Positions 1 through 64,000 of a stretch of 64,000 bases of DNA are shown piece by piece. The position numbers and the translations under genes are program-made. How positions within the stretch are numbered: position 1 is the first letter of the stretch; each line of letters opens with the position of its first letter. This stretch comes from Nitrospira sp. Its GTDB lineage: Bacteria; Nitrospirota; Nitrospiria; Nitrospirales; Nitrospiraceae. Location of the stretch: positions 372,001 to 436,000 of the forward strand of contig JAVYIN010000005.1 of NCBI GenBank assembly GCA_035968315.1. Direction: 5' to 3'. A model generated the notes under the pieces. It had not been told where the DNA came from. It did not search any database and worked only from the letters and a program-made list of their open reading frames with translations.

Positions 1-212
1 ATATCGGTCCGCATGGCGCGCAGGGGTATCAGACCGTGACGGGAAAATTGGCGGAAGTGCCTGCCGGGGATCTGCCCTTGGACGCCAACTCCGTCAATCT
101 GGAACTGGAGATGGCCAAGCTGTCCGACAACGCCATGCAATACAACGCCGCCGCGAGCATTACGGCGATGCGGTTTCACCAATTGCTGAGTGCCATTCGG
201 GATGCCCGGTAA
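1..212 (+). CDS. flgB: FlgB, flagellar proximal rod protein (3' end only)
   Basis: Only the last 69 or so codons are in the window, read in the frame starting at base 3 and ending at TAA 210-212. The visible C-terminal part contains NLELEMAKLSDNAMQYNAA followed by a helix ending in SAIRDAR, which is the conserved C-terminal pattern of FlgB. FlgB forms part of the proximal rod in the periplasm and is exported by the flagellar type III system. It lies directly upstream of flgC, as in most flgBC-fliE operons. The start and promoter are outside the window. Confidence 0.93.
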   Translation, partial: IGPHGAQGYQTVTGKLAEVPAGDLPLDANSVNLELEMAKLSDNAMQYNAAASITAMRFHQLLSAIRDAR

Positions 213-241
213 GCCGGGAGTAGAGATGAGGAGGACCGACC

Positions 242-691
242 ATGGACATGACTGATTCGATGGCGATTTCGGTGTCGGGGCTTGACGCGCAGCGGCGCCG
301 CTTGAATGTCATCGCGAGCAATCTGGCCAACGCGCAATCCACTAGAACTGCCAGCGGAGGGCCGTATAAACGCCGCGATGTGGTCTTTCGCTCGACCGCC
401 GTGCCGAGTGCGTTTCAGAAGGCGTTCCGGCAGGTGGCGATCGGCCAGGCGGCGCATGCGCTGGAAGGCGTGTCCGTGTCGCGCGTGGTGGAGGACCCGA
501 AGCCGGGACAGATGATCTACGATCCGCACCATCCGGACGCCGATCCCAAAGGGTTTGTGCGGCTGCCGAACGTCAATGTCATGGAGGAAATGGTGAACAT
601 GATCGGCGCGTCACGGGCCTATGAAGCCAACGTGCAAGCCATCAATGCCACCCGCGCCATGTGGAACAAGGCGCTAGAAATTGGACGATAA
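242..691 (+). CDS. flgC: FlgC, flagellar proximal rod protein
   Basis: 149 residues, the usual FlgC size. The N-terminal rod motif (residues 6-30, with SGLDAQRRRLNVIASNLAN) and the C-terminal MVNMIGASRAYEANVQAI stretch are the paired coiled-coil segments typical of axial proteins. FlgC assembles with FlgB and FlgF between the MS ring and the distal rod. GAGGAGG-type bases at about 227-234 precede the ATG at 242. It follows flgB by 29 bases, so the two are probably co-transcribed. Confidence 0.96.
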   Translation: MDMTDSMAISVSGLDAQRRRLNVIASNLANAQSTRTASGGPYKRRDVVFRSTAVPSAFQKAFRQVAIGQAAHALEGVSVSRVVEDPKPGQMIYDPHHPDADPKGFVRLPNVNVMEEMVNMIGASRAYEANVQAINATRAMWNKALEIGR

Positions 692-722
692 CCAATGATG
701 GTATTGTTCCGTGTCGTAATGA

Positions 723-746
723 GCAATGTTCCATGTGGAACATTGC
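723..746. promoter_or_regulatory. 24-bp perfect inverted repeat between flgC and fliE
   Basis: GCAATGTTCCA and TGGAACATTGC are perfect inverse copies separated by only TG. The short spacer makes a duplex operator for a dimeric regulator more likely than an RNA hairpin, although a cruciform or processing site cannot be excluded. It starts 31 bases after flgC and ends 22 bases before fliE. No sigma-54 or sigma-28 motif accompanies it. Confidence 0.5.
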
Positions 747-768
747 CTGAGAGTGTGGGAGGTAAGCC

Positions 769-1074
769 ATGACGCCAATTCAGGGAATCTCTCCAGCCAT
801 TCAACCGATCTCTGACAAGATCGTCAGCCCGGGGCAGGGCGACTCCGGCGCGTCCGGCACCTTTGTGGATTCGCTGAAGTCGGCCATCGGCAAAGCCAAC
901 GACGTGCAGTTGCAGGCCAATCAGGCCGTCGATGCCCTCATGACCGGGCAAACCCAGGATCTCCATCGGACGATGGTGGCCTTGCAGCAAGCCGATGCCT
1001 CGTTTCAGCTGATGATGCAGATCCGCAATAAACTGGTGGGCGCCTACGAAGAAATTCAGCGGATGCAGATTTAA
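769..1074 (+). CDS. fliE: FliE, MS-ring to rod adaptor
   Basis: 101 residues, typical of FliE. The C-terminal two thirds carries the family pattern: SFVDSLKSAIG-like start, QLQANQAVDALMTGQ, then TMVALQQADASFQLMMQIRNKLV and a terminal YEEIQRMQI. FliE links the MS ring to the proximal rod and is the first axial substrate exported. GGGAGG at 758-763 is a good ribosome site for the ATG at 769. It lies between flgC and fliF in the canonical order. Confidence 0.96.
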   Translation: MTPIQGISPAIQPISDKIVSPGQGDSGASGTFVDSLKSAIGKANDVQLQANQAVDALMTGQTQDLHRTMVALQQADASFQLMMQIRNKLVGAYEEIQRMQI

Positions 1075-1110
1075 CCGCCGATGGCGGCATGAACAAGGTA
1101 AACACCCAGC

Positions 1111-2676
1111 ATGTTTTCGAAATTCTCGATCAATCAACGCCTGATCATTCTTGTCGCGCTGGCCGGATCCGTGGCCGGGCTGATCGCCCTGGCGCTCTGG
1201 ACGCAGCAGCCGGATATGCAAGTGCTCTTCACGAACGTGAACAGTGAAGACGCGGCGGCCATCATCGACAAGTTGAAAGAAGCGAAAACGCCGTACGAAA
1301 CAACCGGCGGCGGCGCGACGATTCTCGTGCCCTCGGCCCAGGTGCATGAGTTGCGGCTGCAGCTCGCCACGCAAGGCATTCCGCGGGGAGGCGGCGTCGG
1401 GTATGAGATTTTCGACCGCACCTCCATCGGCATGTCGGACTTCGTGCAAAAGCTGAATTACCGGCGCGCGTTGCAGGGGGAGCTGGCCCGGACGATCGCG
1501 CAGATGCCGGAAGTCGAGCGGGCGCGCGTGCACCTGGCCATTCCCGAGCGGCGGCTCTTTGCCAACGAGCAGGATCGTGCCCGGGCGTCGGTTGTCGTGT
1601 CGTTGCGCAATAGTCTGACCTTGTCCAAATCCCAAGTGCAGGGCGTCGTCCATCTGGTGGCCAGCAGTGTGGAGGGGCTTCAGGCGCGCGATGTCACTGT
1701 TGTGGACGGACACGGACTGTTGCTGTCCTCCACGGCTGCGGATGAAACGGTGGGCTTGAGCAGCACGCAGCTGGAATATCAGCACACGGTCGAAAAGGAC
1801 ATCGAGACCAGAGTGCAAAGCATGCTCGAGCGGATTGTCGGTGTGAACAAGGCCGTGGTCCGCGTCTCCGGCCTGATCGATTTTCGCAAAGTCGAAACGA
1901 CGGAAGAGCGCTACGATCCGAACGGGCAGGTGGTGCGCAGCGAACAGCGCGGCCAGGAAAAGTCGAGCGGCGTGAACGGTGTGTCTGGCGGGGTGCCCGG
2001 TGTCCAGTCGAATGTGCCGCCGGGTTCCGATCTGGAAGCCGCTCAAACCAGTTCCAATGCCACGCAAACCAAGAATGAGACCGTCAATTATGAAATCAGC
2101 CGGACCGTGTCCCGCATCGTGGAACCGGTCGGCGCGATCAAGAAGCTCTCTGTCGCCGTGCTGGTCGATGGCACCTACGAGACACCGAAAGCGGCGGACG
2201 GAGAGGCGGCGGTGGATGCCGTGAAAAAATACATTCCGCGATCGGAAGAAGATTTGAAGCGCATCGAAGAGATTGTCAAAAAAGCCATGGGCTATTCCGC
2301 CGAGCGGCAGGATCAAGTGCAGGTCGTGAACGTCCAGTTCGGATTCGGCCCAGAAGAACCGGCTGTCTCGACGGTCGAAGCCATCGCCGACGGACCCAAG
2401 CCGTGGATTCCCTATCTCCGCTATGGCGTGGGCGGCCTGTTGTTCCTCCTGATTCTCTTCTTCGTGGTCCGTCCGCTGATTGCCATGCTGGGGCCCACCG
2501 CGGAGGAGAAAGGGCCGTCAAACGAGGCGGGAACACCGACCCTTCCGGCTCCGGTCAGCGCGGTCGAAGCCTCGCTCGAAGCGGGCGTGTCACGCGCGCA
2601 GGTGGTCGATATGGCCAAGCGGAGCCCTGAGAACACCGCGGTGGTCGTCAAGCAGTGGCTGAAGGGGAATGCGTAG
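1111..2676 (+). CDS. fliF: FliF, flagellar MS-ring protein
   Basis: 521 residues. An N-terminal transmembrane helix (about 10-28) is followed by the periplasmic ring-building domains, with QALQGELARTI-type sequence in the YscJ/FliF domain (about 110-150). A proline/serine-rich region (about 285-325) precedes a second transmembrane helix (about 437-458). The C-terminal cytoplasmic tail ends in ENTAVVVKQWLKG, the FliG-binding segment. The protein forms the MS ring in the inner membrane, around the export gate. fliG starts 3 bases after the stop. It is somewhat shorter than enterobacterial FliF. Confidence 0.97.
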   Translation: MFSKFSINQRLIILVALAGSVAGLIALALWTQQPDMQVLFTNVNSEDAAAIIDKLKEAKTPYETTGGGATILVPSAQVHELRLQLATQGIPRGGGVGYEIFDRTSIGMSDFVQKLNYRRALQGELARTIAQMPEVERARVHLAIPERRLFANEQDRARASVVVSLRNSLTLSKSQVQGVVHLVASSVEGLQARDVTVVDGHGLLLSSTAADETVGLSSTQLEYQHTVEKDIETRVQSMLERIVGVNKAVVRVSGLIDFRKVETTEERYDPNGQVVRSEQRGQEKSSGVNGVSGGVPGVQSNVPPGSDLEAAQTSSNATQTKNETVNYEISRTVSRIVEPVGAIKKLSVAVLVDGTYETPKAADGEAAVDAVKKYIPRSEEDLKRIEEIVKKAMGYSAERQDQVQVVNVQFGFGPEEPAVSTVEAIADGPKPWIPYLRYGVGGLLFLLILFFVVRPLIAMLGPTAEEKGPSNEAGTPTLPAPVSAVEASLEAGVSRAQVVDMAKRSPENTAVVVKQWLKGNA

Positions 2677-2678
2677 CA

Positions 2679-3680
2679 ATGGCGGCAGCACCCAAGCAAA
2701 TGGCAGGTGAGCAGAAGGCCGCGATTCTGCTGCGCGCGATCGGAGAGGAAGCGGCGGCGCAAGTCCTCAAGCAGCTGGATCCCAAGGAGATCAAGAAGCT
2801 TGGGAACTACATGAATGGGACGGCTAAAATTACCAAGGAAGAAGAAGAATTGGTGATTTCCGAATTCCAAGCCGCCAGCGCGGTCGGTGAAGTGCAGTTC
2901 AAAGGCAATGAATACATCAAGAATATCCTGATCAAAGCCCTGGGTCCGGAGAAAGCCAAGGCCATCATCGAGTCGATGAGCCGCAAAACCTACCCCGGAC
3001 TCGAAGCCCTCAAATGGGTCGATGTGAAAACCATCGTGCAAATGGTGAAGACCGAACATCCGCAGACGATCGCGGTGATTTTTGCCCATCTGGAAAGCGA
3101 ACAGGCGAGCCAGGTGCTGGCGCAGTTGCCGGAATTTCTGCGCGGCGACGTCGCGCTGCGTTTGGCCACGATGGAAGATGTGCAGCCGGACGTGTTGGAG
3201 GAACTCAGTAATACACTTCAAGAAACGCTGCTGGCCAGCACCGGCATGCGGGCCCAGACGCTTGGTGGAGCTGAAGTGATGGCCGACATCATGACGCGGC
3301 TCGATAAAAACACGGAAGGCACCATCATGGCGAAGATCGCGGAACGGAGCCAGCCGCTGGCGGATGCCATCCGAGCGTTGATGTTCGTGTTCGACGACTT
3401 GATCAAGCTGGACGATCGCGGCATGCAGGAGCTGATGAAGGAAATCAGCAAGGACGATCTCCCGCTGGCTTTGCGCGGCGCCGATCTCACCATCCAGGAT
3501 AAGTTTTTCAAGAATATGTCCTCCCGTGCGGCAGAAATGCTCAAGGAAGACATGGAGTCCAAAGGTCCGGTCAGGATTACCGATGTGGAGCGCGCCCAGC
3601 AAAACATTCTCAAGGTATGCCGCAAGCTGGAGGAGGAAGGCCGTATTATCGTGGCGGGAGCCGGGGAGGAAATGCTCTAG
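2679..3680 (+). CDS. fliG: FliG, C-ring motor switch protein
   Basis: 333 residues from the ATG at 2679. That start has AAGGGGAA at 2662-2669 and falls just after the fliF stop; a GTG at 2655 would add eight residues inside fliF. FliG_N, FliG_M and FliG_C follow in order. Visible marks are EHPQTIAVIFAHL in the middle domain, and in the C-terminal domain MFVFDDLIKLDDRGMQELMKEI with the charged torque helix residues. The protein sits on the FliF tail, contacts MotA and sets rotation direction. The next gene begins at the base after its stop. Confidence 0.97.
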   Translation: MAAAPKQMAGEQKAAILLRAIGEEAAAQVLKQLDPKEIKKLGNYMNGTAKITKEEEELVISEFQAASAVGEVQFKGNEYIKNILIKALGPEKAKAIIESMSRKTYPGLEALKWVDVKTIVQMVKTEHPQTIAVIFAHLESEQASQVLAQLPEFLRGDVALRLATMEDVQPDVLEELSNTLQETLLASTGMRAQTLGGAEVMADIMTRLDKNTEGTIMAKIAERSQPLADAIRALMFVFDDLIKLDDRGMQELMKEISKDDLPLALRGADLTIQDKFFKNMSSRAAEMLKEDMESKGPVRITDVERAQQNILKVCRKLEEEGRIIVAGAGEEML

Positions 3681-4751
3681 ATGGAGACCGGCACGACGAC
3701 GCCTGCCGCCCTTGCGGCGGCCGCATTCTCGAGCGGCAAGCGGATGCAGGGGTCCATCCTTGTGGTCGATGATGATGAGAGCATCCGGCATCTGTTTTTG
3801 GAGCTCTTTCAGTCTGAAGGCGTGGCGATTCGCGTCGCCGGGTCTGGGCAGGAAGCCCTTGCGCTGCTGAAGCAGGCCTCGCCTTCGCTGGTGATGGTGG
3901 ATGTCACACTGCCCGACCAGGACGGGATCAGTCTGCTGGAGCAGGCGCAGCAGCACGACCGGCGGATTATCGGGGTCGTGATGACCGGGGCGCCGAGCAT
4001 CGAATTGGCCGTGCGGGCGATGAAAGCCGGGGCCACCGATTTTCTCATGAAGCCGGTCCAGAACGATGTGGTCTTGCTCACGGCTCGCCGGCTGCTCGAA
4101 CTCTATCGGTTGCGGCTGGAAAATACGGTGCTGAAACATGCCGTCGTTCGCGCCGGCGGGTTGCATGTGCAGAACATGGTACTGCAAACCTTCGGGGAGG
4201 ATGGCGCGTCCCGCGGGCAAGACGGTCTCACAGAGTATGAGCGGGGCGTGGCTGAAGGGGAACGGCAGGCGCTGGCCCGGGATGAAGCGCGGCGCCAGCA
4301 GGACCGCGCCACGGTCGCTCAGGATCGCGCGCTGCTCGCGAACGCCGTTCAGGCATTCAATCAGGCGTTGAATGGGTTGCAGCAGACGGTGGAGCACGAC
4401 GTGGTGAGCCTGGCCTTTCACGTGGCGACCAAAGTCTTGCGTGAGAACGCGGCCCAGAGCAAAGAGCAAATCGTCGGCCAGGCTAAAACGGCGCTGGCCA
4501 CACTGCGGGAGTCCACCAAGGTTACGCTTCAAGCCCATCCCGCCGATGCGGCGCTGCTGGACTCCGTGCGGGCCGAACTCAGTCAGATGGGGGATGTGAC
4601 GGTGACGCTCCATGTGGAGCCGGATCCTTCTCTGTCGCGCGGCAGTTGCATCCTGCACACGGAGAACCGGGTGGTCGATGCGTCGCTCGATACGCAGCTC
4701 ATGCGGCTCGGAGAAGCGCTCAGAGCAAGAGGACAGCATGTCGCTCGGTGA
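3681..4751 (+). CDS. fliH: Receiver domain-FliH fusion (flagellar export ATPase stator/regulator)
   Basis: 356 residues. Residues 25-140 are a complete response-regulator receiver: acidic pair D30/D31 in LVVDDDE, phospho-acceptor D74 in VMVDVTLPDQDG, T102 in MTGAP and K124 in LMKPV. Residues about 185-356 match FliH: an alanine/glutamine-rich coiled coil starting YERGVAEGERQAL, then a C-terminal domain with VSLAFHVATKVL and a closing CILHTENRVVDASLDTQL. Known FliH proteins bind and restrain FliI and link it to the C-ring; most have no receiver. The ATG abuts the fliG stop and the 3' end overlaps the micro-ORF by 14 bases. Phosphorylation control of export or assembly is inference. Confidence 0.9.
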   Translation: METGTTTPAALAAAAFSSGKRMQGSILVVDDDESIRHLFLELFQSEGVAIRVAGSGQEALALLKQASPSLVMVDVTLPDQDGISLLEQAQQHDRRIIGVVMTGAPSIELAVRAMKAGATDFLMKPVQNDVVLLTARRLLELYRLRLENTVLKHAVVRAGGLHVQNMVLQTFGEDGASRGQDGLTEYERGVAEGERQALARDEARRQQDRATVAQDRALLANAVQAFNQALNGLQQTVEHDVVSLAFHVATKVLRENAAQSKEQIVGQAKTALATLRESTKVTLQAHPADAALLDSVRAELSQMGDVTVTLHVEPDPSLSRGSCILHTENRVVDASLDTQLMRLGEALRARGQHVAR

Positions 4752-4866
4752 TCTGCTCGACCAGGTCGATCCGTTATCCGTGACCGGCCGGGTCGCGCAG
4801 GTTATTGGACTTGTCATCGAGGGCTGTAGTGCGGCTTTTCGAGCCAGAGGGCATTATGTCGTTTAG
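4728..4866 (+). repeat. First copy of a tandem duplication of the fliH/fliI junction
   Basis: Bases from about 4728 onward (AGAGGA ribosome site, ATG 4738) are repeated with divergence from about 4846 (AGAGGG, ATG 4856); the two ATGs are 118 bases apart. Over 32 aligned codons, 14 are identical, 11 differ only synonymously and 7 change the residue. The end of the first copy (RARGHYV at 4836-4859) also resembles the FliH C-terminus (RARGQHV at 4723-4743), so the unit spanned the fliH tail plus the fliI head. Confidence 0.85.
4738..4866 (+). CDS. 42-residue micro-ORF: FliI N-terminal duplicate fused to FliH tail
   Basis: Starts MSLGDLLDQVDPLSVTGRVA and ends FRARGHYVV. The first 32 residues are 25/32 identical to the FliI N-terminus; the end resembles the FliH C-terminus. 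It has its own AGAGGA site at 4728-4733, overlaps the end of fliH by 14 bases and stops at TAG 4864-4866, 11 bases inside fliI. Because the duplication unit is 118 bases, it is out of frame with fliI. Eleven synonymous against seven mostly conservative replacement codons suggest the peptide sequence was kept. It could bind FliH as a FliI N-terminal mimic, or merely couple translation. Both roles are inference. Confidence 0.6.
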   Translation: MSLGDLLDQVDPLSVTGRVAQVIGLVIEGCSAAFRARGHYVV

Positions 4867-6163
4867 CGATTTGCTCGACCAGGTCGATCCCCTCGCTGTC
4901 ACAGGGCGCGTCGCCCAGGCTGTTGGACTGGTCATCGAAGGCTATGGTGCCAGATCGACCGTGGGAGATATTTGCCATATTACGCGTGAGGATGGGCGAG
5001 GGGTGATTCCCGCCGAAGTCGTCGGGTTTCGGGCCGATCGTGTCCTGCTCATGCCGCTGGGAGAGATGCAGGGGATCGGGCCCTCCAGCCGCATCGCGCC
5101 GACAGGGCAGGCGGCGCGCCTTCCGGTCGGACCCGCTCTCCTGGGGCGGGTGCTCAATGGTCTCGGGGAACCGATCGATGGCAAAGGGCCGATCGTGGCC
5201 GAGGCGCAGTATCCGCTTCATGCCAGCCCTCCGAATCCCTTGTCGCGCAGCCGCATCGCGACCCCTCTCGATCTGGGTGTGCGGGCCATTAACGCCTGCC
5301 TGACCTGTGGACGGGGACAGAAGGTCGGCATCTTTGCCGGATCGGGAGTCGGCAAGAGCGTGTTGCTCGGCATGATCAGCCGCTATACCCAGGCGGATGT
5401 CAATGTCATTGCGTTGATCGGCGAACGGGGCCGTGAAGTGAACGAGTTTCTCGAGCGCGATCTCGGACCTGCGGCGCTGCAGCGTTCGGTTGTGATCGTT
5501 GCGACATCGGACCAGCCTCCGCTGGTTCGCCTGCGCGCCTCGCTGGTGGCGACCAGTATTGCGGAATACTTCCGCGATCAGGGCAAGCAGGTGCTGCTGC
5601 TGATGGATTCCTTGACCCGCCTGGCCTATAGCCAGCGGGAAGTGGGCTTGGCGATCGGCGAACCGCCGACCACCAAGGGCTATACGCCGTCGGTGTTCGC
5701 CATGCTGCCGAAGCTGCTGGAGCGGGTGGGGACTGGGCCTGGAACCGGCACGATTACGGGGCTGTATACCGTCCTGGTTGACGGCGACGATCTGTCCGAT
5801 CCGATTGCGGATACCGTCCGGTCCATTCTCGACGGCCACATTGTTCTCTCGCGCACCCTTGCGGCGCAGAATCATTTTCCGGCGATCGATGTGCTCCAAA
5901 GCACGAGCCGCGTCATGCGGGACATCGTCAGCCGGGAGCAGGAATCCGCCGCCCGCCAGATGGTCGAACTCATTGCGCGATACCGGCAATCGGAAGACCT
6001 CATTCTCTTGGGGGCCTATAAGCAAGGGATGAATGCGATGCTCGATCGTGCCGTGCGCGCGCAGGAGGCGATCAACGCCTTTCTGCGGCAGCCGGTCGAT
6101 CAGCCGGCCGACTTCGCGGCCTCACGCCAGGATTTGCTGGCATTGGCGAAACAGACCACATGA
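4856..6163 (+). CDS. fliI: FliI, flagellum-specific export ATPase
   Basis: 435 residues from ATG 4856, which has AGAGGG at 4846-4851. It has an F1-ATPase beta-like fold: N-terminal barrel domain, then Walker A GSGVGKS with K167, GERGREVNEFL, Walker B LLLMDSLTR and QREVGLAIGEPPTTKGYTPSVF. The enzyme powers or primes export of flagellar proteins at the base of the motor, with FliH and FliJ. Its start lies inside the end of the micro-ORF and its stop overlaps the fliJ start (ATGA at 6160-6163), indicating translational coupling through fliH-micro-ORF-fliI-fliJ. Confidence 0.97.
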   Translation: MSFSDLLDQVDPLAVTGRVAQAVGLVIEGYGARSTVGDICHITREDGRGVIPAEVVGFRADRVLLMPLGEMQGIGPSSRIAPTGQAARLPVGPALLGRVLNGLGEPIDGKGPIVAEAQYPLHASPPNPLSRSRIATPLDLGVRAINACLTCGRGQKVGIFAGSGVGKSVLLGMISRYTQADVNVIALIGERGREVNEFLERDLGPAALQRSVVIVATSDQPPLVRLRASLVATSIAEYFRDQGKQVLLLMDSLTRLAYSQREVGLAIGEPPTTKGYTPSVFAMLPKLLERVGTGPGTGTITGLYTVLVDGDDLSDPIADTVRSILDGHIVLSRTLAAQNHFPAIDVLQSTSRVMRDIVSREQESAARQMVELIARYRQSEDLILLGAYKQGMNAMLDRAVRAQEAINAFLRQPVDQPADFAASRQDLLALAKQTT

Positions 6164-6594
6164 GCTTGACGTCGCTGCAACAGTATCGGACACAAGTGGA
6201 GGATCAGCTGAAGATGGAGCTGGCGCAGGTGGCGCAGGCTCTCATGCAGGCAGAGCAGTCCTGCGAGCGTCTGGCCCAGGAGCAGGGGGTGCAGGAAGAG
6301 CGCTACCGGCAAGAGATGCGGGAGGGCATGCAGATCGAGCAGCTGCTGCAATGGCAATCGCGGTTCGAAGCGCATGCCGCCGCATCGGAACAGGCCCGGC
6401 GAACCGTGGCGCACTGGCGCCAGCAATGGGAAGACGTGCAGGTGAGATTGGTGGCGGCCCGGCAGGACCGCCAGACGCTGGAGCGGCTGGCGGAACGTTA
6501 CCGGGAGGCCGCTCAGACGGAGGAGCGCCGCCGTGAGCAGCATGCGACGGACGACGCCGCCCATTATCATGGGGCTTCCAAGGGAGAATTGTAG
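6160..6594 (+). CDS. fliJ: FliJ, export ATPase stalk / chaperone escort protein
   Basis: 144 residues that are almost entirely helical and rich in Glu, Gln, Arg and Ala, beginning SLTSLQQYRTQVEDQLKMEL and continuing as a two-stranded coiled coil. This length, composition and position right after fliI (4-base overlap) are those of FliJ, which acts like the gamma subunit of F1 in the FliI ring and recycles export chaperones. Sequence conservation in this family is low, so the call depends partly on position. Confidence 0.88.
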   Translation: MSLTSLQQYRTQVEDQLKMELAQVAQALMQAEQSCERLAQEQGVQEERYRQEMREGMQIEQLLQWQSRFEAHAAASEQARRTVAHWRQQWEDVQVRLVAARQDRQTLERLAERYREAAQTEERRREQHATDDAAHYHGASKGEL

Positions 6595-6596
6595 CC

Positions 6597-7397
6597 ATGA
6601 CTCGCCGGAGTCTCGATTGCAGTCCTGATCGCATCACCCTTCGTCATGCCACCCGTCAGGGCGCGGGAGTGGGCCGGTCCCACACCCGTTCCGATCGCCG
6701 CCGGCATCTGTGGACGCTGATGGGCGGTGTGGCAGGATCGCTGATCTTGTTCTGGGTCATGGTACAGCTTGGGCCAGCCTCCTCCGACGCGCAAACGACG
6801 GCCTCTACAAGTGCCACCTCGATGTCCATGTCTGCCACTGGGGCATCGCCGGATGGAGCGGGCGAGAAGAAGGAGAATGCCGCTGATCTGCCCTCTGCGG
6901 CCCCTGTTACGCAGGGCCCTGCCATCGACACGCCACGAGAGCTGATCGAGATGATGGACTTGCGGAAGAAAGATCTGGACCGCCGTGAGCAGGCGGTCCG
7001 GCAAGAAGAGGCGCGGCTGCTCGCGCTGAAAGCTGAAGTGGAGGCTGTGCTGGCGAGAAGCGAGGCCATGCAAAAGCGGTTGGAAGAGGCACAGGAAAAG
7101 TCCAAAAAACAGGCGGATGCACAAAAGGCCCAGCAGGAGCAAGTGCTGGCCGATCGCAAAGCGGCCGCGGCCAAACAGTCGCAAGAGCAAAAGGTTCAGA
7201 GTCAGGCGCAACTCGCCAAGATGTATGAATCGATGCCGGCCGAAGATGCCGCCGCCCGGCTGGAACAGATGCCGGAACGGAAGGCCATTGAAATGTTGCG
7301 CCTCGTGAAAGGCAAAACCGCCGGCGCCATTCTCGCGCAAATGAAAGCCGAGCGGGCCGCCAAATTGACCGAACAATTGTTAGCTCCTGCCCCGTAA
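6597..7397 (+). CDS. MotE/MgtE_N-like flagellar protein (membrane-anchored coiled coil)
   Basis: 266 residues. A basic N-terminus is followed by one transmembrane helix (about 39-60), a low-complexity Ser/Thr/Ala linker and a long charged coiled coil (about 118-205). The C-terminal domain (about 207-262) has MYESMPAEDAAARLEQMP and a repeat-like MKAERAAKLTEQLL. That C-terminal pattern is the MgtE-N/FliG-like fold of MotE proteins often found after fliJ; MotE-type proteins act as chaperones or scaffolds for the MotB plug region. It follows fliJ by 2 bases, so it belongs to the same operon. The family is clear, the exact role is not. Confidence 0.75.
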   Translation: MTRRSLDCSPDRITLRHATRQGAGVGRSHTRSDRRRHLWTLMGGVAGSLILFWVMVQLGPASSDAQTTASTSATSMSMSATGASPDGAGEKKENAADLPSAAPVTQGPAIDTPRELIEMMDLRKKDLDRREQAVRQEEARLLALKAEVEAVLARSEAMQKRLEEAQEKSKKQADAQKAQQEQVLADRKAAAAKQSQEQKVQSQAQLAKMYESMPAEDAAARLEQMPERKAIEMLRLVKGKTAGAILAQMKAERAAKLTEQLLAPAP

Positions 7398-7416
7398 TTC
7401 TCGATTGTCTCACTAA

Positions 7417-7540
7417 CAGGATGCTGAAAAAGTCCGCCAGCGGCGTTCTCGCGGCGCTCAGAGGCTCTCCGTACGTTCGTCAGTACGCGTCGCCTCTTCG
7501 CTGGCTGCGGCCTTGCTGGACGGCCTTTTTGATCATCCTG
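7417..7540. repeat. 124-bp near-palindromic element (MITE/REP-like)
   Basis: The element begins CAGGATGCTGAAAAAG and ends CTTTTTGATCATCCTG, so its termini are imperfect inverted copies. Internal arms also pair (CCGCCAGC against GCTGGACGG; AGAGGC against GCCTCT), converging on a CGTACG-containing centre. It lies 20 bases after the MotE-like gene. It resembles mobile palindromic repeats spread through some Nitrospira genomes, but only one copy was noticed here, so repeat status is inference. It may also act as a transcription terminator for the upstream operon. Short open frames through it are not supported as genes. Confidence 0.65.
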
Positions 7541-7726
7541 CGATTGCTCCGGGCTGCTCCCATGCTTGATTCATTCATCGATGCTGACGGCTCTGCGCGA
7601 TTATTTTCGCAACCTGCTAGATCGTTCTTGCCTACTGCCCCAGCATTTCTTTCCGCTCTGGCTGTTCTCCCGCAACTGTTCTCGTGAAAATGCCGCATTT
7701 ATTGGGGTTTTGCGATTGCCATGTTT
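7541..7726. other. Spacer upstream of the fliK promoter
   Basis: Together with the repeat and the promoter this forms the gene-free stretch 7398-7791. No start with a good ribosome site and no recognisable protein was found. As the region just upstream of a sigma-54 type promoter, it could hold binding sites for a FleQ/FlrC-type activator; no specific site could be identified. Confidence 0.4.
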
Positions 7727-7742
7727 TGGCACGAGGCTTGAA
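7727..7742 (+). promoter_or_regulatory. Sigma-54 type promoter for fliK-flgD-flgE
   Basis: TGGCACGAGGCTTGAA matches the sigma-54 consensus (TGGCACG-N4-TTGC) except A in place of the final C of the -12 element; GG and the -12 G are correctly 12 bases apart. It lies 50 bases before the fliK ATG. Confidence 0.7.
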
Positions 7743-7791
7743 ATCTCCCTTGGCGAGCCACCCGAGTGCTGATGGGGGGCTAAAGGAGATT

Positions 7792-9564
7792 ATGGATTTT
7801 TCGGCGATCCCCACAATCACTGCTCCCGCTCCCGTGACCCCCGGTGCGGGAACGCCGGCCCGTCAGGGATCCGGGGAGAAGTTTGTGGCCTCGGGCCTAC
7901 CAGAGAAACCCTTTTCATCCGTTCTCCGTTCTGTTTCAGGCCGTCAGCGTGAGATGCGGCACGAGCGATCAGAGGAGCCAGCGCGCAACCAGCCGAACCA
8001 GGATTCAGATTCTTCTCCAAGAACCACATCCTCGGATGACCGCCATGCGGAATCGAAGCCATCTGTGAAACCACGTCAGATGCGCGAGTCTGAGCCGTCC
8101 TCAAAGTCGGAAGAATCCGTCACGCAGGAGCAGACTGAGACGCAGGATCAGGCCAGCGCCTCTGACCAACCTGAGGCACCGGATCATTCAACGAAGCCGG
8201 ATCAGGCGGTTGAGTCGAAACAGGCCGGCGACTCCGATCAGGCGGGAGAGCAAGAGGTTGCGGCCAAGACCGGCACGGAATCGTCCGGCATGCCAGATGC
8301 GACGATGCAAGCGGTGTTGCTGGCACTGGCCAGTGCGCCAGTTTCAGAGCCGGCTCCAACAGCGGTTCCAGACGTGATGGGGCAGGGGATGGGATCAGGC
8401 CAGGAGGATGCCCATTCGATACCGCTGGAGGGAACCCCCTCTTCACACGCTTCCGTTGTTGGCGCAGCCGTGTCACAAGCGGCTTCTGATGGAGCCAAAC
8501 CGGCGGCATCACATGACGAATCTTCACCTGCCTCTTCGAGCATAGCCGGCATGGCCTCACTGGAAGAACCGGCGCCCGTTCCAGGTATGCAGACGATGTC
8601 TGTGATGGCGTCTGACGAGCCGGTTGCGGCACAAGCGAGCCCTGTCGCCAGGCAGACTCCTGCCAAGGATGCCAAGTCATCAGATGCACAGCCGCTTGTC
8701 TCGGCCGTGCCGGTTGCCGTGCCGCCGACGGGGTCTGTGGCCGTACCCACGGCTGTGCCGCAGGCAGAGGCGCAGCCAGCGAGTCTCGAATCGCTTCAGC
8801 TCCCAGTCCATGAACAGGACGAGGTTCGTCAAACAGGTCAGGCGCGCCCTGAGTCTTTGCCGGAACAGCCGCAACCGAAGAAACTCTCGGCTTCCGATGA
8901 GCCGACGGTGACAGCGGCCGCGTGGCAGTCATTTTCAGAAGAACACCGGACGCAGAATGGCTCTGATCTCTCGGAGCAGGAACGCCGTGATCGTCAGAGC
9001 GAGAATGTGTTCCCGGCAAGTGCCGGGGCGGCGCCTGGCCAGGCACCAGCCCAGGCGAGCTTTGCCGGAGTGGCGGCAGGTGTTGCGGACTCCAGAACGG
9101 TCCTGACCGGCCAGCCGGCTTCCCCTGCTCATCAGGCGTCCCAGCCGGCCATGTCCCAGTCGGTGCAGGCGACCGATTGGATGCCGGCAGAGGGCCCGAA
9201 CCATACCCGATCGGTGGTCCTGGAAGTGGCCCAAGCCGATTTGGGCCGGGTGAATATTCGGGTGGCGATGAATCAAGACACGGTTCATGCCTACTTCACA
9301 TCAGACCGTGCCGAGGTCGGCCAGTTTTTGGCCAACGGTCAGGAGAAGCTGCAAGCCGCGCTTCAGAATGCTGGATTGGACATGGGGCAATTTCGAGTCG
9401 ATATCGACCGGCAGAGCGCGGGCCGTTCGTTCCAGCAACAGACCCCGCAGGGACAGAACCAGTGGGATGGGGCCTATCGACAGGGCGGCTCTCAAGGACA
9501 GGGTTCTGACGCCGCTCTTGCAAGCACACATCATCGGCCGGGGATCTTGAATCTCGTGGCGTAG
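7792..9564 (+). CDS. fliK: FliK, hook-length control protein
   Basis: 590 residues from ATG 7792, chosen because AAAGGAGA lies at 7782-7789. The first roughly 460 residues are low-complexity and rich in Ser, Gln, Pro, Ala and Glu, as in other FliK rulers. The conserved C-terminal hook-length domain (about 465-560) contains [38 protein letters not shown] and a Gln-rich end. FliK is secreted, measures the hook and switches FlhB substrate specificity. It leads fliK-flgD-flgE, the expected hook operon. It is longer than enterobacterial FliK. Confidence 0.93.
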
Positions 9565-9583
9565 CAGAAAGAGGACTATCACC

Positions 9584-10252
9584 ATGGCAACCGTTACATC
9601 ACCAACCGTCCAAACGACAGCCGCAGGTGCTACTCCGAAGCTCGCCGATATTACCGGCGCCAATCAAATGGGGAAAGATGATTTCCTCAAGTTGCTGGTG
9701 ACGCAGTTGAAGAATCAGGATCCGCTGAAGCCGATGGACAATACTGAATTTGTCACGCAGCTGGCCCAATTCAGCCAATTGGATCAGAGCACGCAGCAGG
9801 TGAAGCTGCTCGAGCAGAGCATCACGAATCAAAATGATGCCATGCAGTATGCGTTGCTGCCGATGATCGGCCGTCAGGTGCAAGTTGAAGGCGCATTGAT
9901 TCAGCTTGGGACCGGACCAGCGCCGATGACCTATGCGCTGGATCGCGATGCGGCCTCTGTCCGCGCGGCAATTCTGGATCAGAACAATAAGGTGATTCGG
10001 ACCCTCGACCTCGGGACGCAAGGGGCCGGAAAGCAACAAGCGCAGTGGGACGGACGTAATCAAAGTGGGGCACTGATGCAACCGGGAGTCTATCAGTATC
10101 AGATTGTTGCAAAAGATACTAAAGGCGCGGCGGTACAGGTGGCCACCGCATCGACTCTCACAGTAACGGGGATTCGGAGCACCAATGGCCAGACGCAATT
10201 GGTGGCAGGCGACCAGGTGATCGATCGCAAGGCTATTGTGGAGCTTCAGTAA
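9584..10252 (+). CDS. flgD: FlgD, hook cap / assembly scaffold
   Basis: 222 residues. The N-terminal signature [20 protein letters not shown] (residues 28-47) followed by [16 protein letters not shown] is diagnostic of FlgD. A Tudor-like/FlgD-Ig C-terminal part has [20 protein letters not shown]. The protein caps the growing hook and guides FlgE polymerisation outside the cell, then is lost. It is 19 bases after fliK and precedes flgE. Confidence 0.97.
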
Positions 10253-10297
10253 CATACGAGCGAGTAAGCAGACACACACAGAAGGAGGGTTGTATCC

Positions 10298-12034
10298 ATG
10301 GGTATCTTATCGTCTCTCTTTGCCGGCGTCAGCGGCTTGAATGCCAACGGGACGGCCTTGTCGGTCATCGGGAACAATATCGCGAACCTCAGTACGGTGG
10401 GGTTCAAGGGGAGCCGCGCCACTTTTGCAGACCTGATCAGCTCCTCGATCTCGGGCGGATCAGGAGCCGTCCAGACCGGTATCGGCGTGGCGCTGACCTC
10501 TGTGCAAGGCGATTTCACCCAAGGATCTTTGGCGACATCCTCAAATACGTTGGATCTGGCCATCGACGGCAACGGATTTTTCATCATGCACGACTCTCAA
10601 AACGCGACATTCTATGGTCGAAACGGACTCTTTCGGTTGAATAAAGACAGTGTCGTCGTGGATCCGACAGGATTCAAGCTGCAAGGGTACTTAGCAGATA
10701 CGGCCGGCACGATTACCGGTAATATCGGGGATATCGCGTTGCCGACGACGACGGCGGCGCCGAATGCGACGGCGGCTGCGTTTGTCGCGGCTAACTTGAA
10801 TTCCGGGACCGCGGTGACGGGGGTGGAAGCCAGTCTGGTGGGGAGCGCGGCCTCTGTGACAACGACGGCAGCGGGAAACAACTCGTTCACCATCAACTTG
10901 AATGGAGATGGTGCGCGAACTATTACCGTGGCGAACGGATTGACTGGGTCAGCCTTGGCCAGTGCGATTCAAAATGCCGTGCGGGGATTAACGGCCACAA
11001 ATCCCTATCTCCAGGCCGCCTATGATGGATTTCAAGCCACGGTGAGTCCGAGCAATATCTTTACCTTCCGATCGGGTATTTCCGGCACGACCAACGATGT
11101 GACCACCAATACGAGTACGGTAGTCGCGGCAGCCAATGGGGCGGATACTTTGTTTGCCAATCTCAATATGGCGGCAGCCACGTCAACGACGGGTACGGAT
11201 TTCAGTATTGCTGATCCAGTCGGCACCTCGAATTTTTCGACGTCCATGACCATCTATGACAGTTTAGGCAACGATCATTTGCTGACGACCTATTTTACGA
11301 AGGTGGGGTCCAATACGTGGAATTATAATGTTGTGGCAACGACGGCCGACGTGAATACGGCCAATTATAATTCAGCCAATATAGATTCGACGTTGGGCAT
11401 TGTGCGAATCGGCGCCGGGACGCTGACTTTCGGGACGGACGGGACCTTGCAGAGAGAAAGCCCGATGATGCGATTCGATACGGGAACGGCGGCTGGGGCG
11501 CTTGGATCGACGCCAGGTCAGCTTCAAGTTGACTTTAACGGCGCGACACCGGATCAGCTCATTACCTACAATTTTGGGTCCAGCGTGATCACGGATGGCG
11601 GGAGCGGTCTGGATGGCACCACCCAGTTTGGTTCGACGTCCTCGCTGGTGCAGCAAACACAAGATGGCTATGCGGCGGGATCGCTCCAGGCCTTTAGTGT
11701 GGATGCAAATGGCGTCATCAGCGGGCGGTTTTCCAACGGACAGTTGCGGGCCCTCGCGCAAGTCGTCCTGGCCCGTTTCCCTGACCCGATCGGTTTGACC
11801 AGAACGGGCAAAAATACCTTTGCCGAATCGGGGAATTCCGGTCAGCCGGTCACCGGTGCGCCGGATAGTGCCGGATTGGGCCGGGTGCTCTCGAACTCCT
11901 TGGAATTGTCCAATGTGGACCTGGGCCAAAGTTTCATCGATATGATTGCCGCGCAGCGCGGATTCCAGGCCAATTCCCGTGTCATCACGACATCGGATGA
12001 GATTTTGCAAGAATTGGTGAATCTGAAGCGGTAA
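10298..12034 (+). CDS. flgE: FlgE, flagellar hook protein
   Basis: 578 residues, longer than the roughly 400 of enterobacterial FlgE. The N-terminus MGILSSLFAGVSGLNANGTA with GNNIANLSTVGFKGSRATF and the C-terminus FIDMIAAQRGFQANSRVITT are the conserved D0/D1 segments. The extra length is a Thr/Ala-rich central insertion (about 150-290) with a flagellin-IN-like section. GAAGGAGGG at 10281-10289 is a strong ribosome site. It ends the fliK-flgD-flgE unit, just before a stable hairpin. Confidence 0.96.
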   Translation: MGILSSLFAGVSGLNANGTALSVIGNNIANLSTVGFKGSRATFADLISSSISGGSGAVQTGIGVALTSVQGDFTQGSLATSSNTLDLAIDGNGFFIMHDSQNATFYGRNGLFRLNKDSVVVDPTGFKLQGYLADTAGTITGNIGDIALPTTTAAPNATAAAFVAANLNSGTAVTGVEASLVGSAASVTTTAAGNNSFTINLNGDGARTITVANGLTGSALASAIQNAVRGLTATNPYLQAAYDGFQATVSPSNIFTFRSGISGTTNDVTTNTSTVVAAANGADTLFANLNMAAATSTTGTDFSIADPVGTSNFSTSMTIYDSLGNDHLLTTYFTKVGSNTWNYNVVATTADVNTANYNSANIDSTLGIVRIGAGTLTFGTDGTLQRESPMMRFDTGTAAGALGSTPGQLQVDFNGATPDQLITYNFGSSVITDGGSGLDGTTQFGSTSSLVQQTQDGYAAGSLQAFSVDANGVISGRFSNGQLRALAQVVLARFPDPIGLTRTGKNTFAESGNSGQPVTGAPDSAGLGRVLSNSLELSNVDLGQSFIDMIAAQRGFQANSRVITTSDEILQELVNLKR

Positions 12035-12049
12035 CGATTTCGCGGTTAT

Positions 12050-12082
12050 CCTGGGCGGTCACGTCTGACGTGACCGCCCAGG
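12050..12082 (+). terminator. Stable hairpin after flgE
   Basis: A perfect 15-bp stem, CCTGGGCGGTCACGT (12050-12064) with its inverse at 12068-12082 and a 3-base CTG loop, begins 15 bases after the flgE stop. No T-run follows, so it could be an imperfect terminator or an mRNA 3' stabiliser. Confidence 0.65.
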
Positions 12083-12291
12083 CCATGCCAGCCTGATTTC
12101 CAGGCCGGCCAGATTCTCCTCCTTATCCGACCACTGCTCCTATCCAGATCTCCGTCAGAATTCTGACGCTGTCAAGCACACGGCTGCCCATGGGCTCCTC
12201 TTAGTGGGGAGGGCGCCACAGTATCTAGAAAAGGCCTGTATCTGGCGTAGGAATTCGCATGCCTGCAGCGGCGTCCTTTCCCGTGTTCAAT
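12083..12291. other. Spacer between the flgE hairpin and the fliL promoter
   Basis: Part of the gene-free stretch 12035-12348. No supported coding sequence, RNA or repeat was found. Its position upstream of a sigma-54 type promoter would suit activator-binding sites, but none could be named. Confidence 0.4.
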
Positions 12292-12307
12292 TGGCATATG
12301 CATTGCA
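12292..12307 (+). promoter_or_regulatory. Sigma-54 type promoter for the fliL operon
   Basis: TGGCATATGCATTGCA has the GG of -24 and GC of -12 at the correct 12-base phase and matches TGGCA-N6-TTGCA fully. It lies 57 bases before the fliL ATG and would drive fliL through fliA. Confidence 0.82.
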
Positions 12308-12348
12308 CAAGTCCCACTAACTGATCGTTCATGCGTGAGGAGGGTCCT

Positions 12349-12894
12349 ATGGCAGAAGCAGCGATAGATGAAAAATCCCCTATTTCGGCAGCCCCTCCGG
12401 CTTTTCCGATCAAGCTCTTGATCATTATTGTGGCGGCCGCGCTGGTTGTTGGGGTCGGTGGGGCATTTGTCGTGATTAAGATGATGGGCGGACATAGCGG
12501 AGGCGGGGAGACGGCCAGTGCGCATGCGCCTGAGGCGCCGGCCAAGGCGGAAGGTCATGGCGACACCGCGAAAGGTACCGGTGCCGCATCGCCCGGGGTC
12601 ATCTTCGAGACAGAACCCTTTATCGTCAATCTTGCCGATGCGCCGGATATCCGCTACCTGAAGCTAACGGTGAAGCTGGAGGTCGAAAACGAGTCGGTGT
12701 CGGCCAATCTGTCCGGCCGTATTCCACAATTGAGAGACACGATTCTTGTCCTGCTGTCCAGTAAGGATTCCGCCAGCATCCGCACGCCGCAAGGCAAGTT
12801 TCAGCTGCGGGATGAAATCACCCAGCGGGTCAATGCCTTGCTGCCGAAGCCCGGCGTGAAGACCGTCTACTTTACCGATTTCGTGGTGCAATAG
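12349..12894 (+). CDS. fliL: FliL, basal-body/stator-associated membrane protein
   Basis: 181 residues from ATG 12349, preferred over ATG 12331 because GAGGAGGG (12336-12343) fits it. There is a single transmembrane helix (about 22-44), a Gly/His/Ala-rich linker and a C-terminal periplasmic domain with FETEPFIVNLAD, RYLKLTVKLEVE and RDTILVLLSSK. FliL surrounds the stator units and supports torque. It is the first gene of a fliL-M-N-O-P-Q-R-flhB-flhA unit. Confidence 0.95.
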   Translation: MAEAAIDEKSPISAAPPAFPIKLLIIIVAAALVVGVGGAFVVIKMMGGHSGGGETASAHAPEAPAKAEGHGDTAKGTGAASPGVIFETEPFIVNLADAPDIRYLKLTVKLEVENESVSANLSGRIPQLRDTILVLLSSKDSASIRTPQGKFQLRDEITQRVNALLPKPGVKTVYFTDFVVQ

Positions 12895-12903
12895 CGGCGT
12901 TGT

Positions 12904-13887
12904 ATGGAAAAGATCCTTTCCCAAGATGAAATCGATGCGCTGCTGAAAGGCGTCGTCTCCGGAGAAGTCGATACGGACCCGAAGGTTGAAGCGGGTTCAG
13001 ATGGGGCCGGTGACGGGGTCAAGCAGTACGATCTGCAAAATCAAGAGCGGATCATTCGTGGGCGCATGCCGACGTTGGAGATGATCAACGACCGGTTTAT
13101 CCGGCGTCAATCGGCTTCTTGGACCGGGGTGTTGCGGGAACCGATCGATTTTCTCGTCGTGGGCACACAGGTCATCAAATTCGGCGAGTTTCTCAAACGG
13201 GTTCCGATGCCCTCGTCGCTCAATGTGTTTCACATGGCGCCTTTGAGAGGGAACGGCCTCTTCGTCATGGATGCGTTCCTCGTCTATCTGCTGGTGGATT
13301 ACTTCTTCGGCGGAAAGGGCCAGACCCACGTCAAGCCGGAAGGGCGAGATTTTACCGCCGTCCAAGTGCGGATGATCAAGAAGCTCATGCTCCTGGCGTT
13401 GAGCGATCTGGAAAAATCCTGGCAGGCGATCCTCCCCGTCAAAATCGATTACGTCCGTTCGGAGAGCAATCCGCAGTTTGCCATGGTCGTGACGGCGTCG
13501 GAAGTCGTGATTGTGGTGACCTTGCAAGTGATTATCGGTGAGACCACTCGTGATCTGTTTGTCGTCTACCCCTACGCGATGCTCGAGCCGATCAAGGAAA
13601 AACTGTATTCGGGGCTTGTTTCCGATCAGTTGGAGCAGGACGGCGCGTGGAACAACCGGTTCCGCGAGATGATCCATGAGTGTGAATTGCCCATCGCCGT
13701 GCGCTTGGGCACGACGACGGTGACCGTCCAGGATGTGCTGAACTTTTCGCCGGGGGACGTCGTGATGCTGGATCAGCGCCCCGGCGATCCGCTCGAATGC
13801 TTTATCGAAGACTATGTGAAGTTCGAGGGCAGCCCGGGTGTGTTTCGCGGCAATCATGCCTGCCGGGTGACCAAGGTGCTGAATTAA
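12904..13887 (+). CDS. fliM: FliM, C-ring switch protein (CheY-P target)
   Basis: 327 residues. The N-terminal segment LSQDEIDALLKG is the CheY-phosphate binding peptide. The middle CheC-like domain contains MPTLEMINDRFIRR and YFFGGKGQTHVKPEGRDFT. The C-terminal SpoA domain (about 250-325) resembles FliN and includes VRLGTTTVTVQDVLNFSPGD. FliM receives CheY-P and relays it to FliG. It lies 9 bases after fliL and 25 bases before fliN. Confidence 0.97.
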   Translation: MEKILSQDEIDALLKGVVSGEVDTDPKVEAGSDGAGDGVKQYDLQNQERIIRGRMPTLEMINDRFIRRQSASWTGVLREPIDFLVVGTQVIKFGEFLKRVPMPSSLNVFHMAPLRGNGLFVMDAFLVYLLVDYFFGGKGQTHVKPEGRDFTAVQVRMIKKLMLLALSDLEKSWQAILPVKIDYVRSESNPQFAMVVTASEVVIVVTLQVIIGETTRDLFVVYPYAMLEPIKEKLYSGLVSDQLEQDGAWNNRFREMIHECELPIAVRLGTTTVTVQDVLNFSPGDVVMLDQRPGDPLECFIEDYVKFEGSPGVFRGNHACRVTKVLN

Positions 13888-13912
13888 TCTGATCTAGCAG
13901 GGGAGACGACAC

Positions 13913-14275
13913 ATGGCCGACACAGATGGAGCCCAGACGACCAATACGGCAGGTGCCGCCGGTGCCACGCCGGCATCGTTCCCGCCCGTCACCAACACGG
14001 CGACAGCGGAACCGCCGAAGAATATCGATTTCATCCTCGATATTCCGATGAAGGTGACCGTCTATGTCGGATCGACCAAGATGGCCATCCGGGATTTGCT
14101 CCAGCTCGCGCAGGGCTCGGTGATCGAGCTCGACAAGCTGGCGGGCGAGCCGATGGAAGTGATGGTGAACAATAAGCTGGTGGCCAAAGGCGAAGTCGTG
14201 GTCGTGAACGAGAAATTCGGCATCCGCCTGACCGACGTGGTGAGTGCCGCTGAACGTGTGAAACAGCTTGCCTAA
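13913..14275 (+). CDS. fliN: FliN, C-ring switch protein
   Basis: 120 residues. A disordered Thr/Ala-rich N-terminus is followed by the SpoA domain from about residue 42: DFILDIPMKVTVYVGSTKM, IRDLLQLAQGSVIELDKLAG, and a closing VVVNEKFGIRLTDVVSAAER. FliN forms the base of the C-ring and docks FliH. This matters here because the local FliH carries a receiver domain. GGGGAG at 13900-13905 precedes the ATG. Confidence 0.97.
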   Translation: MADTDGAQTTNTAGAAGATPASFPPVTNTATAEPPKNIDFILDIPMKVTVYVGSTKMAIRDLLQLAQGSVIELDKLAGEPMEVMVNNKLVAKGEVVVVNEKFGIRLTDVVSAAERVKQLA

Positions 14276-14298
14276 GCCGAGACAAGGAGCGCGCACCG

Positions 14299-14706
14299 GT
14301 GATCGATCTATGGGACAGTCTGGCCAGAACCGTCTCCGCCCTCGCCGTCGTCCTGCTCCTGATGGGGCTGGTGGCCTGGGGGGCGCGCCGCATGGTGGGT
14401 GCCAGGGGCGGGGTGCCGGGCGCCACGCCGCTCGTGCAGGTCGTGGCCAATACCTATCTGGCGCCAAGGAAGTCGATCGCGCTGGTGTCGGTTGCCGGAG
14501 AATACCTGATTGTCGGCATGACGGCCACCGACCTCGTCCCGCTGGGGCGCATTGACGATCAGCAGAAGGTGCAGACCTTTCTGGACGAGTCCGCCCGAAG
14601 CGGTTCCGTGTCACTTGTGGCTCCTTCCGCAACGGGCCCCGCCGCCTGGTTGCAACAGCTTTCCGACAGCCTCCGGCAGACAAAGAAAGGCGGCCATGAC
14701 GACTAA
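14299..14706 (+). CDS. fliO: FliO, export-gate assembly protein
   Basis: 135 residues from GTG 14299 with AAGGAG at 14284-14289. One transmembrane helix lies near the N-terminus (about 10-28). The cytoplasmic part has the FliO pattern VVANTYLAPRKSIALVSVAG followed by YLIVGMTATDLVPLGRI. FliO helps assemble the FliP-FliR core. Its stop overlaps the start of fliP by 11 bases. Confidence 0.9.
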   Translation: MIDLWDSLARTVSALAVVLLLMGLVAWGARRMVGARGGVPGATPLVQVVANTYLAPRKSIALVSVAGEYLIVGMTATDLVPLGRIDDQQKVQTFLDESARSGSVSLVAPSATGPAAWLQQLSDSLRQTKKGGHDD

Positions 14707-15490
14707 CCGCATGCCGGACGCGTGGCGCCTTGACTGGCGGAGCTGTCTTCGCATGATCGGGCTCCTCCTTTCCCTCGGTCTATTGATTGCGGCGCTGGCT
14801 CCGGAGCCGGCTTTGGCGGCAGGGCCGTCGGTCAGCATCGATTTGGGAACCGACTCGCCCAAGCAGACGGCCGTCGTCATTCAAATCCTCATTCTCCTGA
14901 CCGTCCTTTCCCTGGCGCCGGCCTTCTTCATCATGGTGACGTCCTTTACCCGCATCGTCATTGTGCTCTCTTTTCTGCGGCAAGCGCTGGGCACCCAGGC
15001 CGTTCCGCCGAACCAGGTGTTGCTGGCGCTCGCCCTCTTTCTCACGATGTTCATCATGGCGCCGGTCGGGGAGCGGGTGTATGCCGATGCCTTGCAGCCG
15101 CTCCTCGCGGAGCAAATCTCCTATGAAGACGCCTGGAAGAAGGGCATGGAGCCGGTGCGCGGATTTATGCTGCGGCAATTGCGCGACAAGGATTTGGAGC
15201 TGTTCATCAATTTAAGCAAGATCCCGAAGCCGGAGTCGGTGGAGCAGGTGCCCACGCATGTCGTCATTCCGGCGTTTATTCTGAGCGAGCTGCGCATCTC
15301 CTTTCAAATCGGCTTCCTGATCTACATTCCGTTCCTGATCGTGGACATGGTCGTCGCCAGCATTCTGATGTCGATGGGCATGATGCTGCTGCCGCCGGTG
15401 GTCATTTCTCTTCCGTTCAAATTGATTCTCTTTGTGCTGGCCGACGGCTGGTATTTAGTGGTGGGTTCGATGGTAAGGAGCTTCCAGTAA
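14696..15490 (+). CDS. fliP: FliP, export-gate core protein
   Basis: 264 residues from ATG 14696. A cleavable-looking signal peptide (residues about 17-42, ending ALA-like) is followed by four membrane helices. Family marks are MVTSFTRIVIVLSFLRQALG, PPNQVLLALALFLTMFIM, VIPAFILSELRISFQIGF and MGMMLLPPVVISLPFK. FliP forms the pentamer of the FliPQR export gate inside the MS ring. An upstream in-frame start at 14552 would lie within fliO and lacks a ribosome site. Confidence 0.97.
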   Translation: MTTNRMPDAWRLDWRSCLRMIGLLLSLGLLIAALAPEPALAAGPSVSIDLGTDSPKQTAVVIQILILLTVLSLAPAFFIMVTSFTRIVIVLSFLRQALGTQAVPPNQVLLALALFLTMFIMAPVGERVYADALQPLLAEQISYEDAWKKGMEPVRGFMLRQLRDKDLELFINLSKIPKPESVEQVPTHVVIPAFILSELRISFQIGFLIYIPFLIVDMVVASILMSMGMMLLPPVVISLPFKLILFVLADGWYLVVGSMVRSFQ

Positions 15491-15494
15491 TCCT

Positions 15495-15764
15495 ATGACT
15501 CCAGAAATGGTGACCGAATTGGGACGGCAGGCCTTGGAGACGACGCTGCTTGTGTCCGCGCCGATCTTGGGCCTGAGTTTGATCGTCGGCTTGGCGGTCA
15601 GCGCCTTTCAAGCCATGACGCAATTGAATGAGGCGACGCTCAGTTTCGTGCCGAAAATCCTGACGCTTTTCGGCGCCATTCTGGTGTTCATGCCCTGGAT
15701 GCTCGGCGTGCTGACCTCGTTCATGAGCGATTTGCTGATCAGCATTCCGAATTACGCCCATTAA
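15495..15764 (+). CDS. fliQ: FliQ, export-gate protein
   Basis: 89 residues with two transmembrane helices, the standard FliQ size. Visible motifs are LETTLLVSAPILGLSLIVGL, SAFQAMTQLNEATLSFVPKI and a terminal helix with LLISIPN. It is 4 bases after fliP and 9 bases before fliR, so the three gate genes are tightly linked. Confidence 0.97.
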   Translation: MTPEMVTELGRQALETTLLVSAPILGLSLIVGLAVSAFQAMTQLNEATLSFVPKILTLFGAILVFMPWMLGVLTSFMSDLLISIPNYAH

Positions 15765-15773
15765 GGCGGGACT

Positions 15774-16565
15774 ATGGGACTCACTCAGACGATTCATATT
15801 CTGCTGCCGGAGTTCCAGTCCTTCCTGGTGCTGGTCTCCCGGATCGGCGGTCTGCTGGCGGCGCTCCCGGTGTTTGGCGGCCGGACGGTTCCGATGAAGG
15901 TCAAACTGGCCTTGATCCTCGTGCTGGGCGTGGTGCTGTCCCCGGTGATTCATGTGCCTCCGGCCATTTCGCCCGATCCGATGTTTCTGGCCGCCGGACT
16001 GGTGAGTGAGCTGCTGATCGGGCTGACGATCGGGTTGGCCGTGCGCCTGTTTTTCGGCTCGCTGGAATTGGTGGGGGAAATCGTGGGGACGCAAATGGGC
16101 TTTGGCGCGGTGCATCTCTTCGATCCGACCACCTCGCAGCAAGCCCCGATGGTGGGGCAGTTCTATACCATGCTGGCGTCGCTGGTCTTTCTGTCGCTCA
16201 ATGCGCACATGCTGATCATTGCCACGATCATTCACAGCTACGAGGCCATTCCGGCGTTCGGCGCAAAGCTGTCCGCGACCGTGGGCGAGGAGATCCTGCT
16301 GCTTTCCCAGCAGATGTTTACCATCGGGTTGAAGCTGGCGGCGCCGGTGCTGATCACCATTCTTTTGATCAATGTGCTGCTGGCCCTGCTCGGGCGGGCG
16401 GTGCCCCAGGTCAATGTCTTTGTCTTGAGCTTTCCCATCACCATTGCGGGCGGGCTGGCGGTGCTGGCGATCGGGATGCCGTTTACCGTCGAGATGCTCG
16501 CGACACAGATCGAGCAGCTTCAGCTGACCATCGAAGCCTTGATGCGGAGCCTCGGCCATGGCTGA
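15774..16565 (+). CDS. fliR: FliR, export-gate protein
   Basis: 263 residues with about six transmembrane helices. Marks include FLVLVSRIGGLLAALPVFGG, SELLIGLTIGLAVRLFF, GEIVGTQMGFGAVHLFDP and GLKLAAPVLITILLINVLLAL. FliR completes the FliP5Q4R1 core, where FlhB docks. Its last 8 bases overlap flhB, a common arrangement that may couple their translation. Confidence 0.97.
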   Translation: MGLTQTIHILLPEFQSFLVLVSRIGGLLAALPVFGGRTVPMKVKLALILVLGVVLSPVIHVPPAISPDPMFLAAGLVSELLIGLTIGLAVRLFFGSLELVGEIVGTQMGFGAVHLFDPTTSQQAPMVGQFYTMLASLVFLSLNAHMLIIATIIHSYEAIPAFGAKLSATVGEEILLLSQQMFTIGLKLAAPVLITILLINVLLALLGRAVPQVNVFVLSFPITIAGGLAVLAIGMPFTVEMLATQIEQLQLTIEALMRSLGHG

Positions 16566-17643
16566 TGACGACAGCAATAAAACAGAGCAGGCGACACCGA
16601 AACGCAAAGAGGAGGCGCGCCGCCAAGGCCAAATCGCGATCAGCCGCGATGTGGGGACGGCCGCCGTGCTGTTGGGCGGCGTGGGGTTTTTGGCGGCGAT
16701 GACGCCCTTCGGTGTCCGGCAGCTCACGGAAGTGACGCGCCAAGGGCTGGCCATGTCGTTTGAACCCGCGGCCCTGCGCTCGCTGACGGTCGATCAGGTG
16801 CACACCATTCTGGTCCAGATGGGCACAACCCTGTTGTCGTTCGTGCTTCCGCTCCTGGGTGTCATTGTCCTGTTGGGTGTCGGGGCGTCTCTGGCGCAGA
16901 CGGGATGGATGTGGCGGCCTAACGCCATCCAGCTCGACTTCTCACGGCTCAGTCCGCTCAAAGGGCTCTCGAAGCTCGCCTCGTTCCGATCGGTCATGGA
17001 ACTGGTCAAGGGGCTGCTCAAGATTGCGATTATCACCGGTGTGGCGATGCTGACCGCCCGCCACGATCTGGTCGTGCTGCCGGCCCTGATTGATTACGAT
17101 CTGGGGACCGCCATGCATATGGCCGGGAAACTGGTGTTCAAGGTCGCGATCGGTGTGACCGGCGCCCTGGCGGCTCTCGCGGGGCTGGATTACCTCTACC
17201 AGCGCTATGAATGGGAACGCAGCCTGCGGATGACGAAACAGGAAATCAAAGAAGAGCATAAGGCGTCGGAAGGCGATCCGCTCATTCGCGGGCGTGTGCG
17301 GGCGGCGCAGCGGGACTTGTCCAAGAAGCGGATGATGGCGGCGGTGAAGACCGCCGATGTGGTGGTCACCAACCCGACGCACTTGGCCGTGGCGATTAAG
17401 TATGACAGTACGAAGATGGCCGCGCCCTTCGTGGTGGCCAAGGGCGCCGGGTTTGTCGCCGAACGGATTCGTGAACTGGCGCGGCACCATGGCGTGCCCG
17501 TGATCGAAAACAAGCCGGTCGCCCGCACCCTGTACAAGCTCGTGGATATCGGCAAGGAAATTCCCGGGAACCTCTATCGCGCCGTGGCCGAAATTCTGGC
17601 CTTTGTCTATCGCGCGAAGGGTGTCTCGCCGGGCCAGCTCTAA
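16558..17643 (+). CDS. flhB: FlhB, export-gate substrate-specificity switch
   Basis: 361 residues with four transmembrane helices and a cytoplasmic C-domain. The autocleavage site NPTH is present at 272-275 (VVVTNPTHLAVAIKYD). The N-terminal EQATPKRKEEARRQGQIA and the linker MTKQEIKEEHKASEGDPLI are family signatures. Cleavage, with FliK, switches export from rod/hook to filament proteins. It overlaps fliR and is followed by flhA after 18 bases. Confidence 0.97.
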   Translation: MADDDSNKTEQATPKRKEEARRQGQIAISRDVGTAAVLLGGVGFLAAMTPFGVRQLTEVTRQGLAMSFEPAALRSLTVDQVHTILVQMGTTLLSFVLPLLGVIVLLGVGASLAQTGWMWRPNAIQLDFSRLSPLKGLSKLASFRSVMELVKGLLKIAIITGVAMLTARHDLVVLPALIDYDLGTAMHMAGKLVFKVAIGVTGALAALAGLDYLYQRYEWERSLRMTKQEIKEEHKASEGDPLIRGRVRAAQRDLSKKRMMAAVKTADVVVTNPTHLAVAIKYDSTKMAAPFVVAKGAGFVAERIRELARHHGVPVIENKPVARTLYKLVDIGKEIPGNLYRAVAEILAFVYRAKGVSPGQL

Positions 17644-17661
17644 GAAAAAGGAATATCGCGT

Positions 17662-19758
17662 ATGGCCGCTGCCGTGGAACCCGTTCAACCCGCGCCGTTG
17701 CTCAAGCATCCGGACATTATCATGTCGGTCGGGGTGGTGGCCATCCTGATGGTCATGCTGCTGCCGCTGCCGCGGTTCCTGCTCGACCTGCTGCTGAGTT
17801 TCGATATCACCGTGTCGGTGATCGTGCTGCTCGTAGGCTTGCAAGTCCGGCGGCCGATCGAATTTTCCGTATTTCCGTCCGTGCTGCTGATGGTGACGCT
17901 CCTGCGCCTCTCGCTCAATATCGCGTCGACCCGGCTGATTCTGCTGCATGGCAACGAAGGGGCGGCGGCAGCCGGTGAAGTGATCCGGGCGTTCGGTAAT
18001 TTCGTGGTGGGCGGGAACTATACGGTCGGCCTGGTGGTGTTCGCGATTCTGGTCATTATCAACTTCGTTGTCGTGACGAAGGGCGCCGGCCGTGTGGCGG
18101 AAGTTGCCGCGCGGTTTACCTTGGACGCCATGCCCGGCAAGCAAATGAGCATCGACGCCGATCTCAATGCGGGTGTGATCAACGAAGCGGAGGCCCGGCG
18201 CCGCCGGAAAGAAATCGCCGAAGAGGCCGACTTTTATGGTGCCATGGACGGTGCCAGCAAATTCGTGCGCGGCGATGCGGTGGCCGCGGTCATTATCGTG
18301 CTGGTGAACATCATCGGCGGATTGACGATCGGCATTCTTCAGCAAGGGATGAGTCCGGCCTTGGCGGCGCAAACCTATACGCTCCTGACGGTGGGTGAAG
18401 GCCTGGTGGCGCAGATTCCGGCCCTCATTGTCTCGACCGCGGCCGGCTTTGTGGTCACGCGCGCGGCGGCCGACACCGATTTGGGCGGTGAAATGACCCG
18501 CCAGGTGCTGATGTCGCCGAAAGCCGTCGGCAGCGCGGGCGGCATTCTGCTGGCCCTCGGTTTTGTGCCGGGGTTGCCGCATGTGGCCTTTCTGCTCCTG
18601 GGCGGCGGCGTCACCTGGCTGGCCTATCATCTGCATCAGCGCGCCCAGGCTCCGGCGGAAGCGGCTCCGGCGCCCGTGACCGCGAAAACCGAAGAGCCTG
18701 TGACGCAGGTGACGCCGCTGGATCTGATGGAAGTGCAGGTCGGCTACGGCTTGATCAGCCTGGTGGAAGGGACGCAGGGCAATGCGCTGCTGGATCGCAT
18801 CAAGGGCTTGCGGCGGCAGTTTGCCGAATCGATGGGCTTCGTGGTGCCGCCCATTCATATTCGCGATAACCTGCAACTGCGTCCCAACGAATACGCGATT
18901 ATGTTGAAGGGGGTCGAGGTGGCCAAGGCCGAGGTGTTGCCGGGCCATGTGCTGGCGATCGACCCAGGGACGGCGCAGCGGGGGATGGTGCAGGGGATTC
19001 CCACAAAGGAACCCGCATTCGGCTTGCCGGCCCTCTGGGTGACGGAAGAGGCGCGTGAGCAAGCGCAAATCGCTGGCTATACGGTCGTGGACCCCAGTTC
19101 GGCGATCACTACCCATCTCTCCGAAATCATTAAACGGCATGGTCATGAGCTGTTGGGGCGGCAGGAAGCGCAAGCCTTGCTGGACGAAGTCGGCAAGACC
19201 CACCCGAAACTCGTGGAGGAATTGATTCCGACCTTGGTCTCGCTGGGAACGGTGGTGAGGATTCTCGGGAATCTTCTGAAGGAAGGCATTCCGATACGGG
19301 ACATGCGGTCGATTTTGGAAGCCGTCGCCGATCATGCGCATAGCACGAAGGATGCAGAGCTGCTGACGGAGATGGCGCGTCAATCGCTGGCTCGAACCAT
19401 TACGAAGCAGTATCAATCCCCGGACGGGTCGCTGTCGGTGATTACGCTCGATCCGAGACTCGACCGCACGCTGGCCGAACAGGCCGCGGCCGTTCCGCAG
19501 GGCAGTCTGCTGAATCTGGACCCGGGTCTGTCGCACAAATTGTTGACCGCCTTGAAGCAATCGGCCGAGCGCGTGGCGTCGCGCGGGCAACAGCCGGTCG
19601 TGCTCTGTTCTCCGGCCGTGCGGAGGCATCTGCGGCGTCTGACCGACCGGCTGCTGCACTCGGTGCCGGTGCTTGGGATGAATGAAATCGATGCGCTGGT
19701 GCGCTTGCAGTCGGTCGATACGGTCCGGCTTGATTCGGAACTTCCTCAACCGTCGTGA
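17662..19758 (+). CDS. flhA: FlhA, export-gate membrane protein
   Basis: 698 residues. The N-terminal half has about eight membrane helices with the FHIPEP-family core: RRPIEFSVFPSVLLM, SLNIASTRLIL, ARFTLDAMPGKQMSIDADL and GDAVAAVIIVLVNIIGG. The C-terminal cytoplasmic half (about 355-698) docks chaperone-substrate complexes. FlhA forms a nonameric ring at the export gate and uses the proton gradient. The end is 8 bases from the flhF start. Confidence 0.97.
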   Translation: MAAAVEPVQPAPLLKHPDIIMSVGVVAILMVMLLPLPRFLLDLLLSFDITVSVIVLLVGLQVRRPIEFSVFPSVLLMVTLLRLSLNIASTRLILLHGNEGAAAAGEVIRAFGNFVVGGNYTVGLVVFAILVIINFVVVTKGAGRVAEVAARFTLDAMPGKQMSIDADLNAGVINEAEARRRRKEIAEEADFYGAMDGASKFVRGDAVAAVIIVLVNIIGGLTIGILQQGMSPALAAQTYTLLTVGEGLVAQIPALIVSTAAGFVVTRAAADTDLGGEMTRQVLMSPKAVGSAGGILLALGFVPGLPHVAFLLLGGGVTWLAYHLHQRAQAPAEAAPAPVTAKTEEPVTQVTPLDLMEVQVGYGLISLVEGTQGNALLDRIKGLRRQFAESMGFVVPPIHIRDNLQLRPNEYAIMLKGVEVAKAEVLPGHVLAIDPGTAQRGMVQGIPTKEPAFGLPALWVTEEAREQAQIAGYTVVDPSSAITTHLSEIIKRHGHELLGRQEAQALLDEVGKTHPKLVEELIPTLVSLGTVVRILGNLLKEGIPIRDMRSILEAVADHAHSTKDAELLTEMARQSLARTITKQYQSPDGSLSVITLDPRLDRTLAEQAAAVPQGSLLNLDPGLSHKLLTALKQSAERVASRGQQPVVLCSPAVRRHLRRLTDRLLHSVPVLGMNEIDALVRLQSVDTVRLDSELPQPS

Positions 19759-19766
19759 GGTGATTT

Positions 19767-21296
19767 GTGAAGGTCAAAACATTTCATGCGCTCACCATGC
19801 AGGATGCCATCCGGTCGATTAAGGCCGAATTGGGACCGGATGCGGTGATTCTGTCGTCCAAGGAAGTGCGGCATGGCGGCCGGCTCATGAGCTATTTCAA
19901 TAAGCCGGTGCTGGAAGTCATGGCGGCGGCCGAAGACGACCCCCTTCCCGCGCTGTCATCTTTTCAACCGCCTGAGTCCGCGCCCATTGCCAAGAAGCCG
20001 GAGCCCAAACCGGCGGAGCCGCCTGCGGTCAAAGTTCAGGCCCAGGCCCAGGCTCCCGCCCCAGTCCCGGAGCTCCAGCCTGTGGCCAAGGAAGCGTTTC
20101 GCGCCACCTTGCAGAGCTTGCTCGCTACGCCGCCGCCATCTCCTGCGCCTGTTCCGGCGTCCGTGTCCGTTGCGCGGCCGGTTCCTGAGTCCGTGCTCGG
20201 GGTCCGCCCTTCTTCCGAAGCAGAGCCGAGCGTCGGTCCTGTGGCGAGATCGAGCGCGGCGGTTGTGGCGCGTCCGGCCACGGCGGATCAACCGGTCCGG
20301 GCCTCGTCCTGGAAACAGGCGCGCGTTCAGGCCTTGCGCCGGGAACTGCGCGCGCTGAGCCAGCAGCTGTCCGCGTCATTGCCCGTGGAGGTGCAATCGC
20401 TGGGCGTCCACAAGAATCCCGAGATGGCCACGTTGTGCCGCAATCTGGTGATGCAGGGATTGCGGCCTTCGACGGCAGACCGCCTCGGCCATGAACTGGC
20501 CGCGGAAGGGAAGCCGGAGGCGCGGCAATCGCTGGAAGAGCAGCAGGCGGCGCTGGCGGCGCTGATTGCAAAGGATATCCGTGTCAGCGGGCCCTTGCTC
20601 GCCGGAGCGGGCGATCGGGCGATCGCGATCATGATGGGAACGAGCGGGGTTGGAAAGACAACCTCTCTCACGAAGCTGGCCGCCCATTATCGCTTGGAAG
20701 AAAAGAAGTCGGTCGCCATCATTACGTTCGATACCTATCGTCCGGCCTCCGTCGAGCATGTCCGGATGTATGCCAAGGTGCTGGGAATCCCCTTCGCGTC
20801 GGCGACGTCGGCCAAACAGGCGGCCGAGGGCGTGCGGCGACAGGCGCACACCGATGTCGTGCTGATCGACACGGCCGGATTCGGCGAGAGCGATGTGGCC
20901 CTCGTCCACGACTTGCACCGGGCGCTGCGGGATGAGCCGGAAGTGCAAACCCATCTCGTGCTGTCCGCCGCCACGCGGGAACAGGACCTGCAACGGCAAT
21001 TGGCCAAGGTGAACGATTTGCCCTTGCTCCGGTTGTTGTTCACCAAACTCGATGAAACGGAGGCGTTCGGCGCGCTCTACGATCTGGCCTACCACGCGGG
21101 CATTCCCTTGTCCTACTGGAGCGCCGGACAGCGGGTGCCGGAGGATCTCGAAATGGCGTCGCCGCAACGGCTGGCGGAATTTCTGATCCGCCGGCGCTAT
21201 CGTGTGGCGGAGCCGCCCTCGGTGGATGAAGACCAGGTCACGCTGCTCTCGTCCACCACCATGGATTCCGATATGACCAGGCTTGTCAAAGGGTAG
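19767..21296 (+). CDS. flhF: FlhF, SRP-type GTPase for flagellar placement
   Basis: 509 residues from GTG 19767. The N-terminal B domain begins VKTFHALTMQDAIRSIKAEL. A long Pro/Ala/Val-rich linker covers about 70-185. The NG GTPase domain follows: P-loop GTSGVGKTT (K297), IITFDTYRPASVEHVRMYA, LIDTAGFG and FTKLDETEAFG. FlhF sets the site (usually polar) and early assembly of the flagellum, and its GTPase is stimulated by FlhG, encoded next. The linker is longer and more proline-rich than in many homologues. Confidence 0.96.
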   Translation: MKVKTFHALTMQDAIRSIKAELGPDAVILSSKEVRHGGRLMSYFNKPVLEVMAAAEDDPLPALSSFQPPESAPIAKKPEPKPAEPPAVKVQAQAQAPAPVPELQPVAKEAFRATLQSLLATPPPSPAPVPASVSVARPVPESVLGVRPSSEAEPSVGPVARSSAAVVARPATADQPVRASSWKQARVQALRRELRALSQQLSASLPVEVQSLGVHKNPEMATLCRNLVMQGLRPSTADRLGHELAAEGKPEARQSLEEQQAALAALIAKDIRVSGPLLAGAGDRAIAIMMGTSGVGKTTSLTKLAAHYRLEEKKSVAIITFDTYRPASVEHVRMYAKVLGIPFASATSAKQAAEGVRRQAHTDVVLIDTAGFGESDVALVHDLHRALRDEPEVQTHLVLSAATREQDLQRQLAKVNDLPLLRLLFTKLDETEAFGALYDLAYHAGIPLSYWSAGQRVPEDLEMASPQRLAEFLIRRRYRVAEPPSVDEDQVTLLSSTTMDSDMTRLVKG

Positions 21297-21307
21297 GAGG
21301 ATCTCGC

Positions 21308-22174
21308 ATGCAGAGTCGATTTGTTTCACCGACAGCAGCTGAGGTAATGGACCACCCCCGCGCACTCACCCATGTCATCACAGTGGCGAGTGGAAAGGGC
21401 GGAGTCGGAAAAAGCAACGTGGTGGCCAATCTGGCCATCGCATTGAGCAAAGCCGGCAAGCGCGTGCTGGTTTTGGATGCCGATCTGGGCCTGGGGAACA
21501 TGGATGTGCTGCTCGGGTTGGTGCCTGAATATACGCTGGAACACGTGCTGGCCGGGACCCATTCGCTCAACGATGTCATTCTTGACGGGCCGGGCGGCAT
21601 TCGGGTGTTGCCCGCGAGCTCGGGGGTGCCTCAGCTTACGGCGCTGACGGAATCACAGCAGCTGCTGCTGCTGGATCAGCTGGAGCAGGTCTCTGAATCC
21701 GTGGATGTGCTCCTCATCGATACCGGAGCAGGAATTTCCTCGAACGTGACCTTTTTTGCCTCCTCGGCACAAGATTCCATCATCGTCGTCTCTCCGGAGC
21801 CGACCTCGTTGACCGACGCCTATGCCTTGATCAAAGTTTTGGCCCGCCAATACAGAGAACATCGCTTTAAAGTGCTGGTGAACATGGCGAAGAGTCCGCG
21901 GGAAGCGATGGAGGTGTTCCGCAAGTTGGACACAGCCGCGGATCGATTCCTGCATGTCGCCATCGAATATGTTGGCTATATTCCGAAGGATGACTATGTG
22001 CCGTTTGCGGTCAGGCAGCAGAAGGCCTTCATGGAGGTCTATCCGGACTCGCCGGCGGCCCAGGCCATTACCGGGCTTGCACGGCGGGTTATGCAGTGGC
22101 ACGCCCCTGTCTTCCCGAAAAGTTCCGTGCAGCTTCTCTGGCAACGATTGATCCACACCACTTCCGCGGTCTGA
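21308..22174 (+). CDS. flhG: FlhG/FleN, MinD-like ATPase controlling flagellar number
   Basis: 288 residues. The deviant Walker A SGKGGVGKS has K30 and K35; it is followed by VLVLDADLGLGNMDVLLG and LIDTGAGIS. A FlhF-activating motif near the N-terminus is suggested by the short basic/aromatic leader before the P-loop. FlhG limits flagellar number and, in polar flagellates, restrains the sigma-54 activator. AGGAGG at 21296-21301 precedes the ATG. It sits between flhF and fliA as in many polar flagellates. Confidence 0.95.
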   Translation: MQSRFVSPTAAEVMDHPRALTHVITVASGKGGVGKSNVVANLAIALSKAGKRVLVLDADLGLGNMDVLLGLVPEYTLEHVLAGTHSLNDVILDGPGGIRVLPASSGVPQLTALTESQQLLLLDQLEQVSESVDVLLIDTGAGISSNVTFFASSAQDSIIVVSPEPTSLTDAYALIKVLARQYREHRFKVLVNMAKSPREAMEVFRKLDTAADRFLHVAIEYVGYIPKDDYVPFAVRQQKAFMEVYPDSPAAQAITGLARRVMQWHAPVFPKSSVQLLWQRLIHTTSAV

Positions 22175-22196
22175 GGGAGCGATAGGCGAATTGATT

Positions 22197-22946
22197 ATGA
22201 GCAAAACGGCAGTCGGTCGAGAGCATCCGGCCATTCCCAGCGGACTGGCCCAGCGCGAAAAATTGATCAAGGAGTTTGCGCATGTGATTCGGGCCATGGC
22301 TCATCGGCTGGCCTTCAGGCTTCCGGCCTATTTGGATGCGGAAGACTTGATTTCAGTCGGGACGATCGGCCTGATGGATGCGATGGACAAGTACGATCCG
22401 TCCCGCGAAGCCAAATTCAAAACTTATGCGGAATTCCGCATTCGCGGCGCCATGCTGGATGAAATTCGTTCGATGGATTGGGTGCCGCGCTCGGTGCATG
22501 AGCGCATCGGCGTCTTGCAGAAGGCGCATGTCACGCTCCTCAACCGGCTGGGCCGTCCGCCGTCCGATGAAGAGGTAGCCGGGGAGCTCAAGATGCCGAT
22601 GTCGGAGCTCGACGACTTTCTTTCCCGGGCGCGGGGTGCGGTCATGATCAGCATCGATGACCTGGGACTTCAGGAGCCGGATGGCCATAAGGTGGTCAAG
22701 ATGCTGGCCGATACGCATCATCCTGACCCGCTCTCCAGTCTGGTGAATGAGCGTGAACGGGAATCGATTGCCGAAGCGATCCAGGATCTCCCGGAAAAGG
22801 AACGGCTCGTGTTGACGCTCTACTATTATGAAGAACTTACGATGAAAGAAATCGGTGAGCTGCTGAAGGTGACGGAGTCCCGTGTGTGCCAAATCCATAC
22901 GAAAGCGATCGTGCGGTTGAAAGCGCATCTACAGGTAGAGCATTAA
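22197..22946 (+). CDS. fliA: FliA, flagellar sigma-28 factor
   Basis: 249 residues from ATG 22197; a TTG at 22191 would add two residues. Region 2 contains FRLPAYLDAEDLISVGTIGLMDA and FKTYAEFRIRGAMLDEIRSMDW. Region 4 has LPEKERLVLTLYYYEELTMKEI and the helix-turn-helix LLKVTESRVCQIHTKAI. It directs RNA polymerase to the TCAAG-N15/16-GCCGATAA sites found elsewhere in the window, and is antagonised by FlgM (29322). It closes the fliL-fliA gene run. Confidence 0.97.
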   Translation: MSKTAVGREHPAIPSGLAQREKLIKEFAHVIRAMAHRLAFRLPAYLDAEDLISVGTIGLMDAMDKYDPSREAKFKTYAEFRIRGAMLDEIRSMDWVPRSVHERIGVLQKAHVTLLNRLGRPPSDEEVAGELKMPMSELDDFLSRARGAVMISIDDLGLQEPDGHKVVKMLADTHHPDPLSSLVNERERESIAEAIQDLPEKERLVLTLYYYEELTMKEIGELLKVTESRVCQIHTKAIVRLKAHLQVEH

Positions 22947-22982
22947 GGCGGGAGGCGCGGGGGCCGTAGGGCCCCGCCCGCC
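22947..22982 (+). terminator. GC-rich hairpin after fliA
   Basis: GGCGGG at 22947 pairs with CCCGCC ending at 22982, with an inner GCGGGG/CCCCGC stem. It starts at the base after the fliA stop. No clear T-run follows. Confidence 0.6.
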
Positions 22983-23080
22983 GTGTTCGCTGCAATCCCC
23001 GGCCTTCCGATTTTAGTTCTTCCGCAAATCAGCCGACAAAGATCTGTCATGGAAGCCGTGGTGGCAGGAACTGCATTGGC

Positions 23081-24007
23081 ATGAAGCGACAATCTCTGAT
23101 GGTCTCCACAGCAATCGGTCATTCTTTCAGCCATGGCTGGCGCGGGTTCTTTGCTCGCCGGATCCGCGACCTGGTCTCGTCCAGCATCGGCTGCGTGCGG
23201 CCCTCGCGGCCGCTCGCTCTGGGCTGGTTTCTACTTGCGTTGCTTGGGTGCCTTCTCACCGCACAGGGGGCGATTCTCGAGGCCACTGGTTCAGCGAGGC
23301 ATGTCGGGCCAGTATCATCCGTGATTGCCGCCGCGAGTTTTAGAACAGGGGGGCTGGGGGGCCTGGTTGGTGTGTTGGTCAGTGTGGGATGCGGTCTTGC
23401 CGGATTCTGGTGCTGGCCGCGTACCCAGCGCACCCATGCCGTTCCGCAAGGACAGGGCCTGGCCGCCTATGACCAAGTCACCGGGCTGCCGACGATCCGC
23501 CTGTTTGGCGTTCTTTTGGAGCATGCGGCCGAGCAGGCGTCAGATCTTGGGCGGAGTGTCGGTGTGCTGGTCGTCGAATTGAGCCACTTCCGGCCGGATT
23601 CGAAAGCAGGAACGCCAGCGAGCGTGACGCTGGTCGCGCGTGTGGAAGCGGCTCGCATCAAGAGCGCGCTCCAATCCCGTGATACGGTGGCCTATCTGGG
23701 GGGGCAACGGTTTGCGGTCCTGATCGAGACGGTTGTGTCAGGAGAGCAGATCAGGGCTTGCGCGGACCGCATTCAGCGCACGCTCTCCCTCCCGTTATTG
23801 GTGTCGGGGCAAGAGGTCGTGTTGTCCTGCCGGATCGGCAGCGCGATGCTGGGTCCTGAGATCGTGTCCGGTGAAGCCTTGCTGGCTCAGGCGGTTCAGT
23901 CACTGACGCGTGCGAGTTCGGAGCATCCCATCCATTTCTCCGGCTCGGCCTGGCAAGAGAGACCAGGGGCCAATTCCGTTTCCCCGCACGCATCGCGAGC
24001 CGCATAA
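23081..24007 (+). CDS. Membrane protein with degenerate GGDEF domain
   Basis: 308 residues. Two membrane helices lie at about 45-63 and 78-112. A GGDEF-like domain starts at about residue 130 with YDQVTGLPTIRLF, matching the DxLTGLPNR entry motif. Where the active loop should be, residues 207-211 read GGQRF instead of GG(D/E)EF, and the domain is short of acidic catalytic residues, so cyclase activity is unlikely. Such domains can act as c-di-GMP or GTP sensors or as protein-interaction modules. It is isolated between fliA and flgF. A start further in (MVSTAIG) is possible. Confidence 0.7.
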   Translation: MKRQSLMVSTAIGHSFSHGWRGFFARRIRDLVSSSIGCVRPSRPLALGWFLLALLGCLLTAQGAILEATGSARHVGPVSSVIAAASFRTGGLGGLVGVLVSVGCGLAGFWCWPRTQRTHAVPQGQGLAAYDQVTGLPTIRLFGVLLEHAAEQASDLGRSVGVLVVELSHFRPDSKAGTPASVTLVARVEAARIKSALQSRDTVAYLGGQRFAVLIETVVSGEQIRACADRIQRTLSLPLLVSGQEVVLSCRIGSAMLGPEIVSGEALLAQAVQSLTRASSEHPIHFSGSAWQERPGANSVSPHASRAA

Positions 24008-24163
24008 CACCTGTCCAAACTAGGCACTTTCTGCCGCTCCGGTGGAACTTTCCGCCTCGTGCATCTGCCAATATTCTCGCAGTCTGTCAGTCTTCTGACG
24101 AGTTCACGGCGCAATCCCCAGTAAATTCTCATACTAGTGTTGAATTCGGACACCGCACTGCTC

Positions 24164-24179
24164 TGGCATGACGGTTGCT
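24164..24179 (+). promoter_or_regulatory. Sigma-54 type promoter for the flgF operon
   Basis: TGGCATGACGGTTGCT matches TGGCA-N6-TTGC with correct GG/GC phasing. It lies 39 bases before the flgF ATG and would drive flgF-G-A-H-(unknown)-I. Confidence 0.85.
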
Positions 24180-24218
24180 GTGTAGTTGTTCGACGGCATC
24201 CATCCAGGAGTGTACGCG

Positions 24219-24989
24219 ATGAATCGAGGTATCTATCCGATCCTGTCCGGTGCGATCGCTCATGAACGGCGCATGCAGGTGTTTGCCAATAACATGGCTA
24301 ATGTGAACACCCCGGGCTTCAAGCAGGATGAGCAAGCGTTCAAATCGATTTTGCCCAAAGTGCAGACGGGTGTGCCGATGGTGGCCAATGCCAACGCCTT
24401 TGCGAATCGGATGCTGGTGAAGCCCTTCGGCCCGGCTGAGCGTGTGTATGTCGCTCCCTATGCCTTGAAGACGACCTATGATGCCGGACGGATTCGTCTG
24501 ACGGGCAATCCTCTCGACGTGGCGATCGATGGGCGAGGATTTTTTGAAGTGAAGACGCCTCAGGGCACGCGGTTTACTAGAAACGGGATGCTGTCGCTCG
24601 ACAATCAGCGCCGGCTTGTGACGAACCTTGGGTATCCGGTGATGGGAACGGAGGGAGAACTGAAGATTCCGGCAGGGAAGCTGGAGATCTCGGCCCAGGG
24701 AGAGATCAAGGTCGATGGGAATCCCGTGGGCAAGATCAAGGTGGTGGAGTTCCCTGACGATCAGATGCCGGAGAAATACACGGAAGGCATGTTCGCGTCC
24801 GATAAGGGCGCGGTTGCGAAGAATCCATCGATTCAAGTGGGCCATGTCGAAGAGTCGAATGTGAATTCGGTGGGAGAGATGGTCAAGATGATTCAGGGGA
24901 TGCGCGGATACGAATCGGCACAAAAGCTTATTCAAACGCTGGATCGCATGGCCGAAGAGGCGATTCAGGATGTCGGACGAGTGCTGTAA
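24219..24989 (+). CDS. flgF: FlgF, proximal rod protein
   Basis: 256 residues from ATG 24219, chosen for AGGAG at 24206-24210 and because a TTG at 24186 would precede the ribosome site. The N-terminal axial motif includes RMQVFANNMANVNTPGFKQD; the centre has LDVAIDGRGFFEVKTPQG; the C-terminus has VNSVGEMVKMIQGMRGYESA. FlgF is a rod component exported across the inner membrane. Similarity to flgG downstream is expected, since both belong to the FlgE/F/G family. Confidence 0.94.
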   Translation: MNRGIYPILSGAIAHERRMQVFANNMANVNTPGFKQDEQAFKSILPKVQTGVPMVANANAFANRMLVKPFGPAERVYVAPYALKTTYDAGRIRLTGNPLDVAIDGRGFFEVKTPQGTRFTRNGMLSLDNQRRLVTNLGYPVMGTEGELKIPAGKLEISAQGEIKVDGNPVGKIKVVEFPDDQMPEKYTEGMFASDKGAVAKNPSIQVGHVEESNVNSVGEMVKMIQGMRGYESAQKLIQTLDRMAEEAIQDVGRVL

Positions 24990-25093
24990 CTGAACCTGGC
25001 GTGAGGCAAGGGGCTAGTGGCGAGGGATGGTAAACGGGAATCTCCCTCTCGCCTCGTGCCCCGGAACTCACGCCCGACTGACCGGAGGGAAGT

Positions 25094-25885
25094 ATGATTC
25101 GAGCCATGTGGACCGCGGCAACGGGTATGACGGCGCAACAACTCAACGTCGATACCATTGCCCACAACCTTGCCAACGTCAATACGAACTCGTTCAAGCG
25201 CAGCCGGGCGGAATTCGCGGATTTGCTCTACCAAATCCAGCGCCTGCCCGGCACGAACGCGTCGAACGTGGGGGTCTATCCGGTCGGCATTCAAGTCGGC
25301 GGCGGCGTGCGACCCACGACTGTTTCAAAGGAATGGCTTCAGGGCAATATGCGGCAGACGAACAACGATCTGGACCTGGCCATTGATGGGCCGGGTTTTT
25401 TCCAGGTTTCCAGGCCGGACGGCACGATCATGTATACCCGCAACGGGTCCTTCAAGCGTGACAACGTCGGCAATCTGGTGACCGGCGACGGCGACTTGCT
25501 GAACCCCGTGATCACGATTCCGTCGGGCGCGTTGAAAGTGGATATCGGCCAGGATGGCACCGTGTCCGTCCTGCTGCCGGGCGTCACTCAGGCGTCTCAA
25601 GTCGGCCAAATCCAGCTGACCCGCTTCGATAATCCCTCCGGCCTCGTCGCCATGGGGAACAATTTAATGATCGACAGTTTTGCGTCCGGCCCGCCCACGC
25701 AAGGGACCGGCGGATTCTCGACGGGCTTCGGCCAGATTCAACAGGGATTTCTGGAAAGCTCGAACGTCAACTTGGCGGAAGAAATGGTCAATATGATCAT
25801 CGCGCAACGGAGTTACGAAATTAACTCGAAGACCATTCAGGCATCGGACGAGATGATGTCGATTGCCAATAATCTCCGCAGATAA
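25094..25885 (+). CDS. flgG: FlgG, distal rod protein
   Basis: 263 residues, the usual FlgG length. It starts MIRAMWTAATGMTAQQLNVD, followed by IAHNLANVNTNSFKRSRAEF, contains NDLDLAIDGPGFFQV, and ends with MVNMIIAQRSYEINSKTIQA. GGAGGGAAGT precedes the ATG. FlgG builds the distal rod that crosses the peptidoglycan and outer membrane inside the FlgH/FlgI bushing. It is 104 bases after flgF. Confidence 0.97.
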   Translation: MIRAMWTAATGMTAQQLNVDTIAHNLANVNTNSFKRSRAEFADLLYQIQRLPGTNASNVGVYPVGIQVGGGVRPTTVSKEWLQGNMRQTNNDLDLAIDGPGFFQVSRPDGTIMYTRNGSFKRDNVGNLVTGDGDLLNPVITIPSGALKVDIGQDGTVSVLLPGVTQASQVGQIQLTRFDNPSGLVAMGNNLMIDSFASGPPTQGTGGFSTGFGQIQQGFLESSNVNLAEEMVNMIIAQRSYEINSKTIQASDEMMSIANNLRR

Positions 25886-25894
25886 GGGGTGACC

Positions 25895-26689
25895 ATGTAT
25901 CGAATAGGACTGATCTTCGCCGCTGTTCTCGTCCAGGTAATCGTGGGGCAGGCATGGGGCGCGGGGTCCGAAAAGGTGGTGCACCTGGCGTCGGTGGCCG
26001 GCCAAGGAGGGCCGGCGCCGCACAAGTTCGATGCCGGGCGTCCCGCAAAGGGAGAGGTGTCCGTCGAGCAGATCCAGCTGGCGGTTCGGAAATATTTCGA
26101 GAATGAATGGGGGTCTCGCGTCAAAGCCGTGCAGGTGGCGGTGATTGAGCCGGCTGTATCCGTGAAGATTCCCGTCGGGGCCGCGGAATTGCTCGTTCTC
26201 CCTGTGGCGTCCGAAGGCGCCATGGGACGGCGGAATGTGAACGTGCAGATTGTGATCGATGGAAAGGCTTGGAAAACGATGGAGGTGCTGGTGGATCTGG
26301 CGGCCTCAATCGACGTCGTCGTCCCGAATCGCTCCGTCAAAGCGGATGAAATCCTTGAGGCCGAGGATCTGACGATGGCGCGGATCGTGACCTACGATCT
26401 CAAGTCTCAGTTTGTCACGGATCTCAATTTGGTACAGGGCAAGAGCGCCGCACGTCCGTTACAGCCCAACACTCCGCTGCGCCAGGCCTTTCTGAAAGCC
26501 CCCATTTTAATCAAGAAGGGCGATCGGGTGTTGATTGAAGCGAAACGGGGAGGATTGTCGATCCAGACAACCGGCGTCACGAAGGGAAGCGGCCAGGTTG
26601 GGCAGACCGTGATGGTGGCCAATCTCGATTCCGGACGGGAACTGCGGGCGAAGATTATTGCGCCGGGCTTGGTTCAGGTGGACTTTTAG
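25895..26689 (+). CDS. flgA: FlgA, P-ring assembly chaperone
   Basis: 264 residues from ATG 25895, with AAGGGG at 25884-25889 (a GTG at 25889 would add two). A signal peptide covers about 1-22. The C-terminal SAF-type domain (about 140-264) has VVVPNRSVKADEILEAEDL, LVQGKSAARPLQPNTPL and GSGQVGQTVMVANLDSGREL. FlgA is a periplasmic chaperone for FlgI. It starts 9 bases after the flgG stop. Confidence 0.95.
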   Translation: MYRIGLIFAAVLVQVIVGQAWGAGSEKVVHLASVAGQGGPAPHKFDAGRPAKGEVSVEQIQLAVRKYFENEWGSRVKAVQVAVIEPAVSVKIPVGAAELLVLPVASEGAMGRRNVNVQIVIDGKAWKTMEVLVDLAASIDVVVPNRSVKADEILEAEDLTMARIVTYDLKSQFVTDLNLVQGKSAARPLQPNTPLRQAFLKAPILIKKGDRVLIEAKRGGLSIQTTGVTKGSGQVGQTVMVANLDSGRELRAKIIAPGLVQVDF

Positions 26690-26697
26690 GAGTGCCA

Positions 26698-27387
26698 ATG
26701 CAGATCTCACGCATGACAGGCGGTGGCTGTTTGCTCCTTGCGCTGCTGGCGGGCGGCTGTACCAATACACCCTCGACATCGAGCAAGCTGACTATTCCGC
26801 CGCTTCCTCCGCCTAAAACGACCGGTTCGCTCTGGCAGGAGGAGAATGGCCGCGCGTATTTGTATGAAGACATGCGCGCGATGCGGGTGGGCGACATTCT
26901 GACCGTGAAAATTGTCGAGAAGCATAAGGGGTCGAAGTCAGCGGACACGGCGGCGCAACGGGAATCGACGATGGAGAACAGCCTGGCCGGAACCGGGGTG
27001 GGCTACATCGGCATTCCGGGGATCCGTCTCGGCGATGAAGCGCGGCGCGGACTGGGCATTGATGCGAGCGCGCACAATAAGTTCAACGGCAAAGGAGCCA
27101 CCAATCGGGAAGGTACCTTGACGGGAACGATCTCGGTGATTGTGACGGAAGTGTCACCCAACGGCGATCTTCGAGTGGAGGGCCATCGGGAGGTGAGTGT
27201 CAATGCGGAGAAACAGTTGATGACGATTTCCGGCATCGTCCGCCGCGTGGACGTGGATACTAAAAACACGGTCCTGTCCTCCGCCATTGCCGACGCCAAA
27301 ATCGAATATACCGGACTTGGTGTGCTGGACGATGTGCAGCGGCCTGGCTGGCTGGTCCGCATTCTCGACTGGATTTATCCGTTCTGA
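26698..27387 (+). CDS. flgH: FlgH, L-ring lipoprotein
   Basis: 229 residues from ATG 26698 with AGGAG at 26688-26692. The N-terminus carries a lipoprotein signal with lipobox LLAGGC at about residues 14-20. Family marks are SLWQEENGRAYLYEDMRAMRVGD, VGDILTVKIVEKHKGSKSA and a C-terminal VLDDVQRPGWLVRILDW. FlgH forms the L-ring in the outer membrane and so indicates a two-membrane envelope. Its stop overlaps an in-frame ATG of the next small gene. Confidence 0.96.
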   Translation: MQISRMTGGGCLLLALLAGGCTNTPSTSSKLTIPPLPPPKTTGSLWQEENGRAYLYEDMRAMRVGDILTVKIVEKHKGSKSADTAAQRESTMENSLAGTGVGYIGIPGIRLGDEARRGLGIDASAHNKFNGKGATNREGTLTGTISVIVTEVSPNGDLRVEGHREVSVNAEKQLMTISGIVRRVDVDTKNTVLSSAIADAKIEYTGLGVLDDVQRPGWLVRILDWIYPF

Positions 27388-27401
27388 TGAAAGGGGGGGA
27401 G

Positions 27402-27692
27402 ATGGCAACGACGGTCAGGCGTAAGCCGGTACGGCGATGGCTCCCATGGCGCAAACCCCTCTCGCTGGATTCGCTCAAAATGATGGTGCTGAGCGGTGTC
27501 GTCCGGCGCGCGGATTTGGCGCCGCCGCTGCTTCCGACGCGCACGGTCTATTGGCATAATGGAGCTGTTCCGAGCGGAGCTGGGCAAGAGCCCGAGCCGG
27601 AGCAGGGCTGGTTGTCTCGCTGGCTTGGACGGAAAGCACCGGCCCAATCTCCTCATCGGGCCTCAGGGCAAAAGGACATCGTATTGCAATGA
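27402..27692 (+). CDS. Small uncharacterised protein between flgH and flgI
   Basis: 96 residues from ATG 27402, which has AAGGGGGGGA at 27391-27400; an ATG at 27387 overlapping the flgH stop is an alternative. It overlaps the start of flgI by 4 bases, so a translated gene is likely. The sequence is basic at the N-terminus (VRRKPVRRWLPWRK), then SLDSLKMMVLSGVVRRADL, and Pro/Gln-rich at the end. No signal peptide or transmembrane segment is evident. I do not recognise a family. Its place between L-ring and P-ring genes suggests a role in ring assembly, but this is position alone. Confidence 0.65.
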   Translation: MATTVRRKPVRRWLPWRKPLSLDSLKMMVLSGVVRRADLAPPLLPTRTVYWHNGAVPSGAGQEPEPEQGWLSRWLGRKAPAQSPHRASGQKDIVLQ

Positions 27693-28828
27693 TGACACGG
27701 TGGATTCAAGTTATCGTGAGCAGTGTATTAGCTGGGCTGGTACTCCTGCCGATTCCCGCCGATGCGGTCCGGATCAAGGACATCGGGACGATCGAAGGCG
27801 TGCGCGAGAACCAATTGATCGGCTACGGCTTGATCGTTGGGTTGGATCGCACCGGGGACCAGGTTATCGGCGGCCAGTTTACCATTCAGGCCATGATGTC
27901 GATGTTGAACAAGATGGGGATCAATTTGGTGATCGATCCCATTCAATTGCTCACGAGGAATATTGCGTCGGTGATGGTGACGACGAAATTGCCGCCCTTC
28001 GCCAAGCCGGGCATGACGCTCGATGTCGTGGTGTCCTCGATGGCCAATGCCAAGAGTCTTCAGGGTGGGACTTTGCTGCTCACGCCGTTGAAGGCGGCTA
28101 ACCAGCAGGTCTTTGCCGTGGCCCAGGGTCCGGTGTCGATCGGAGGATTCTTGGGTGGGATGGGAGGCGCGGGCGGGGCGACGGTGACGAAGAACCATCA
28201 GGCCGCCGGTGTCGTGCCGGGCGGGGCCATTATTGAGAAGGAAGCGGTCGTCGATATCGATTCCTGGGAAACGGTTTCGATTTTGTTGCGCCAGGCGGAC
28301 TTTACCACGGCGATTCGGACGGCCGAGGCGATCGAGGGGGTATTTGGCAAGGGGAGTGCCGCCGCAGTCAATGCGGGATCCGTAAAGGCCCTTATTCCAA
28401 CCGCTTTTCACGGGCGGGTCGTCGAGTATATCGCTTCAATCGAAGGATTGGATGTCTCCGTCGATGCCGCGGCGAAGGTGGTGGTGAATGAACGGACGGG
28501 AACCGTCGTATTGGGGGAGCATGTCCGTATATCGACCTGCGCAATTTCTCACGGCAATTTGACGATCTCGGTGAAGAATACCTTGAATGTGTCCCAGCCG
28601 CCAGCTCCGTTAATCGGATCAACGGGTGGACAAACCGTTGTGACGCCGGATGTCCAGACCGAGGTGAAAGAGCAGGAGTCCAGATTGATGGTGGTGGATG
28701 AAACGGTCACGTTAGGCGATGTGGTGCGAGCTCTCAATGCAGTCGGGGTGACGCCTCGGGACTTGGTGGCCATCCTTTCTTCCTTACGGGCTTCAGGGGC
28801 ACTTCAGGCAAGCCTTGAGATTATTTAG
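27689..28828 (+). CDS. flgI: FlgI, P-ring protein
   Basis: 379 residues with a signal peptide (about 1-26) ending near ADA. Characteristic sequence includes RIKDIGTIEGVRENQLIGYG, LIVGLDRTGDQ, LNKMGINL, NIASVMVTTKLPPFAKPG and the C-terminal LGDVVRALNAVGVTPRDLVA. FlgI forms the P-ring around the rod in the peptidoglycan layer. ATG 27692 is a possible alternative start. The final residues LQASLEII are typical. Confidence 0.97.
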   Translation: MMTRWIQVIVSSVLAGLVLLPIPADAVRIKDIGTIEGVRENQLIGYGLIVGLDRTGDQVIGGQFTIQAMMSMLNKMGINLVIDPIQLLTRNIASVMVTTKLPPFAKPGMTLDVVVSSMANAKSLQGGTLLLTPLKAANQQVFAVAQGPVSIGGFLGGMGGAGGATVTKNHQAAGVVPGGAIIEKEAVVDIDSWETVSILLRQADFTTAIRTAEAIEGVFGKGSAAAVNAGSVKALIPTAFHGRVVEYIASIEGLDVSVDAAAKVVVNERTGTVVLGEHVRISTCAISHGNLTISVKNTLNVSQPPAPLIGSTGGQTVVTPDVQTEVKEQESRLMVVDETVTLGDVVRALNAVGVTPRDLVAILSSLRASGALQASLEII

Positions 28829-28876
28829 GCATATAATTGAATTTAAAGTATATTTTAGTGTTATCATGGTGATCGT
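28829..28876 (+). promoter_or_regulatory. AT-rich spacer before flgJ, possible promoter
   Basis: This 48-bp gap is strikingly AT-rich for the region (TTGAAT at 28837-28842, TATATTTTA at 28849-28857). It could be a vegetative promoter or an AT-rich regulatory site, but no well-spaced -35/-10 pair can be fixed. Confidence 0.3.
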
Positions 28877-29245
28877 GTGAGGATAAACGAGACGTCAGTG
28901 GTTCCCATGATGCAGACGCTGGATCAGGGGGGCTCATTATCTCTGACCGGCGCCTCTGCCCCGTCACAGACGCAGTCAATTCCACAAAATCCTGAAGAAA
29001 TGCGCAAGGCGGCCAAGCAGTATGAGGCCTTCTTTATCTCGTATCTGCTGAAAGTCATGAGGGAAACGGTTCATGAAACAGGCATGACCGGGAAAGATGC
29101 CCAATATTTTTATTCCTTTTATGACCAGGAGATCAGTAATCGGGCTGCCGATGCCGGTGGGATCGGGATTGCCAAGATGGTCGAATCGTATATCGAAAAA
29201 AATTTTACGCCGCCCCCTCAAGTTCCACGCCCTGGAAGCCGATAA
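28877..29245 (+). CDS. flgJ: FlgJ, rod-binding/capping domain only
   Basis: 122 residues from GTG 28877. The rod-binding domain is visible: MRKAAKQYEAFFISYLLKVM, then a Tyr/Phe-rich segment and ISNRAADAGGIGIAKMVE. The C-terminal muramidase domain of enterobacterial FlgJ is absent, as in many other phyla, so a separate lytic enzyme must open the peptidoglycan. A sigma-28 promoter overlaps its 3' end. The exact start is uncertain. Confidence 0.88.
   Translation: MRINETSVVPMMQTLDQGGSLSLTGASAPSQTQSIPQNPEEMRKAAKQYEAFFISYLLKVMRETVHETGMTGKDAQYFYSFYDQEISNRAADAGGIGIAKMVESYIEKNFTPPPQVPRPGSR
29218..29245 (+). promoter_or_regulatory. Sigma-28 promoter for flgM-flgN-flgK-flgL
   Basis: TCAAGTTC-N12-GCCGATAA. 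The -10 element ends exactly on the flgJ stop codon. It lies 77 bases before flgM and would place the anti-sigma factor, FlgN and the hook-associated proteins under FliA. Confidence 0.85.
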
Positions 29246-29321
29246 AGGATGCGAGAGGGATTGGAGCCTCCGGATGGTCACATCAGGGGAGCCAACCAGT
29301 CGTTAGCAAGAGGAGCGCATC

Positions 29322-29627
29322 ATGGAGATTTCAGGTCACGGTCGGGCAGATCAATTAGCCAAGATTCTTTTGGGGGTTCAGCCCGCCAACGGGCCAGCCC
29401 CGGCACGGTCGACGGCCCAGAAGGAATCCGGCAAGGATCAAGTCCACATTTCAGAGCAGGCGAAGGAGTTGCAGCGTATTCGGGCGCTGGGCCAAGAGCC
29501 TGATCCTGAACGTGAGGCACGGGTCGATCGCATCAAGCAGGCGATCGATAGCGGCACGTATGATGTGAGTGGCCGCAAGGTCGGCGATGCGATTATGAAG
29601 CAAGTGTTGACCGACGCGGTCCTGTAG
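29322..29627 (+). CDS. flgM: FlgM, anti-sigma-28 factor
   Basis: 101 residues. The disordered N-terminus is followed by KDQVHISEQAKELQRI and the conserved C-terminal sigma-binding helices RVDRIKQAIDSGTYDVSGRK, with VGDAIMKQVL at the end. FlgM binds FliA until the hook is complete and is then exported. The sigma-28 promoter upstream means FliA would control its own inhibitor. GGAG-type bases precede the ATG. Confidence 0.95.
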   Translation: MEISGHGRADQLAKILLGVQPANGPAPARSTAQKESGKDQVHISEQAKELQRIRALGQEPDPEREARVDRIKQAIDSGTYDVSGRKVGDAIMKQVLTDAVL

Positions 29628-29704
29628 AAACAGCGTCGGTTGTCGTCAGAATCGAAGCCAGGATGGCTTCGCCGGTTCCGAAGCAGGGTCGCAAGGAGTG
29701 CGTT

Positions 29705-30217
29705 ATGACTTCGGGGAGTTCTTCACAGGCACAGGCGCTGAGCCAGGTTCTTATCCAGGAATGCGAGTCCTGTCATGCGCTGCTCGAAACTGTCGAGGAA
29801 GAGCGGCGTGCGATTAAGGCTCTAGCCATTACAGAGTTTCACGATATCAATCTCCGCCGTCTTGCGATACTGGAGACGCTTCAGACGCTGACCCAGTCCA
29901 GGGAAGCCGCGATCCGTGGCCTTGCAGAGATGGCAAACCTGCCGGAGGCTGCAACGTCTGTTCAAGCCTTGCTGGATTGCTGGCAAAGCCCCCATGTTCC
30001 AGCCTTACGGCGCCATCACGACGCGCTGATGACCGTCGCGAAACGAGCGCGGGAGGAAATCAAGCAGAACGTCGTCTTAATCGAAGGCATTCGCCATGTG
30101 ATTGAAGGCGCCCTGGCGGCAGGCACCGCAACCCTATCTGGCGCAGACGCCTACAATCGGAACGGGCAGCGGGCCACGCTTCAGTCTTCCGCAGCCATGC
30201 TCTATCAGCAGGGGTAG
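29705..30217 (+). CDS. flgN: FlgN, export chaperone for FlgK and FlgL
   Basis: 170 residues from ATG 29705 with AAGGAG at 29693-29698; an upstream ATG at 29663 lacks a site. The protein is an all-helical bundle with SQVLIQECESCHALLETVEE, a central RRLAILETLQTLTQSREAAI and a C-terminal YNRNGQ motif shared by FlgN proteins. It delivers the hook-filament junction proteins to the FlhA ring. It lies between flgM and its clients flgK and flgL. Confidence 0.9.
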   Translation: MTSGSSSQAQALSQVLIQECESCHALLETVEEERRAIKALAITEFHDINLRRLAILETLQTLTQSREAAIRGLAEMANLPEAATSVQALLDCWQSPHVPALRRHHDALMTVAKRAREEIKQNVVLIEGIRHVIEGALAAGTATLSGADAYNRNGQRATLQSSAAMLYQQG

Positions 30218-30219
30218 CT

Positions 30220-32214
30220 ATGGTCGGCCTGACTTCCTTATTCGATATCGCCCGCTCGGCACTCAATACCTCGCAGCAGGCGATGGCGGTTACGGGACAC
30301 AACGTCGCCAACGTCAATACCCCAGGCTACACTAGGCAGGAAGCTGTTCTTGCAGAGCGAAGCCCTATTAGTGGTCAGCCCGGTATGATGGGGACGGGGG
30401 TTCAGGCCACCTCCATTCGCCGGAACATTAATACGTTTGTCAATCAGCAGATCACGACCTCGCAACAGACGCTCGGCCGGTTGACTCTGTCGCGTGACGA
30501 ACTGTTTCGCCTGCAAAGTATTTTTGGTGACAGCAACGATCAGGGGATCAGCGCGCGCTTGAACGACTTTTATCAAGGTTTGCAAGACGTCTCGACGTCG
30601 CCCAACGACTTGGCGGCTCGGTCCGTGTTGCTGGCTAAATCCTCACAATTAGCTGCCGCGTTGAATCAAACCGCGTCGGATTTGACCACGACACGACAAT
30701 CGCTCAATCTCCAAGTCACGCAAACCGTGACGGAGATTAATAGCTATACTAAGCAAATTGCGGAATTGAACGGCCAAATTACTTCGGCTGAGTTGATGGG
30801 GCAAAATGCCAATGATTTGCGCGATCAACGCGATCTGGCGCTGAACGAGCTGGCCAAGCGGATCGATGTTACGACAGCAGAAACGTCCACGGGTGGACTT
30901 ACCGTATTTGCCGCGCGCGGGCAAATACTGGTGGATAATACCACTCAGCGTGATCTGACGACGGTAACCTCTGCTGAGAACGGTGGGATGGTCGAGATCG
31001 GGTATGCGATGGGTGGCTCACGGACGATCAGGATTGACCAGTATATTTCCAATGGCAGTCTTCGCAGTCTCCTGGATCTGCGTGATACCACGATTCCGGA
31101 TCTCCAGGCGAGGTTCGACCGGCTGGCGGCGACGTTGTCGAACGCCGTAAACCAGATCCACCGGCAAGGATTCGGTCTCGATGGATCGACCGGCCAGGAT
31201 TTCTTTTCTCCCTTGAGCGTGACCACCGAAGCGTCTGCCGATAATCAGGGCACCGGCACCATCGGGAGCGGCGCGATCACCGCCAATAGTCTGCTGACTT
31301 TTCACGACTATGAAATTCAGTTTTCCTCTTCCAGCGCCTATTCCATCGTCGATACCACCACGGGTGCCACGATCAAGGGAAACTATACGGGGACGGCCAT
31401 AACCGCGCCTTCGTCCGGGTCTCCATTGAACATTGTGACGGGCACGAACGATACGCTGACGGTGACGGTGGATGGGGGAGCGGCAGTCGGCGTTACTTTG
31501 ACGGGGGGGGCCTACTCCTCCGGCGCCGCGCTCGCGCAGGAGATGCAGGCGAAAATCAATGCGGCGGGGCTCTCGGTATCGGTCACCTACGACACGACGA
31601 CCAGCCGGTTTGTGATTACCTCCAACAATACGACAGCTTCTTCCGCCGTGAATGTGACCGGCGGGACTGCACGGGCCTCCTTGGGATTGACCGGCGGGAC
31701 CAGTACGGCGGCGAGTGGCACTTACAGCAGTCCTATGACGGTCAACTTCGACGGCCTCAGCGTCACGGTCAGTGGCGCGCCCGCAGCCAATGATGTGTTT
31801 CGGGTGAATTCCTATGAGAACACGGCTCGTGACATTTCTGTTGCGTTGACGACGCCGGCTTCCGTCGCGGCATCGTCCACGCGCACCGGAGTGCCGGGGA
31901 ATAACGACACGATGCTGCAATTGGTGGCCATTCAAGGGCAGAGCTTTTCGTCGTTAGGCAACATCACGCTTCAGGACAGTTATCGAAATGCGGCGGCGAA
32001 TATTGGCGTGTTGGCCCAAACGGCCGATCGGGATTTAGGCGCACAGGAAATCTTGCGCGATCAACTGGATGGATTCCGGGCGCAGGTATCGGGTGTCTCG
32101 ATCGATGAAGAATTGGTCAATATGATCAAGTTTCAGCGCGGATTTGAGGCGGCCTCCCGATTAATCAAAATCACGGATGAAATGTACGATACCCTGCTTT
32201 CCTTGAAGCGGTAA
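30220..32214 (+). CDS. flgK: FlgK, hook-filament junction protein 1 (HAP1)
   Basis: 664 residues. The N-terminus LFDIARSALNTSQQAMAVTG with HNVANVNTPGYTRQEAV and the C-terminus DEELVNMIKFQRGFEAASRL are the conserved axial segments. Two central modules (about 345-400 and 405-530) are Thr/Ser/Gly-rich. One contains GTNDTLTVTVDGG and TGGTARASLGL and closely resembles a module of FlgL, the next gene. FlgK joins the hook to FlgL and the filament. It is longer than the roughly 550-residue enterobacterial protein because of these modules. Confidence 0.95.
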   Translation: MVGLTSLFDIARSALNTSQQAMAVTGHNVANVNTPGYTRQEAVLAERSPISGQPGMMGTGVQATSIRRNINTFVNQQITTSQQTLGRLTLSRDELFRLQSIFGDSNDQGISARLNDFYQGLQDVSTSPNDLAARSVLLAKSSQLAAALNQTASDLTTTRQSLNLQVTQTVTEINSYTKQIAELNGQITSAELMGQNANDLRDQRDLALNELAKRIDVTTAETSTGGLTVFAARGQILVDNTTQRDLTTVTSAENGGMVEIGYAMGGSRTIRIDQYISNGSLRSLLDLRDTTIPDLQARFDRLAATLSNAVNQIHRQGFGLDGSTGQDFFSPLSVTTEASADNQGTGTIGSGAITANSLLTFHDYEIQFSSSSAYSIVDTTTGATIKGNYTGTAITAPSSGSPLNIVTGTNDTLTVTVDGGAAVGVTLTGGAYSSGAALAQEMQAKINAAGLSVSVTYDTTTSRFVITSNNTTASSAVNVTGGTARASLGLTGGTSTAASGTYSSPMTVNFDGLSVTVSGAPAANDVFRVNSYENTARDISVALTTPASVAASSTRTGVPGNNDTMLQLVAIQGQSFSSLGNITLQDSYRNAAANIGVLAQTADRDLGAQEILRDQLDGFRAQVSGVSIDEELVNMIKFQRGFEAASRLIKITDEMYDTLLSLKR

Positions 32215-32228
32215 GAGGGGCGATTGCG

Positions 32229-33995
32229 ATGCGAGTGACCGAACAACAAACCTTTGGCCTTCTGGTGAATAATCTCCAGCGTTCGCGCGCGCGCGCGCTG
32301 GAGTTTCAACAGCAGGTTTCGACGGGCAAGAAAGTGCGCCAGCCGTCGGACGACCCCAGTGCCTTTAACCTCATCGGGCTGGATAAAGCGTCGGTTGCGG
32401 CGATCGATCAACGCCTCCGGAACATCTCGCTGGGGCGCTCGCGACTCGATCTGAGCGGTTCATTACTGACCAGCACGACCAGCACGTTGAGCCGGATTCA
32501 GGAACTGGCGGTGCAGTTCAGGACCGACACGAACGGGCTTTCCGAACGTGTCAGCGGGTCACAGGAAGTGCGCCAATTATACGGCCTCGTTCAGCAATAT
32601 GCCAATTCCGAGTTGAACGGGCAGGCCGTCTTTACCGGGACCAGCACCCACGGGCGGACCACAGGCCTCGCCATTACGGCACCCGTTACGCTCACCAATG
32701 GGACGAATGACACCTTAGTCGTGTCCGTCGATGGGACGACATCCGGCACCATCGACCTGACGACTGCGACCGGAAGTTTCACCGGCGCACAGTTGGCGGC
32801 GCAGGTCCAAACGCAAATCAACGCCGATTCCGCGCTGTCCGCCGCGGGCAAGCACGTGACCGTGATATTCGACACCGATCATCTCGTGATCGCATCGGAT
32901 ACGTCTGGCCCGACATCGACGGTTGCCATCACGGGGGGAACGGCCAGAGCGTCGCTGGGGTTGAATGGGGGAAGCCGGACGACCGGCGCCTCTCCGTTTG
33001 CGATCACGGCCACGAGCAGTCCCGCGTCAACCAATACCGGCGGCGCGATCGCGAGCCAGGGGACAGTGGCCGATGAGAACCAAGTCACTCTGGACGACTA
33101 CATGATTCGCTTTTCTTCCGCGTCGACCTATGATGTGCTGGATGTGACCGCGCCGGTGGCGGTGACACGCGGCGCGTCGAATGCGGGAGGCGCCTTGACC
33201 GCCGACGCCGGCATTATCGCGCCCAATAATCTGACGCTGAATAGCTATGCGATTCAATTTACTTCCAGCACGCAGTTCAACATCGTGAACACCACGACGA
33301 GTACGACGGTCTCGTCAGGCAATACGTATGTTTCCGGGAATGCCATCGAGTTCGATGGCCTGCGCGTGGTCTTGACGAACGGACAGCAGGGCGGCCCGCA
33401 GACCGGCGATACGTATGCCGTGGGCCTCACACCCAGGACGGTGTTGGCCAATCAAGCCTACAGTGCCGGCACCGAGATCAGTTTTGAGGGGCTTCGGGTT
33501 ACCTTGACGACCGGCAGCAGCTCGCCGGCGACCGGCGACCGGTTTGCCCTGGTTACCGGGCTGCAGTATCAAGGCGATGCCGGTGTGCATCATGTGGAAG
33601 TGGGGCCGAATCAAACGGTTTCGACCAATGTGCCGGGCAACCAGGCGTTTGTGGGGCCCGATGTCGATCTCTTTGCGTCGATCAAGAATCTCGTGACTTC
33701 CTTGCGGACGAATTACCGGGGCGGCATCAGTGAGACGATCGGAGATTTTAATCAGGGCCTGAGCCAGGCCGGGGCCGTGTTGGGTGAGGTGGGGGCGCTC
33801 TCGAATCGGCTGGATGCCACCGGGGCGCGCCTGGATGAAGCGAAGAGCTTCTTTACCCAAACGCTGTCGGAAACGGAAGACGTCGATTTGGCCAAGGCGA
33901 TTTCGGATCTGACCTTGCAGCAATATTCGATCGAGGCGGCCAGCCGTACCTTGAATCAGCTCTTTAATACATCGTTGCTCAATTATCTCCAGTAA
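32229..33995 (+). CDS. flgL: FlgL, hook-filament junction protein 3 (HAP3), enlarged
   Basis: 588 residues, nearly twice the size of enterobacterial FlgL. The N-terminal flagellin-like domain (VSTGKKVRQPSDDPSAFNL, LTSTTSTLSRIQELAVQF) and the C-terminal domain (ETEDVDLAKAISDLTLQQ, TLNQLFNTSLLNYL) are intact. Between them, residues about 150-470 are repeated modules. One (about 155-255) matches the FlgK module (GTNDTLVVSVDG, TGGTARASLGLNGG). Two others carry FDGLRV/FEGLRV followed by TGD and an aromatic residue. Surface-exposed insertions are typical of the variable D2/D3 region. Confidence 0.95.
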   Translation: MRVTEQQTFGLLVNNLQRSRARALEFQQQVSTGKKVRQPSDDPSAFNLIGLDKASVAAIDQRLRNISLGRSRLDLSGSLLTSTTSTLSRIQELAVQFRTDTNGLSERVSGSQEVRQLYGLVQQYANSELNGQAVFTGTSTHGRTTGLAITAPVTLTNGTNDTLVVSVDGTTSGTIDLTTATGSFTGAQLAAQVQTQINADSALSAAGKHVTVIFDTDHLVIASDTSGPTSTVAITGGTARASLGLNGGSRTTGASPFAITATSSPASTNTGGAIASQGTVADENQVTLDDYMIRFSSASTYDVLDVTAPVAVTRGASNAGGALTADAGIIAPNNLTLNSYAIQFTSSTQFNIVNTTTSTTVSSGNTYVSGNAIEFDGLRVVLTNGQQGGPQTGDTYAVGLTPRTVLANQAYSAGTEISFEGLRVTLTTGSSSPATGDRFALVTGLQYQGDAGVHHVEVGPNQTVSTNVPGNQAFVGPDVDLFASIKNLVTSLRTNYRGGISETIGDFNQGLSQAGAVLGEVGALSNRLDATGARLDEAKSFFTQTLSETEDVDLAKAISDLTLQQYSIEAASRTLNQLFNTSLLNYLQ

Positions 33996-34010
33996 AAGGA
34001 GCGCGGCCGC

Positions 34011-34037
34011 TCAAGGTTTCTCGCATTCAACCGATAG
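34011..34037 (+). promoter_or_regulatory. Sigma-28 promoter for csrA-fliW
   Basis: TCAAGGTT-N11-ACCGATAG. It lies between flgL and csrA, with the -10 element 42 bases before the csrA ATG. Confidence 0.72.
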
Positions 34038-34078
34038 TGTCGTAGGGTACAGAGCACATACGGCCATGGAAGGCATTC

Positions 34079-34324
34079 ATGCTGGTCCTTACACGGAGAC
34101 GTGGCGAAGGCGTCACGATCGGTCCCAACATTCGAGTCGTCGTCCTGGGAATGAAAGGCGGACAGGTCCGCCTGGGCATTGAAGCGCCTCAGGCGGTGGA
34201 AGTCCATCGCGATGAAGTGCATGCCAGGATTCAGGACGAGAACAAGCTGGCGGCCCGGACGCAAGTGGTCCCTTTGGAGGCCTTCAGGCGCCTGGCACCG
34301 CCTAATCGACGGATCGCGTCATAA
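34079..34324 (+). CDS. csrA: CsrA, post-transcriptional regulator
   Basis: 81 residues. The start MLVLTRRRGEGVTIGPNIRV is the CsrA signature; VVLGMKGGQVRLGIEAPQAV and VHRDEV follow. The C-terminus is longer than the 61 residues of E. coli CsrA. CsrA binds GGA-containing hairpins in mRNA leaders and usually blocks ribosome access. Next to fliW, it is expected to repress flagellin translation until FliW titrates it. The fliC leader has a CAAGGAGG site at 55037-55044. Confidence 0.97.
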   Translation: MLVLTRRRGEGVTIGPNIRVVVLGMKGGQVRLGIEAPQAVEVHRDEVHARIQDENKLAARTQVVPLEAFRRLAPPNRRIAS

Positions 34325-34333
34325 GGACATCTC

Positions 34334-34819
34334 ATGCATTGCCGTTCCACCCGCTTTGGGGAATTCGACATACAAGACGGGAACATCCTGACTTTTCCTG
34401 CCGGCCTCTTGGGGTTTCCGGAATCTCAACGGTTCGTCATTCTTGATCATGATACCGATGCGCCCTTCAAGTGGCTGCAATCGCTGGATGAGCCGGGCGT
34501 GGCCTTCGTGATCATCGATCCGGCGCTGTTTCATCCTGGCTACAACGTCGATATTTCCTCGGATGCCGTGACTGAAGTCAAAGCCACGGAGCAGGACGAA
34601 TTGATCCTGTCCGTTCTCTTGACGATTCCGTCGGAGGACCCAACGGGCATTACGGCGAATCTTCGAGGTCCCTTGCTGATGAATTCCCGGACCAAGCTGT
34701 GCAAACAGCTTGTGCTCACCGACGAATATCCAACCCGCTATCCGTTGTTTCCATCCACGCCGCATGCTGCAGCCTCGGCCGGTCCGGCCGCGAGCGCAAC
34801 GGTCGGTTCTGCCGCGTAA
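34334..34819 (+). CDS. fliW: FliW, flagellar assembly factor / CsrA antagonist
   Basis: 161 residues. Family marks are the N-terminal TRFGEFDIQDGNILTFPAGL and LGFPESQRFVIL, with WLQSLDEPGVAFVIIDP, then LTIPSEDPTGITANLRGPLL and NSRTKLCKQLVL. FliW binds both flagellin and CsrA and so links flagellin export to its translation. The gene follows csrA by 9 bases. The C-terminal Ala/Ser-rich tail is extra. Confidence 0.95.
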   Translation: MHCRSTRFGEFDIQDGNILTFPAGLLGFPESQRFVILDHDTDAPFKWLQSLDEPGVAFVIIDPALFHPGYNVDISSDAVTEVKATEQDELILSVLLTIPSEDPTGITANLRGPLLMNSRTKLCKQLVLTDEYPTRYPLFPSTPHAAASAGPAASATVGSAA

Positions 34820-34859
34820 CTATCTCTCGCAGAGCAAGTCTCCACTGTACGATCATCGA

Positions 34860-37699
<2,840 letters not shown>

Positions 37700-37703
<4 letters not shown>

Positions 37704-38932
37704 GAAGCCAGCCGATTCGCGACATCGCTTAAATACAAGGAGACATTCACGCGTTCTTGCATCGGATCGAGCACACGCAGAATTGTTCGTGTCACACCGT
37801 ACTGGCCGGGCATGGCTAGATCGATGCGTTCGGGATTGGTATAGGATTCTCCCTGCGGACCGCCAATGATCCTGACTTGCGGTTTCAGCCGTTGCGTCGG
37901 ATTGGCGCCAACCACGATGGCCTGTTCGCCAGTATTGAGGCGGACCAGGCTGCCGACAGGGTAGACCCCGATACTGCGAATGACGGTCTCGACCAGCGAT
38001 TTGGCGTAGAGCTGTTGTTCGCCGGCGAGGAAGAGTTGCCGGATGGCATCGTGCGGGTTCATGGCCGGGCGCCCGCCGCGCCGGCAGACGAGGCTGTCAT
38101 AGAAATTGACGATGCCGACCAGTTGAGCCAGAGGAGACAGTGACGTCGCGGATATGCCGCTCGGGTAGCCGCTGCCGTTGGCATACTCATGGTGTTCCTG
38201 CACGATGCGCAGCACATCTTCGGGAAACGCCGTGTGTTCCCTCAGCAAGGACACGCCCAATTGGGGGTGTTTCTGCAAAAGCCGGCGCTCCGGTTCCGTG
38301 CAGTCGGAGCGTTTTCGTACGAGATTGCGGGGAAGCCTCACATACCCCACATCGTGCAAGAGGGCGCCGGCCCCCACATGATCGTAGAGCGCGGGATCGA
38401 CTCCCTGTTCAACGGCCACCACGAGCGCGAGGATGCAGACATCGAGGGCGTGCGCGGCGAGAGAACGGTCGAAGTCGCGCATTTTCTGGATGATCCCTTG
38501 TGCGATCATCGTGTCAGGCCGGTCGAGCACATGTGCCAAGACCCGCTCGACGATCGCTTTCGTTTTGGCCGGAGTCGGAGGCAGACCGCGTTCCAGATCG
38601 GCAAAGATGCGGTCGACGGCCTCATGCGCCTCGCTATACACCGCTTCGGCCGAGGTCTGGGGTTGCAACTGCTGGGCGGAGGTGTCTGCCGCCGGTTCAG
38701 CGGGCGTCGAAGGTCGAACCGGGTCATTGGTCACATCGGCCACATCCCGGCCTTTGCTCGTATCGATCATGACAGTGGTGATGCCATGATCCTTCATCTG
38801 CTGGATCGCTTTGAGATCTTCAATGACACGGGAATGAAACAGGAAGGGGGTTCGGTACCACGGCAGGTTCACGTCGAGAATGAACATACCCGGGGTCACT
38901 TCATCGATGGAAATACGCTTGGTTGTACTCAT
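37700..38932 (-). CDS. HD-GYP domain protein with variant HD motif (c-di-GMP phosphodiesterase-like)
   Basis: 410 residues. The N-terminal DUF3391-like domain begins TTKRISIDEVTPGMFILDV. The HD-GYP domain (about 140-330) has LLHDVGYVRLPRNLV, HPQLGVSLLREH and HHEYANGSGYPSG. The metal-binding HD and HH residues are present, but the usual HDIGK is HDVGY, so the lysine is replaced. Such enzymes hydrolyse c-di-GMP. The gene is first in a two-gene minus-strand unit with the hybrid kinase, and a sigma-28 promoter lies 69 bases upstream of its ATG. Confidence 0.88.
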
Positions 38933-39000
38933 GAATGCGGCGCTCCTTTACCCCTTCATGCACAGGTCATGTGGCTGCATGATGCAGGATCCCGCATATC

Positions 39001-39028
39001 CTATCGGCTAGTTTTAGACGGTTCTTTA
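39001..39028 (-). promoter_or_regulatory. Sigma-28 promoter for the HD-GYP/hybrid kinase unit
   Basis: Read on the minus strand: TAAAGAAC-N12-GCCGATAG. It points toward the HD-GYP gene ending its 5' side at 38932. It is back-to-back with the plus-strand promoter at 39096-39123. Confidence 0.75.
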
Positions 39029-39095
39029 CTTGGCGGACAAGGGCAGGAATCATGCCCAAGGCTATGAAAATGCTTGCGAAATGCGGCCCAATGGC

Positions 39096-39123
39096 TCAAG
39101 CCTGGACTCCATCCTGCCGATAA
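39096..39123 (+). promoter_or_regulatory. Sigma-28 promoter for the HD-GYP/PilZ unit
   Basis: TCAAGCCT-N12-GCCGATAA, with the -10 element 57 bases before the ATG at 39180. Confidence 0.8.
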
Positions 39124-39179
39124 AGAATCGGAGCGCCCTGGCAGGGGCAGGCCTTGTTGTTCTCAATTGCAGGTGATGA

Positions 39180-40421
39180 ATGTCCACTCGTATTCATATT
39201 GATCAGTTACGGCCCGGCATGCGCATCGAAAAATTAGATCGTTCCTGGTTTGCGACCCCCTTTTTCCGGCATCGGATGACCGTCACTTCGGGAGAGCAAA
39301 TCGAGCAGCTCAAGGCCTCGGGTGTGCAAACGGTCGAAATTGCCAATGATGCCGAGCTGGCCGGGCCAGGCGAGACCGTGAGTGGGCACCCTCAAGAGAC
39401 GTCAGAGGACTTAGGACCTGTTGTTGCCGAATCGCCAAGTAAAGCGGATCCCCAAACGGAAGTCCTCCCATTCGAAGAGGAGTTGCCGGCGGCGCGGGTT
39501 GTCTACGCGGCGGCGAAGACCGTCATTCAGGACGCGATGAACGATGTGCGGATGGGCCGCGATATCAATATGGATGCGGTGAATCAAGTCGTAGCCGACA
39601 TGGCCGACAGTGTGTTGCGCAATCCCGATGCATTGACCAGTCTCTCGCGTCTCAAGCATTTTGACGAATATACGTTCTTTCACTCGGTGAATACGTCGTT
39701 GCTGGCCATTTCGATGGGCCGTAATCTCGGCTTTGTTGGGGAGGAGATTCATCAGCTGGGCGTCGGCACCTTGCTGCACGATATCGGAAAAACGAAGATT
39801 CCCCTGGAGATTCTAAATAAGCCGGGAAAGTACGAGCCGCATGAATTCGAAATCATGAAGCAGCACGCGCTGCGCGGAGCCGAGGTGCTGTCGGGTACGA
39901 CAGATTTGCCGGATTGCTTCTTGAAGCCGGCGCTCGAGCATCATGAGCGCGTCGATGGCAGCGGCTATCCCTACCAGCGGACGGGGGATCAGCTCAGTCA
40001 GTTTGGGCTGATTTCCGCGGTGGTCGATATCTATGATGCCATTACGAGCGAGCGGTGCTACCATAAAGCCAAACCAGCTCACGAAGCGTTGCAATTTTTG
40101 TATCTCATTTCCCAGAAGGGCCATCTGGATCCACGTTTGGTTCAGCGGTTTATCCAGGTTGTCGGGGTGTATCCCGTCGGATCGTTAGTGGTGCTGAATA
40201 CGGGAGAGTTGGCGGTGGTGGGTCGTCTCAATCATGAGACTCCGCTGACTCCGGTGGTGATCGTCGTCAAGGGGCCTGGAAATGTGCTGTTATCGCAGCC
40301 GGAAACGATTGACTTGGCCGTCCAAGAAAAGAACACGGTGCGGCGCACCATTGTCAGCGTGACAGATCGTGCCACGACGGGGATTTCACCCGGAATCTAT
40401 CTTGACTCGGAGCGCGCATGA
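39180..40421 (+). CDS. HD-GYP domain protein (c-di-GMP phosphodiesterase)
   Basis: 413 residues. The N-terminal DUF3391-like domain starts TRIHIDQLRPGMRIEKLDRS. The HD-GYP domain has FFHSVNTSLLAISMG, the catalytic HDIGK (H200, D201), LKPALEHHERVDGSGYPYQ (about 247-265) and IYDAITSERCYHKAK. All expected metal ligands are visible, so hydrolysis of c-di-GMP is likely. It resembles the divergent HD-GYP protein at 37700-38932, suggesting an old duplication. The ATGA overlap with the next gene shows coupling to a PilZ effector. Confidence 0.93.
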   Translation: MSTRIHIDQLRPGMRIEKLDRSWFATPFFRHRMTVTSGEQIEQLKASGVQTVEIANDAELAGPGETVSGHPQETSEDLGPVVAESPSKADPQTEVLPFEEELPAARVVYAAAKTVIQDAMNDVRMGRDINMDAVNQVVADMADSVLRNPDALTSLSRLKHFDEYTFFHSVNTSLLAISMGRNLGFVGEEIHQLGVGTLLHDIGKTKIPLEILNKPGKYEPHEFEIMKQHALRGAEVLSGTTDLPDCFLKPALEHHERVDGSGYPYQRTGDQLSQFGLISAVVDIYDAITSERCYHKAKPAHEALQFLYLISQKGHLDPRLVQRFIQVVGVYPVGSLVVLNTGELAVVGRLNHETPLTPVVIVVKGPGNVLLSQPETIDLAVQEKNTVRRTIVSVTDRATTGISPGIYLDSERA

Positions 40422-41143
40422 ACGACATCTCGACGATGCAGCCATCGCCGGGCGCCTTTATGACGGTCGGCCTTCCGCTGAAATTATCGTTGGTGCTCGG
40501 TGAGCAGCAGGGCATCTTTGGGTCAGCGCTCCTGGGGTGGAAAGAGCATGCCTGGCTCATCTGTGAATGGCCATCGCAGATCGCGCATGGGACAGAGATT
40601 CCTCGCGGAACCGCGTGCAGTGTGAGCTATGAACATGCGGGGCAATTGGTCGGGTATCGGAGCGAGATTCGCGATCTTGTTTCGGCGCCTGTGCCGCTCC
40701 TGTTTCTCGCCTATCCGCAGATCGTCGAAAGCATGCACCTTCGGAAGTATGTGCGCGTGTCGTCGAGAGAGCCGGTACTGTTGGAGCGCGCGGAAGGCGG
40801 GATGGGCCATGGTGGACATCGTCCTTCTGCTGACATGCTCGGAGGGATTCTCAGAGATTTGAGTCTTGGGGGCTGCAGTGTGGTCCTGTCACAGTCGCAT
40901 CACTGGATCAAGCCTGGCCAAAAAGTACGCATGGCCTTTGAACTGGCTGGATTGGGGCATGTCACAAATTTGACGGGTATTGTGAAAAGTGCGGATTTTC
41001 ATGACAGCACCTGTCTTGTGGGGATCGAGTTTCGTTTTCAGGAAATGGAGTACATCGAATATCGCGGGTGGGGAGGGTCCGTCCAACAGGCGATTCAAAA
41101 GTGGACCAGTCAGAAAGGGGCTGAGCATTTTTCCGCTTGGTAG
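40418..41143 (+). CDS. YcgR-like PilZ protein (flagellar brake candidate)
   Basis: 241 residues. An N-terminal YcgR-type barrel (about 1-105) precedes a PilZ domain with both c-di-GMP motifs: RKYVR at 109-113 and DLSLGG at 147-152. YcgR proteins bind c-di-GMP and act on the C-ring and stator to slow or bias the motor. The start overlaps the stop of the HD-GYP gene by 4 bases, pairing an enzyme that removes c-di-GMP with an effector that reads it. A weak hairpin (CTCGC/GCGAG, 41164-41176, then TCTTT) follows. Confidence 0.85.
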   Translation: MNDISTMQPSPGAFMTVGLPLKLSLVLGEQQGIFGSALLGWKEHAWLICEWPSQIAHGTEIPRGTACSVSYEHAGQLVGYRSEIRDLVSAPVPLLFLAYPQIVESMHLRKYVRVSSREPVLLERAEGGMGHGGHRPSADMLGGILRDLSLGGCSVVLSQSHHWIKPGQKVRMAFELAGLGHVTNLTGIVKSADFHDSTCLVGIEFRFQEMEYIEYRGWGGSVQQAIQKWTSQKGAEHFSAW

Positions 41144-41163
41144 GGCCATCCTGCAACAGAATC

Positions 41164-41180
41164 CTCGCTAGGCGAGTCTT
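41164..41180 (+). terminator. Weak terminator-like hairpin after the YcgR-like gene
   Basis: A 5-bp stem CTCGC/GCGAG with a TAG loop is followed by TCTT. It lies 20 bases after the PilZ gene stop. The short stem makes this tentative. Confidence 0.3.
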
Positions 41181-41267
41181 TCCAGCTACCTCGGCAATTT
41201 ATACCGGGTCAACGGAATCTTCTCTCTCATACGGCAAAATCTGACATCTAATGTGGGTCAGGCGGTC

Positions 41268-41283
41268 TGGCACATATTTTGTA
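41268..41283 (+). promoter_or_regulatory. Possible sigma-54 type promoter for the glycosylation island
   Basis: TGGCACATATTTTGTA matches TGGCAC-N5-TTG with correct phasing, but has T instead of C after the -12 G. It lies 55 bases before the truncated aminotransferase start. Confidence 0.5.
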
Positions 41284-41337
41284 CTCCTCTCATGTGCCAC
41301 ACGGATCGTGGTGCCACCTTTGTCAGGAGTCTAGCCT

Positions 41338-41628
41338 ATGAAGAGCTCTGCCGCGTCGCCCGCCACCCTCAATCCGCGATGGTGTCTAGCCTACGACACC
41401 ATCGATCAACAGGACATCGACCGGCTCATCGCTTGGCTCCAAACCTATCCGCGCCTGACGAAAGGCCCGGTGACCGTCGAATTCGAGTCACAGTGGTCCA
41501 AGTGGCTTGGAGTACCCCATTCGATTCATTGCAATTCCGGATCGTCCGCCAATCTCTTGATGTACTACACGCTGCTGGCTTCGGGACGGCTCCGGAATAA
41601 GAAGGTGGATGAGCCCTATATATTCTGA
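41338..41628 (+). pseudogene. Truncated DegT/DnrJ/EryC1-type sugar aminotransferase (N-terminal remnant)
   Basis: 96 residues against roughly 370-440 in the family. The preserved N-terminal part contains TKGPVTVEFESQWSKWLGV followed by HCNSGSSANLLMYYTLLA, the cofactor-side entry of this PLP-dependent family. It stops at TGA 41626-41628, before the usual P(A/T)xT and Lys-bearing regions, and the next gene starts 56 bases on, so the rest has been deleted. The intact family makes amino sugars for surface glycans. It is probably nonfunctional as an aminotransferase. Confidence 0.75.
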
Positions 41629-41684
41629 CGCGGTTCAGATGCAACAGCCGTGAGCAGGGCCTGGAGAATGATGGTGGTAAAGCT

Positions 41685-42917
41685 ATGAAATCCCTCTTCG
41701 TTCCATGGACGCTCGCGCAGTATCTGAATGGCGCACACCCATTGATTGTTAGTGTATTGGATAGCTTGGCTGGCCAGGTCAGCATCGCGGGGCCTCAGGT
41801 CAACCCCATGTTCGACCGCTCAGAGTTTGCAGCATATTACCGACGTCTGGAAGATGAGATGCAGGCCTTAACGGGTGTAGAGCGTGATATTGTCCAGCGC
41901 TTCGTCGCGACCAGGTATCATTTATCCGATGCCGTAGCACCACCAAATAGTGTTGGGTTTCATCACACCATTCTTCCATCTCTGCGGTATAGCAGCATCG
42001 TGCATTTCGAAACCCCAATTCTGTTCTTTTGGCCTGAGGTATCTCATGGAAAATTCGCCAGGGGCACCTCACTGGTAGATCATCCGTTTTATCCCCTGAT
42101 CAGAGCATCGCTCGCACATTTAAATATTAAAAAGATCGTCTCGCATTCGGCTACCGGACTTCAGTACTTGCGAGGCTTGTTTCCCGATCCTGTCATTCAG
42201 GACAAGACTGCGTATATCCCGCTTATGCCATTCGTACAGCGGAGTGTTGAGCGGGCTAGGCAACTGCCTGGCGGGCAGCCGATCCCACCCACAAAGGGCA
42301 GGCGCCGGATTCTGTTCACGAATTCTTTTCATGGCGAGTCTTCCAGCTTTTGGCTGCGAGGCGGTGTCACAACCCTGTTGGCCTTTCACAGGGTAGGGGC
42401 AATGATTCCGCTGGAGCTAGTCATTGTCGGATTGACTCCAGATGATCTGCCGGAAGAGGTTATGGCGATCGTGCGTTCCCCCTACGTGCGGCAGATTACA
42501 AGAGCGTCAGAATCTGAGTTGCAAGCGTACTACGACAGTGCGGATGTGATGCTCTTGCCATCGATGGGGCTTCATTCCATGTCAATCACACGAGCGATTT
42601 GCAGTGGATGCTATGTGCTGTGTTCTGATGCGCCAGGGGCGGAAGAATATGTGAATGATCCGGCCGCCGGTCTGATCCTGAACGGACTCGCAAGGAACCG
42701 CGTGTACTTTGATGATGCTAAGGCAAGCCTGTTGCTGGACGATTATGCCTCGGTGAAGCAGATCAATGTTGACAATGTGGATGCGGTGGCGGAAGCCCTG
42801 CATGCCAGGCTCACGGCCGTGCCGTGCCGAAATCAGGCGCTGTCTTCGTCTCAATATTCTGATCCGCACTTGATGCTGCGGATAGCGGAACTCTTTCGGG
42901 AGGTGTGCGCGGCATGA
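41685..42917 (+). CDS. GT-B type glycosyltransferase (GT4-like)
   Basis: 410 residues. The C-terminal half shows a GT4-like Rossmann domain: RRILFTNSFHGESSSFWLRG, LELVIVGLTPDDLP, then QAYYDSADVMLLPSMGLHSM and AICSGCYVLCSDAPGAEEYV. The N-terminal half is less recognisable. Base composition in 42000-42900 seems more AT-rich than the flagellar genes, hinting at transfer. It probably adds a sugar to a surface glycan or flagellin; the donor is unknown. Confidence 0.72.
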   Translation: MKSLFVPWTLAQYLNGAHPLIVSVLDSLAGQVSIAGPQVNPMFDRSEFAAYYRRLEDEMQALTGVERDIVQRFVATRYHLSDAVAPPNSVGFHHTILPSLRYSSIVHFETPILFFWPEVSHGKFARGTSLVDHPFYPLIRASLAHLNIKKIVSHSATGLQYLRGLFPDPVIQDKTAYIPLMPFVQRSVERARQLPGGQPIPPTKGRRRILFTNSFHGESSSFWLRGGVTTLLAFHRVGAMIPLELVIVGLTPDDLPEEVMAIVRSPYVRQITRASESELQAYYDSADVMLLPSMGLHSMSITRAICSGCYVLCSDAPGAEEYVNDPAAGLILNGLARNRVYFDDAKASLLLDDYASVKQINVDNVDAVAEALHARLTAVPCRNQALSSSQYSDPHLMLRIAELFREVCAA

Positions 42918-43116
42918 GCACTGTTGCCTGGTATGACGTCGCCTCGGCCTGCTGGATGGCAAGTTGGCCGCATTTATGGCGGTTGTGGTGCACGATGAGG
43001 CCTGCAGGGGGCGTTCAAACTGGATATGGGACTGGTGGAATACGACCGCTTAGTGATCTTGCTTCTTCCAAGGCTGGCGGTGTAGGGCGGTATTATGTCG
43101 ACGGGGATGCAAGGAG
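42918..43116. other. Spacer inside the glycosylation island
   Basis: 199 bases with no well-supported gene. A 68-codon frame from ATG 42914 overlaps the previous stop, but has no recognisable family and a poor coding look. It may be the scar of a lost gene. Confidence 0.4.
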
Positions 43117-46100
43117 ATGATGGGGACACCGAGAATCCTGCTCCTGCAACTGGAGTTTCCGACGTGGGCACAGGCGAAAGCTTGGTCGTACGGAGGCAAC
43201 TTCGCAGTGGAAGACGGGCTTCGTGCTAATGGCTGTGAGTGTGTCACGCTGCCGGTACTGAGCCACGTACCGGATACCTCGCCACTGTCCTGGCTCCATT
43301 ATGCGAAAGATCTCGTCGCCGGCCAACGCTTTGATCAAGTCTGGGTGTGGCTTGTCCATAACCGCTATTCAGATGCTTTTCTGGAATGGGTTGCCGAATT
43401 GGCGCCAGTTAGGGTCGGCCTCATTATGGAATCGCTTCGGTATAGCGAACAGGATTGTCTGCGGTGGCCGCATTTACGGGAGCGGGCCGGTATCGTTGAA
43501 CGACAGACTCGCCACATGACTCATGTGCTGGCTGTGGACGAAGAGGATGCCAGGCGATTCAATGAGCAGGGCACCGTGCGGGCTGCATTCTGGCCAGCCG
43601 CGGTGCCGAGGAGGTACATAGCCTCTGCTGTCGAGTCAGTATCCCGTCAAGAGGCGGCGTTTTACGGCGAACTGTATGGGGACCGGAGTGCGTGGCTGGA
43701 AATGCCTGGACTCAAAGAGCTGCTGGTTCGTCCCCAGTCCGCCGAATCCTCGACGGACTTTCCTCGATTGTTCGATGCCTTGCATCGAGGAGTAGCCGCC
43801 AGGTTTCAGTCGGGCTGGCGGCCGAATCCTGACGCACTGACCGACTATGTGAATGGGTGGCGGCAGTTGCGAGAAGCCATCTTTGCGAATTGGCTGGCTC
43901 ACCTGAAGCCGTGGCGTGCGATCGTCAATTTGCCGAGCCTATTTCAGGGCTACGCAGGGCGTGTGATCGAAGCGATGGCAGCGGGCCGCCCGGTTGTGTC
44001 GTGGGAGGTTCCCGATCGCCCGAAAACAAAGGCACTGTTCGCCGACGGGCGAGAAATTCTCCTCTATTCCAAAGAGTGCCCTACGGTATTGAGGGAGCAT
44101 TTAGCGCGACTCGCCCAGGATGCCGATTATGGGCGGGATATTGCCATTGCCGCGCGTGCGGCGGTGCTTGGGGCTCATACAACGGAGCAACGTGCGGCAC
44201 AAATCTTGAGCTGGATTCAAACAGGACGGGAGCCTCGATTCCAAGAGGAGGGCACACCAGTGCATGCGCACACGAATAATGGGTGTAGCTCAGCGCTCGT
44301 TCATGCCGGCAAACCGGCAATGCCTGCGACGACGGTGTTCGTGCTGACTGTGGACGATCCGGCGTTCCCTTCCTGCAAGGCTGGGCTTGAGGCTCAGCAG
44401 GGGGCCTCATTCGTGCTGGAATTCATCCGGAATGTCAGTCCGTTCAGCGCGGCGGCGCAGAAAATGATCACGGACTGCGCGACCGAGTTCTTTATCCAGG
44501 TCGACGAGGACATGATCTTGCAGCCGGATGCGGTGGCCACAATGGAAGCCGCCATGCGTCGCGCGCCGGACGATGTTGGGATGATCTGTTTCCATCTGCA
44601 TGACGATGATCGTGGGAGAACCATCCAGGGGGTGAAGATTTACCGCACCGCCCTCATGAAGGGGCTGGCCTTTCAGGATGTGAAAGCCAGCGAGATGGAT
44701 CTGCTCGAACAAATGGGCCGGCATGGCATCAAGTGGATCTTGCACCCCGATGTGGTGGGCCGGCATGGCACGGCCTATACGCCCGAGACGATCTATCGTC
44801 GGTACAAGACTATGTACGAAAAGGATATCCGGCAGTGGAATACGCTGACCGCCGATATCCGCCGGAAAGCCGATCAATTTCGGGCATCGGGAGACCCGCT
44901 GGCGCTGTTCGCGCTCCTGGGAGCGGCGCATGGAATTGTGCTGGCTCCGCTGGCGCCAGACCGGGAAAAGGACGCGCGGCAGTACGCCTTGAAAGAACTG
45001 GAGGTCTTCACGCGGCTGTTCTTGTCGTCTCCACCGGCGTCGCAGCCGTACGACCCAGATAGGAAAGCCGTGGTGCCGTCGAATCCCCCTGTGCCGATTG
45101 ACATGGTCGCATGGAAGCCGGACGTGGCTGCTTCGAGCCCGTCATCGTTGCCAGTCGGCCAGGGGGCGGCTGCGCGCTCCGTGCTGATCGTGACCCCGTA
45201 TTTTTGGCCGTCGGTTGGCGGGGTCGAAACTGTGGTGGAAGAATTGGGGTGCGACCTTGCCGCGTCGGGTGTCCAGGTGCAGGTGGCCTGCTATCGGCAG
45301 CCGGATCGCACGGCAGCGGTTCATCGCGGCATTCAGATCATCGAAGTCGATGAGCCGGATCAAATGAGCGGAGGCATGCCGGCGGCGGCGCTCCAGGTCA
45401 GGGAATTGGTGGAGTCCGGCGGGCATGACGCGGTGATTCTGATTGGCTCTCCCGTGAACCCCTTGTTTTTTGCCGTTCTCATGATTCCCCGGTTGCGCGA
45501 GCGGCGCATCCTCTTTCAGCCGACGATCAATCAGGAGGGGTACGATTTTCTCCGGGGCCGTCCCCACGTGCAACGGTTGATGAAGCAATTGGCCGGTGAG
45601 TCCGCGGGGGTGATTGTGTTGGGCCAGGAAACGCTGGATGCCCGATATTGCCGCGAAGAGGGGATTCCCGTCACGGTGGTCCCGAATGGCACGCGGACGC
45701 TCACGCCAACAAACGATTTTCGTGCGCGGCATGGCATCGCCCGCGACGAATTTGTGATCCTGCACCTGGCCAATCTTTACCGGGTAAAGAATCACGTGGG
45801 GTTGCTGGATGCGCTGACTCCGCTTCCGCCGGGGTCGCGATTGGTGGTCATTGGCCACCGGACCCATGAAACCGAGTATGTCGAGGAGGTCATGCGCCGC
45901 CTGTCAGCCTGTCCGGAGGTGCTGTTTCTGCCGGGCTTGGACCGGCAGGGGGTGGCTTCGGCCATGCAGGCCGCGGATCTCGTGGTGTTGTCGTCCGATG
46001 CTGAAGTGTCCCCGCTGTGCCTCTTGGAGGCCATGAGCCTCCGGCGCCCCTGGCTGGCGGCGCCAGGTTGCGGGACGGCCGCCAGCCAGGCCGGCGGGCT

Positions 46101-49100
46101 TGTGCTTCCGCTCCCGGAGTTTCGGAGGGCCGTGCAGGTCTGCATGACGCATCCAGATTTCCGGTCTCGGCTGGCTCAGTCAGGGTATGAGCATTGGGCA
46201 GCCTGTTTTCAGTGGCGTGACATTCTGGCCGGCTGGATATCGCTGATTCGTACCGGGAGCCTGGCCAGGCCGTTTGCTATGCCGCCTGCTGTGGCTCGGT
46301 CGCGGGAGGAACTTCGTGCCGAGTATGACCGGCTCAGTGGTGCGAGCACGCCAATTCCGGCTGAAGTATCGCCGGCGGATTGGAAGACGACGGTTCCGAA
46401 CGGCGGTCCAGGGCAAACGCCAAGGGTTCATCCACCACAGCCATCATCACACGAGGGGTCTATGGATCAGGAGCAATTCTACGTCAACATGTTCGTCAAC
46501 AGCCCCCATTGGTCTACTCCTGAACCGAATCCGGATGAAGCGGCCCGCTGGGCCAAGATCGCCGGGTTTCTTGAACATGTGCTGCGGCGAGTCCAAAAGG
46601 AACGTCCGGAGGCCACTCTGCGGATATTAGAGGTTGGCTGCGGCCGCGGGTGGCTGGCGAATCTGGCCTCGGAATATGGAAGCGTCGAAGGGGTTGAACC
46701 GGTGGCCGGCGTCGTCGCCCACGCGCGCAAGATGTTTCCCCATCTTCGCTTTGAAACGGGAACGGCAGAAACCGTTTTGGCGCGGCCGGATTTCCGCCCC
46801 TACGATATCGTGCTGAGTTCCGAGGTGATTGAACATGTGCCGCATCCGCAGAAGCCCGCATTTCTGGATGGGCTTAAGCGGCTGCTGACACCGGACGGCT
46901 ATCTTATTCTCACGACTCCACGAGGAGAAATGTGGGAACGCTGGCAAGCAATTGCCCCGCCCAGCCAGCCGGTGGAGGACTGGGTTACGGAACAGCAGTT
47001 GGCGAATTTTCTAACCGGCCAGGGCTTCACGCCGCTGGGCGTCGAGCGGATTTACGTGGAAATCCCGATGCTCCGGTATGTTCCCACGGTGACGGCGCAC
47101 GACCTCAGGACCAGAAATCTTCTGCCGATTTACCAGGTGTGGATCGCCCAACGGGCCGCGATTACGCCCTCCCTGCCCAGGCCGTCGATCAATTGCGCGC
47201 CGATGGTCAGCGTGATCATCCCGACCTTTAATCGGCCGGAGCGGTTGCGCAAAGCGATTGCCAGTGTGCAGGCACAGGACTATCAGGATTTCCAGATCAT
47301 TGTGGTGAACGACGGAACGGTGTCCGTTGAGGCGGTGGTGTCGGACTTGAATCGTGATGGACGGATCACCCTCATCACGCATGATCTCAATCGCGGCCTC
47401 GCGGCATCCCGCAACACGGGCCTGCGTCATGCAGCCGGGAAATATGTCTGTTATCTGGATGATGATGACCGGTTCTTGCCGGATCACCTGCGCGTCTTGG
47501 TGAGCCGGCTGGAAACGGGTGATTGCAAAGTGGCGTATACGGATGCCTGGCGGGTGCATGAACGTGTGGAGGGGGAGCGTATCATGGAGGTTGGCCGGGA
47601 CCGGCCGTATTCGCACGAATTCAATCCCCATCAGTTGCTGATCAACAATTACATGCCGGTGCTCTGCGTGATGCATGAGCGGACGTGCCTGGATGAGGTT
47701 GGCGGGTTCGATGAGAGTCTGTTTGTGCATGAGGATTGGGATTTGTGGATCAGGCTGGCGACCCGCTATTCGTTCGCGCATATTGCGCAAACGACGGCAG
47801 AATTTACTTGGCGCACCGACGGGACGACCATGTCGAGCCAGCCGCGCGAGGCCTTCGCGCGAACGGCGGAGATCATCTATCGCAAGTATGCGCCCTATGC
47901 GGCGCCCTATCCCCAGATTGTGCAGCAGCAGCGCGAGCGTCTGGCGGGGCTCCGCCGGGAGGCGGCTGCGCATCGGGAGACCAAGGCCAAGCAGTATGAT
48001 TGTTCCATCATTATCCCGGTCTGGAACAAAGTGGAGCTGACCCAGCAGTGCGTGATGGCGCTGGCGGAGGTCACGGAGGGGGCGTCGTACGAAGTCATCG
48101 TGGTAGACAACGGCTCGACCGATGGCACGCCGGACCTGTTGAACTCGCTGGGCGGGGATATTCAGGTCATCCGTAACCGGGAGAATCTGGGGTTTGCCAA
48201 GGCCTGCAATCAGGGCGCCGCGGCCGCCAAGGGCGACTATCTGGTGTTCCTCAACAACGACACCATTCCCCTGAAAGGATGGCTCAGCGCATTGGTGGAA
48301 GAGGTCAAGGGAGATCAGGGCATTGCGGTCGTGGGGAGCAAGCTGCTGTATCCTGACCGGACGGTCCAGCACGCGGGAGTGGCGGTGGACCGGCTTACGC
48401 ACACGCCCTACCACATCTACCGGGGATTTGCCGAAACCCATCCGGCGGTCAACAAACGCCGCGAGCTGAATGCGGTGACCGGGGCGTGCGTGTTGATCCG
48501 CCGGACTCTGTTCGAGGAGCTGGGCGGGTTCGATGAGGGATATGTCAACGGATTTGAAGATGTGGATCTCTGCTTCAAGGCGCGTGAGCAGGGGCACCGC
48601 ATCGTGTATCAGCCCAAGAGCGTCCTGTTCCATCTGGAAAGCCAGACGCCGGGCCGCAAGCAGCATGATGCGGAGAATGGCCGCCGTCTCATGCAGCGGT
48701 GGGGGCACGCGTGGTGGCTGGTGGATGATGACAGTCTCTATGTGGAGGATGGATACAAGGCGGTGTCGGTGTCACGGAATGGACGGGCGGAAAGCGAGTT
48801 GCAGGTCCTGGACAGATCCGAGGATCGGCAGGCGTGGGGGATCGTGGCCGAGACGCAACTGGCGGCAAAGCGCCGGGATGATGCGGCGGTCGTGCAGCAA
48901 CTGGGCAAGTACGCTGACTGGCCGGCCGATCGCTCTGTATTGAAATGGGCCGCGTCGGTGGCCGAGGCCATCAAGCAGCCGGCGCTTACGGCGTCCTTTA
49001 TGCGCCGGATCGCGGCGCTCGACGATCCGGCGGCGGAACAGATTTCGATCATTCGAGAGGCCTTGAGCAAGGGACAAGTCACGGCCGCGGCCTCGCGGCT

Positions 49101-49614
49101 GGAGGCGCTGCTGAAGCACTATCCGTCCCATGCCGAGGGGCTGCTGCTCAAAGCTATTCTCCACATGCAGCGGGAACAGTATCGTGACGCGGAAATTGCC
49201 TTTACGACCGCCTTGAATCAAGGGGCCGACCGCAGGAAGTGCCTGATGGGGATCGGCATGGCCTCGATGGGACGGGCCTATCCGCAGGGAGCGTGGCAAA
49301 CATTTTTGCGAGTCTTGGGTGAAAATCCCGATGATGCCGAAGTCATTCATTGGCTGCTGCGAGCCGGCACGGCGCAGAACCGCTGGCCGGAACTCTGTGT
49401 GCAGCTGCGGAACTATGTCGCCCGCAATCCCAGCGACATCTCGGCGCGGTTTGCCTATGCCGGCGTGCTGCTGCGCGCCGATCACGTCGAGCAGGCGCGG
49501 CAGGAATATGCCCAGTTGGAGGCGCTGGCTCCCGATCACGAGGGGATGCGGGAGTTGCGGCAAGCGATTGCCGGGAAGGAAGCGGTGCTGGCCATGGATG
49601 TGTCGCCGGCGTAG
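43117..49614 (+). CDS. 2165-residue multi-domain glycosyltransferase/methyltransferase
   Basis: Domains in order: (1) about 1-375, CgeB/GT4-like with GYAGRVIEAMAAGRPVVSWE; (2) about 405-640, GT2-like fold with QVDEDMILQPDA; (3) about 688-1060, GT4 starting VLIVTPYFWPSVGGVETV, with LVVLSSDAEVSPLCLLEAM; (4) about 1116-1360, class I SAM methyltransferase with LEVGCGRGWL near 1170 and SSEVIEHVPHP; (5) about 1364-1600, GT2 with SVIIPTFNRPERL and YLDDDDRFLPDHL; (6) about 1628-1880, GT2 with SIIIPVWNK, FLNNDTIPLKGW and GFEDVDLCFKAREQ; (7) about 1985-2150, TPR-like helices. It is cytoplasmic by appearance and probably assembles a methylated oligosaccharide on flagellin or a lipid carrier. ATG 46462 with GAGGGG at 46453-46458 could start a second, shorter product. 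Confidence 0.88.
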   Translation: MMGTPRILLLQLEFPTWAQAKAWSYGGNFAVEDGLRANGCECVTLPVLSHVPDTSPLSWLHYAKDLVAGQRFDQVWVWLVHNRYSDAFLEWVAELAPVRVGLIMESLRYSEQDCLRWPHLRERAGIVERQTRHMTHVLAVDEEDARRFNEQGTVRAAFWPAAVPRRYIASAVESVSRQEAAFYGELYGDRSAWLEMPGLKELLVRPQSAESSTDFPRLFDALHRGVAARFQSGWRPNPDALTDYVNGWRQLREAIFANWLAHLKPWRAIVNLPSLFQGYAGRVIEAMAAGRPVVSWEVPDRPKTKALFADGREILLYSKECPTVLREHLARLAQDADYGRDIAIAARAAVLGAHTTEQRAAQILSWIQTGREPRFQEEGTPVHAHTNNGCSSALVHAGKPAMPATTVFVLTVDDPAFPSCKAGLEAQQGASFVLEFIRNVSPFSAAAQKMITDCATEFFIQVDEDMILQPDAVATMEAAMRRAPDDVGMICFHLHDDDRGRTIQGVKIYRTALMKGLAFQDVKASEMDLLEQMGRHGIKWILHPDVVGRHGTAYTPETIYRRYKTMYEKDIRQWNTLTADIRRKADQFRASGDPLALFALLGAAHGIVLAPLAPDREKDARQYALKELEVFTRLFLSSPPASQPYDPDRKAVVPSNPPVPIDMVAWKPDVAASSPSSLPVGQGAAARSVLIVTPYFWPSVGGVETVVEELGCDLAASGVQVQVACYRQPDRTAAVHRGIQIIEVDEPDQMSGGMPAAALQVRELVESGGHDAVILIGSPVNPLFFAVLMIPRLRERRILFQPTINQEGYDFLRGRPHVQRLMKQLAGESAGVIVLGQETLDARYCREEGIPVTVVPNGTRTLTPTNDFRARHGIARDEFVILHLANLYRVKNHVGLLDALTPLPPGSRLVVIGHRTHETEYVEEVMRRLSACPEVLFLPGLDRQGVASAMQAADLVVLSSDAEVSPLCLLEAMSLRRPWLAAPGCGTAASQAGGLVLPLPEFRRAVQVCMTHPDFRSRLAQSGYEHWAACFQWRDILAGWISLIRTGSLARPFAMPPAVARSREELRAEYDRLSGASTPIPAEVSPADWKTTVPNGGPGQTPRVHPPQPSSHEGSMDQEQFYVNMFVNSPHWSTPEPNPDEAARWAKIAGFLEHVLRRVQKERPEATLRILEVGCGRGWLANLASEYGSVEGVEPVAGVVAHARKMFPHLRFETGTAETVLARPDFRPYDIVLSSEVIEHVPHPQKPAFLDGLKRLLTPDGYLILTTPRGEMWERWQAIAPPSQPVEDWVTEQQLANFLTGQGFTPLGVERIYVEIPMLRYVPTVTAHDLRTRNLLPIYQVWIAQRAAITPSLPRPSINCAPMVSVIIPTFNRPERLRKAIASVQAQDYQDFQIIVVNDGTVSVEAVVSDLNRDGRITLITHDLNRGLAASRNTGLRHAAGKYVCYLDDDDRFLPDHLRVLVSRLETGDCKVAYTDAWRVHERVEGERIMEVGRDRPYSHEFNPHQLLINNYMPVLCVMHERTCLDEVGGFDESLFVHEDWDLWIRLATRYSFAHIAQTTAEFTWRTDGTTMSSQPREAFARTAEIIYRKYAPYAAPYPQIVQQQRERLAGLRREAAAHRETKAKQYDCSIIIPVWNKVELTQQCVMALAEVTEGASYEVIVVDNGSTDGTPDLLNSLGGDIQVIRNRENLGFAKACNQGAAAAKGDYLVFLNNDTIPLKGWLSALVEEVKGDQGIAVVGSKLLYPDRTVQHAGVAVDRLTHTPYHIYRGFAETHPAVNKRRELNAVTGACVLIRRTLFEELGGFDEGYVNGFEDVDLCFKAREQGHRIVYQPKSVLFHLESQTPGRKQHDAENGRRLMQRWGHAWWLVDDDSLYVEDGYKAVSVSRNGRAESELQVLDRSEDRQAWGIVAETQLAAKRRDDAAVVQQLGKYADWPADRSVLKWAASVAEAIKQPALTASFMRRIAALDDPAAEQISIIREALSKGQVTAAASRLEALLKHYPSHAEGLLLKAILHMQREQYRDAEIAFTTALNQGADRRKCLMGIGMASMGRAYPQGAWQTFLRVLGENPDDAEVIHWLLRAGTAQNRWPELCVQLRNYVARNPSDISARFAYAGVLLRADHVEQARQEYAQLEALAPDHEGMRELRQAIAGKEAVLAMDVSPA

Positions 49615-49620
49615 ACAACC

Positions 49621-50796
49621 ATGAAGCGGATTCTGGTCGTACAGTTGGCCCGGCTCGGTGACCTGGTGCAATCGATGCCGGTACTGGCCGCCTTGCGCGC
49701 GCGCCACCCACAGGATCGGATCGATCTGCTGTGCCCGGCCCAGCTTCGCGATCTTGCTGGGATGATCCCCGGTATTGATCGGGTGATGGGATGGGATGGT
49801 ACGGTCTGGCAACAGTGGGCTTCACAAGCGGCGACCGGCATCAGGCGCGATCAGCTCCGTCACATCGAAGCCGAACTGGCCGCCCTCTGTTCCGATTCCT
49901 ATGACCGGGCCTATGTTCTGAACCAGCATCCGCGCGCCATCCTGGCCGGCGCGCTGCTGGCCCAGGAGACCGTTGGCCCATTGGCTGACGGGCCGCTGAG
50001 CGAGCGCCTGACTCCGTGGGCGGCGTATATCAGAGAGATCGCCACAACGCGCAAGACCAATCATGTGCATCTATCGGACGCCTTTTGCGGGCTGTGCGGA
50101 GTCGTCCCGCCGGGGCAGGCTGCGCATCTTCAGCTCCCGGCTACGGCGCTGCCGGCGGATCTGGAACGGATTGGGCAAGAGGGCACTCCGTGGATCGGCC
50201 TCATTGTCGGGGCAGGTGATCAGGCTCGGCAGATTCCCGCCGAGGTGTGGCGCACCTGGATCGTGCAATTTTTAAATCAGGCTTCGCGTGGCCGGGTCGT
50301 CTTGATCGGGCAGGGAGCCGAGCGGGAACGGGCGCGGCAGATACAGGATGCGTTGCCGGCATCTTTGCAGGGGCGAGTCTGGGATGTCACGGGGAGAACG
50401 ACCGTGCCTGAATTGGCCGTCGTGCTCTCACGCTGCCAGCGGGTGATCGGGTCGGATACAGGCCCGCTGCATGTGGCTGCCGCGGTCGGCACGCCCGTGA
50501 TCGGATGGTACATCGCCCGCGCGAGAGTGCATGAGACCGGTCCCTATGGGCCGGGACATATCGTGTGGCAAGCAGAAAGTCCGGACGGCGGTCTGGCGGT
50601 CCCCACGACGTGGCCGATCGAATCGTCGCTGGACGCGCTCCTCAATCGGCCCCCCGCCGCGCTCAATGGGTGGTCGATCTGGATGAGTCAGGCCGATGCC
50701 CGGGGAACCTATTATACGAAGGCGGGTGAAGCGGCGGCGCCGCCTCGCGCGCGAGAAGCAATCTGGCAGGAATTACACCGCGCGGTCGCGGCTTGA
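49621..50796 (+). CDS. GT9 family glycosyltransferase (heptosyltransferase-like)
   Basis: 391 residues. The N-terminus KRILVVQLARLGDLVQSMPV is the GT9/ADP-heptose transferase signature. The C-terminal half has WIGLIVGAGDQARQIP and CQRVIGSDTGPLHVAAAVGT, the donor-binding SDTGPxH motif. LPS heptosyltransferases are the known members, but GT9 proteins in flagellar islands can glycosylate flagellin. It is 6 bases after the giant gene and 7 bases before the CgeB-like gene. Confidence 0.87.
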   Translation: MKRILVVQLARLGDLVQSMPVLAALRARHPQDRIDLLCPAQLRDLAGMIPGIDRVMGWDGTVWQQWASQAATGIRRDQLRHIEAELAALCSDSYDRAYVLNQHPRAILAGALLAQETVGPLADGPLSERLTPWAAYIREIATTRKTNHVHLSDAFCGLCGVVPPGQAAHLQLPATALPADLERIGQEGTPWIGLIVGAGDQARQIPAEVWRTWIVQFLNQASRGRVVLIGQGAERERARQIQDALPASLQGRVWDVTGRTTVPELAVVLSRCQRVIGSDTGPLHVAAAVGTPVIGWYIARARVHETGPYGPGHIVWQAESPDGGLAVPTTWPIESSLDALLNRPPAALNGWSIWMSQADARGTYYTKAGEAAAPPRAREAIWQELHRAVAA

Positions 50797-50803
50797 GGAA
50801 TAT

Positions 50804-52621
50804 ATGAGTGTGTTTGAACGCAATCTTGAGCGCCTGAGCAAGCATGATCCCACGTTCGCTGCCGCGGTGCGGGACAGCCTGGGCGGGAGCCTGACCATCA
50901 GCCCTTCACGGGAGGGAAGTCCGACGGCCAAGGTCCAAGGCCAGTGGATTCACAGCGCCTATGATCCCCGAAAAGAGGCCGAGGCCTGGGCTCAGGCGCT
51001 GGTCAAAGAATGGCAACCGGGCGAAGTGGGTGTCGTCCTGGGGGCCGGGTTGCTCTATCACATCGAAGCCCTGGCCGCGCTGAAGCCGGCGGAGACGAAG
51101 CTGGCCGTTGTCGTGCCGGATCTCGCGGCGCTCCACGATGCCATCGGCTGCCGGCCATTGGAAGCCTGGTGCGGGACGATTGAATGGCTCTGGGGCAGTC
51201 CGGAAGACATGGCCGCGCGGCTGGCCGGGAAGTCCACGCCGTTGCGGTTCTTTACCTATGGTCCTGCGGCACGGATCCATGCCGAGCGTCATCAGCAGCT
51301 TGAGACCCATTTGCGGCGGTTGGTCGCGGCGCAGCAGAGCGGGCAGCTTCATGTCGCGGTGGTTGGGCCTATTTACGGCGGCTCCTTGCCGATTACCGGC
51401 TACGTCGTCCGGGCCTTGGAGGCTTTGGGACACCGCGTCAGCTGGATCGATCACAGCGTACACCATCGCAGCTATGAGGCGTTTGGCTCGTTTCGGGATG
51501 CCCGCCATCGCGCCGCCATGCAAAACCGCTTCGCCGACGTGCTGAGCATGAGCACCCTGACCGAGCTGGCCGAGGATCCGCCGGACCTCGTGCTCGCCAT
51601 GGCGCAGGCGCCGATGAGCTTGGGCGCGCTCGAACACCTGCGCCGCAAGAAATTCTTGACGGCCATGTGGTTTGTGGAAAACTACCGGCACCTGACCTAT
51701 TGGCAGCAACTTGCGCCGGGCTATGACTACTGGTTTGTGATTCAGCAGGCCGAGTGCCAGGCGGCGTTGAAACGGGCCGGCGCGCCGCATGTCAGCTACC
51801 TGCCGATGGCCGCCGATCCCGTCATCCATCGGCCACTGATTCTCACGGCTGAGGAACAGGCGGAATTCGGCGCCGATGTGTCGTTTGTTGGGGCGGGGTA
51901 TCCCAACCGCCGCAGGCTGCTGCCCCGCTGGATCTCCAGGGAGTGGAGCTTCAAGCTGTGGGGGAATGAATGGGACGGCGCGGCCGATCTCGCTCCCGTG
52001 TTGCAGCGCCAGGGCGCCCGCATCGATACGGAAACCTGCTTGAGCGTGTTCAATGCCACGGCCATCAATCTGAACCTCCACTCCTGCACGGGTGAAGGCC
52101 TCGATCCGCAGGGCGACTTTGTGAATCCCCGGACCTTCGAACTGGCCGCCTGCGGGGCGTTTCAATTGACCGACCGCCGCGCCTTGCTGGGCGAGCTGTT
52201 CACCGGTGAAGAAGTCGTCCAATTCGATCGGGCCGACGAAGTCCGCGCGTTGATCCGGACCTGGCTGGGCGATCCGGCCGGCCGCCGGCGCATCGCCGAC
52301 GCGGCACGCCAGCGGGTGTTGCGGGAACATACCTATCAGCATCGCATGACCGCCTTGCTGGCCGAGCTGGGCCTGCGCCAGCCCGATCGCATCGGCTCCA
52401 TCTTGCGGGGAGAGCGGAACGCGGGCGCGCTGGCGGAGCAGGCCTCGGCGGCGCCTGAACTGGCGGCACGATTGCGGCAATTCCCCGGCACCCAGCGGGT
52501 TGAACTCAAAGACCTGGCGGCGCATATCAGAGCCAAGGGGCCCGGAGCAGAACTCGCGCGCGAGGATCTCTTGATCCTGATGCTCGACAGCTATCGCGAA
52601 GAAATGCGGGATGTCGCATGA
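50804..52621 (+). CDS. CgeB-like glycosyltransferase
   Basis: 605 residues from ATG 50804, which has GAGG at 50795-50798; an upstream start at 50696 would overlap the GT9 gene. The central part has VVGPIYGGSLPITGYVVRAL and FVENYRHLTYWQQLAPGYD. The C-terminal glycosyltransferase domain has SFVGAGYPNRRRLLP, LWGNEWDG, INLNLHSCTGEGLDPQGDF and NPRTFELAACGAFQLTD. This is the CgeB/YkvP type often found in flagellar or spore glycosylation loci. Its last 4 bases overlap the next gene. Confidence 0.83.
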   Translation: MSVFERNLERLSKHDPTFAAAVRDSLGGSLTISPSREGSPTAKVQGQWIHSAYDPRKEAEAWAQALVKEWQPGEVGVVLGAGLLYHIEALAALKPAETKLAVVVPDLAALHDAIGCRPLEAWCGTIEWLWGSPEDMAARLAGKSTPLRFFTYGPAARIHAERHQQLETHLRRLVAAQQSGQLHVAVVGPIYGGSLPITGYVVRALEALGHRVSWIDHSVHHRSYEAFGSFRDARHRAAMQNRFADVLSMSTLTELAEDPPDLVLAMAQAPMSLGALEHLRRKKFLTAMWFVENYRHLTYWQQLAPGYDYWFVIQQAECQAALKRAGAPHVSYLPMAADPVIHRPLILTAEEQAEFGADVSFVGAGYPNRRRLLPRWISREWSFKLWGNEWDGAADLAPVLQRQGARIDTETCLSVFNATAINLNLHSCTGEGLDPQGDFVNPRTFELAACGAFQLTDRRALLGELFTGEEVVQFDRADEVRALIRTWLGDPAGRRRIADAARQRVLREHTYQHRMTALLAELGLRQPDRIGSILRGERNAGALAEQASAAPELAARLRQFPGTQRVELKDLAAHIRAKGPGAELAREDLLILMLDSYREEMRDVA

Positions 52622-54279
52622 CGCGGCAGGTGCTGATCGTGAACGTGACCCGGATGGGCGATCTCGTCCAGATGGGGACGCTTCTGGCGCGGCTGCAGGA
52701 AGAATGGCCGGGGGCCGCGGTCGATTTGATTGTCGACCGGCGATTCGCCGCAGTCGCCTCGCTGTTGACCGGACTGCGAGAGATTCTTCCCTTCGACTTT
52801 CATGCTCTGATCGACGACAGCCGTGTCGCGGCGAAAAGCGCCGTGTCCCTTTATCGGGACATGGCCCTGTGGGCGGCTCCGATGGTGGCGCGCCGGTACG
52901 ACCGGATTATCAACCTGACGTTCAATCGGCCCAGCGCGCTGCTCAGCACCTACATCGGCGCGCCGGATATCCGCGGCGCCCGCGCGGCTTGGGATGGGGC
53001 GAGCGTGATCGAGAACGGCTGGATGGGCTATTTCACCGACATGCACCGGTTCCGGTCATTGAACCGTTTCAATCTGGTCGATGTGTATGCGCTCGGCGGC
53101 AGCCGAGCTGGGGCGTTTGCCCCCTTGTCGGTGACCGTCACGCCGCAGGCCAAAGACTGGGCAAAGCGATTTCTTGCCGCGCCGCCCGATGCGCCGGCCG
53201 AGTGGATTGCGGTCCAGGCGGGGGCCAGCGATGTGATGAAGGCCTGGCGGCCTCATCATTTCGGACAGACGCTGGCGCAGTTCAGCCTCCGATGGGCCGG
53301 AGGCATCGTCTTGATCGGCACCCCTTCCGAGCAGGAGACCATCGCCCAGGTGGTGCAGGCCTATCGGGCTGCCAGCGGACGGCAGCCGCTGGTGAGCGCC
53401 GCGGGCCACACCACGTTGGAGCAGCTTGTCGGACTGCTGGCCGAATGCCGCCTCCTGCTCACCAACGATACAGGGCCCATGCACCTGGCCGTGGGCGTCA
53501 AGACGCCGGTCATCGATCTGTCCGTGGGGCACGTGGATTTCCGCGAGACCGGACCGCATGGACCGGGCCATTGGGTGATCCAGCCGGAGTTGGACTGCGC
53601 GCCCTGCGGGTTCGACCGAGTCTGCGGGCACCAGACCTGTAAAGACCGCATTCCGACCGGCATGGTCGCCGACCTCATGCGGCATGTGGTGGGGCAGGGG
53701 CCGGTGCCAGCTTCTGAACCGGGCTATGGTGTGTATGAATCAGGCATTGACGAAGATCAGTTGGGCACCTTCCGGCCTGTGGGAATCACCGGGACATCGG
53801 ATCGGGACTGGTACAGCCGGTTTTGGCGCCGCTATTGGTACGAATGGCTCACGGGCACTGCCAGCCGGATTCCCGCAGATCCCGGTTTGCCGTCGGACGC
53901 CGAGCAGGCCGCCCAGCACATCGCCGGGATGTTGCCGGAGGTCGAACAGTTGTGCCGCCAGGCCGAGGGAATTGTCCGGGCGGTTTCGGCGGCGCCCTCG
54001 TCCTTGCTCTCCTTGCAACGGGCGCAAGCGGCGTTGCGAGACCGGGTGGTAGACATTGGCTTGGCGGCGGCAGCCAGTTCCCCTGTGACCGCCGTCTTCT
54101 GGCGGATGATTCACAATGACGATGTCCGGGGACTGGATCGGATGGCCCAGCACCATGCGCAAGCCTATCGGCAGTGGCAACGGCAGCTGACCGATGTGCA
54201 TCGCCGTCTGACCCAGCGGACGCATCCGGCTGCTGTGCGGCCATTGCCAATGCTCAGAGGAACCGTCGCTGCCTATTGA
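52618..54279 (+). CDS. GT9 family glycosyltransferase with extra C-terminal helical domain
   Basis: 553 residues. GT9 marks: RQVLIVNVTRMGDLVQMGTL, then WIAVQAGASDVMKAWRPHHF, and LLLTNDTGPMHLAVGVKTPV. A cysteine-bearing section CAPCGFDRVCGHQTCK (about 325-345) is like that of LPS heptosyltransferases with a small Cys cluster. Residues about 375-553 are a separate Arg/Ala-rich helical region not usual in GT9. It overlaps the preceding gene by 4 bases (ATGA), so the two enzymes probably act together. Confidence 0.83.
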   Translation: MTRQVLIVNVTRMGDLVQMGTLLARLQEEWPGAAVDLIVDRRFAAVASLLTGLREILPFDFHALIDDSRVAAKSAVSLYRDMALWAAPMVARRYDRIINLTFNRPSALLSTYIGAPDIRGARAAWDGASVIENGWMGYFTDMHRFRSLNRFNLVDVYALGGSRAGAFAPLSVTVTPQAKDWAKRFLAAPPDAPAEWIAVQAGASDVMKAWRPHHFGQTLAQFSLRWAGGIVLIGTPSEQETIAQVVQAYRAASGRQPLVSAAGHTTLEQLVGLLAECRLLLTNDTGPMHLAVGVKTPVIDLSVGHVDFRETGPHGPGHWVIQPELDCAPCGFDRVCGHQTCKDRIPTGMVADLMRHVVGQGPVPASEPGYGVYESGIDEDQLGTFRPVGITGTSDRDWYSRFWRRYWYEWLTGTASRIPADPGLPSDAEQAAQHIAGMLPEVEQLCRQAEGIVRAVSAAPSSLLSLQRAQAALRDRVVDIGLAAAASSPVTAVFWRMIHNDDVRGLDRMAQHHAQAYRQWQRQLTDVHRRLTQRTHPAAVRPLPMLRGTVAAY

Positions 54280-54338
54280 TCGCATCGAACATTTCACGCG
54301 GGCTGGGTGCCCGATTAGACAACAGAAAGAGAGGCGTT

Positions 54339-54857
54339 ATGCATGTCACCCTCGATCAGGAACAGTGGGATGTCGTGAAACAGAGCACGCTTGGCGAAGT
54401 GCTGGCCGACATTACGGAAAAAGCCCATGCCCGCGCGCGTCTCATCACGTCGCTGATGGTCGATCAGCGGCCGATCACCGACCGCGATTTGGATCCCGCG
54501 TTTTTGGGGGAATCCAGCAGCCGATATTCGCGGATCCAGGCCTCGTCCCGGAGCATGGACGACGTTATGCAGGAAGCCCAGAACACGATTCGACGGTATG
54601 CGACGCTCTTGAGAAACGATGCCCGCGGCCTGGCCACCCGGTTCAGGCTCGGGGAAGAATCGACCGCCGGCCTCGATGCCTGGCTGGGGCAGCTCGCCGA
54701 CTACATTGAATACGTCGAGTCGTCGCCGTCCGCCTCGGCTCAAAGCCACGAGTTGCCGGTGTGGGTGCGGGAGTTGTTGCAGGCGCGGGCCGACCGGGAT
54801 CTGGTGCGCCTGGCGGATGTGCTGGAATATGAGCTGATGCCGCGGTTGGAGGCCTAG
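54339..54857 (+). CDS. Uncharacterised helical protein upstream of flagellin
   Basis: 172 residues from ATG 54339, with AGAGAGG at 54328-54334. The sequence is mostly helical and charged: MHVTLDQEQWDVVKQSTLGE, LADITEKAHARARLITSLMV, and a C-terminal LVRLADVLEYELMPRLEA. No membrane segment or known motif was recognised. It sits 59 bases after the GT9 gene and ahead of the fliC promoter, so it probably belongs to the glycosylation transcript. Export chaperone or glycosylation adaptor are position-based guesses only. Confidence 0.65.
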   Translation: MHVTLDQEQWDVVKQSTLGEVLADITEKAHARARLITSLMVDQRPITDRDLDPAFLGESSSRYSRIQASSRSMDDVMQEAQNTIRRYATLLRNDARGLATRFRLGEESTAGLDAWLGQLADYIEYVESSPSASAQSHELPVWVRELLQARADRDLVRLADVLEYELMPRLEA

Positions 54858-54924
54858 AATGGCGGTCTCCGTTCGTGTTCATTCCTGCCGGCTCGAACTG
54901 TTCACTGCTTCTTCCTGCGTGGCC

Positions 54925-54951
54925 TCAAGTCCCTGCTGGTTTAGCCGATAA
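54925..54951 (+). promoter_or_regulatory. Sigma-28 promoter for fliC
   Basis: TCAAGTCC-N11-GCCGATAA, the best-looking sigma-28 match in the window. It leaves a leader of roughly 95 bases before the fliC ATG. Confidence 0.9.
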
Positions 54952-55036
54952 GGAAGGCAACCGATCTACAGGTGTAGACGGGCCATACGCTTCAGCACGG
55001 ACGCAGAAGCGAGATAGCGTCAGTCAGTGAGACAGT

Positions 55037-55044
55037 CAAGGAGG
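55037..55044 (+). promoter_or_regulatory. Possible CsrA site overlapping the fliC ribosome-binding site
   Basis: CAAGGAGG fits the CsrA core CANGGANG and is itself the ribosome site for fliC ATG 55053. A short hairpin CTACAGGTGTAG (54966-54977) lies upstream in the leader. With csrA-fliW in the same window, CsrA repression of flagellin translation is plausible. Confidence 0.4.
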
Positions 55045-55052
55045 AAGCATCC

Positions 55053-55880
55053 ATGGCACTTATCATTAACAACAACCCGGCGTCGATTGCAGCCCAGAGG
55101 AACCTGTCAGTCAACACCGGGGGCTTGCAGCGGTCGGTCGAACGGCTCTCATCCGGCTTGCGCATCACCCGCGCCGCGGATGATGCCGCCGGTCTCGGTT
55201 TGTCCGAGTCGTTGCGCGCTCAGGTTCGCAGTATCAATCAGGCGACCCGGAACGCCTCCGACGGCATCAGCTTGACGCAGATCGCCGACGGCGCGGCCGC
55301 CACGATCGGGTCCTTGCTGTCTCGTATGCGCGAACTGTCGTCACAGTCCGCCAGCGGCACGGTCGGCGCCACCGAACGTTCGTACATCGATCAGGAGTTC
55401 GTGGCGTTGCGGTCGGAAATCGATCGTATTGCGCAGACCACGGAATTCAACGGCCAGGCGCTGACGAGCGGCAGCTCGATCACGTTCTCCGTGCAGATCG
55501 GCTTCCGGAGCGGTTCCGGCAACACGTTGTCGCTGGACTTGAACGACATCTCGCTCTCGTCCTTGAGCATGAGCTCGGTGAACGTGTCCACCTCTGCGGC
55601 GGCGCAGAGCGCGTTGGGAAACATCGACAATGCGATCAGCGCCGTGGCGACGGCTCGCGCCGAATACGGGTCACTCCAGAACCGGTTCGAAGCGACCATT
55701 TCCAACCTGCAGATCACGAGTGAAAACCTCACGGCTGCAGAGTCGCGCATCCGCGATGCGGACGTGGCGTATGAAACCTCGCAATTCACCAAGAACCAGA
55801 TCCTGGTGCAGACCGGTATCTCTGTGCTCGCACAGGCGAATACCTTGCCGCAACAGGCGCTGGCCTTGTTGAGAGGTTAG
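55053..55880 (+). CDS. fliC: FliC, flagellin
   Basis: 275 residues, a short flagellin. The conserved N-terminal D0/D1 starts ALIINNNPASIAAQRNLSV, with SSGLRITRAADDAAGLGLSE; the C-terminus has YETSQFTKNQILVQTGISVL and ends QQALALLRG. The central variable domain is almost absent (about 175-195), so surface Ser/Thr for glycosylation would lie in D1. It is the only flagellin gene in the window. A sigma-28 promoter precedes it and a strong hairpin follows. Confidence 0.98.
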   Translation: MALIINNNPASIAAQRNLSVNTGGLQRSVERLSSGLRITRAADDAAGLGLSESLRAQVRSINQATRNASDGISLTQIADGAAATIGSLLSRMRELSSQSASGTVGATERSYIDQEFVALRSEIDRIAQTTEFNGQALTSGSSITFSVQIGFRSGSGNTLSLDLNDISLSSLSMSSVNVSTSAAAQSALGNIDNAISAVATARAEYGSLQNRFEATISNLQITSENLTAAESRIRDADVAYETSQFTKNQILVQTGISVLAQANTLPQQALALLRG

Positions 55881-55888
55881 TAAACGGC

Positions 55889-55921
55889 ATGGGCGGCCGC
55901 TCGTGATGAGCGGCCGCCCAT
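55889..55921 (+). terminator. Hairpin terminator after fliC
   Basis: A perfect 14-bp stem ATGGGCGGCCGCTC with inverse at 55908-55921 and a GTGAT loop begins 8 bases after the stop. It lacks a T-run, so partial read-through into flaG is possible. Confidence 0.75.
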
Positions 55922-55946
55922 CCGATTGGTTCACACGGAGGCTGCC

Positions 55947-56309
55947 ATGATTACACCGGTCAACAAGACGGCGGATCTCCTGACCACGCCCCATCAGGGG
56001 GGTGAACCGGCAGATGCAGCGGCTCCCAAGCCGGCTGCCGCACGGATGCAACCTGGTTCCGAGCAGACGCCATCCGACCCGATCGAGCGAGCCACGCTCG
56101 ATCAGGCGGTGGCCAAGGTCAGCGATCTCATCAAGACGACGGATGCGAAGTTGAGGCTGGAAGTCGATGACGATACGAAACGCGTCATCGTCAAGGTGTT
56201 CAACGAAGAATCTGGCGAAGTGATCCGCCAGTTTCCGGCGAAGGAAATTCTCGAGCTGGCGAAATATTTGTCCGGCTCGAAAGGCGTGCTCCTCGCGGAG
56301 CAGGCCTGA
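55947..56309 (+). CDS. flaG: FlaG family protein
   Basis: 120 residues from ATG 55947, with GGAGG at 55937-55941. The C-terminal half is the FlaG domain: DAKLRLEVDDDTKRVIVKVF, then ESGEVIRQFPAKEILELA and YLSGSKGVLL. FlaG proteins influence filament length, often between flagellin and fliD as here. The N-terminal half is Pro/Ala-rich and disordered. Confidence 0.92.
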   Translation: MITPVNKTADLLTTPHQGGEPADAAAPKPAAARMQPGSEQTPSDPIERATLDQAVAKVSDLIKTTDAKLRLEVDDDTKRVIVKVFNEESGEVIRQFPAKEILELAKYLSGSKGVLLAEQA

Positions 56310-56333
56310 CGCGCAGAGGGATGAGGGACCCCA

Positions 56334-57713
56334 ATGGCGACCATCAGTTTCGGCGGGCTCGGCAACGGGCTCGATTTCGGGCAAGTCGTTGATCAGCTGG
56401 TCAAGGTCGCGCATTTGCCAGTTGATCGTCTGACCGAAAAGAAAGCCACCCTCAATTCGAAGTCCACGGACTATGCCACGCTCAGCACGAAGCTGATCAT
56501 GCTGCAAAGCGCAGCCGACAAGCTGCGGCTGGCGACGTCATTCGATCGGTCCGCGACCAGCGTGTCGGATGACACGCTCGTCAGCGCGACAGGGTCTTCG
56601 ACGGCCTCGCCGGGAACCTATACGCTGAAAATTACGCAACTGGCCCAAGCCCACCAGGTGGTCAGCAAAGCGGCCAAAACCGTCGCGGCGACGACGACGG
56701 ATATTGTGTCAGGCGCCTCTGGGACCTTCACCTTTAAAGTAGGGACCGGGAGCAACCAAACGGTCAGTCTGAGCGCGACGGCGACGCTGGACGATCTCAA
56801 AACTGCGATCAATGACTTGGGAGCAGGGGTGACGGCCTCCATCATCAATACCGGCTCAGATACCACTCCGGCCTATCGTCTGGCTCTCACGTCGAATAGC
56901 ACAGGGGCTTCGAACGGCATCACCGTCGTGGCCGATGACACGGATTTAGATATGGTGGCGACCGGTGTGGATACGCTGCAAGCGGCGCAGGACGCCACAG
57001 TCGTCGTTGGGAGCTCGGCAACGGTCACCCTGACCCGTAGCAGCAACACCATTACCGACGCCATTCCAGGCGTCACGCTGACGTTGACCGGCACGACGTC
57101 CGGCACCTCGACCGTCCAAGTCAATGTCACGCGGGATGTGAGCGCCGTGAAGGCCAACATTACGGCGGTGGCTACGGCCTATAACGATGTCGTCAAGTTC
57201 ATCAACGAACGGAACACCTACGATGTGACGACCAAAAAAGGTGGCCTCTTTTTCAATGAGCCCACCGTCAAGACCGTTCTGTCGAAGATTCGAACGGCCC
57301 TGTCCTCGACTGTTTCCGGGGTGTCTACGCTTGGTTCCACCGGGGAGATCGGGTTTAAAACGGAGCGTGATGGTACCATTACCGTTGATGCCGCCAAGCT
57401 GGATAGTGTGTTGAGCAGCAGCTATACGGCGGTGAAGAATCTCTTTATCAAGCAAACCGGCATCACGGGCGTGGCTCAATTAATGAGCGATGCTGTCGAT
57501 GTACTCGACGATGTCACGAATGGGCCGCTGACGCTCAGGAAATCAGGGCTGACCAAGCAAATCTCCAGCTTGACGGACGAGATCGCGAAAAAGGAAGACG
57601 CGATCTCTCAATACGAGACACGGTTGAAAGCGCAGTATGCGGCGCTCGATGGATTATTGAGCCAGCTGAAGAGCCAATCGAATTATCTCTCGTCCGTATC
57701 GTCGTCACGATAA
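56334..57713 (+). CDS. fliD: FliD, filament cap protein (HAP2)
   Basis: 459 residues. The N-terminus has SFGGLGNGLDFGQVVDQLVK and a coiled segment; the middle holds a flagellin-IN-like module with FTFKVGTGSNQTVSLSATA; the C-terminus has LTDEIAKKEDAISQYETRLK and a Ser-rich end. FliD caps the growing filament and folds exported flagellin. It is followed by fliS after 25 bases, the usual fliD-fliS-fliT order. Confidence 0.95.
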   Translation: MATISFGGLGNGLDFGQVVDQLVKVAHLPVDRLTEKKATLNSKSTDYATLSTKLIMLQSAADKLRLATSFDRSATSVSDDTLVSATGSSTASPGTYTLKITQLAQAHQVVSKAAKTVAATTTDIVSGASGTFTFKVGTGSNQTVSLSATATLDDLKTAINDLGAGVTASIINTGSDTTPAYRLALTSNSTGASNGITVVADDTDLDMVATGVDTLQAAQDATVVVGSSATVTLTRSSNTITDAIPGVTLTLTGTTSGTSTVQVNVTRDVSAVKANITAVATAYNDVVKFINERNTYDVTTKKGGLFFNEPTVKTVLSKIRTALSSTVSGVSTLGSTGEIGFKTERDGTITVDAAKLDSVLSSSYTAVKNLFIKQTGITGVAQLMSDAVDVLDDVTNGPLTLRKSGLTKQISSLTDEIAKKEDAISQYETRLKAQYAALDGLLSQLKSQSNYLSSVSSSR

Positions 57714-57738
57714 TAGCCACGATTCAAGGAAGAATCAC

Positions 57739-58134
57739 ATGCTCACACAATATGCCAATCAGTACCAGCAGACACAGATCCTGACCTCCTCACGGGTGCA
57801 ACTGGTCGTCCTGCTCTATGACGCGGCGATTCAGTCCATTGAACTGTCCCGCCGAGCCATCGAGACCAACAGTCTGGCGGACAAGGCCCGATTTTTGGGG
57901 CGCGCCATCTCGATTGTTGGGGAGCTGGACAGCGTGCTGGATTATGAACAGGGCGGAGACATCGCCAAGTCGCTGCACCGGCTCTACGATTACATGCTGG
58001 CGGAACTGATCGAGGCCAATGCCCGGAACAACATGCGGAAGCTCGACGGGCCTCTCCGTTGCCTGAACACCTTGCGTGAGGCCTGGCGGGAAGTGGCGGC
58101 ACAACACCAAGCGCCCCTGGCCATGGCCCGGTAG
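57739..58134 (+). CDS. fliS: FliS, flagellin export chaperone
   Basis: 131 residues. The family start ANQYQQTQILTSSRVQLVVL and LLYDAAIQSIELSRRAIE are clear, followed by LGRAISIVGELDSVLDYEQG and LHRLYDYMLAELIEAN. FliS is a four-helix chaperone that keeps flagellin unpolymerised in the cytoplasm and brings it to FlhA. FliS also competes in FliW-CsrA networks in some bacteria. Confidence 0.96.
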   Translation: MLTQYANQYQQTQILTSSRVQLVVLLYDAAIQSIELSRRAIETNSLADKARFLGRAISIVGELDSVLDYEQGGDIAKSLHRLYDYMLAELIEANARNNMRKLDGPLRCLNTLREAWREVAAQHQAPLAMAR

Positions 58135-58138
58135 CGGC

Positions 58139-58465
58139 ATGGAACGCCCATCTTCCGACCAGGCCGGGACGCTTGAAGAGATCACCGAAGCTGCGAGTGT
58201 GGCGGCGGCGAGAGGGGAATGGAATCTCGTGGCGGCCCATTACCAGCGGCGAGAAACGGTGCTGGCGCAATCGGCGCTTCAGCCTGAGGCCCTGGCGAGA
58301 GTACAGGCGCTCGATCGGGAAGTGGCGGAACGGGCTCGTTTGGCCCAAGCGGGCGTGATGTCATTGCTGGAGCATGCGCTGGTGATCCGGCAACGGTTAC
58401 AAGGACTGCGCCAATGGAATGGCGGAGCGTCAGCAGGCTCAGGGACGATTGAGAAACATGTCTAA
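58139..58465 (+). CDS. FliT-like small helical protein
   Basis: 108 residues from ATG 58139, four bases after the fliS stop; the ribosome site is weak, so coupling to fliS is likely. The sequence is helical (EEITEAASVAAARGEWNLVA, HYQRRETVL, LDREVAERARLAQ) with a Gly/Ser end. The position after fliS and the helical WNxxxxHYQRRExxL pattern suit FliT, the FliD chaperone. Conservation is low, hence the moderate call. Confidence 0.65.
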   Translation: MERPSSDQAGTLEEITEAASVAAARGEWNLVAAHYQRRETVLAQSALQPEALARVQALDREVAERARLAQAGVMSLLEHALVIRQRLQGLRQWNGGASAGSGTIEKHV

Positions 58466-58488
58466 CCAATCGTATCCGGGAGGCTGTT

Positions 58489-58692
58489 ATGGCCATTGAA
58501 ACGAATCAGATCCATAACATCGTGCGGACCTATCAGCGAACCTTGCATGAAGGGAAGCCGCCGGCTCAGCCGGCGGGCGACTCACCCCGACGCGAGGACC
58601 GCGTCTCCGTGTCCGCGGAAGCGCGTGAGCGGCACGCGCACAAGACAGGCGCGAAAGCCGATACCCATTCGGAGAAACCGAGGAAGCCGTAA
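58489..58692 (+). CDS. Small FlgM-associated (DVU0524-like) protein
   Basis: 67 residues from ATG 58489. The N-terminus IETNQIHNIVRTYQRTLHEG resembles the DVU0524 family of small proteins linked to flgM in deltaproteobacteria; the middle DRVSVSAEARER resembles the FlgM N-terminal VxxSxxA pattern; the end is highly basic. It may act as an anti-sigma helper or degenerate FlgM, but lacks FlgM's C-terminal sigma-binding helices. GGGAGG at 58480-58485 precedes the ATG. Confidence 0.6.
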   Translation: MAIETNQIHNIVRTYQRTLHEGKPPAQPAGDSPRREDRVSVSAEARERHAHKTGAKADTHSEKPRKP

Positions 58693-58694
58693 GC

Positions 58695-60218
58695 ATGGCG
58701 AGACATCAGCCCCCTTCAACGGTGCTGCTGGTCGGCACGGCGGCCTTGCACAGAGACCCGCGCTGGCGGCATGTGTCCGCTCAAGGGTTCACCCTCGTGC
58801 CGGTGGCCCGCGCCGCATTCCGACTCGATCAATCGCTCACGCCGGACGTCCATGCCATCGTGTATCAGACAGAGGCAGACATGGCTGATACCTTGGCGTT
58901 CCTGAACGAAGCGGCCGCACGGCAAAACGATCTCTGCATCATATTGCTGGGGAAACACATGAAGGCCGATAGTGTGGCGCTCAGCCTCAGGCGCGGGGCC
59001 TTCGACTATATCAGCTGGCCCTGTACGAGCGCCCGGTTGACCGATGCGATCACCAGTGGCTTGGCGAACCGGCGGACGTTTCTCGAAGTCAGGAATCTGT
59101 CCGGCGAACTCGCCTCCGCGAATGCCGCGCTGTCGCACGACCGGGATATGTTGAAAGATTACAATCAGCGCCTGGCGGGGTTGAACCAGCTGACGCAGGC
59201 GCTCGCCGGGTCGCTCAACGCCGAAGCCGTCGTGCAGGCCTTATTTGCCGGTCTGCCGGCATTGATCAGAGCCGATCTGATCGGGGTGGCGCGCAGCAGT
59301 CCCACGCAAGTCTGGACCTGGCTGAGCGAGCCGGCGCGGGACCGAGAAGCCGCGGTGCGCGCGCATCTGATCAGCCGGATCGAGCGCACGCACAGCCGGA
59401 TCACGGCCGGTGCGACGACATTACGAATGGTGCATTCGCGGCCGCTGCCGATTGCCTCCACGGTCACCGGCGCCGCGGGGGACGGACCGACTCCGGACGG
59501 CTTGGCCTGCGACATTCCGCTTGTGTTCGGGCCGCATAGCCACGGCGTCCTCCATGTCGCGCGCACCGGCTCCACGCCGTTTACCGAACAAGAGCAGCAG
59601 CTCCTGGCGACCATCGGCACGTCCTTGTCGCTGAGCTTGCGCAATGCCGACACTTACCAGCACATTCAGGAATTGGCCTTGCGCGACCCGCTCACCGGCG
59701 TGCTCAATCGGCGCGCGCTCGATGCGCCGCTCGCGCGTGAGTTCAAGGCGGGGTTGCGCTACGGCACCTCCGCGTGTCTCATGCTGCTGGATCTGGACTA
59801 TTTTAAAACAGTGAACGATCGGCTCGGCCACACCGCCGGCGATCAGGTGCTCAAAGACCTGGCGAAACTGATGACCGACACGGTGCGCGACATCGATATC
59901 GTCGGCCGATATGGCGGAGAAGAGTTTGCCGTCGTGTTGCCGCATACGTCGCTGGAGCAGGCCCACGCCCTGGCCGAACGGTTGCGCAGCCTCATTGAGC
60001 GGCAGGCCTTCAGGCTTGAGGATGGAATGGTGCGCACGACTGTCAGCATCGGGCTGGCGGATGCGCCGCATCCCGCGATCGCCTCCATTGCCGACTGGAT
60101 CGAGGCGGCGGACAGCGCGCTGTACGAGGCCAAGGCGCAAGGGCGCAACCGCGTCGTCGTGCACAGCCCAGTGCATCTGGCGCCCGTGCAGGCGGCGGCG
60201 ATTTGCGCGGCGGCCTGA
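58695..60218 (+). CDS. GGDEF diguanylate cyclase with receiver-like and GAF domains
   Basis: 507 residues. Residues about 8-125 resemble a receiver fold but lack the acidic pair and phospho-acceptor pattern, so it is probably a pseudo-receiver. A coiled segment (about 135-165) and a GAF-like domain (about 165-318) follow. The GGDEF domain has DPLTGVLNRRALD, active loop RYGGEEF (405-411) and an I-site RDID five residues before the loop's GG. It should make c-di-GMP with product inhibition. It overlaps nothing but lies 2 bases after the small gene upstream and before a PilZ gene. Confidence 0.9.
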   Translation: MARHQPPSTVLLVGTAALHRDPRWRHVSAQGFTLVPVARAAFRLDQSLTPDVHAIVYQTEADMADTLAFLNEAAARQNDLCIILLGKHMKADSVALSLRRGAFDYISWPCTSARLTDAITSGLANRRTFLEVRNLSGELASANAALSHDRDMLKDYNQRLAGLNQLTQALAGSLNAEAVVQALFAGLPALIRADLIGVARSSPTQVWTWLSEPARDREAAVRAHLISRIERTHSRITAGATTLRMVHSRPLPIASTVTGAAGDGPTPDGLACDIPLVFGPHSHGVLHVARTGSTPFTEQEQQLLATIGTSLSLSLRNADTYQHIQELALRDPLTGVLNRRALDAPLAREFKAGLRYGTSACLMLLDLDYFKTVNDRLGHTAGDQVLKDLAKLMTDTVRDIDIVGRYGGEEFAVVLPHTSLEQAHALAERLRSLIERQAFRLEDGMVRTTVSIGLADAPHPAIASIADWIEAADSALYEAKAQGRNRVVVHSPVHLAPVQAAAICAAA

Positions 60219-60238
60219 GGTTGCCGGAAGGAGAGGGG

Positions 60239-60844
60239 ATGGCGGTTCCAGCACACAACGATTCGGCGGTACGCAGCGCAGCGGATACGGACGAACGCCG
60301 CGAGTGGATCCGCATCGATGATCACCTATTGTTGGAATACCGCCTGGTGAGCGATCCTCCGGATGCGCCCCCGCCTGGCCTGTCTCCGGTGACGGAAGAA
60401 ATGGTCTCCGCGGCGATCAACAAGCCGACCGCAGATCTGCTGGCGCGATCGGGAGAGTTGCTGGCCGAGTCCACGCTGCTGCCCTGGATGATGAAAATCG
60501 ATTGGCTGATGGAAGTGCTGCTGAAAGCGATTGCGCACACCCAGCCGAACAGCATTGCCATCGCCAGGCTGACCGCCGTGAATATCAGCGGTGGCGGGAT
60601 CAGTTTTGCATCCACACGGATGTTTCGGGAAGACGATCATCTTGCGTTGAAGATCATCCTTCCCCCCTTCACCCCGGTTCACACGGTCGCAAAAGTTATT
60701 CGCGCGGCGCCGCTGCCGCAGAACCAGGGGTGCGATCTCGCCACGGAATTTGTCGATCTCTCCGCCGATAATCAGGAACACATCATCCGGCACATCATTC
60801 ATCTCCAAGCCGAACGGCTTCGTGCCCGCCGCCAGCAGCGCTAG
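60239..60844 (+). CDS. PilZ domain protein
   Basis: 201 residues from ATG 60239 with AAGGAGAGG at 60228-60236. The PilZ motifs are RREWIRI near residue 20 and NISGGGISF near 119. Between them is a helical insertion (about 50-105), which is unusual since the two motifs are normally close; c-di-GMP binding by a split site is therefore less certain. It follows the diguanylate cyclase by 20 bases, pairing synthesis and a possible effector. Confidence 0.75.
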   Translation: MAVPAHNDSAVRSAADTDERREWIRIDDHLLLEYRLVSDPPDAPPPGLSPVTEEMVSAAINKPTADLLARSGELLAESTLLPWMMKIDWLMEVLLKAIAHTQPNSIAIARLTAVNISGGGISFASTRMFREDDHLALKIILPPFTPVHTVAKVIRAAPLPQNQGCDLATEFVDLSADNQEHIIRHIIHLQAERLRARRQQR

Positions 60845-60850
60845 CAGTTG

Positions 60851-60908
60851 CGTCAAACGTCAATCGTGAAAGATGAAACGTTTCACCTTTCACGTCTCAC
60901 GTTTGACG
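60851..60908. terminator. Bidirectional hairpin between convergent genes
   Basis: CGTCAAACGT at 60851 pairs with ACGTTTGACG ending at 60908. An inner stem CGTGAAAG/CTTTCACG with GAAACGTTTC at its core completes a long imperfect hairpin. It lies between the PilZ gene (plus) and the MinD-like gene (minus), whose stop is 5 bases on. Confidence 0.8.
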
Positions 60909-60912
60909 ATTC

Positions 60913-61812
60913 TTACGCGGCTTGCTTGGGTGCGGCTGCCAGGATGGGCAGGAGGGCATCCGCAATCCGATTCAAGGCTGCCGCCGACGGGGCGTTCGGT
61001 TCGCTGACGGTTACCGGCCGATAGCTGCGCACCGCGCGGTCCATGGCCGGATCGTCAGGGATTTCACCCAGCAGCGTCAAATCGCCGCCGACATATTCCT
61101 TGAGGAGCTTGCGGAGTTGCGGCACATTCACCCGTGCTCGGCCTGCCACGCGGTTCAGGATCAGGGCTGGCTGGAATGACCGGAGCGCCGATTCCGCGAT
61201 CCCCCGGCCTGCTTCGTCCGTTTTGCCGGCCACATCCAGCACTTCCTCTACACTGGAGTAATCGCGATCCGCCAAGGCTTCCGCCACCACGTCGCGGGCA
61301 AGAAAGGAGGAGAGAACCAGGCGAATCGCCGCCAATTTGATGAAGCGGTACAAATCCAGCACCGAGGTCGGATCCGGCGTCGCCACGGCGAGATGATGGT
61401 CGGCCATCAAAAAGAAATCGAGGGCATGGTAGCTGGTCCCAGCGCCGATATCGGCCACGATCACATCGGTGTCCAGTTCTTGAAAATGGCGAATCAGGCG
61501 TTTCTTTTTCGAATAGGCAAGATTGGCCGTCGCCAGAGTATCACCGGTGCCGGGAATAATCCGCAAATTCTGGTGCACGGGAAGCGGCTGGGCCACATCC
61601 GCCAGTGCCGGGACGCGATGGTCTATAAAATCGGTGAGCGTCAGCGGGGGATTGCCTAGGCCGAAGAGAATGTGGCTGTCGGCCCCGCCAAGGTCCAGAT
61701 CGGCCAGGACGACCCGCTGGCCGCGTTGAGCCAATAAGAGGGCCAGATTGGCCGCCACTACACTTTTTCCAACGCCGCCTTTTCCGGATGCGATAGAGAC
61801 AATTTTTGTCAT
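60913..61812 (-). CDS. Second MinD/ParA-like ATPase (FlhG-like paralogue)
   Basis: 299 residues. The deviant Walker A SGKGGVGKS (K11, K16) is followed by VVLADLDLGGADSHILFGLG and VIVADIGAGTSYHALDFFL. The C-terminus is Ala-rich (AAAPKQAA). Compared with FlhG at 21308 it has an insertion of about 20 residues in the RLVLSSFLARDVVAEALADR region and no N-terminal extension before the P-loop, so it lacks the FlhF-activating segment. It is convergent with the PilZ gene and divergent from the HTH/cheY genes. Roles in placing the chemosensory or motor apparatus are inferred from family and context. Confidence 0.85.
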   Translation of the reverse strand: MTKIVSIASGKGGVGKSVVAANLALLLAQRGQRVVLADLDLGGADSHILFGLGNPPLTLTDFIDHRVPALADVAQPLPVHQNLRIIPGTGDTLATANLAYSKKKRLIRHFQELDTDVIVADIGAGTSYHALDFFLMADHHLAVATPDPTSVLDLYRFIKLAAIRLVLSSFLARDVVAEALADRDYSSVEEVLDVAGKTDEAGRGIAESALRSFQPALILNRVAGRARVNVPQLRKLLKEYVGGDLTLLGEIPDDPAMDRAVRSYRPVTVSEPNAPSAAALNRIADALLPILAAAPKQAA

Positions 61813-61969
61813 AGGTGTCCATTTTTGCCGGATTGTAATGGGAGCCGGCTCTTGTTTCGGCCTGAATTTTAGAAAAACGCAATCTCGTGATTATTGGGAG
61901 TAGCAGGTGCAAATTTCCCGCCGGACTCCCATCCGAATGGGATCTGCCATATTCGGCATCAGCAGGCTC

Positions 61970-61997
61970 TCAAGTTTTCCATCGGCGACACCGATAA
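61970..61997 (+). promoter_or_regulatory. Sigma-28 promoter for the HTH gene and cheY-cheZ
   Basis: TCAAGTTT-N12-ACCGATAA. Transcription would begin near 62004, only about 4 bases before the first ATG (62008) and about 64 bases before the second (62068). Confidence 0.75.
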
Positions 61998-62007
61998 TCC
62001 ACTCACT

Positions 62008-62229
62008 ATGAATAATCCTATACCAGCATCAACCACAGACTCTGCACACACAACGGATGGCGAGATCATGACGGTGATGGAAGTCGCCCAATTTCTGCGG
62101 GTGCCCAAATCGACCGTCTACAAGCTCGCGCGGATCGGCGAATTGCCGGCGTCGAAGATCGGGAAGCATTGGCGCTTCCTGCGGCGCGACATCCATGACT
62201 GGATGCATAGCCGGTCCCTGGCGGCCTAG
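62008..62229 (+). CDS. Excisionase-type helix-turn-helix DNA-binding protein
   Basis: 73 residues from ATG 62008, or 53 from ATG 62068. The C-terminal part is a MerR/Xis-type winged HTH: MTVMEVAQFLRVPKSTVYKL, ELPASKIGKHWRFLRRDIHD. Such domains bind DNA in phage excisionases and in small transcription regulators. The upstream sigma-28 promoter would leave the first ATG nearly leaderless, so the second start is likely if that promoter is used. No integrase is nearby, so a regulatory rather than recombination role is inferred. Confidence 0.78.
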   Translation: MNNPIPASTTDSAHTTDGEIMTVMEVAQFLRVPKSTVYKLARIGELPASKIGKHWRFLRRDIHDWMHSRSLAA

Positions 62230-62358
62230 CGCATTCGCGTTGTCCGGTCACGGCGATAGACAGGCACAAGCGGCGGAGGTGTGCCTCGAACGGGAGCGGT
62301 CCCTCGGGGCCGCGGTGTGCGAAACGGAACCTGTATTTGGAAGGAAAGAGGAGGACCC

Positions 62359-62742
62359 ATGCCTGCAGATCCAAACATGAAAATCCTGATTGTCGATGAC
62401 ATGGCGACCATGCGGCGAATTGTCAAAAATATCCTGAAGCAATTGGGATTCGGCAATACGGAAGAGGCCGAGAACGGCCAGGAAGGCTTGCAGAAATTGC
62501 AGGCCGATTCCTCCTACGGGTTCGTCGTGTCCGACTGGAATATGCCGGTCATGACCGGCATCGACATGCTGCGGGCGATCCGCGCCGACGAAAAACTCAA
62601 AGCGATTCCCGTGCTCATGGTGACGGCCGAAGCCCAGCAGGCCAACCTGGTCGAAGCGATTCAGGCGGGGGTGAGCAACTACATCGTGAAGCCGTTTACG
62701 GCCGAAACGATGCAGGAAAAGATGGGGAAGATCTTCAAATAG
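62359..62742 (+). CDS. cheY: CheY, chemotaxis response regulator
   Basis: 127 residues from ATG 62359 with AGAGGAGG at 62347-62354. It is a stand-alone receiver: D13/D14 in [17 protein letters not shown], phospho-acceptor D59 in [11 protein letters not shown]89 in MVTAEAQ and K111 in IVKPFT. Phosphorylated CheY binds the FliM N-terminus to change rotation. cheZ follows after 57 bases. No cheA is in the window. Confidence 0.95.
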
Positions 62743-62799
62743 CGGTGCCTGATTCGAAGGCGGTGGGGCACACGCGCGACGCGAGAAGGGGAGGATACC

Positions 62800-63387
62800 G
62801 TGCAGAACGGCACCAATAAATTATACGAAGAACTGGGCGAATTGGCCCGCTTTGTGGAATCCGCCATGCGGAAGCTCAGCGAGGTCGGCAGGCCGATCAT
62901 GTCCAGCAGCAACGAACTCCCGATGGCCGCCACCCATCTGACCGACCTGAATAAAATGACCGAGGATGGCACGCTGGAAGTGATGCGGCTGACGGAAATG
63001 ATTCAGGACAACCGCAGCCGGGCCGTCAAAGAGCTGGCCGCCATCGTGGAAACGCTGGAAGCCGTCGATTGCTCCAGCCTTGCCCGGCGCGTCAAGAAAA
63101 TCTCGCTCGACTTGGGGCAGGACGACAAGCACCTCACCGAAATCATGACGGCCCTGTCGTTTCAGGATTTGGTGGCCCAGCGGGTCAAAAAACTGGTGAC
63201 GATCATCGACGACGTGCAAGGCAAGTTGATGGAACTCGTCGTGGTGTTTGGAATTCAGCAAAACGCCGGGGATCCGGTTGTGGCGGGGAAGGCCGGCGAG
63301 ATGCTCAAGCAGCTGGAGGAAACGAAAATGACCTCCATGAAGCAGAACGTCGCCGACGATATTCTCGCCCAGTTCGGATTCAAGTAA
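62800..63387 (+). CDS. cheZ: CheZ, CheY-P phosphatase
   Basis: 195 residues from GTG 62800 with AAGGGGAGG at 62786-62794. The long helical hairpin contains LSFQDLVAQRVKKLV, the CheZ catalytic region; Q127 matches the phosphatase glutamine. The C-terminus VADDILAQFGF is the CheY-binding peptide typical of CheZ. The protein dephosphorylates CheY-P. Its adjacency to cheY supports the call. Confidence 0.92.
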   Translation: MQNGTNKLYEELGELARFVESAMRKLSEVGRPIMSSSNELPMAATHLTDLNKMTEDGTLEVMRLTEMIQDNRSRAVKELAAIVETLEAVDCSSLARRVKKISLDLGQDDKHLTEIMTALSFQDLVAQRVKKLVTIIDDVQGKLMELVVVFGIQQNAGDPVVAGKAGEMLKQLEETKMTSMKQNVADDILAQFGFK

Positions 63388-63411
63388 TCCGGCGTCCCGG
63401 CAGCAGGCGGT

Positions 63412-63648
63412 TCAGACAGGGGAGTCGGGGGGAAGAGAGGGCGGCGCTGAAAGCGGCGCCTGGTTGAGCACTTTCTCCAGCAGCGTGAGAGACTCCTGAA
63501 GAAGGTCGGACGCGCAGGTCAGCGTCTGCTGCAGCTGAGGCAGCGCGGCGTGCCAATTGCCATCGGCCTGCAGCTCCTGAAACCGGCGATGTTGCTCCTC
63601 CAGAATCGCTTGCTTCGCATCGAGAATGAGAATGTCCGACGAATTCAT
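63412..63648 (-). CDS. Small uncharacterised helical protein
   Basis: 78 residues on the minus strand, with AAGGGAG just upstream of its ATG (complement of 63646-63648). The sequence MNSSDILILDAKQAILEEQH followed by RRFQELQADGNWHAALPQLQ is helical, with a Pro/Ser-rich end. It is convergent with cheZ and divergent from motA. I do not recognise a family; the size and helix pattern resemble small FliT-like chaperones, but this is weak. Confidence 0.5.
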   Translation of the reverse strand: MNSSDILILDAKQAILEEQHRRFQELQADGNWHAALPQLQQTLTCASDLLQESLTLLEKVLNQAPLSAPPSLPPDSPV

Positions 63649-63775
63649 GCGGGCTCCCTTCGTGTTCCTGGACGGTATCAGAGGCGCGAGGGCTCGCGCA
63701 ATAGTTCAAAAGTAGGAGCGGCAGATCCGGTGCCTTCGCGTGCGTAACCCGCAGGGGTAGAAAGACCGACTCGAC

Positions 63776-64000
63776 GTGGATATCGCAACCATCCTCGGCA
63801 TTGTGCTCGCGCTGGGGTCGATCATCGGCGGCCAGGCGCTTGAAGGGGGCCATCTCGGCTCCATCATGCAGCTCACCGCCTTCATTATCGTCATGGGCGG
63901 CACCATCGGCGCCTGCTGCGTGCAAAACCCCTTGTCGGTCGTGATCAAAGCCATCGGATCGCTCGGTCTGGTGATCGGAAATCCGCACAATGACCTCAAA
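63776..64000 (+). CDS. motA: MotA, stator proton-channel subunit (5' part)
   Basis: 75 codons from GTG 63776 to the window end. The sequence begins with a membrane helix, DIATILGIVLALGSIIGGQA, then LEGGHLGSIMQLTAFIIVMG with GTIGACCV and NPLSVVIKAIGSLG, the MotA N-terminal pattern. MotA pairs with MotB to make the stator. The preceding 127 bases show no recognisable flagellar promoter. The rest of the gene, and presumably motB, lie outside the window. Confidence 0.9.
   Translation, partial: MDIATILGIVLALGSIIGGQALEGGHLGSIMQLTAFIIVMGGTIGACCVQNPLSVVIKAIGSLGLVIGNPHNDLK

Follow-up and report, generated by a model that had tools for sequence, protein, structure and literature searches.

The window, that is, the whole 64,000-nt stretch of Nitrospira DNA that was analysed, carries flgK and flgL as neighbors on the forward strand, separated by a gap of 14 bases, with flgN directly 5' of flgK. 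These genes, the modules mapped within flgK and flgL, and three further loci of the window that bear on them are listed here by position.

29663..30217, + strand: flgN, export chaperone for FlgK/FlgL (PF05130, E=3.3e-17)
30220..32214, + strand: flgK, hook-associated protein 1, 664 aa (TIGR02492, E=9.7e-108; PF22638, E=7.7e-68)
31288..31407, + strand: D2-like first half in FlgK, aa 357-396, YxIxFSS (alignment, profile; shuffle control)
31420..31698, + strand: GTND module within the FlgK D2, aa 401-493 (BLASTP, alignment, shuffles)
31717..31815, + strand: D2-like second half in FlgK, aa 500-532, FDGLxV (PF21158 below threshold, aa 500-530)
32229..33995, + strand: flgL, hook-associated protein 3, 588 aa (TIGR02550, E=4.3e-52; Flagellin_N and Flagellin_C)
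32679..32972, + strand: GTND module at the FlgL D1-D2 boundary, aa 151-248 (BLASTP, alignment, shuffles; similar predicted strand/helix order)
33078..33173, + strand: first half of the outer D2 of FlgL, aa 284-315 (alignment/profile map; PF21158)
33225..33320, + strand: first half of the inner D2 of FlgL, aa 333-364 (alignment/profile map; shuffle control)
33324..33425, + strand: second half of the inner D2 of FlgL, aa 366-399, FDGLRV (alignment/profile map)
33453..33560, + strand: second half of the outer D2 of FlgL, aa 409-444, FEGLRV (alignment/profile map; shuffle control)
41685-54279: large cluster of glycosyltransferase ORFs between flgKL and the flagellin gene
55053-55880: flagellin gene of this genome, not among the GTND matches
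56334-57713: fliD of this genome, likewise not among the GTND matches

Both proteins belong to their equivalog families: FlgK scored 361.3 bits against TIGR02492 (cut-off, 170.75), with a helical D1 recognized via PF22638, and FlgL scored 177.7 bits against TIGR02550 (cut-off, 127.2) and has flagellin-like ends. The lengths of 664 and 588 aa agree with those first given for the two ORFs. The best structural matches of the predicted FlgL model were hook-filament junction chains and FlgL, with Z scores up to 18.0. Close relatives of FlgL among the matches listed bore the label Nitrospira, Nitrospiraceae or Nitrospirae, except for a single bin assigned to Nitrosospira.

The original prediction held that FlgK and FlgL share inserted segments. 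The segments are shared, and they form two different modules, termed GTND and D2 herein. FlgK has one copy of the YxIxFSS and F(D/E)GLxV motifs and FlgL has two, as had been proposed, and every FlgK-FlgL and FlgL-FlgL pairing of the halves that carry them scored above all 2,000 shuffles, with the outer second half in FlgL matching the inner one at 14 s.d. over shuffles. This element is the FlgK-type D2 beta-sandwich (PF21158); the FlgL region 33000-33570 reached 31.5 bits (cut-off, 24.2), with whole-protein scans of FlgK (17.9 bits) and FlgL (16.7 bits) both falling under that cut-off. The module order in FlgK is core, D2a, [GTND], D2b, core, and in the mapped Nitrospiraceae FlgL proteins with GTND it is core, GTND, D2a, D2a', D2b', D2b, core. 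Because the middle a'-b' pair in FlgL is a contiguous D2 of normal size, the arrangement reads, at the level of sequence, as a second D2 nested in the loop that separates the two halves of the first one.

The occurrence of D2 in both proteins has precedents. According to PMC6155364, the D2 of FlgL from Xanthomonas is similar to the FlgK D2, and like D2 domains are proposed to contact one another; PMC5691160 describes a second D2-like domain, D3, in Burkholderia FlgK. D2 sharing is thus already known, needs no recent shuffling, and is ordinary here apart from the nesting in FlgL. Two mapped genomes of sister family f2 have one D2, without GTND, in both FlgK and FlgL, and D2 is absent from both proteins in the 13 GTND-free genomes of the Nitrospira family that were mapped; together, these distributions make a single joint loss of D2 in the latter likely.

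The GTND module, a stretch of ~100 residues, is the other element common to the two proteins. The GTND motif and TGGTARASLGL, originally noted as common to FlgK and FlgL, were recovered (GTNDTLTVTVDG / GTNDTLVVSVDG) at aa 401-493 of FlgK and aa 151-248 of FlgL, and BLASTP of one protein against the other gave 42% identity over 144 aa (E=3e-19). In Smith-Waterman comparisons the two GTND copies scored 184, against 83 for the best of 2,000 composition shuffles and 64 for the FlgK copy against other FlgL windows, which excludes low-complexity chance, a possibility raised at the outset, as the source of the likeness. Structure prediction, also suggested there as a check, gave low-confidence models in which both copies are predicted to have strands on either side of one central helix (strand-strand-helix-strand-strand-strand in FlgK). 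The models were poor overall (mean pLDDT of 57.1 and 51.8 for the pair), and within the GTND part ten-residue blocks spanned 51-84 in FlgL and 42-83 in FlgK. Searches of this genome recovered only these two GTND copies. BLASTN of flgK against flgL in this genome gave no similarity at E<=1e-3 and only short chance-like pieces; the sharing of the module is therefore old in this genome, and recent duplication within it is ruled out.

GTND corresponds to no dedicated Pfam family here, and a phylum-wide presence/absence survey, which had likewise been suggested, revealed profile matches in 59 of 295 Nitrospirota genomes. In genus g1 the module was found in 36 of 40 genomes, identical to the 36 with FlgK, and always in two copies; the order that includes genome G137 had matches in 16 of 18 genomes. 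Elsewhere in the phylum the hosts were FlgL, FliD, FlgE and FlgK in varying combinations, FliD and FlgE being identified via Pfam. Genomes of families f6 and f18 carried GTND both in FlgL and in an ORF of FliD length; the two such ORFs that were scanned (L054 and L061) are FliD by Pfam, and those of L057, L063 and L065 are probably FliD, judged by likeness. The f21 genomes had more distant relatives in FlgK, FlgL, FliD and FlgE, and one further copy lay in a lipoprotein-like ORF (L058). Seven mapped FlgL proteins (L017, L018, L021 and L073-L076) have two extra GTND-like modules inside the inner D2, before D2b', at the loop position used by GTND in FlgK. The modules gave no Pfam match to Flagellin_IN (PF07196) and only a weak profile-profile match to the FliD IN stretch (probability, 30.6%), and NCBIfam hits of the modules were weak and mixed, among them a FliD model (7 of 21 members; best E=0.0001).

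Outside flagellar proteins, the FlgK copy matched DUF3383 (PF11863) at E=6.3e-8 and 32.4 bits, just under the Pfam cut-off of 34.9; the match spans only profile positions 108-194 of 493 and does not make the whole protein a DUF3383 member. The same profile was matched by 11 of 21 GTND modules. DUF3383 proteins are presumably tail sheaths, a reading that we take partly from a phrog tail-sheath row (E=0.084). Residues 395-499 of the FlgK model aligned with residues 106-217 of chain 7kh1_A6, which would be XM1 gp6 judging from its length, at Z 8.7 over 96 residues (2.6 A, 26% identity); the match covers the module and suggests, for a low-confidence model, a fold like the sheath insertion domain. 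A capsid protein of an algal virus also aligned, with FlgK model residues 401-489 (Z 8.4). In a Foldseek search, the FlgK model gave a match to a cyanophage sheath with an E-value no better than 1.0. By tblastn, the FlgL copy matched one phage (E=0.02), and the protein concerned is DUF3383 (E=1e-94). The FlgK-type and inserted GTND copies had no tblastn matches in phages, no match was confirmed in the viral contigs scanned with the GTND profile, none was found in the plasmids searched, and PDB sequence searches with GTND profiles or the FlgK module returned nothing credible. Since the model is weak overall and the other phage searches were empty, we grade a relationship between GTND and the phage sheath insertion domain as likely, not certain. 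PMC10457771 describes the insertion domain of the XM1 sheath gp6 as unique to XM1, as resembling FliD D3 and as thought to derive from the host cap protein; taken with that resemblance, the GTND match extends the published remark to other flagellar proteins.

The position of GTND differs between the two proteins, being inside D2 in FlgK and before D2 in FlgL; the module was therefore inserted separately in each, rather than passed down from a common ancestor of FlgK and FlgL. Inheritance of both modules from such an ancestor, with retention through packing of the modules on each other, agrees with the wide distribution of D2, present in both f2 proteins and in Xanthomonas FlgL and Burkholderia FlgK (PMC6155364). 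The different insertion sites speak against it, as do the f6/f9 genomes (six in the phylum search), which have GTND in FlgL alongside a FlgK of 550-591 aa that, in the three mapped in full, has a D2 half and no GTND, and a bare sister clade that has neither module in either protein. Common inheritance holds for D2, not for GTND, for which it is unlikely without losses in many lineages; as an account of both modules together we regard it as improbable.

The relationship between the copies in flgK and flgL was examined in two trees of the module. In a tree of 54 GTND copies, the FlgK copies formed one clade (97/94) and the Nitrospiraceae FlgL copies another (98/85), and these two together with the f6/f9 FlgL copies were separated from the FliD copies (100/98). 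This tree omits the long branches, the chimeric modules of two FlgL proteins and the additional FlgL modules 2 and 3; the remaining copies were thinned. Alternative branching orders of the FlgK, Nitrospiraceae FlgL and f6/f9 FlgL groups were compatible with the data (p-AU, 0.617). In the full tree of 109 copies and 104 columns, which skipped modules under 60 residues and included the chimeras, the FlgK copies were less tidy and required four changes. The occurrence of GTND in FliD, FlgE, the lipoprotein-like ORF and DUF3383 proteins would also fit independent uptake by FlgK and FlgL from an outside pool, either phage sheaths or other flagellar genes, as would the f21 FlgK copies, which fall elsewhere in the 109-copy tree than the Nitrospiraceae FlgK copies. 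Against such a pool, the Nitrospiraceae FlgK and FlgL copies group together to the exclusion of FliD, and tblastn and the viral contig scan recovered no closer phage relative; we consider independent uptake unlikely.

Direct traces of exchange were observed in two relatives, L018 and L075, in which the flgL GTND module is chimeric: a 5' segment of ~160 bases, with two small insertions characteristic of flgK, is of flgK type and the remainder is of flgL type. In L018 and L075, respectively, flgK-like states occupied 42 of 49 and 42 of 47 of the informative sites in the 5' part, compared with 11 of 54 and 7 of 53 in the 3' part. None of 5,000 permutations was as extreme in either genome, and all four sister controls were not significant. 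BLASTN of flgK against flgL gave 78% identity over 252 bases in L018 and 75% over 220 bases in L075; the other genomes examined gave no match or only matches that were shorter and weaker. These two genomes belong to separate subclades, both of which also contain non-chimeric members, so that either one old event or two events are possible, and the tract identities do not separate one conversion from two. The grouping of the FlgK and FlgL copies against FliD and the chimeric flgL modules support exchange of GTND between the adjacent genes. Shuffling or duplication between neighbors, as put forward in the original prediction, is therefore supported for GTND, given this grouping (100/98), the differing sites and the chimeras in two relatives, and is not needed in recent times for D2, a published shared domain. 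Because GTND in flgL has the wider spread, copying from flgL to flgK is the simplest reading, and the adjacent flgL is the most likely donor of the FlgK module.

For the common binding or decoration role put forward in the original prediction, which is putative, co-occurrence gave the one indirect sign. Across 66 FlgK-bearing genomes of the family, GTND was present in both proteins (44 genomes) or in neither (22) and never in one alone. In a FlgK+FlgL core tree (46 of 58 loci, those holding both core parts), the GTND-bearing Nitrospiraceae rows formed one group (88/67), leaving only one independent pair. The joint presence and absence thus amounts to a single change on the tree, and co-occurrence was rejected as a sign of functional coupling, resting as it does on one phylogenetic split. 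The lengths of FlgK and FlgL were correlated across 55 genera (rho 0.36, p 0.007) and uncorrelated in the 46 genera outside the family (rho 0.10, p 0.53), and length coupling was dropped on this account. The sample behind these figures consisted of 102 genomes among those listed, from a total of 178 that have FlgK. It included a single genome for genus g1, treated genus g4 as two entries according to state, excluded two genomes whose FlgL is truncated at a contig end, and retained an odd protein in G208 (472 aa). The modules could alternatively be putative glycan acceptors, as they are rich in Ser and Thr and the glycosyltransferase cluster lies between flgKL and the flagellin gene; that cluster could serve flagellin or the cell surface, and we find this role rather doubtful.

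Taken together, the following history is, in our judgment, the probable one. An ordinary FlgK-type D2 beta-sandwich sits on the conserved D0-D1 core of Nitrospiraceae FlgK and FlgL, and in FlgL the loop that divides this D2 into halves has probably received a second D2. GTND would be a mobile insert of the flagellar axial proteins FlgL, FliD, FlgE and FlgK, similar to the insertion domain of myophage sheaths, that was copied, presumably from flgL, into the FlgK D2 loop in the ancestor of part of the Nitrospiraceae, and part of it would later have been copied from flgK to flgL in two relatives. Of this, the identity of the modules, the difference in their insertion sites, their pattern of presence and absence and the chimera were observed directly. 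By analogy with solved D2 domains, the modules would face outward at the hook-filament junction, where they may make the FlgK and FlgL rings stiffer or decorate them through contact between like domains, a putative role. More tentatively, GTND may be a general exchangeable outer domain (FlgE, FlgK, FlgL, FliD and myophage sheaths) that is inserted repeatedly, uses the same permissive D2 loop, and through occasional flgK/flgL gene conversion spreads junction surface properties to the neighboring gene; we hold this possible, somewhat short of probable.

Flagellar proteins differ widely in their outer domains, whose origin can seldom be traced. In the present case, several steps are visible: adjacent junction genes share a module at different sites, insertions are nested and use the same loop, and partial copying has occurred in relatives. 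Searches of the open-licence literature returned no paper by title on module sharing between Nitrospira FlgK and FlgL, and nothing on gene conversion with a hook-associated protein or on domain shuffling of FlgK and FlgL.

Comparison with known systems places these modules as follows. The D2 of Nitrospira FlgK and FlgL has the same motif halves as the D2 of Xanthomonas FlgL and Burkholderia FlgK (PMC6155364); unlike the known FlgK/FlgL D2 domains, that of Nitrospira FlgK is split by GTND, and Nitrospira FlgL has two D2 domains in nested order. Residues 396-498 of the FlgK model also align with the outer domain (residues 181-276) of the Vibrio cholerae flagellin FlaA (9n8g) at Z 6.7 and 3.1 A with 16% identity; Z scores of this size may reflect no more than a similar arrangement. 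A further comparison is with the FliD D2/D3 domains and the Flagellin_IN motif: FliD-type proteins from f6, f18 and f21 genomes contain GTND or GTND-like modules, and the weak profile match leaves any homology to Flagellin_IN putative. Finally, the FlgK module resembles the insertion domain of the XM1 gp6 sheath, which is of the DUF3383 type, whereas its host here is a junction protein and not a sheath; the XM1 domain, called unique in PMC10457771, has related modules spread over four flagellar proteins.

Within the family genomes L093-L097, some members of the genus-level group g4 carried bare FlgK of approximately 470-490 aa and bare FlgL of approximately 300-325 aa, lacking the GTND and D2 add-on domains, whereas in other g4 genomes the pair was fully elaborated. 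In the core tree, FlgK and FlgL cores from the bare and elaborated g4 genomes fell into separate clades, and therefore either the g4 grouping or the flgKL block has a different history. Nitrospira-type flgKL was also found on a contig labelled uncultured Nitrosospira (L013), which is probably a mislabelled bin.

The GTND module, an insert of about 100 residues common to FlgK and FlgL, was 93 residues long in the window FlgK (31420-31698), the minimum among the 36 FlgK copies compared; two small deletions account for this shortness, with the remaining copies spanning 101-104 residues. A GTND-like module was additionally identified in L058 (154-2493), in an ORF that resembles a lipoprotein and contains Ig-like and fibronectin type III domains, and the range of the module thus extends beyond flagellar proteins.

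Genes adjoining the flagellar genes suggest control by cyclic-di-GMP, because they encode the first two entries below; the third lies within a large glycosyltransferase cluster (41685-54279) flanked by flgKL and the flagellin gene.

37700-41143, opposite strands: two DUF3391/HD_5 proteins
37700-41143: YcgR-like PilZ protein
43117-49614: 2165-residue ORF that joins glycosyltransferase domains of families 1 and 2 to a methyltransferase domain and also carries TPR repeats

The flagellin (55053-55880) has only 275 residues, comprising N and C helical regions with little room for outer domains, and this small protein contrasts with the enlarged junction proteins of the same window.

Follow-up and report, generated by a model that had tools for sequence, protein, structure and literature searches.

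A modular flagellin-linked mega-glycosyltransferase of Nitrospira as a probable expanded form of the GT2-TPR flagellin glycosyltransferases

Overview

We analysed a 64 000 nt stretch of the genome of a Nitrospira sp. (hereafter, the window), and identified a single ORF whose product seems to fuse most of a glycosylation pathway in one chain, with a constant tail that would handle the acceptor and a front whose modules are exchanged one by one. Our best reading of the sequence is that this mega-glycosyltransferase (mega-GT) is a new, expanded and modular form of the GT2-TPR flagellin glycosyltransferases, with predicted transfer to Ser/Thr. We consider it likely that mega-GT is a cytoplasmic multi-catalytic enzyme of flagellin glycosylation, in which exchangeable modules for glycan extension and methylation became fused to a core of the GmaR type. 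In bacteria, the glycans of flagellin are normally the product of several separate enzymes. Our analysis went beyond a first-pass annotation made from the sequence alone in two respects: the front is exchangeable and variable between species on a constant GT2-TPR tail, and three more conserved glycosyltransferase (GT) genes lie before fliC.

A single ORF encodes seven modules

The mega-GT ORF (43117..49614; this and all features below are on the + strand) is one frame without interruption that encodes 2165 aa, as the first-pass annotation had stated. Full-length homologues of 53–63% identity were present in many independent Nitrospira genomes; at least ten sampled relatives carried them in a single frame (same-genus identity ~58–63%), and named Nitrospira contigs added further homologues of 53–63% identity. 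The annotation had carried the caveat that an assembly error or frameshift might join separate genes, and the same domains are indeed spread over at least two adjacent genes in deep branches (L081, L094 and L096). However, a frameshift or chimera is excluded by the single-frame, full-length homologues in the relatives and on the named contigs, which come from many independent assemblies, including several that consist of one contig (G022, G024 and CP092081), and we give this explanation practically no weight.

Pfam searches agreed with the domain content and order previously read from the sequence (CgeB-like, GT2-like, GT4, SAM methyltransferase, GT2, GT2, TPR), with the qualification that the second domain is GT-A-like and matches no profile. 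The chain begins with a CgeB-type GT-B domain (residues 1–385, 43117..44271), identified by a PF13524 match at residues 269–364, and continues with the GT-A-like domain, termed GT2L (residues 386–690, 44272..45186). The next three modules were assigned by Pfam, motif and fold: a GT4 domain of the GT-B type (residues 691–1085, 45187..46371), with its N-lobe at 701–858, its C-lobe at 879–992 and a conserved E963-x7-E971 motif; a class I SAM methyltransferase, MT (residues 1110–1350, 46444..47166), with a PF13489 match at 1151–1305; and GT2a (residues 1355–1600, 47179..47916), with PF00535/PF10111 at 1365–1573 and the motifs DDDD and HEDWDLW. The constant core follows, consisting of GT2b (residues 1612–1880, 47950..48756; PF13641 at 1629–1863) and the TPR tail (residues 1900–2165, 48814..49611; TPR_19 at 1982–2038 and TPR_14 at 2110–2146). 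The catalytic motifs are kept among the homologues. We found no evident membrane-spanning stretch in mega-GT, and the sole hydrophobic maximum (2.14) falls within the GT4 fold.

GT2L (residues ~386–690) had no match to any Pfam, NCBIfam or PDB profile. We treat it as a GT-A-like domain with a putative transferase role because of its conserved motifs, the topology of its model and a weak profile alignment. The motifs VDEDM (which is invariant), SEMDLL and GRHGT are kept in ten divergent members, and sit where GT2 enzymes have the DxD motif, the ED motif and the distal His. When the GT2L profile was aligned with that of GT2b in hhalign, the corresponding motifs of the two domains coincided and the DED fell on the GT2 NND motif, a weak alignment (P=0.005, probability 7.6%) that was the best of 13 comparators. 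Structure prediction, which the first-pass annotation had suggested as a check, yielded an all-helical TPR tail and a beta-alpha-beta topology for GT2L, the latter in a model of medium to low confidence. VIA/Foldseek searches of the N-terminal model were filled by matches to the GT4 domain and say little on the folds of CgeB and GT2L.

Conserved genes connect mega-GT to fliC

The first-pass annotation had placed mega-GT in an island just upstream of fliC. The link to fliC is conserved, but fliC begins 5.4 kb downstream (at 55053), after four same-strand genes. Three of these are conserved neighbours encoding GTs, namely a heptosyltransferase-like GT9 (49621..50796), a CgeB-like GT with DUF3880 and PF13524 domains (CgeB2; 50696..52621) and a GT9 with a C-terminal extension (52618..54279); these three ORFs (49621 to 54279) adjoin or overlap one another. 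The fourth gene (54339..54857) adjoins fliC and encodes a 172 aa protein that profile searches placed in no known family, and which comparison of loci and genomes makes a candidate flagellin adaptor or chaperone. A sigma28-like promoter match, TCAA-N15-GCCGATAA with one mismatch, lies upstream of fliC (54925..54951). The FliC flagellin (55053..55880; 275 aa) consists of D0-D1 only and is the presumed acceptor; Ser and Thr make up 36% of its residues 141–190.

Domain scans of the fetched loci revealed one constant order: mega-GT, GT9, DUF3880/CgeB-like GT, GT9, 172 aa protein, fliC, flaG, fliD and fliS. Among the 44 distinct loci with >6.5 kb of downstream sequence, the three GTs (GT9-CgeB2-GT9) were present in all 44, and the 172 aa protein and flagellin in 43 each; most of these loci were retrieved with the window protein as query and lean towards similar ones, whereas the whole-genome samples described below do not. 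Just upstream of mega-GT, the window carries an extra GT4-type gene (41685..42917) that had no counterpart in the other loci compared and is probably a lineage-specific addition. No sugar-nucleotide genes were found in the island. The genome of the window has an RmlC-type gene, which is consistent with dTDP-rhamnose supply and would allow rhamnose.

The GT2b-TPR core co-occurs with short flagellin

In a first sample of the genus, mega-GT was present in 31/31 flagellin-bearing genomes and absent from 4/4 genomes without flagellin (G002, G014, G015 and G021), and in an even sample of the phylum (198 genomes) the full GT2b-TPR core was found only in the window's family (f1) and in G055; these and the following counts come from related genomes and are not independent trials. 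Within family f1, 29/29 genomes with short-type flagellin had the core (frames of 279–319 aa in the 26 of 29 genomes whose length was printed), against none of the six with long flagellin (G122, G113, G137, G183, G190 and G199; frames of 626–655 aa) and none of the nine without flagellin. Two further core-bearing genomes of this family gave no flagellin match at threshold: G013 has a flagellin fragment, and in G171 the contig stops just before flagellin. The 172 aa protein showed the same presence pattern as the core. The pairing is not a general law, because short flagellins occur without the core in another family (f20). Conserved position and co-occurrence together strongly support a link between mega-GT and flagellin modification, and flagellin is, from this context, a well-supported if unproven substrate of glycosylation.

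Comparison with known flagellin glycosyltransferases

Published work takes a GT2 combined with TPR as a sign of non-Maf flagellin transferases, and both GmaR-type traits are present here: a chain in which TPR repeats come after a GT2/GT-A domain, and a gene tied to flagellin. GmaR of Listeria monocytogenes attaches GlcNAc to flagellin, which its TPR is proposed to bind (PMC9638930), and has its GT-A/GT2 domain directly before the TPR repeats, as in mega-GT. However, GmaR has 637 aa and a C-terminal antirepressor domain, whereas mega-GT has ~1600 aa of extra modules before GT2b and no domain past the TPRs, its C terminus lying ~20 residues beyond the last TPR match. GT2b matched polypeptide GalNAc-transferases (E 1.6e-6) and the GT domain of GmaR (E 7e-5) in sequence, and its fold match reached a Z of about 23, with polypeptide GalNAc-transferases among the closest folds; the GT-A matches to the latter denote fold and distant sequence kinship rather than donor or acceptor.

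FlmG of Caulobacter is also a modular flagellin glycosyltransferase, and its TPR part binds flagellin experimentally (PMC7591256), but it combines an N-terminal TPR with a C-terminal GT-B domain and pseudaminic acid transfer, in place of the C-terminal TPR adjoining a GT-A domain in mega-GT. For the type B flagellin of C. difficile, a GT2-methyltransferase fusion has been proposed both to attach rhamnoses following a GlcNAc and to methylate them (PMC5207246). The GT1 and GT2 of that system are GT2-family enzymes that act sequentially on flagellin, and the fusion of GT2 to a SAM methyltransferase recalls mega-GT; they are separate proteins, in contrast to five GT-like domains and a TPR tail in one chain. 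Maf flagellin transferases carry PF01973, and Maf-1 recognizes its acceptor via a C-terminal TPR (PMC13317340). PF01973 was found neither in mega-GT nor in the genome of the window, and a Maf route was rejected on this ground. We also did not adopt a clear nonulosonic-acid route, as the only NeuB-like match in the genome was weak (E 1.5e-11, 344 aa frame) and is possibly a DAHP synthase. A search of openly accessible papers found none on flagellin glycosylation of Nitrospira.

Proposed mechanism and alternative explanations

The acceptor and the order of action proposed here are inferred, and any sugar or linkage named is putative. The TPR tail, by comparison with that of FlmG, would hold the flagellin subunit in the cytoplasm, while GT2b would transfer the first sugar to flagellin Ser/Thr. 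The GT2a, GT4, GT2L and CgeB-type domains, together with the three downstream GTs (GT9, CgeB2 and GT9), could then lengthen this sugar stepwise, and the methyltransferase may O-methylate one added sugar before flagellin export, as the C. difficile GT2-methyltransferase fusion suggests. A defined oligosaccharide, as put forward in the first-pass annotation, is a plausible candidate product. The annotation had also called the protein processive, a description that we do not retain: no polymerase feature was found, and sequential, non-repeating addition fits better because the transferases are a set of different one-step enzymes.

A processive polymerase, which would make a repeating, methyl-capped polysaccharide of the WsaE or chondroitin-synthase kind that is later moved to protein, is very improbable. 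Its appeal lies in the likeness of the MT-GT-GT order to WsaE of Geobacillus stearothermophilus, a soluble protein with an N-terminal methyltransferase and two glycosyltransferase domains (PMC2943079), and in the alignment of GT2a and GT2b with chondroitin and heparosan synthases as single domains. Superposition of the two domains gave an rmsd over 12 Å, so a shared domain arrangement was not shown; moreover, five dissimilar transferases define no repeat, and a TPR tail beside the last GT in a soluble, flagellin-linked locus fits direct stepwise addition. WsaE itself, unlike mega-GT, acts on an S-layer polyrhamnan that is lipid-linked and has its chains terminated by methyl groups, and has three domains only and no flagellin link.

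It is also conceivable, if unlikely, that the island serves to make LPS core or a polysaccharide of the cell surface, and lies near fliC by chance. GT9 domains typically belong to LPS core synthesis, and multi-domain GTs have precedents in capsules (8qoy), but non-flagellated relatives should need LPS too, and the system is strictly paired with short flagellin, being absent from genomes with long or no flagellin. The adjacency kept in 43/44 loci and the TPR tail, typical of flagellin transferases, also speak against this explanation. Marginally less probable still is that the acceptors are other exported filament proteins, either instead of flagellin or as well. FliD, FlaG and FliS come after fliC in the same block, and the FliD cap and a FlgL-like protein could serve as acceptors. 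Against this, relatives with long flagellin have flagella genes but not the system, which ties it to flagellin type, and its nearest constant partners are fliC and the 172 aa protein.

A variable front on a constant tail

Lineages gain, lose and exchange front modules but keep the tail. In 56 distinct complete proteins, TPR and GT2b were each present in 56 (by selection, as both were required for inclusion), GT2a in 53, MT in 47, CgeB in 40, and GT2L and GT4 in 17. The tail is the constant part independently of this selection, because in the whole-genome samples it was matched in every flagellin-bearing member of the genus, and the front in not all. Alternative fronts included a PF13578 methyltransferase (L059 and L073), a GT2 with several GT4 domains (L035), and a different CgeB-type GT with a GT2 (L090). 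The last of these is N. moscoviensis, which lacks an MT of the family seen here, whereas N. defluvii (L072) has the order CgeB-GT2-MT-GT2a-GT2b-TPR. Architecture required at least 18 changes on the GT2b-TPR tree, and presence of the GT2L-GT4 cassette required six, all forced by well-supported branches.

The window protein illustrates such an exchange. Its GT2b and TPR, and the neighbouring GT9 and CgeB2, are nearest to those of loci L036–L039, L045 and L049 (GT2b 72–74% and TPR 67–69% identity), whereas its CgeB module shares 42–46% identity with the same loci and 66–71% with twelve loci of other lineages. On the CgeB tree, the grouping that has 100% support in the tail is rejected (lnL difference 519; AU p=0.0004). 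Judged by these sequence comparisons, the CgeB module of the window protein and the remainder of the chain stem from different lineages. The identity profile along the chain switches between residues 365 and 600, which places the exchange at or near a module border.

The turnover of front modules on an unchanging tail leads us to suggest that the flagellar glycan may differ from species to species on a shared core. A chain that grows more variable from tail to front would be compatible with building from the inside out, although conservation alone is no proof of colinearity. We tentatively raise the possibility, itself rather doubtful, of an assembly line of exchangeable modules comparable to modular peptide and polyketide synthases, in which GT2-TPR would bind flagellin and start the chain, modules towards the N terminus would add outer sugars in turn, and the sugar coat would replace the outer domains of the minimal D0-D1 flagellin. 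If so, swap or loss of an N-terminal module should change an outer sugar. The exchange of modules spans a genus of globally important nitrifiers, and species with differing module sets represent a natural experiment in which glycan structure could be read from protein architecture. Because the system goes with one type of flagellin, the idea that sugars replace the missing outer domains can be put to the test.

Regarding its origin, our best reading is that mega-GT arose by fusion onto a GmaR-type core, with parts that are separate adjacent genes in deep branches. In L081, CgeB-GT2L-GT4 and MT-GT2a-GT2b-TPR are separate genes 0.6 kb apart; L094 is split after MT by a stop and a new start, and L096 into more pieces. 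An apparent gene split in L086 was rejected, the break being an N-filled scaffold gap. L096 also encodes a 3500 aa protein with three GT2b-TPR units in tandem. Pairs of GT2a-GT2b are found again in giant proteins of anammox Brocadia, and at two of these loci a gene of the flagellin family lies several kb upstream.

Flagellin type and a candidate adaptor

Within the window's family, the mega-GT system, built around the multi-domain glycosyltransferase, is associated with short D0-D1 flagellins; it is missing from those relatives whose flagellin frames are 626-655 aa long. Directly 5' of the window's flagellin gene, fliC (55053-55880), lies a gene for a 172-aa protein (54339-54857, + strand), whose family has no match in Pfam or NCBIfam. 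The family was found in 32 of the 198 sampled genomes, and only where the mega-GT system is also encoded, whether in its usual or in a diverged form; we regard the 172-aa protein as a candidate flagellin adaptor or chaperone.

Upstream genes

Just upstream of the island lie genes for a hybrid histidine kinase, two HD-GYP proteins and a PilZ/YcgR protein (34860-41143), a c-di-GMP group whose place beside the island is conserved across many Nitrospira. A GT4-type gene (41685-42917, + strand) separates the mega-GT from the PilZ gene; it was not found at the other loci compared.

Variant and related proteins

One genome bin (G017) contains two differing mega-GTs (loci L007 and L035), one of the full-length type at a contig end, the other of 2175 aa with a GT2/GT4 front and adjoining flagellin; the pair could represent either a second copy or bin contamination. 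In a Nitrospirales genome, a 3500-aa protein (L096:12458-22957) carries the GT2b-TPR unit three times in tandem, and downstream of it is a GT9-CgeB2-GT9-flagellin block, as in the window. The GT2a-GT2b pair also occurs within giant multi-GT proteins of anammox Brocadia (L101, L103 and L104), with a flagellin-family gene several kb upstream in L101 and L104.
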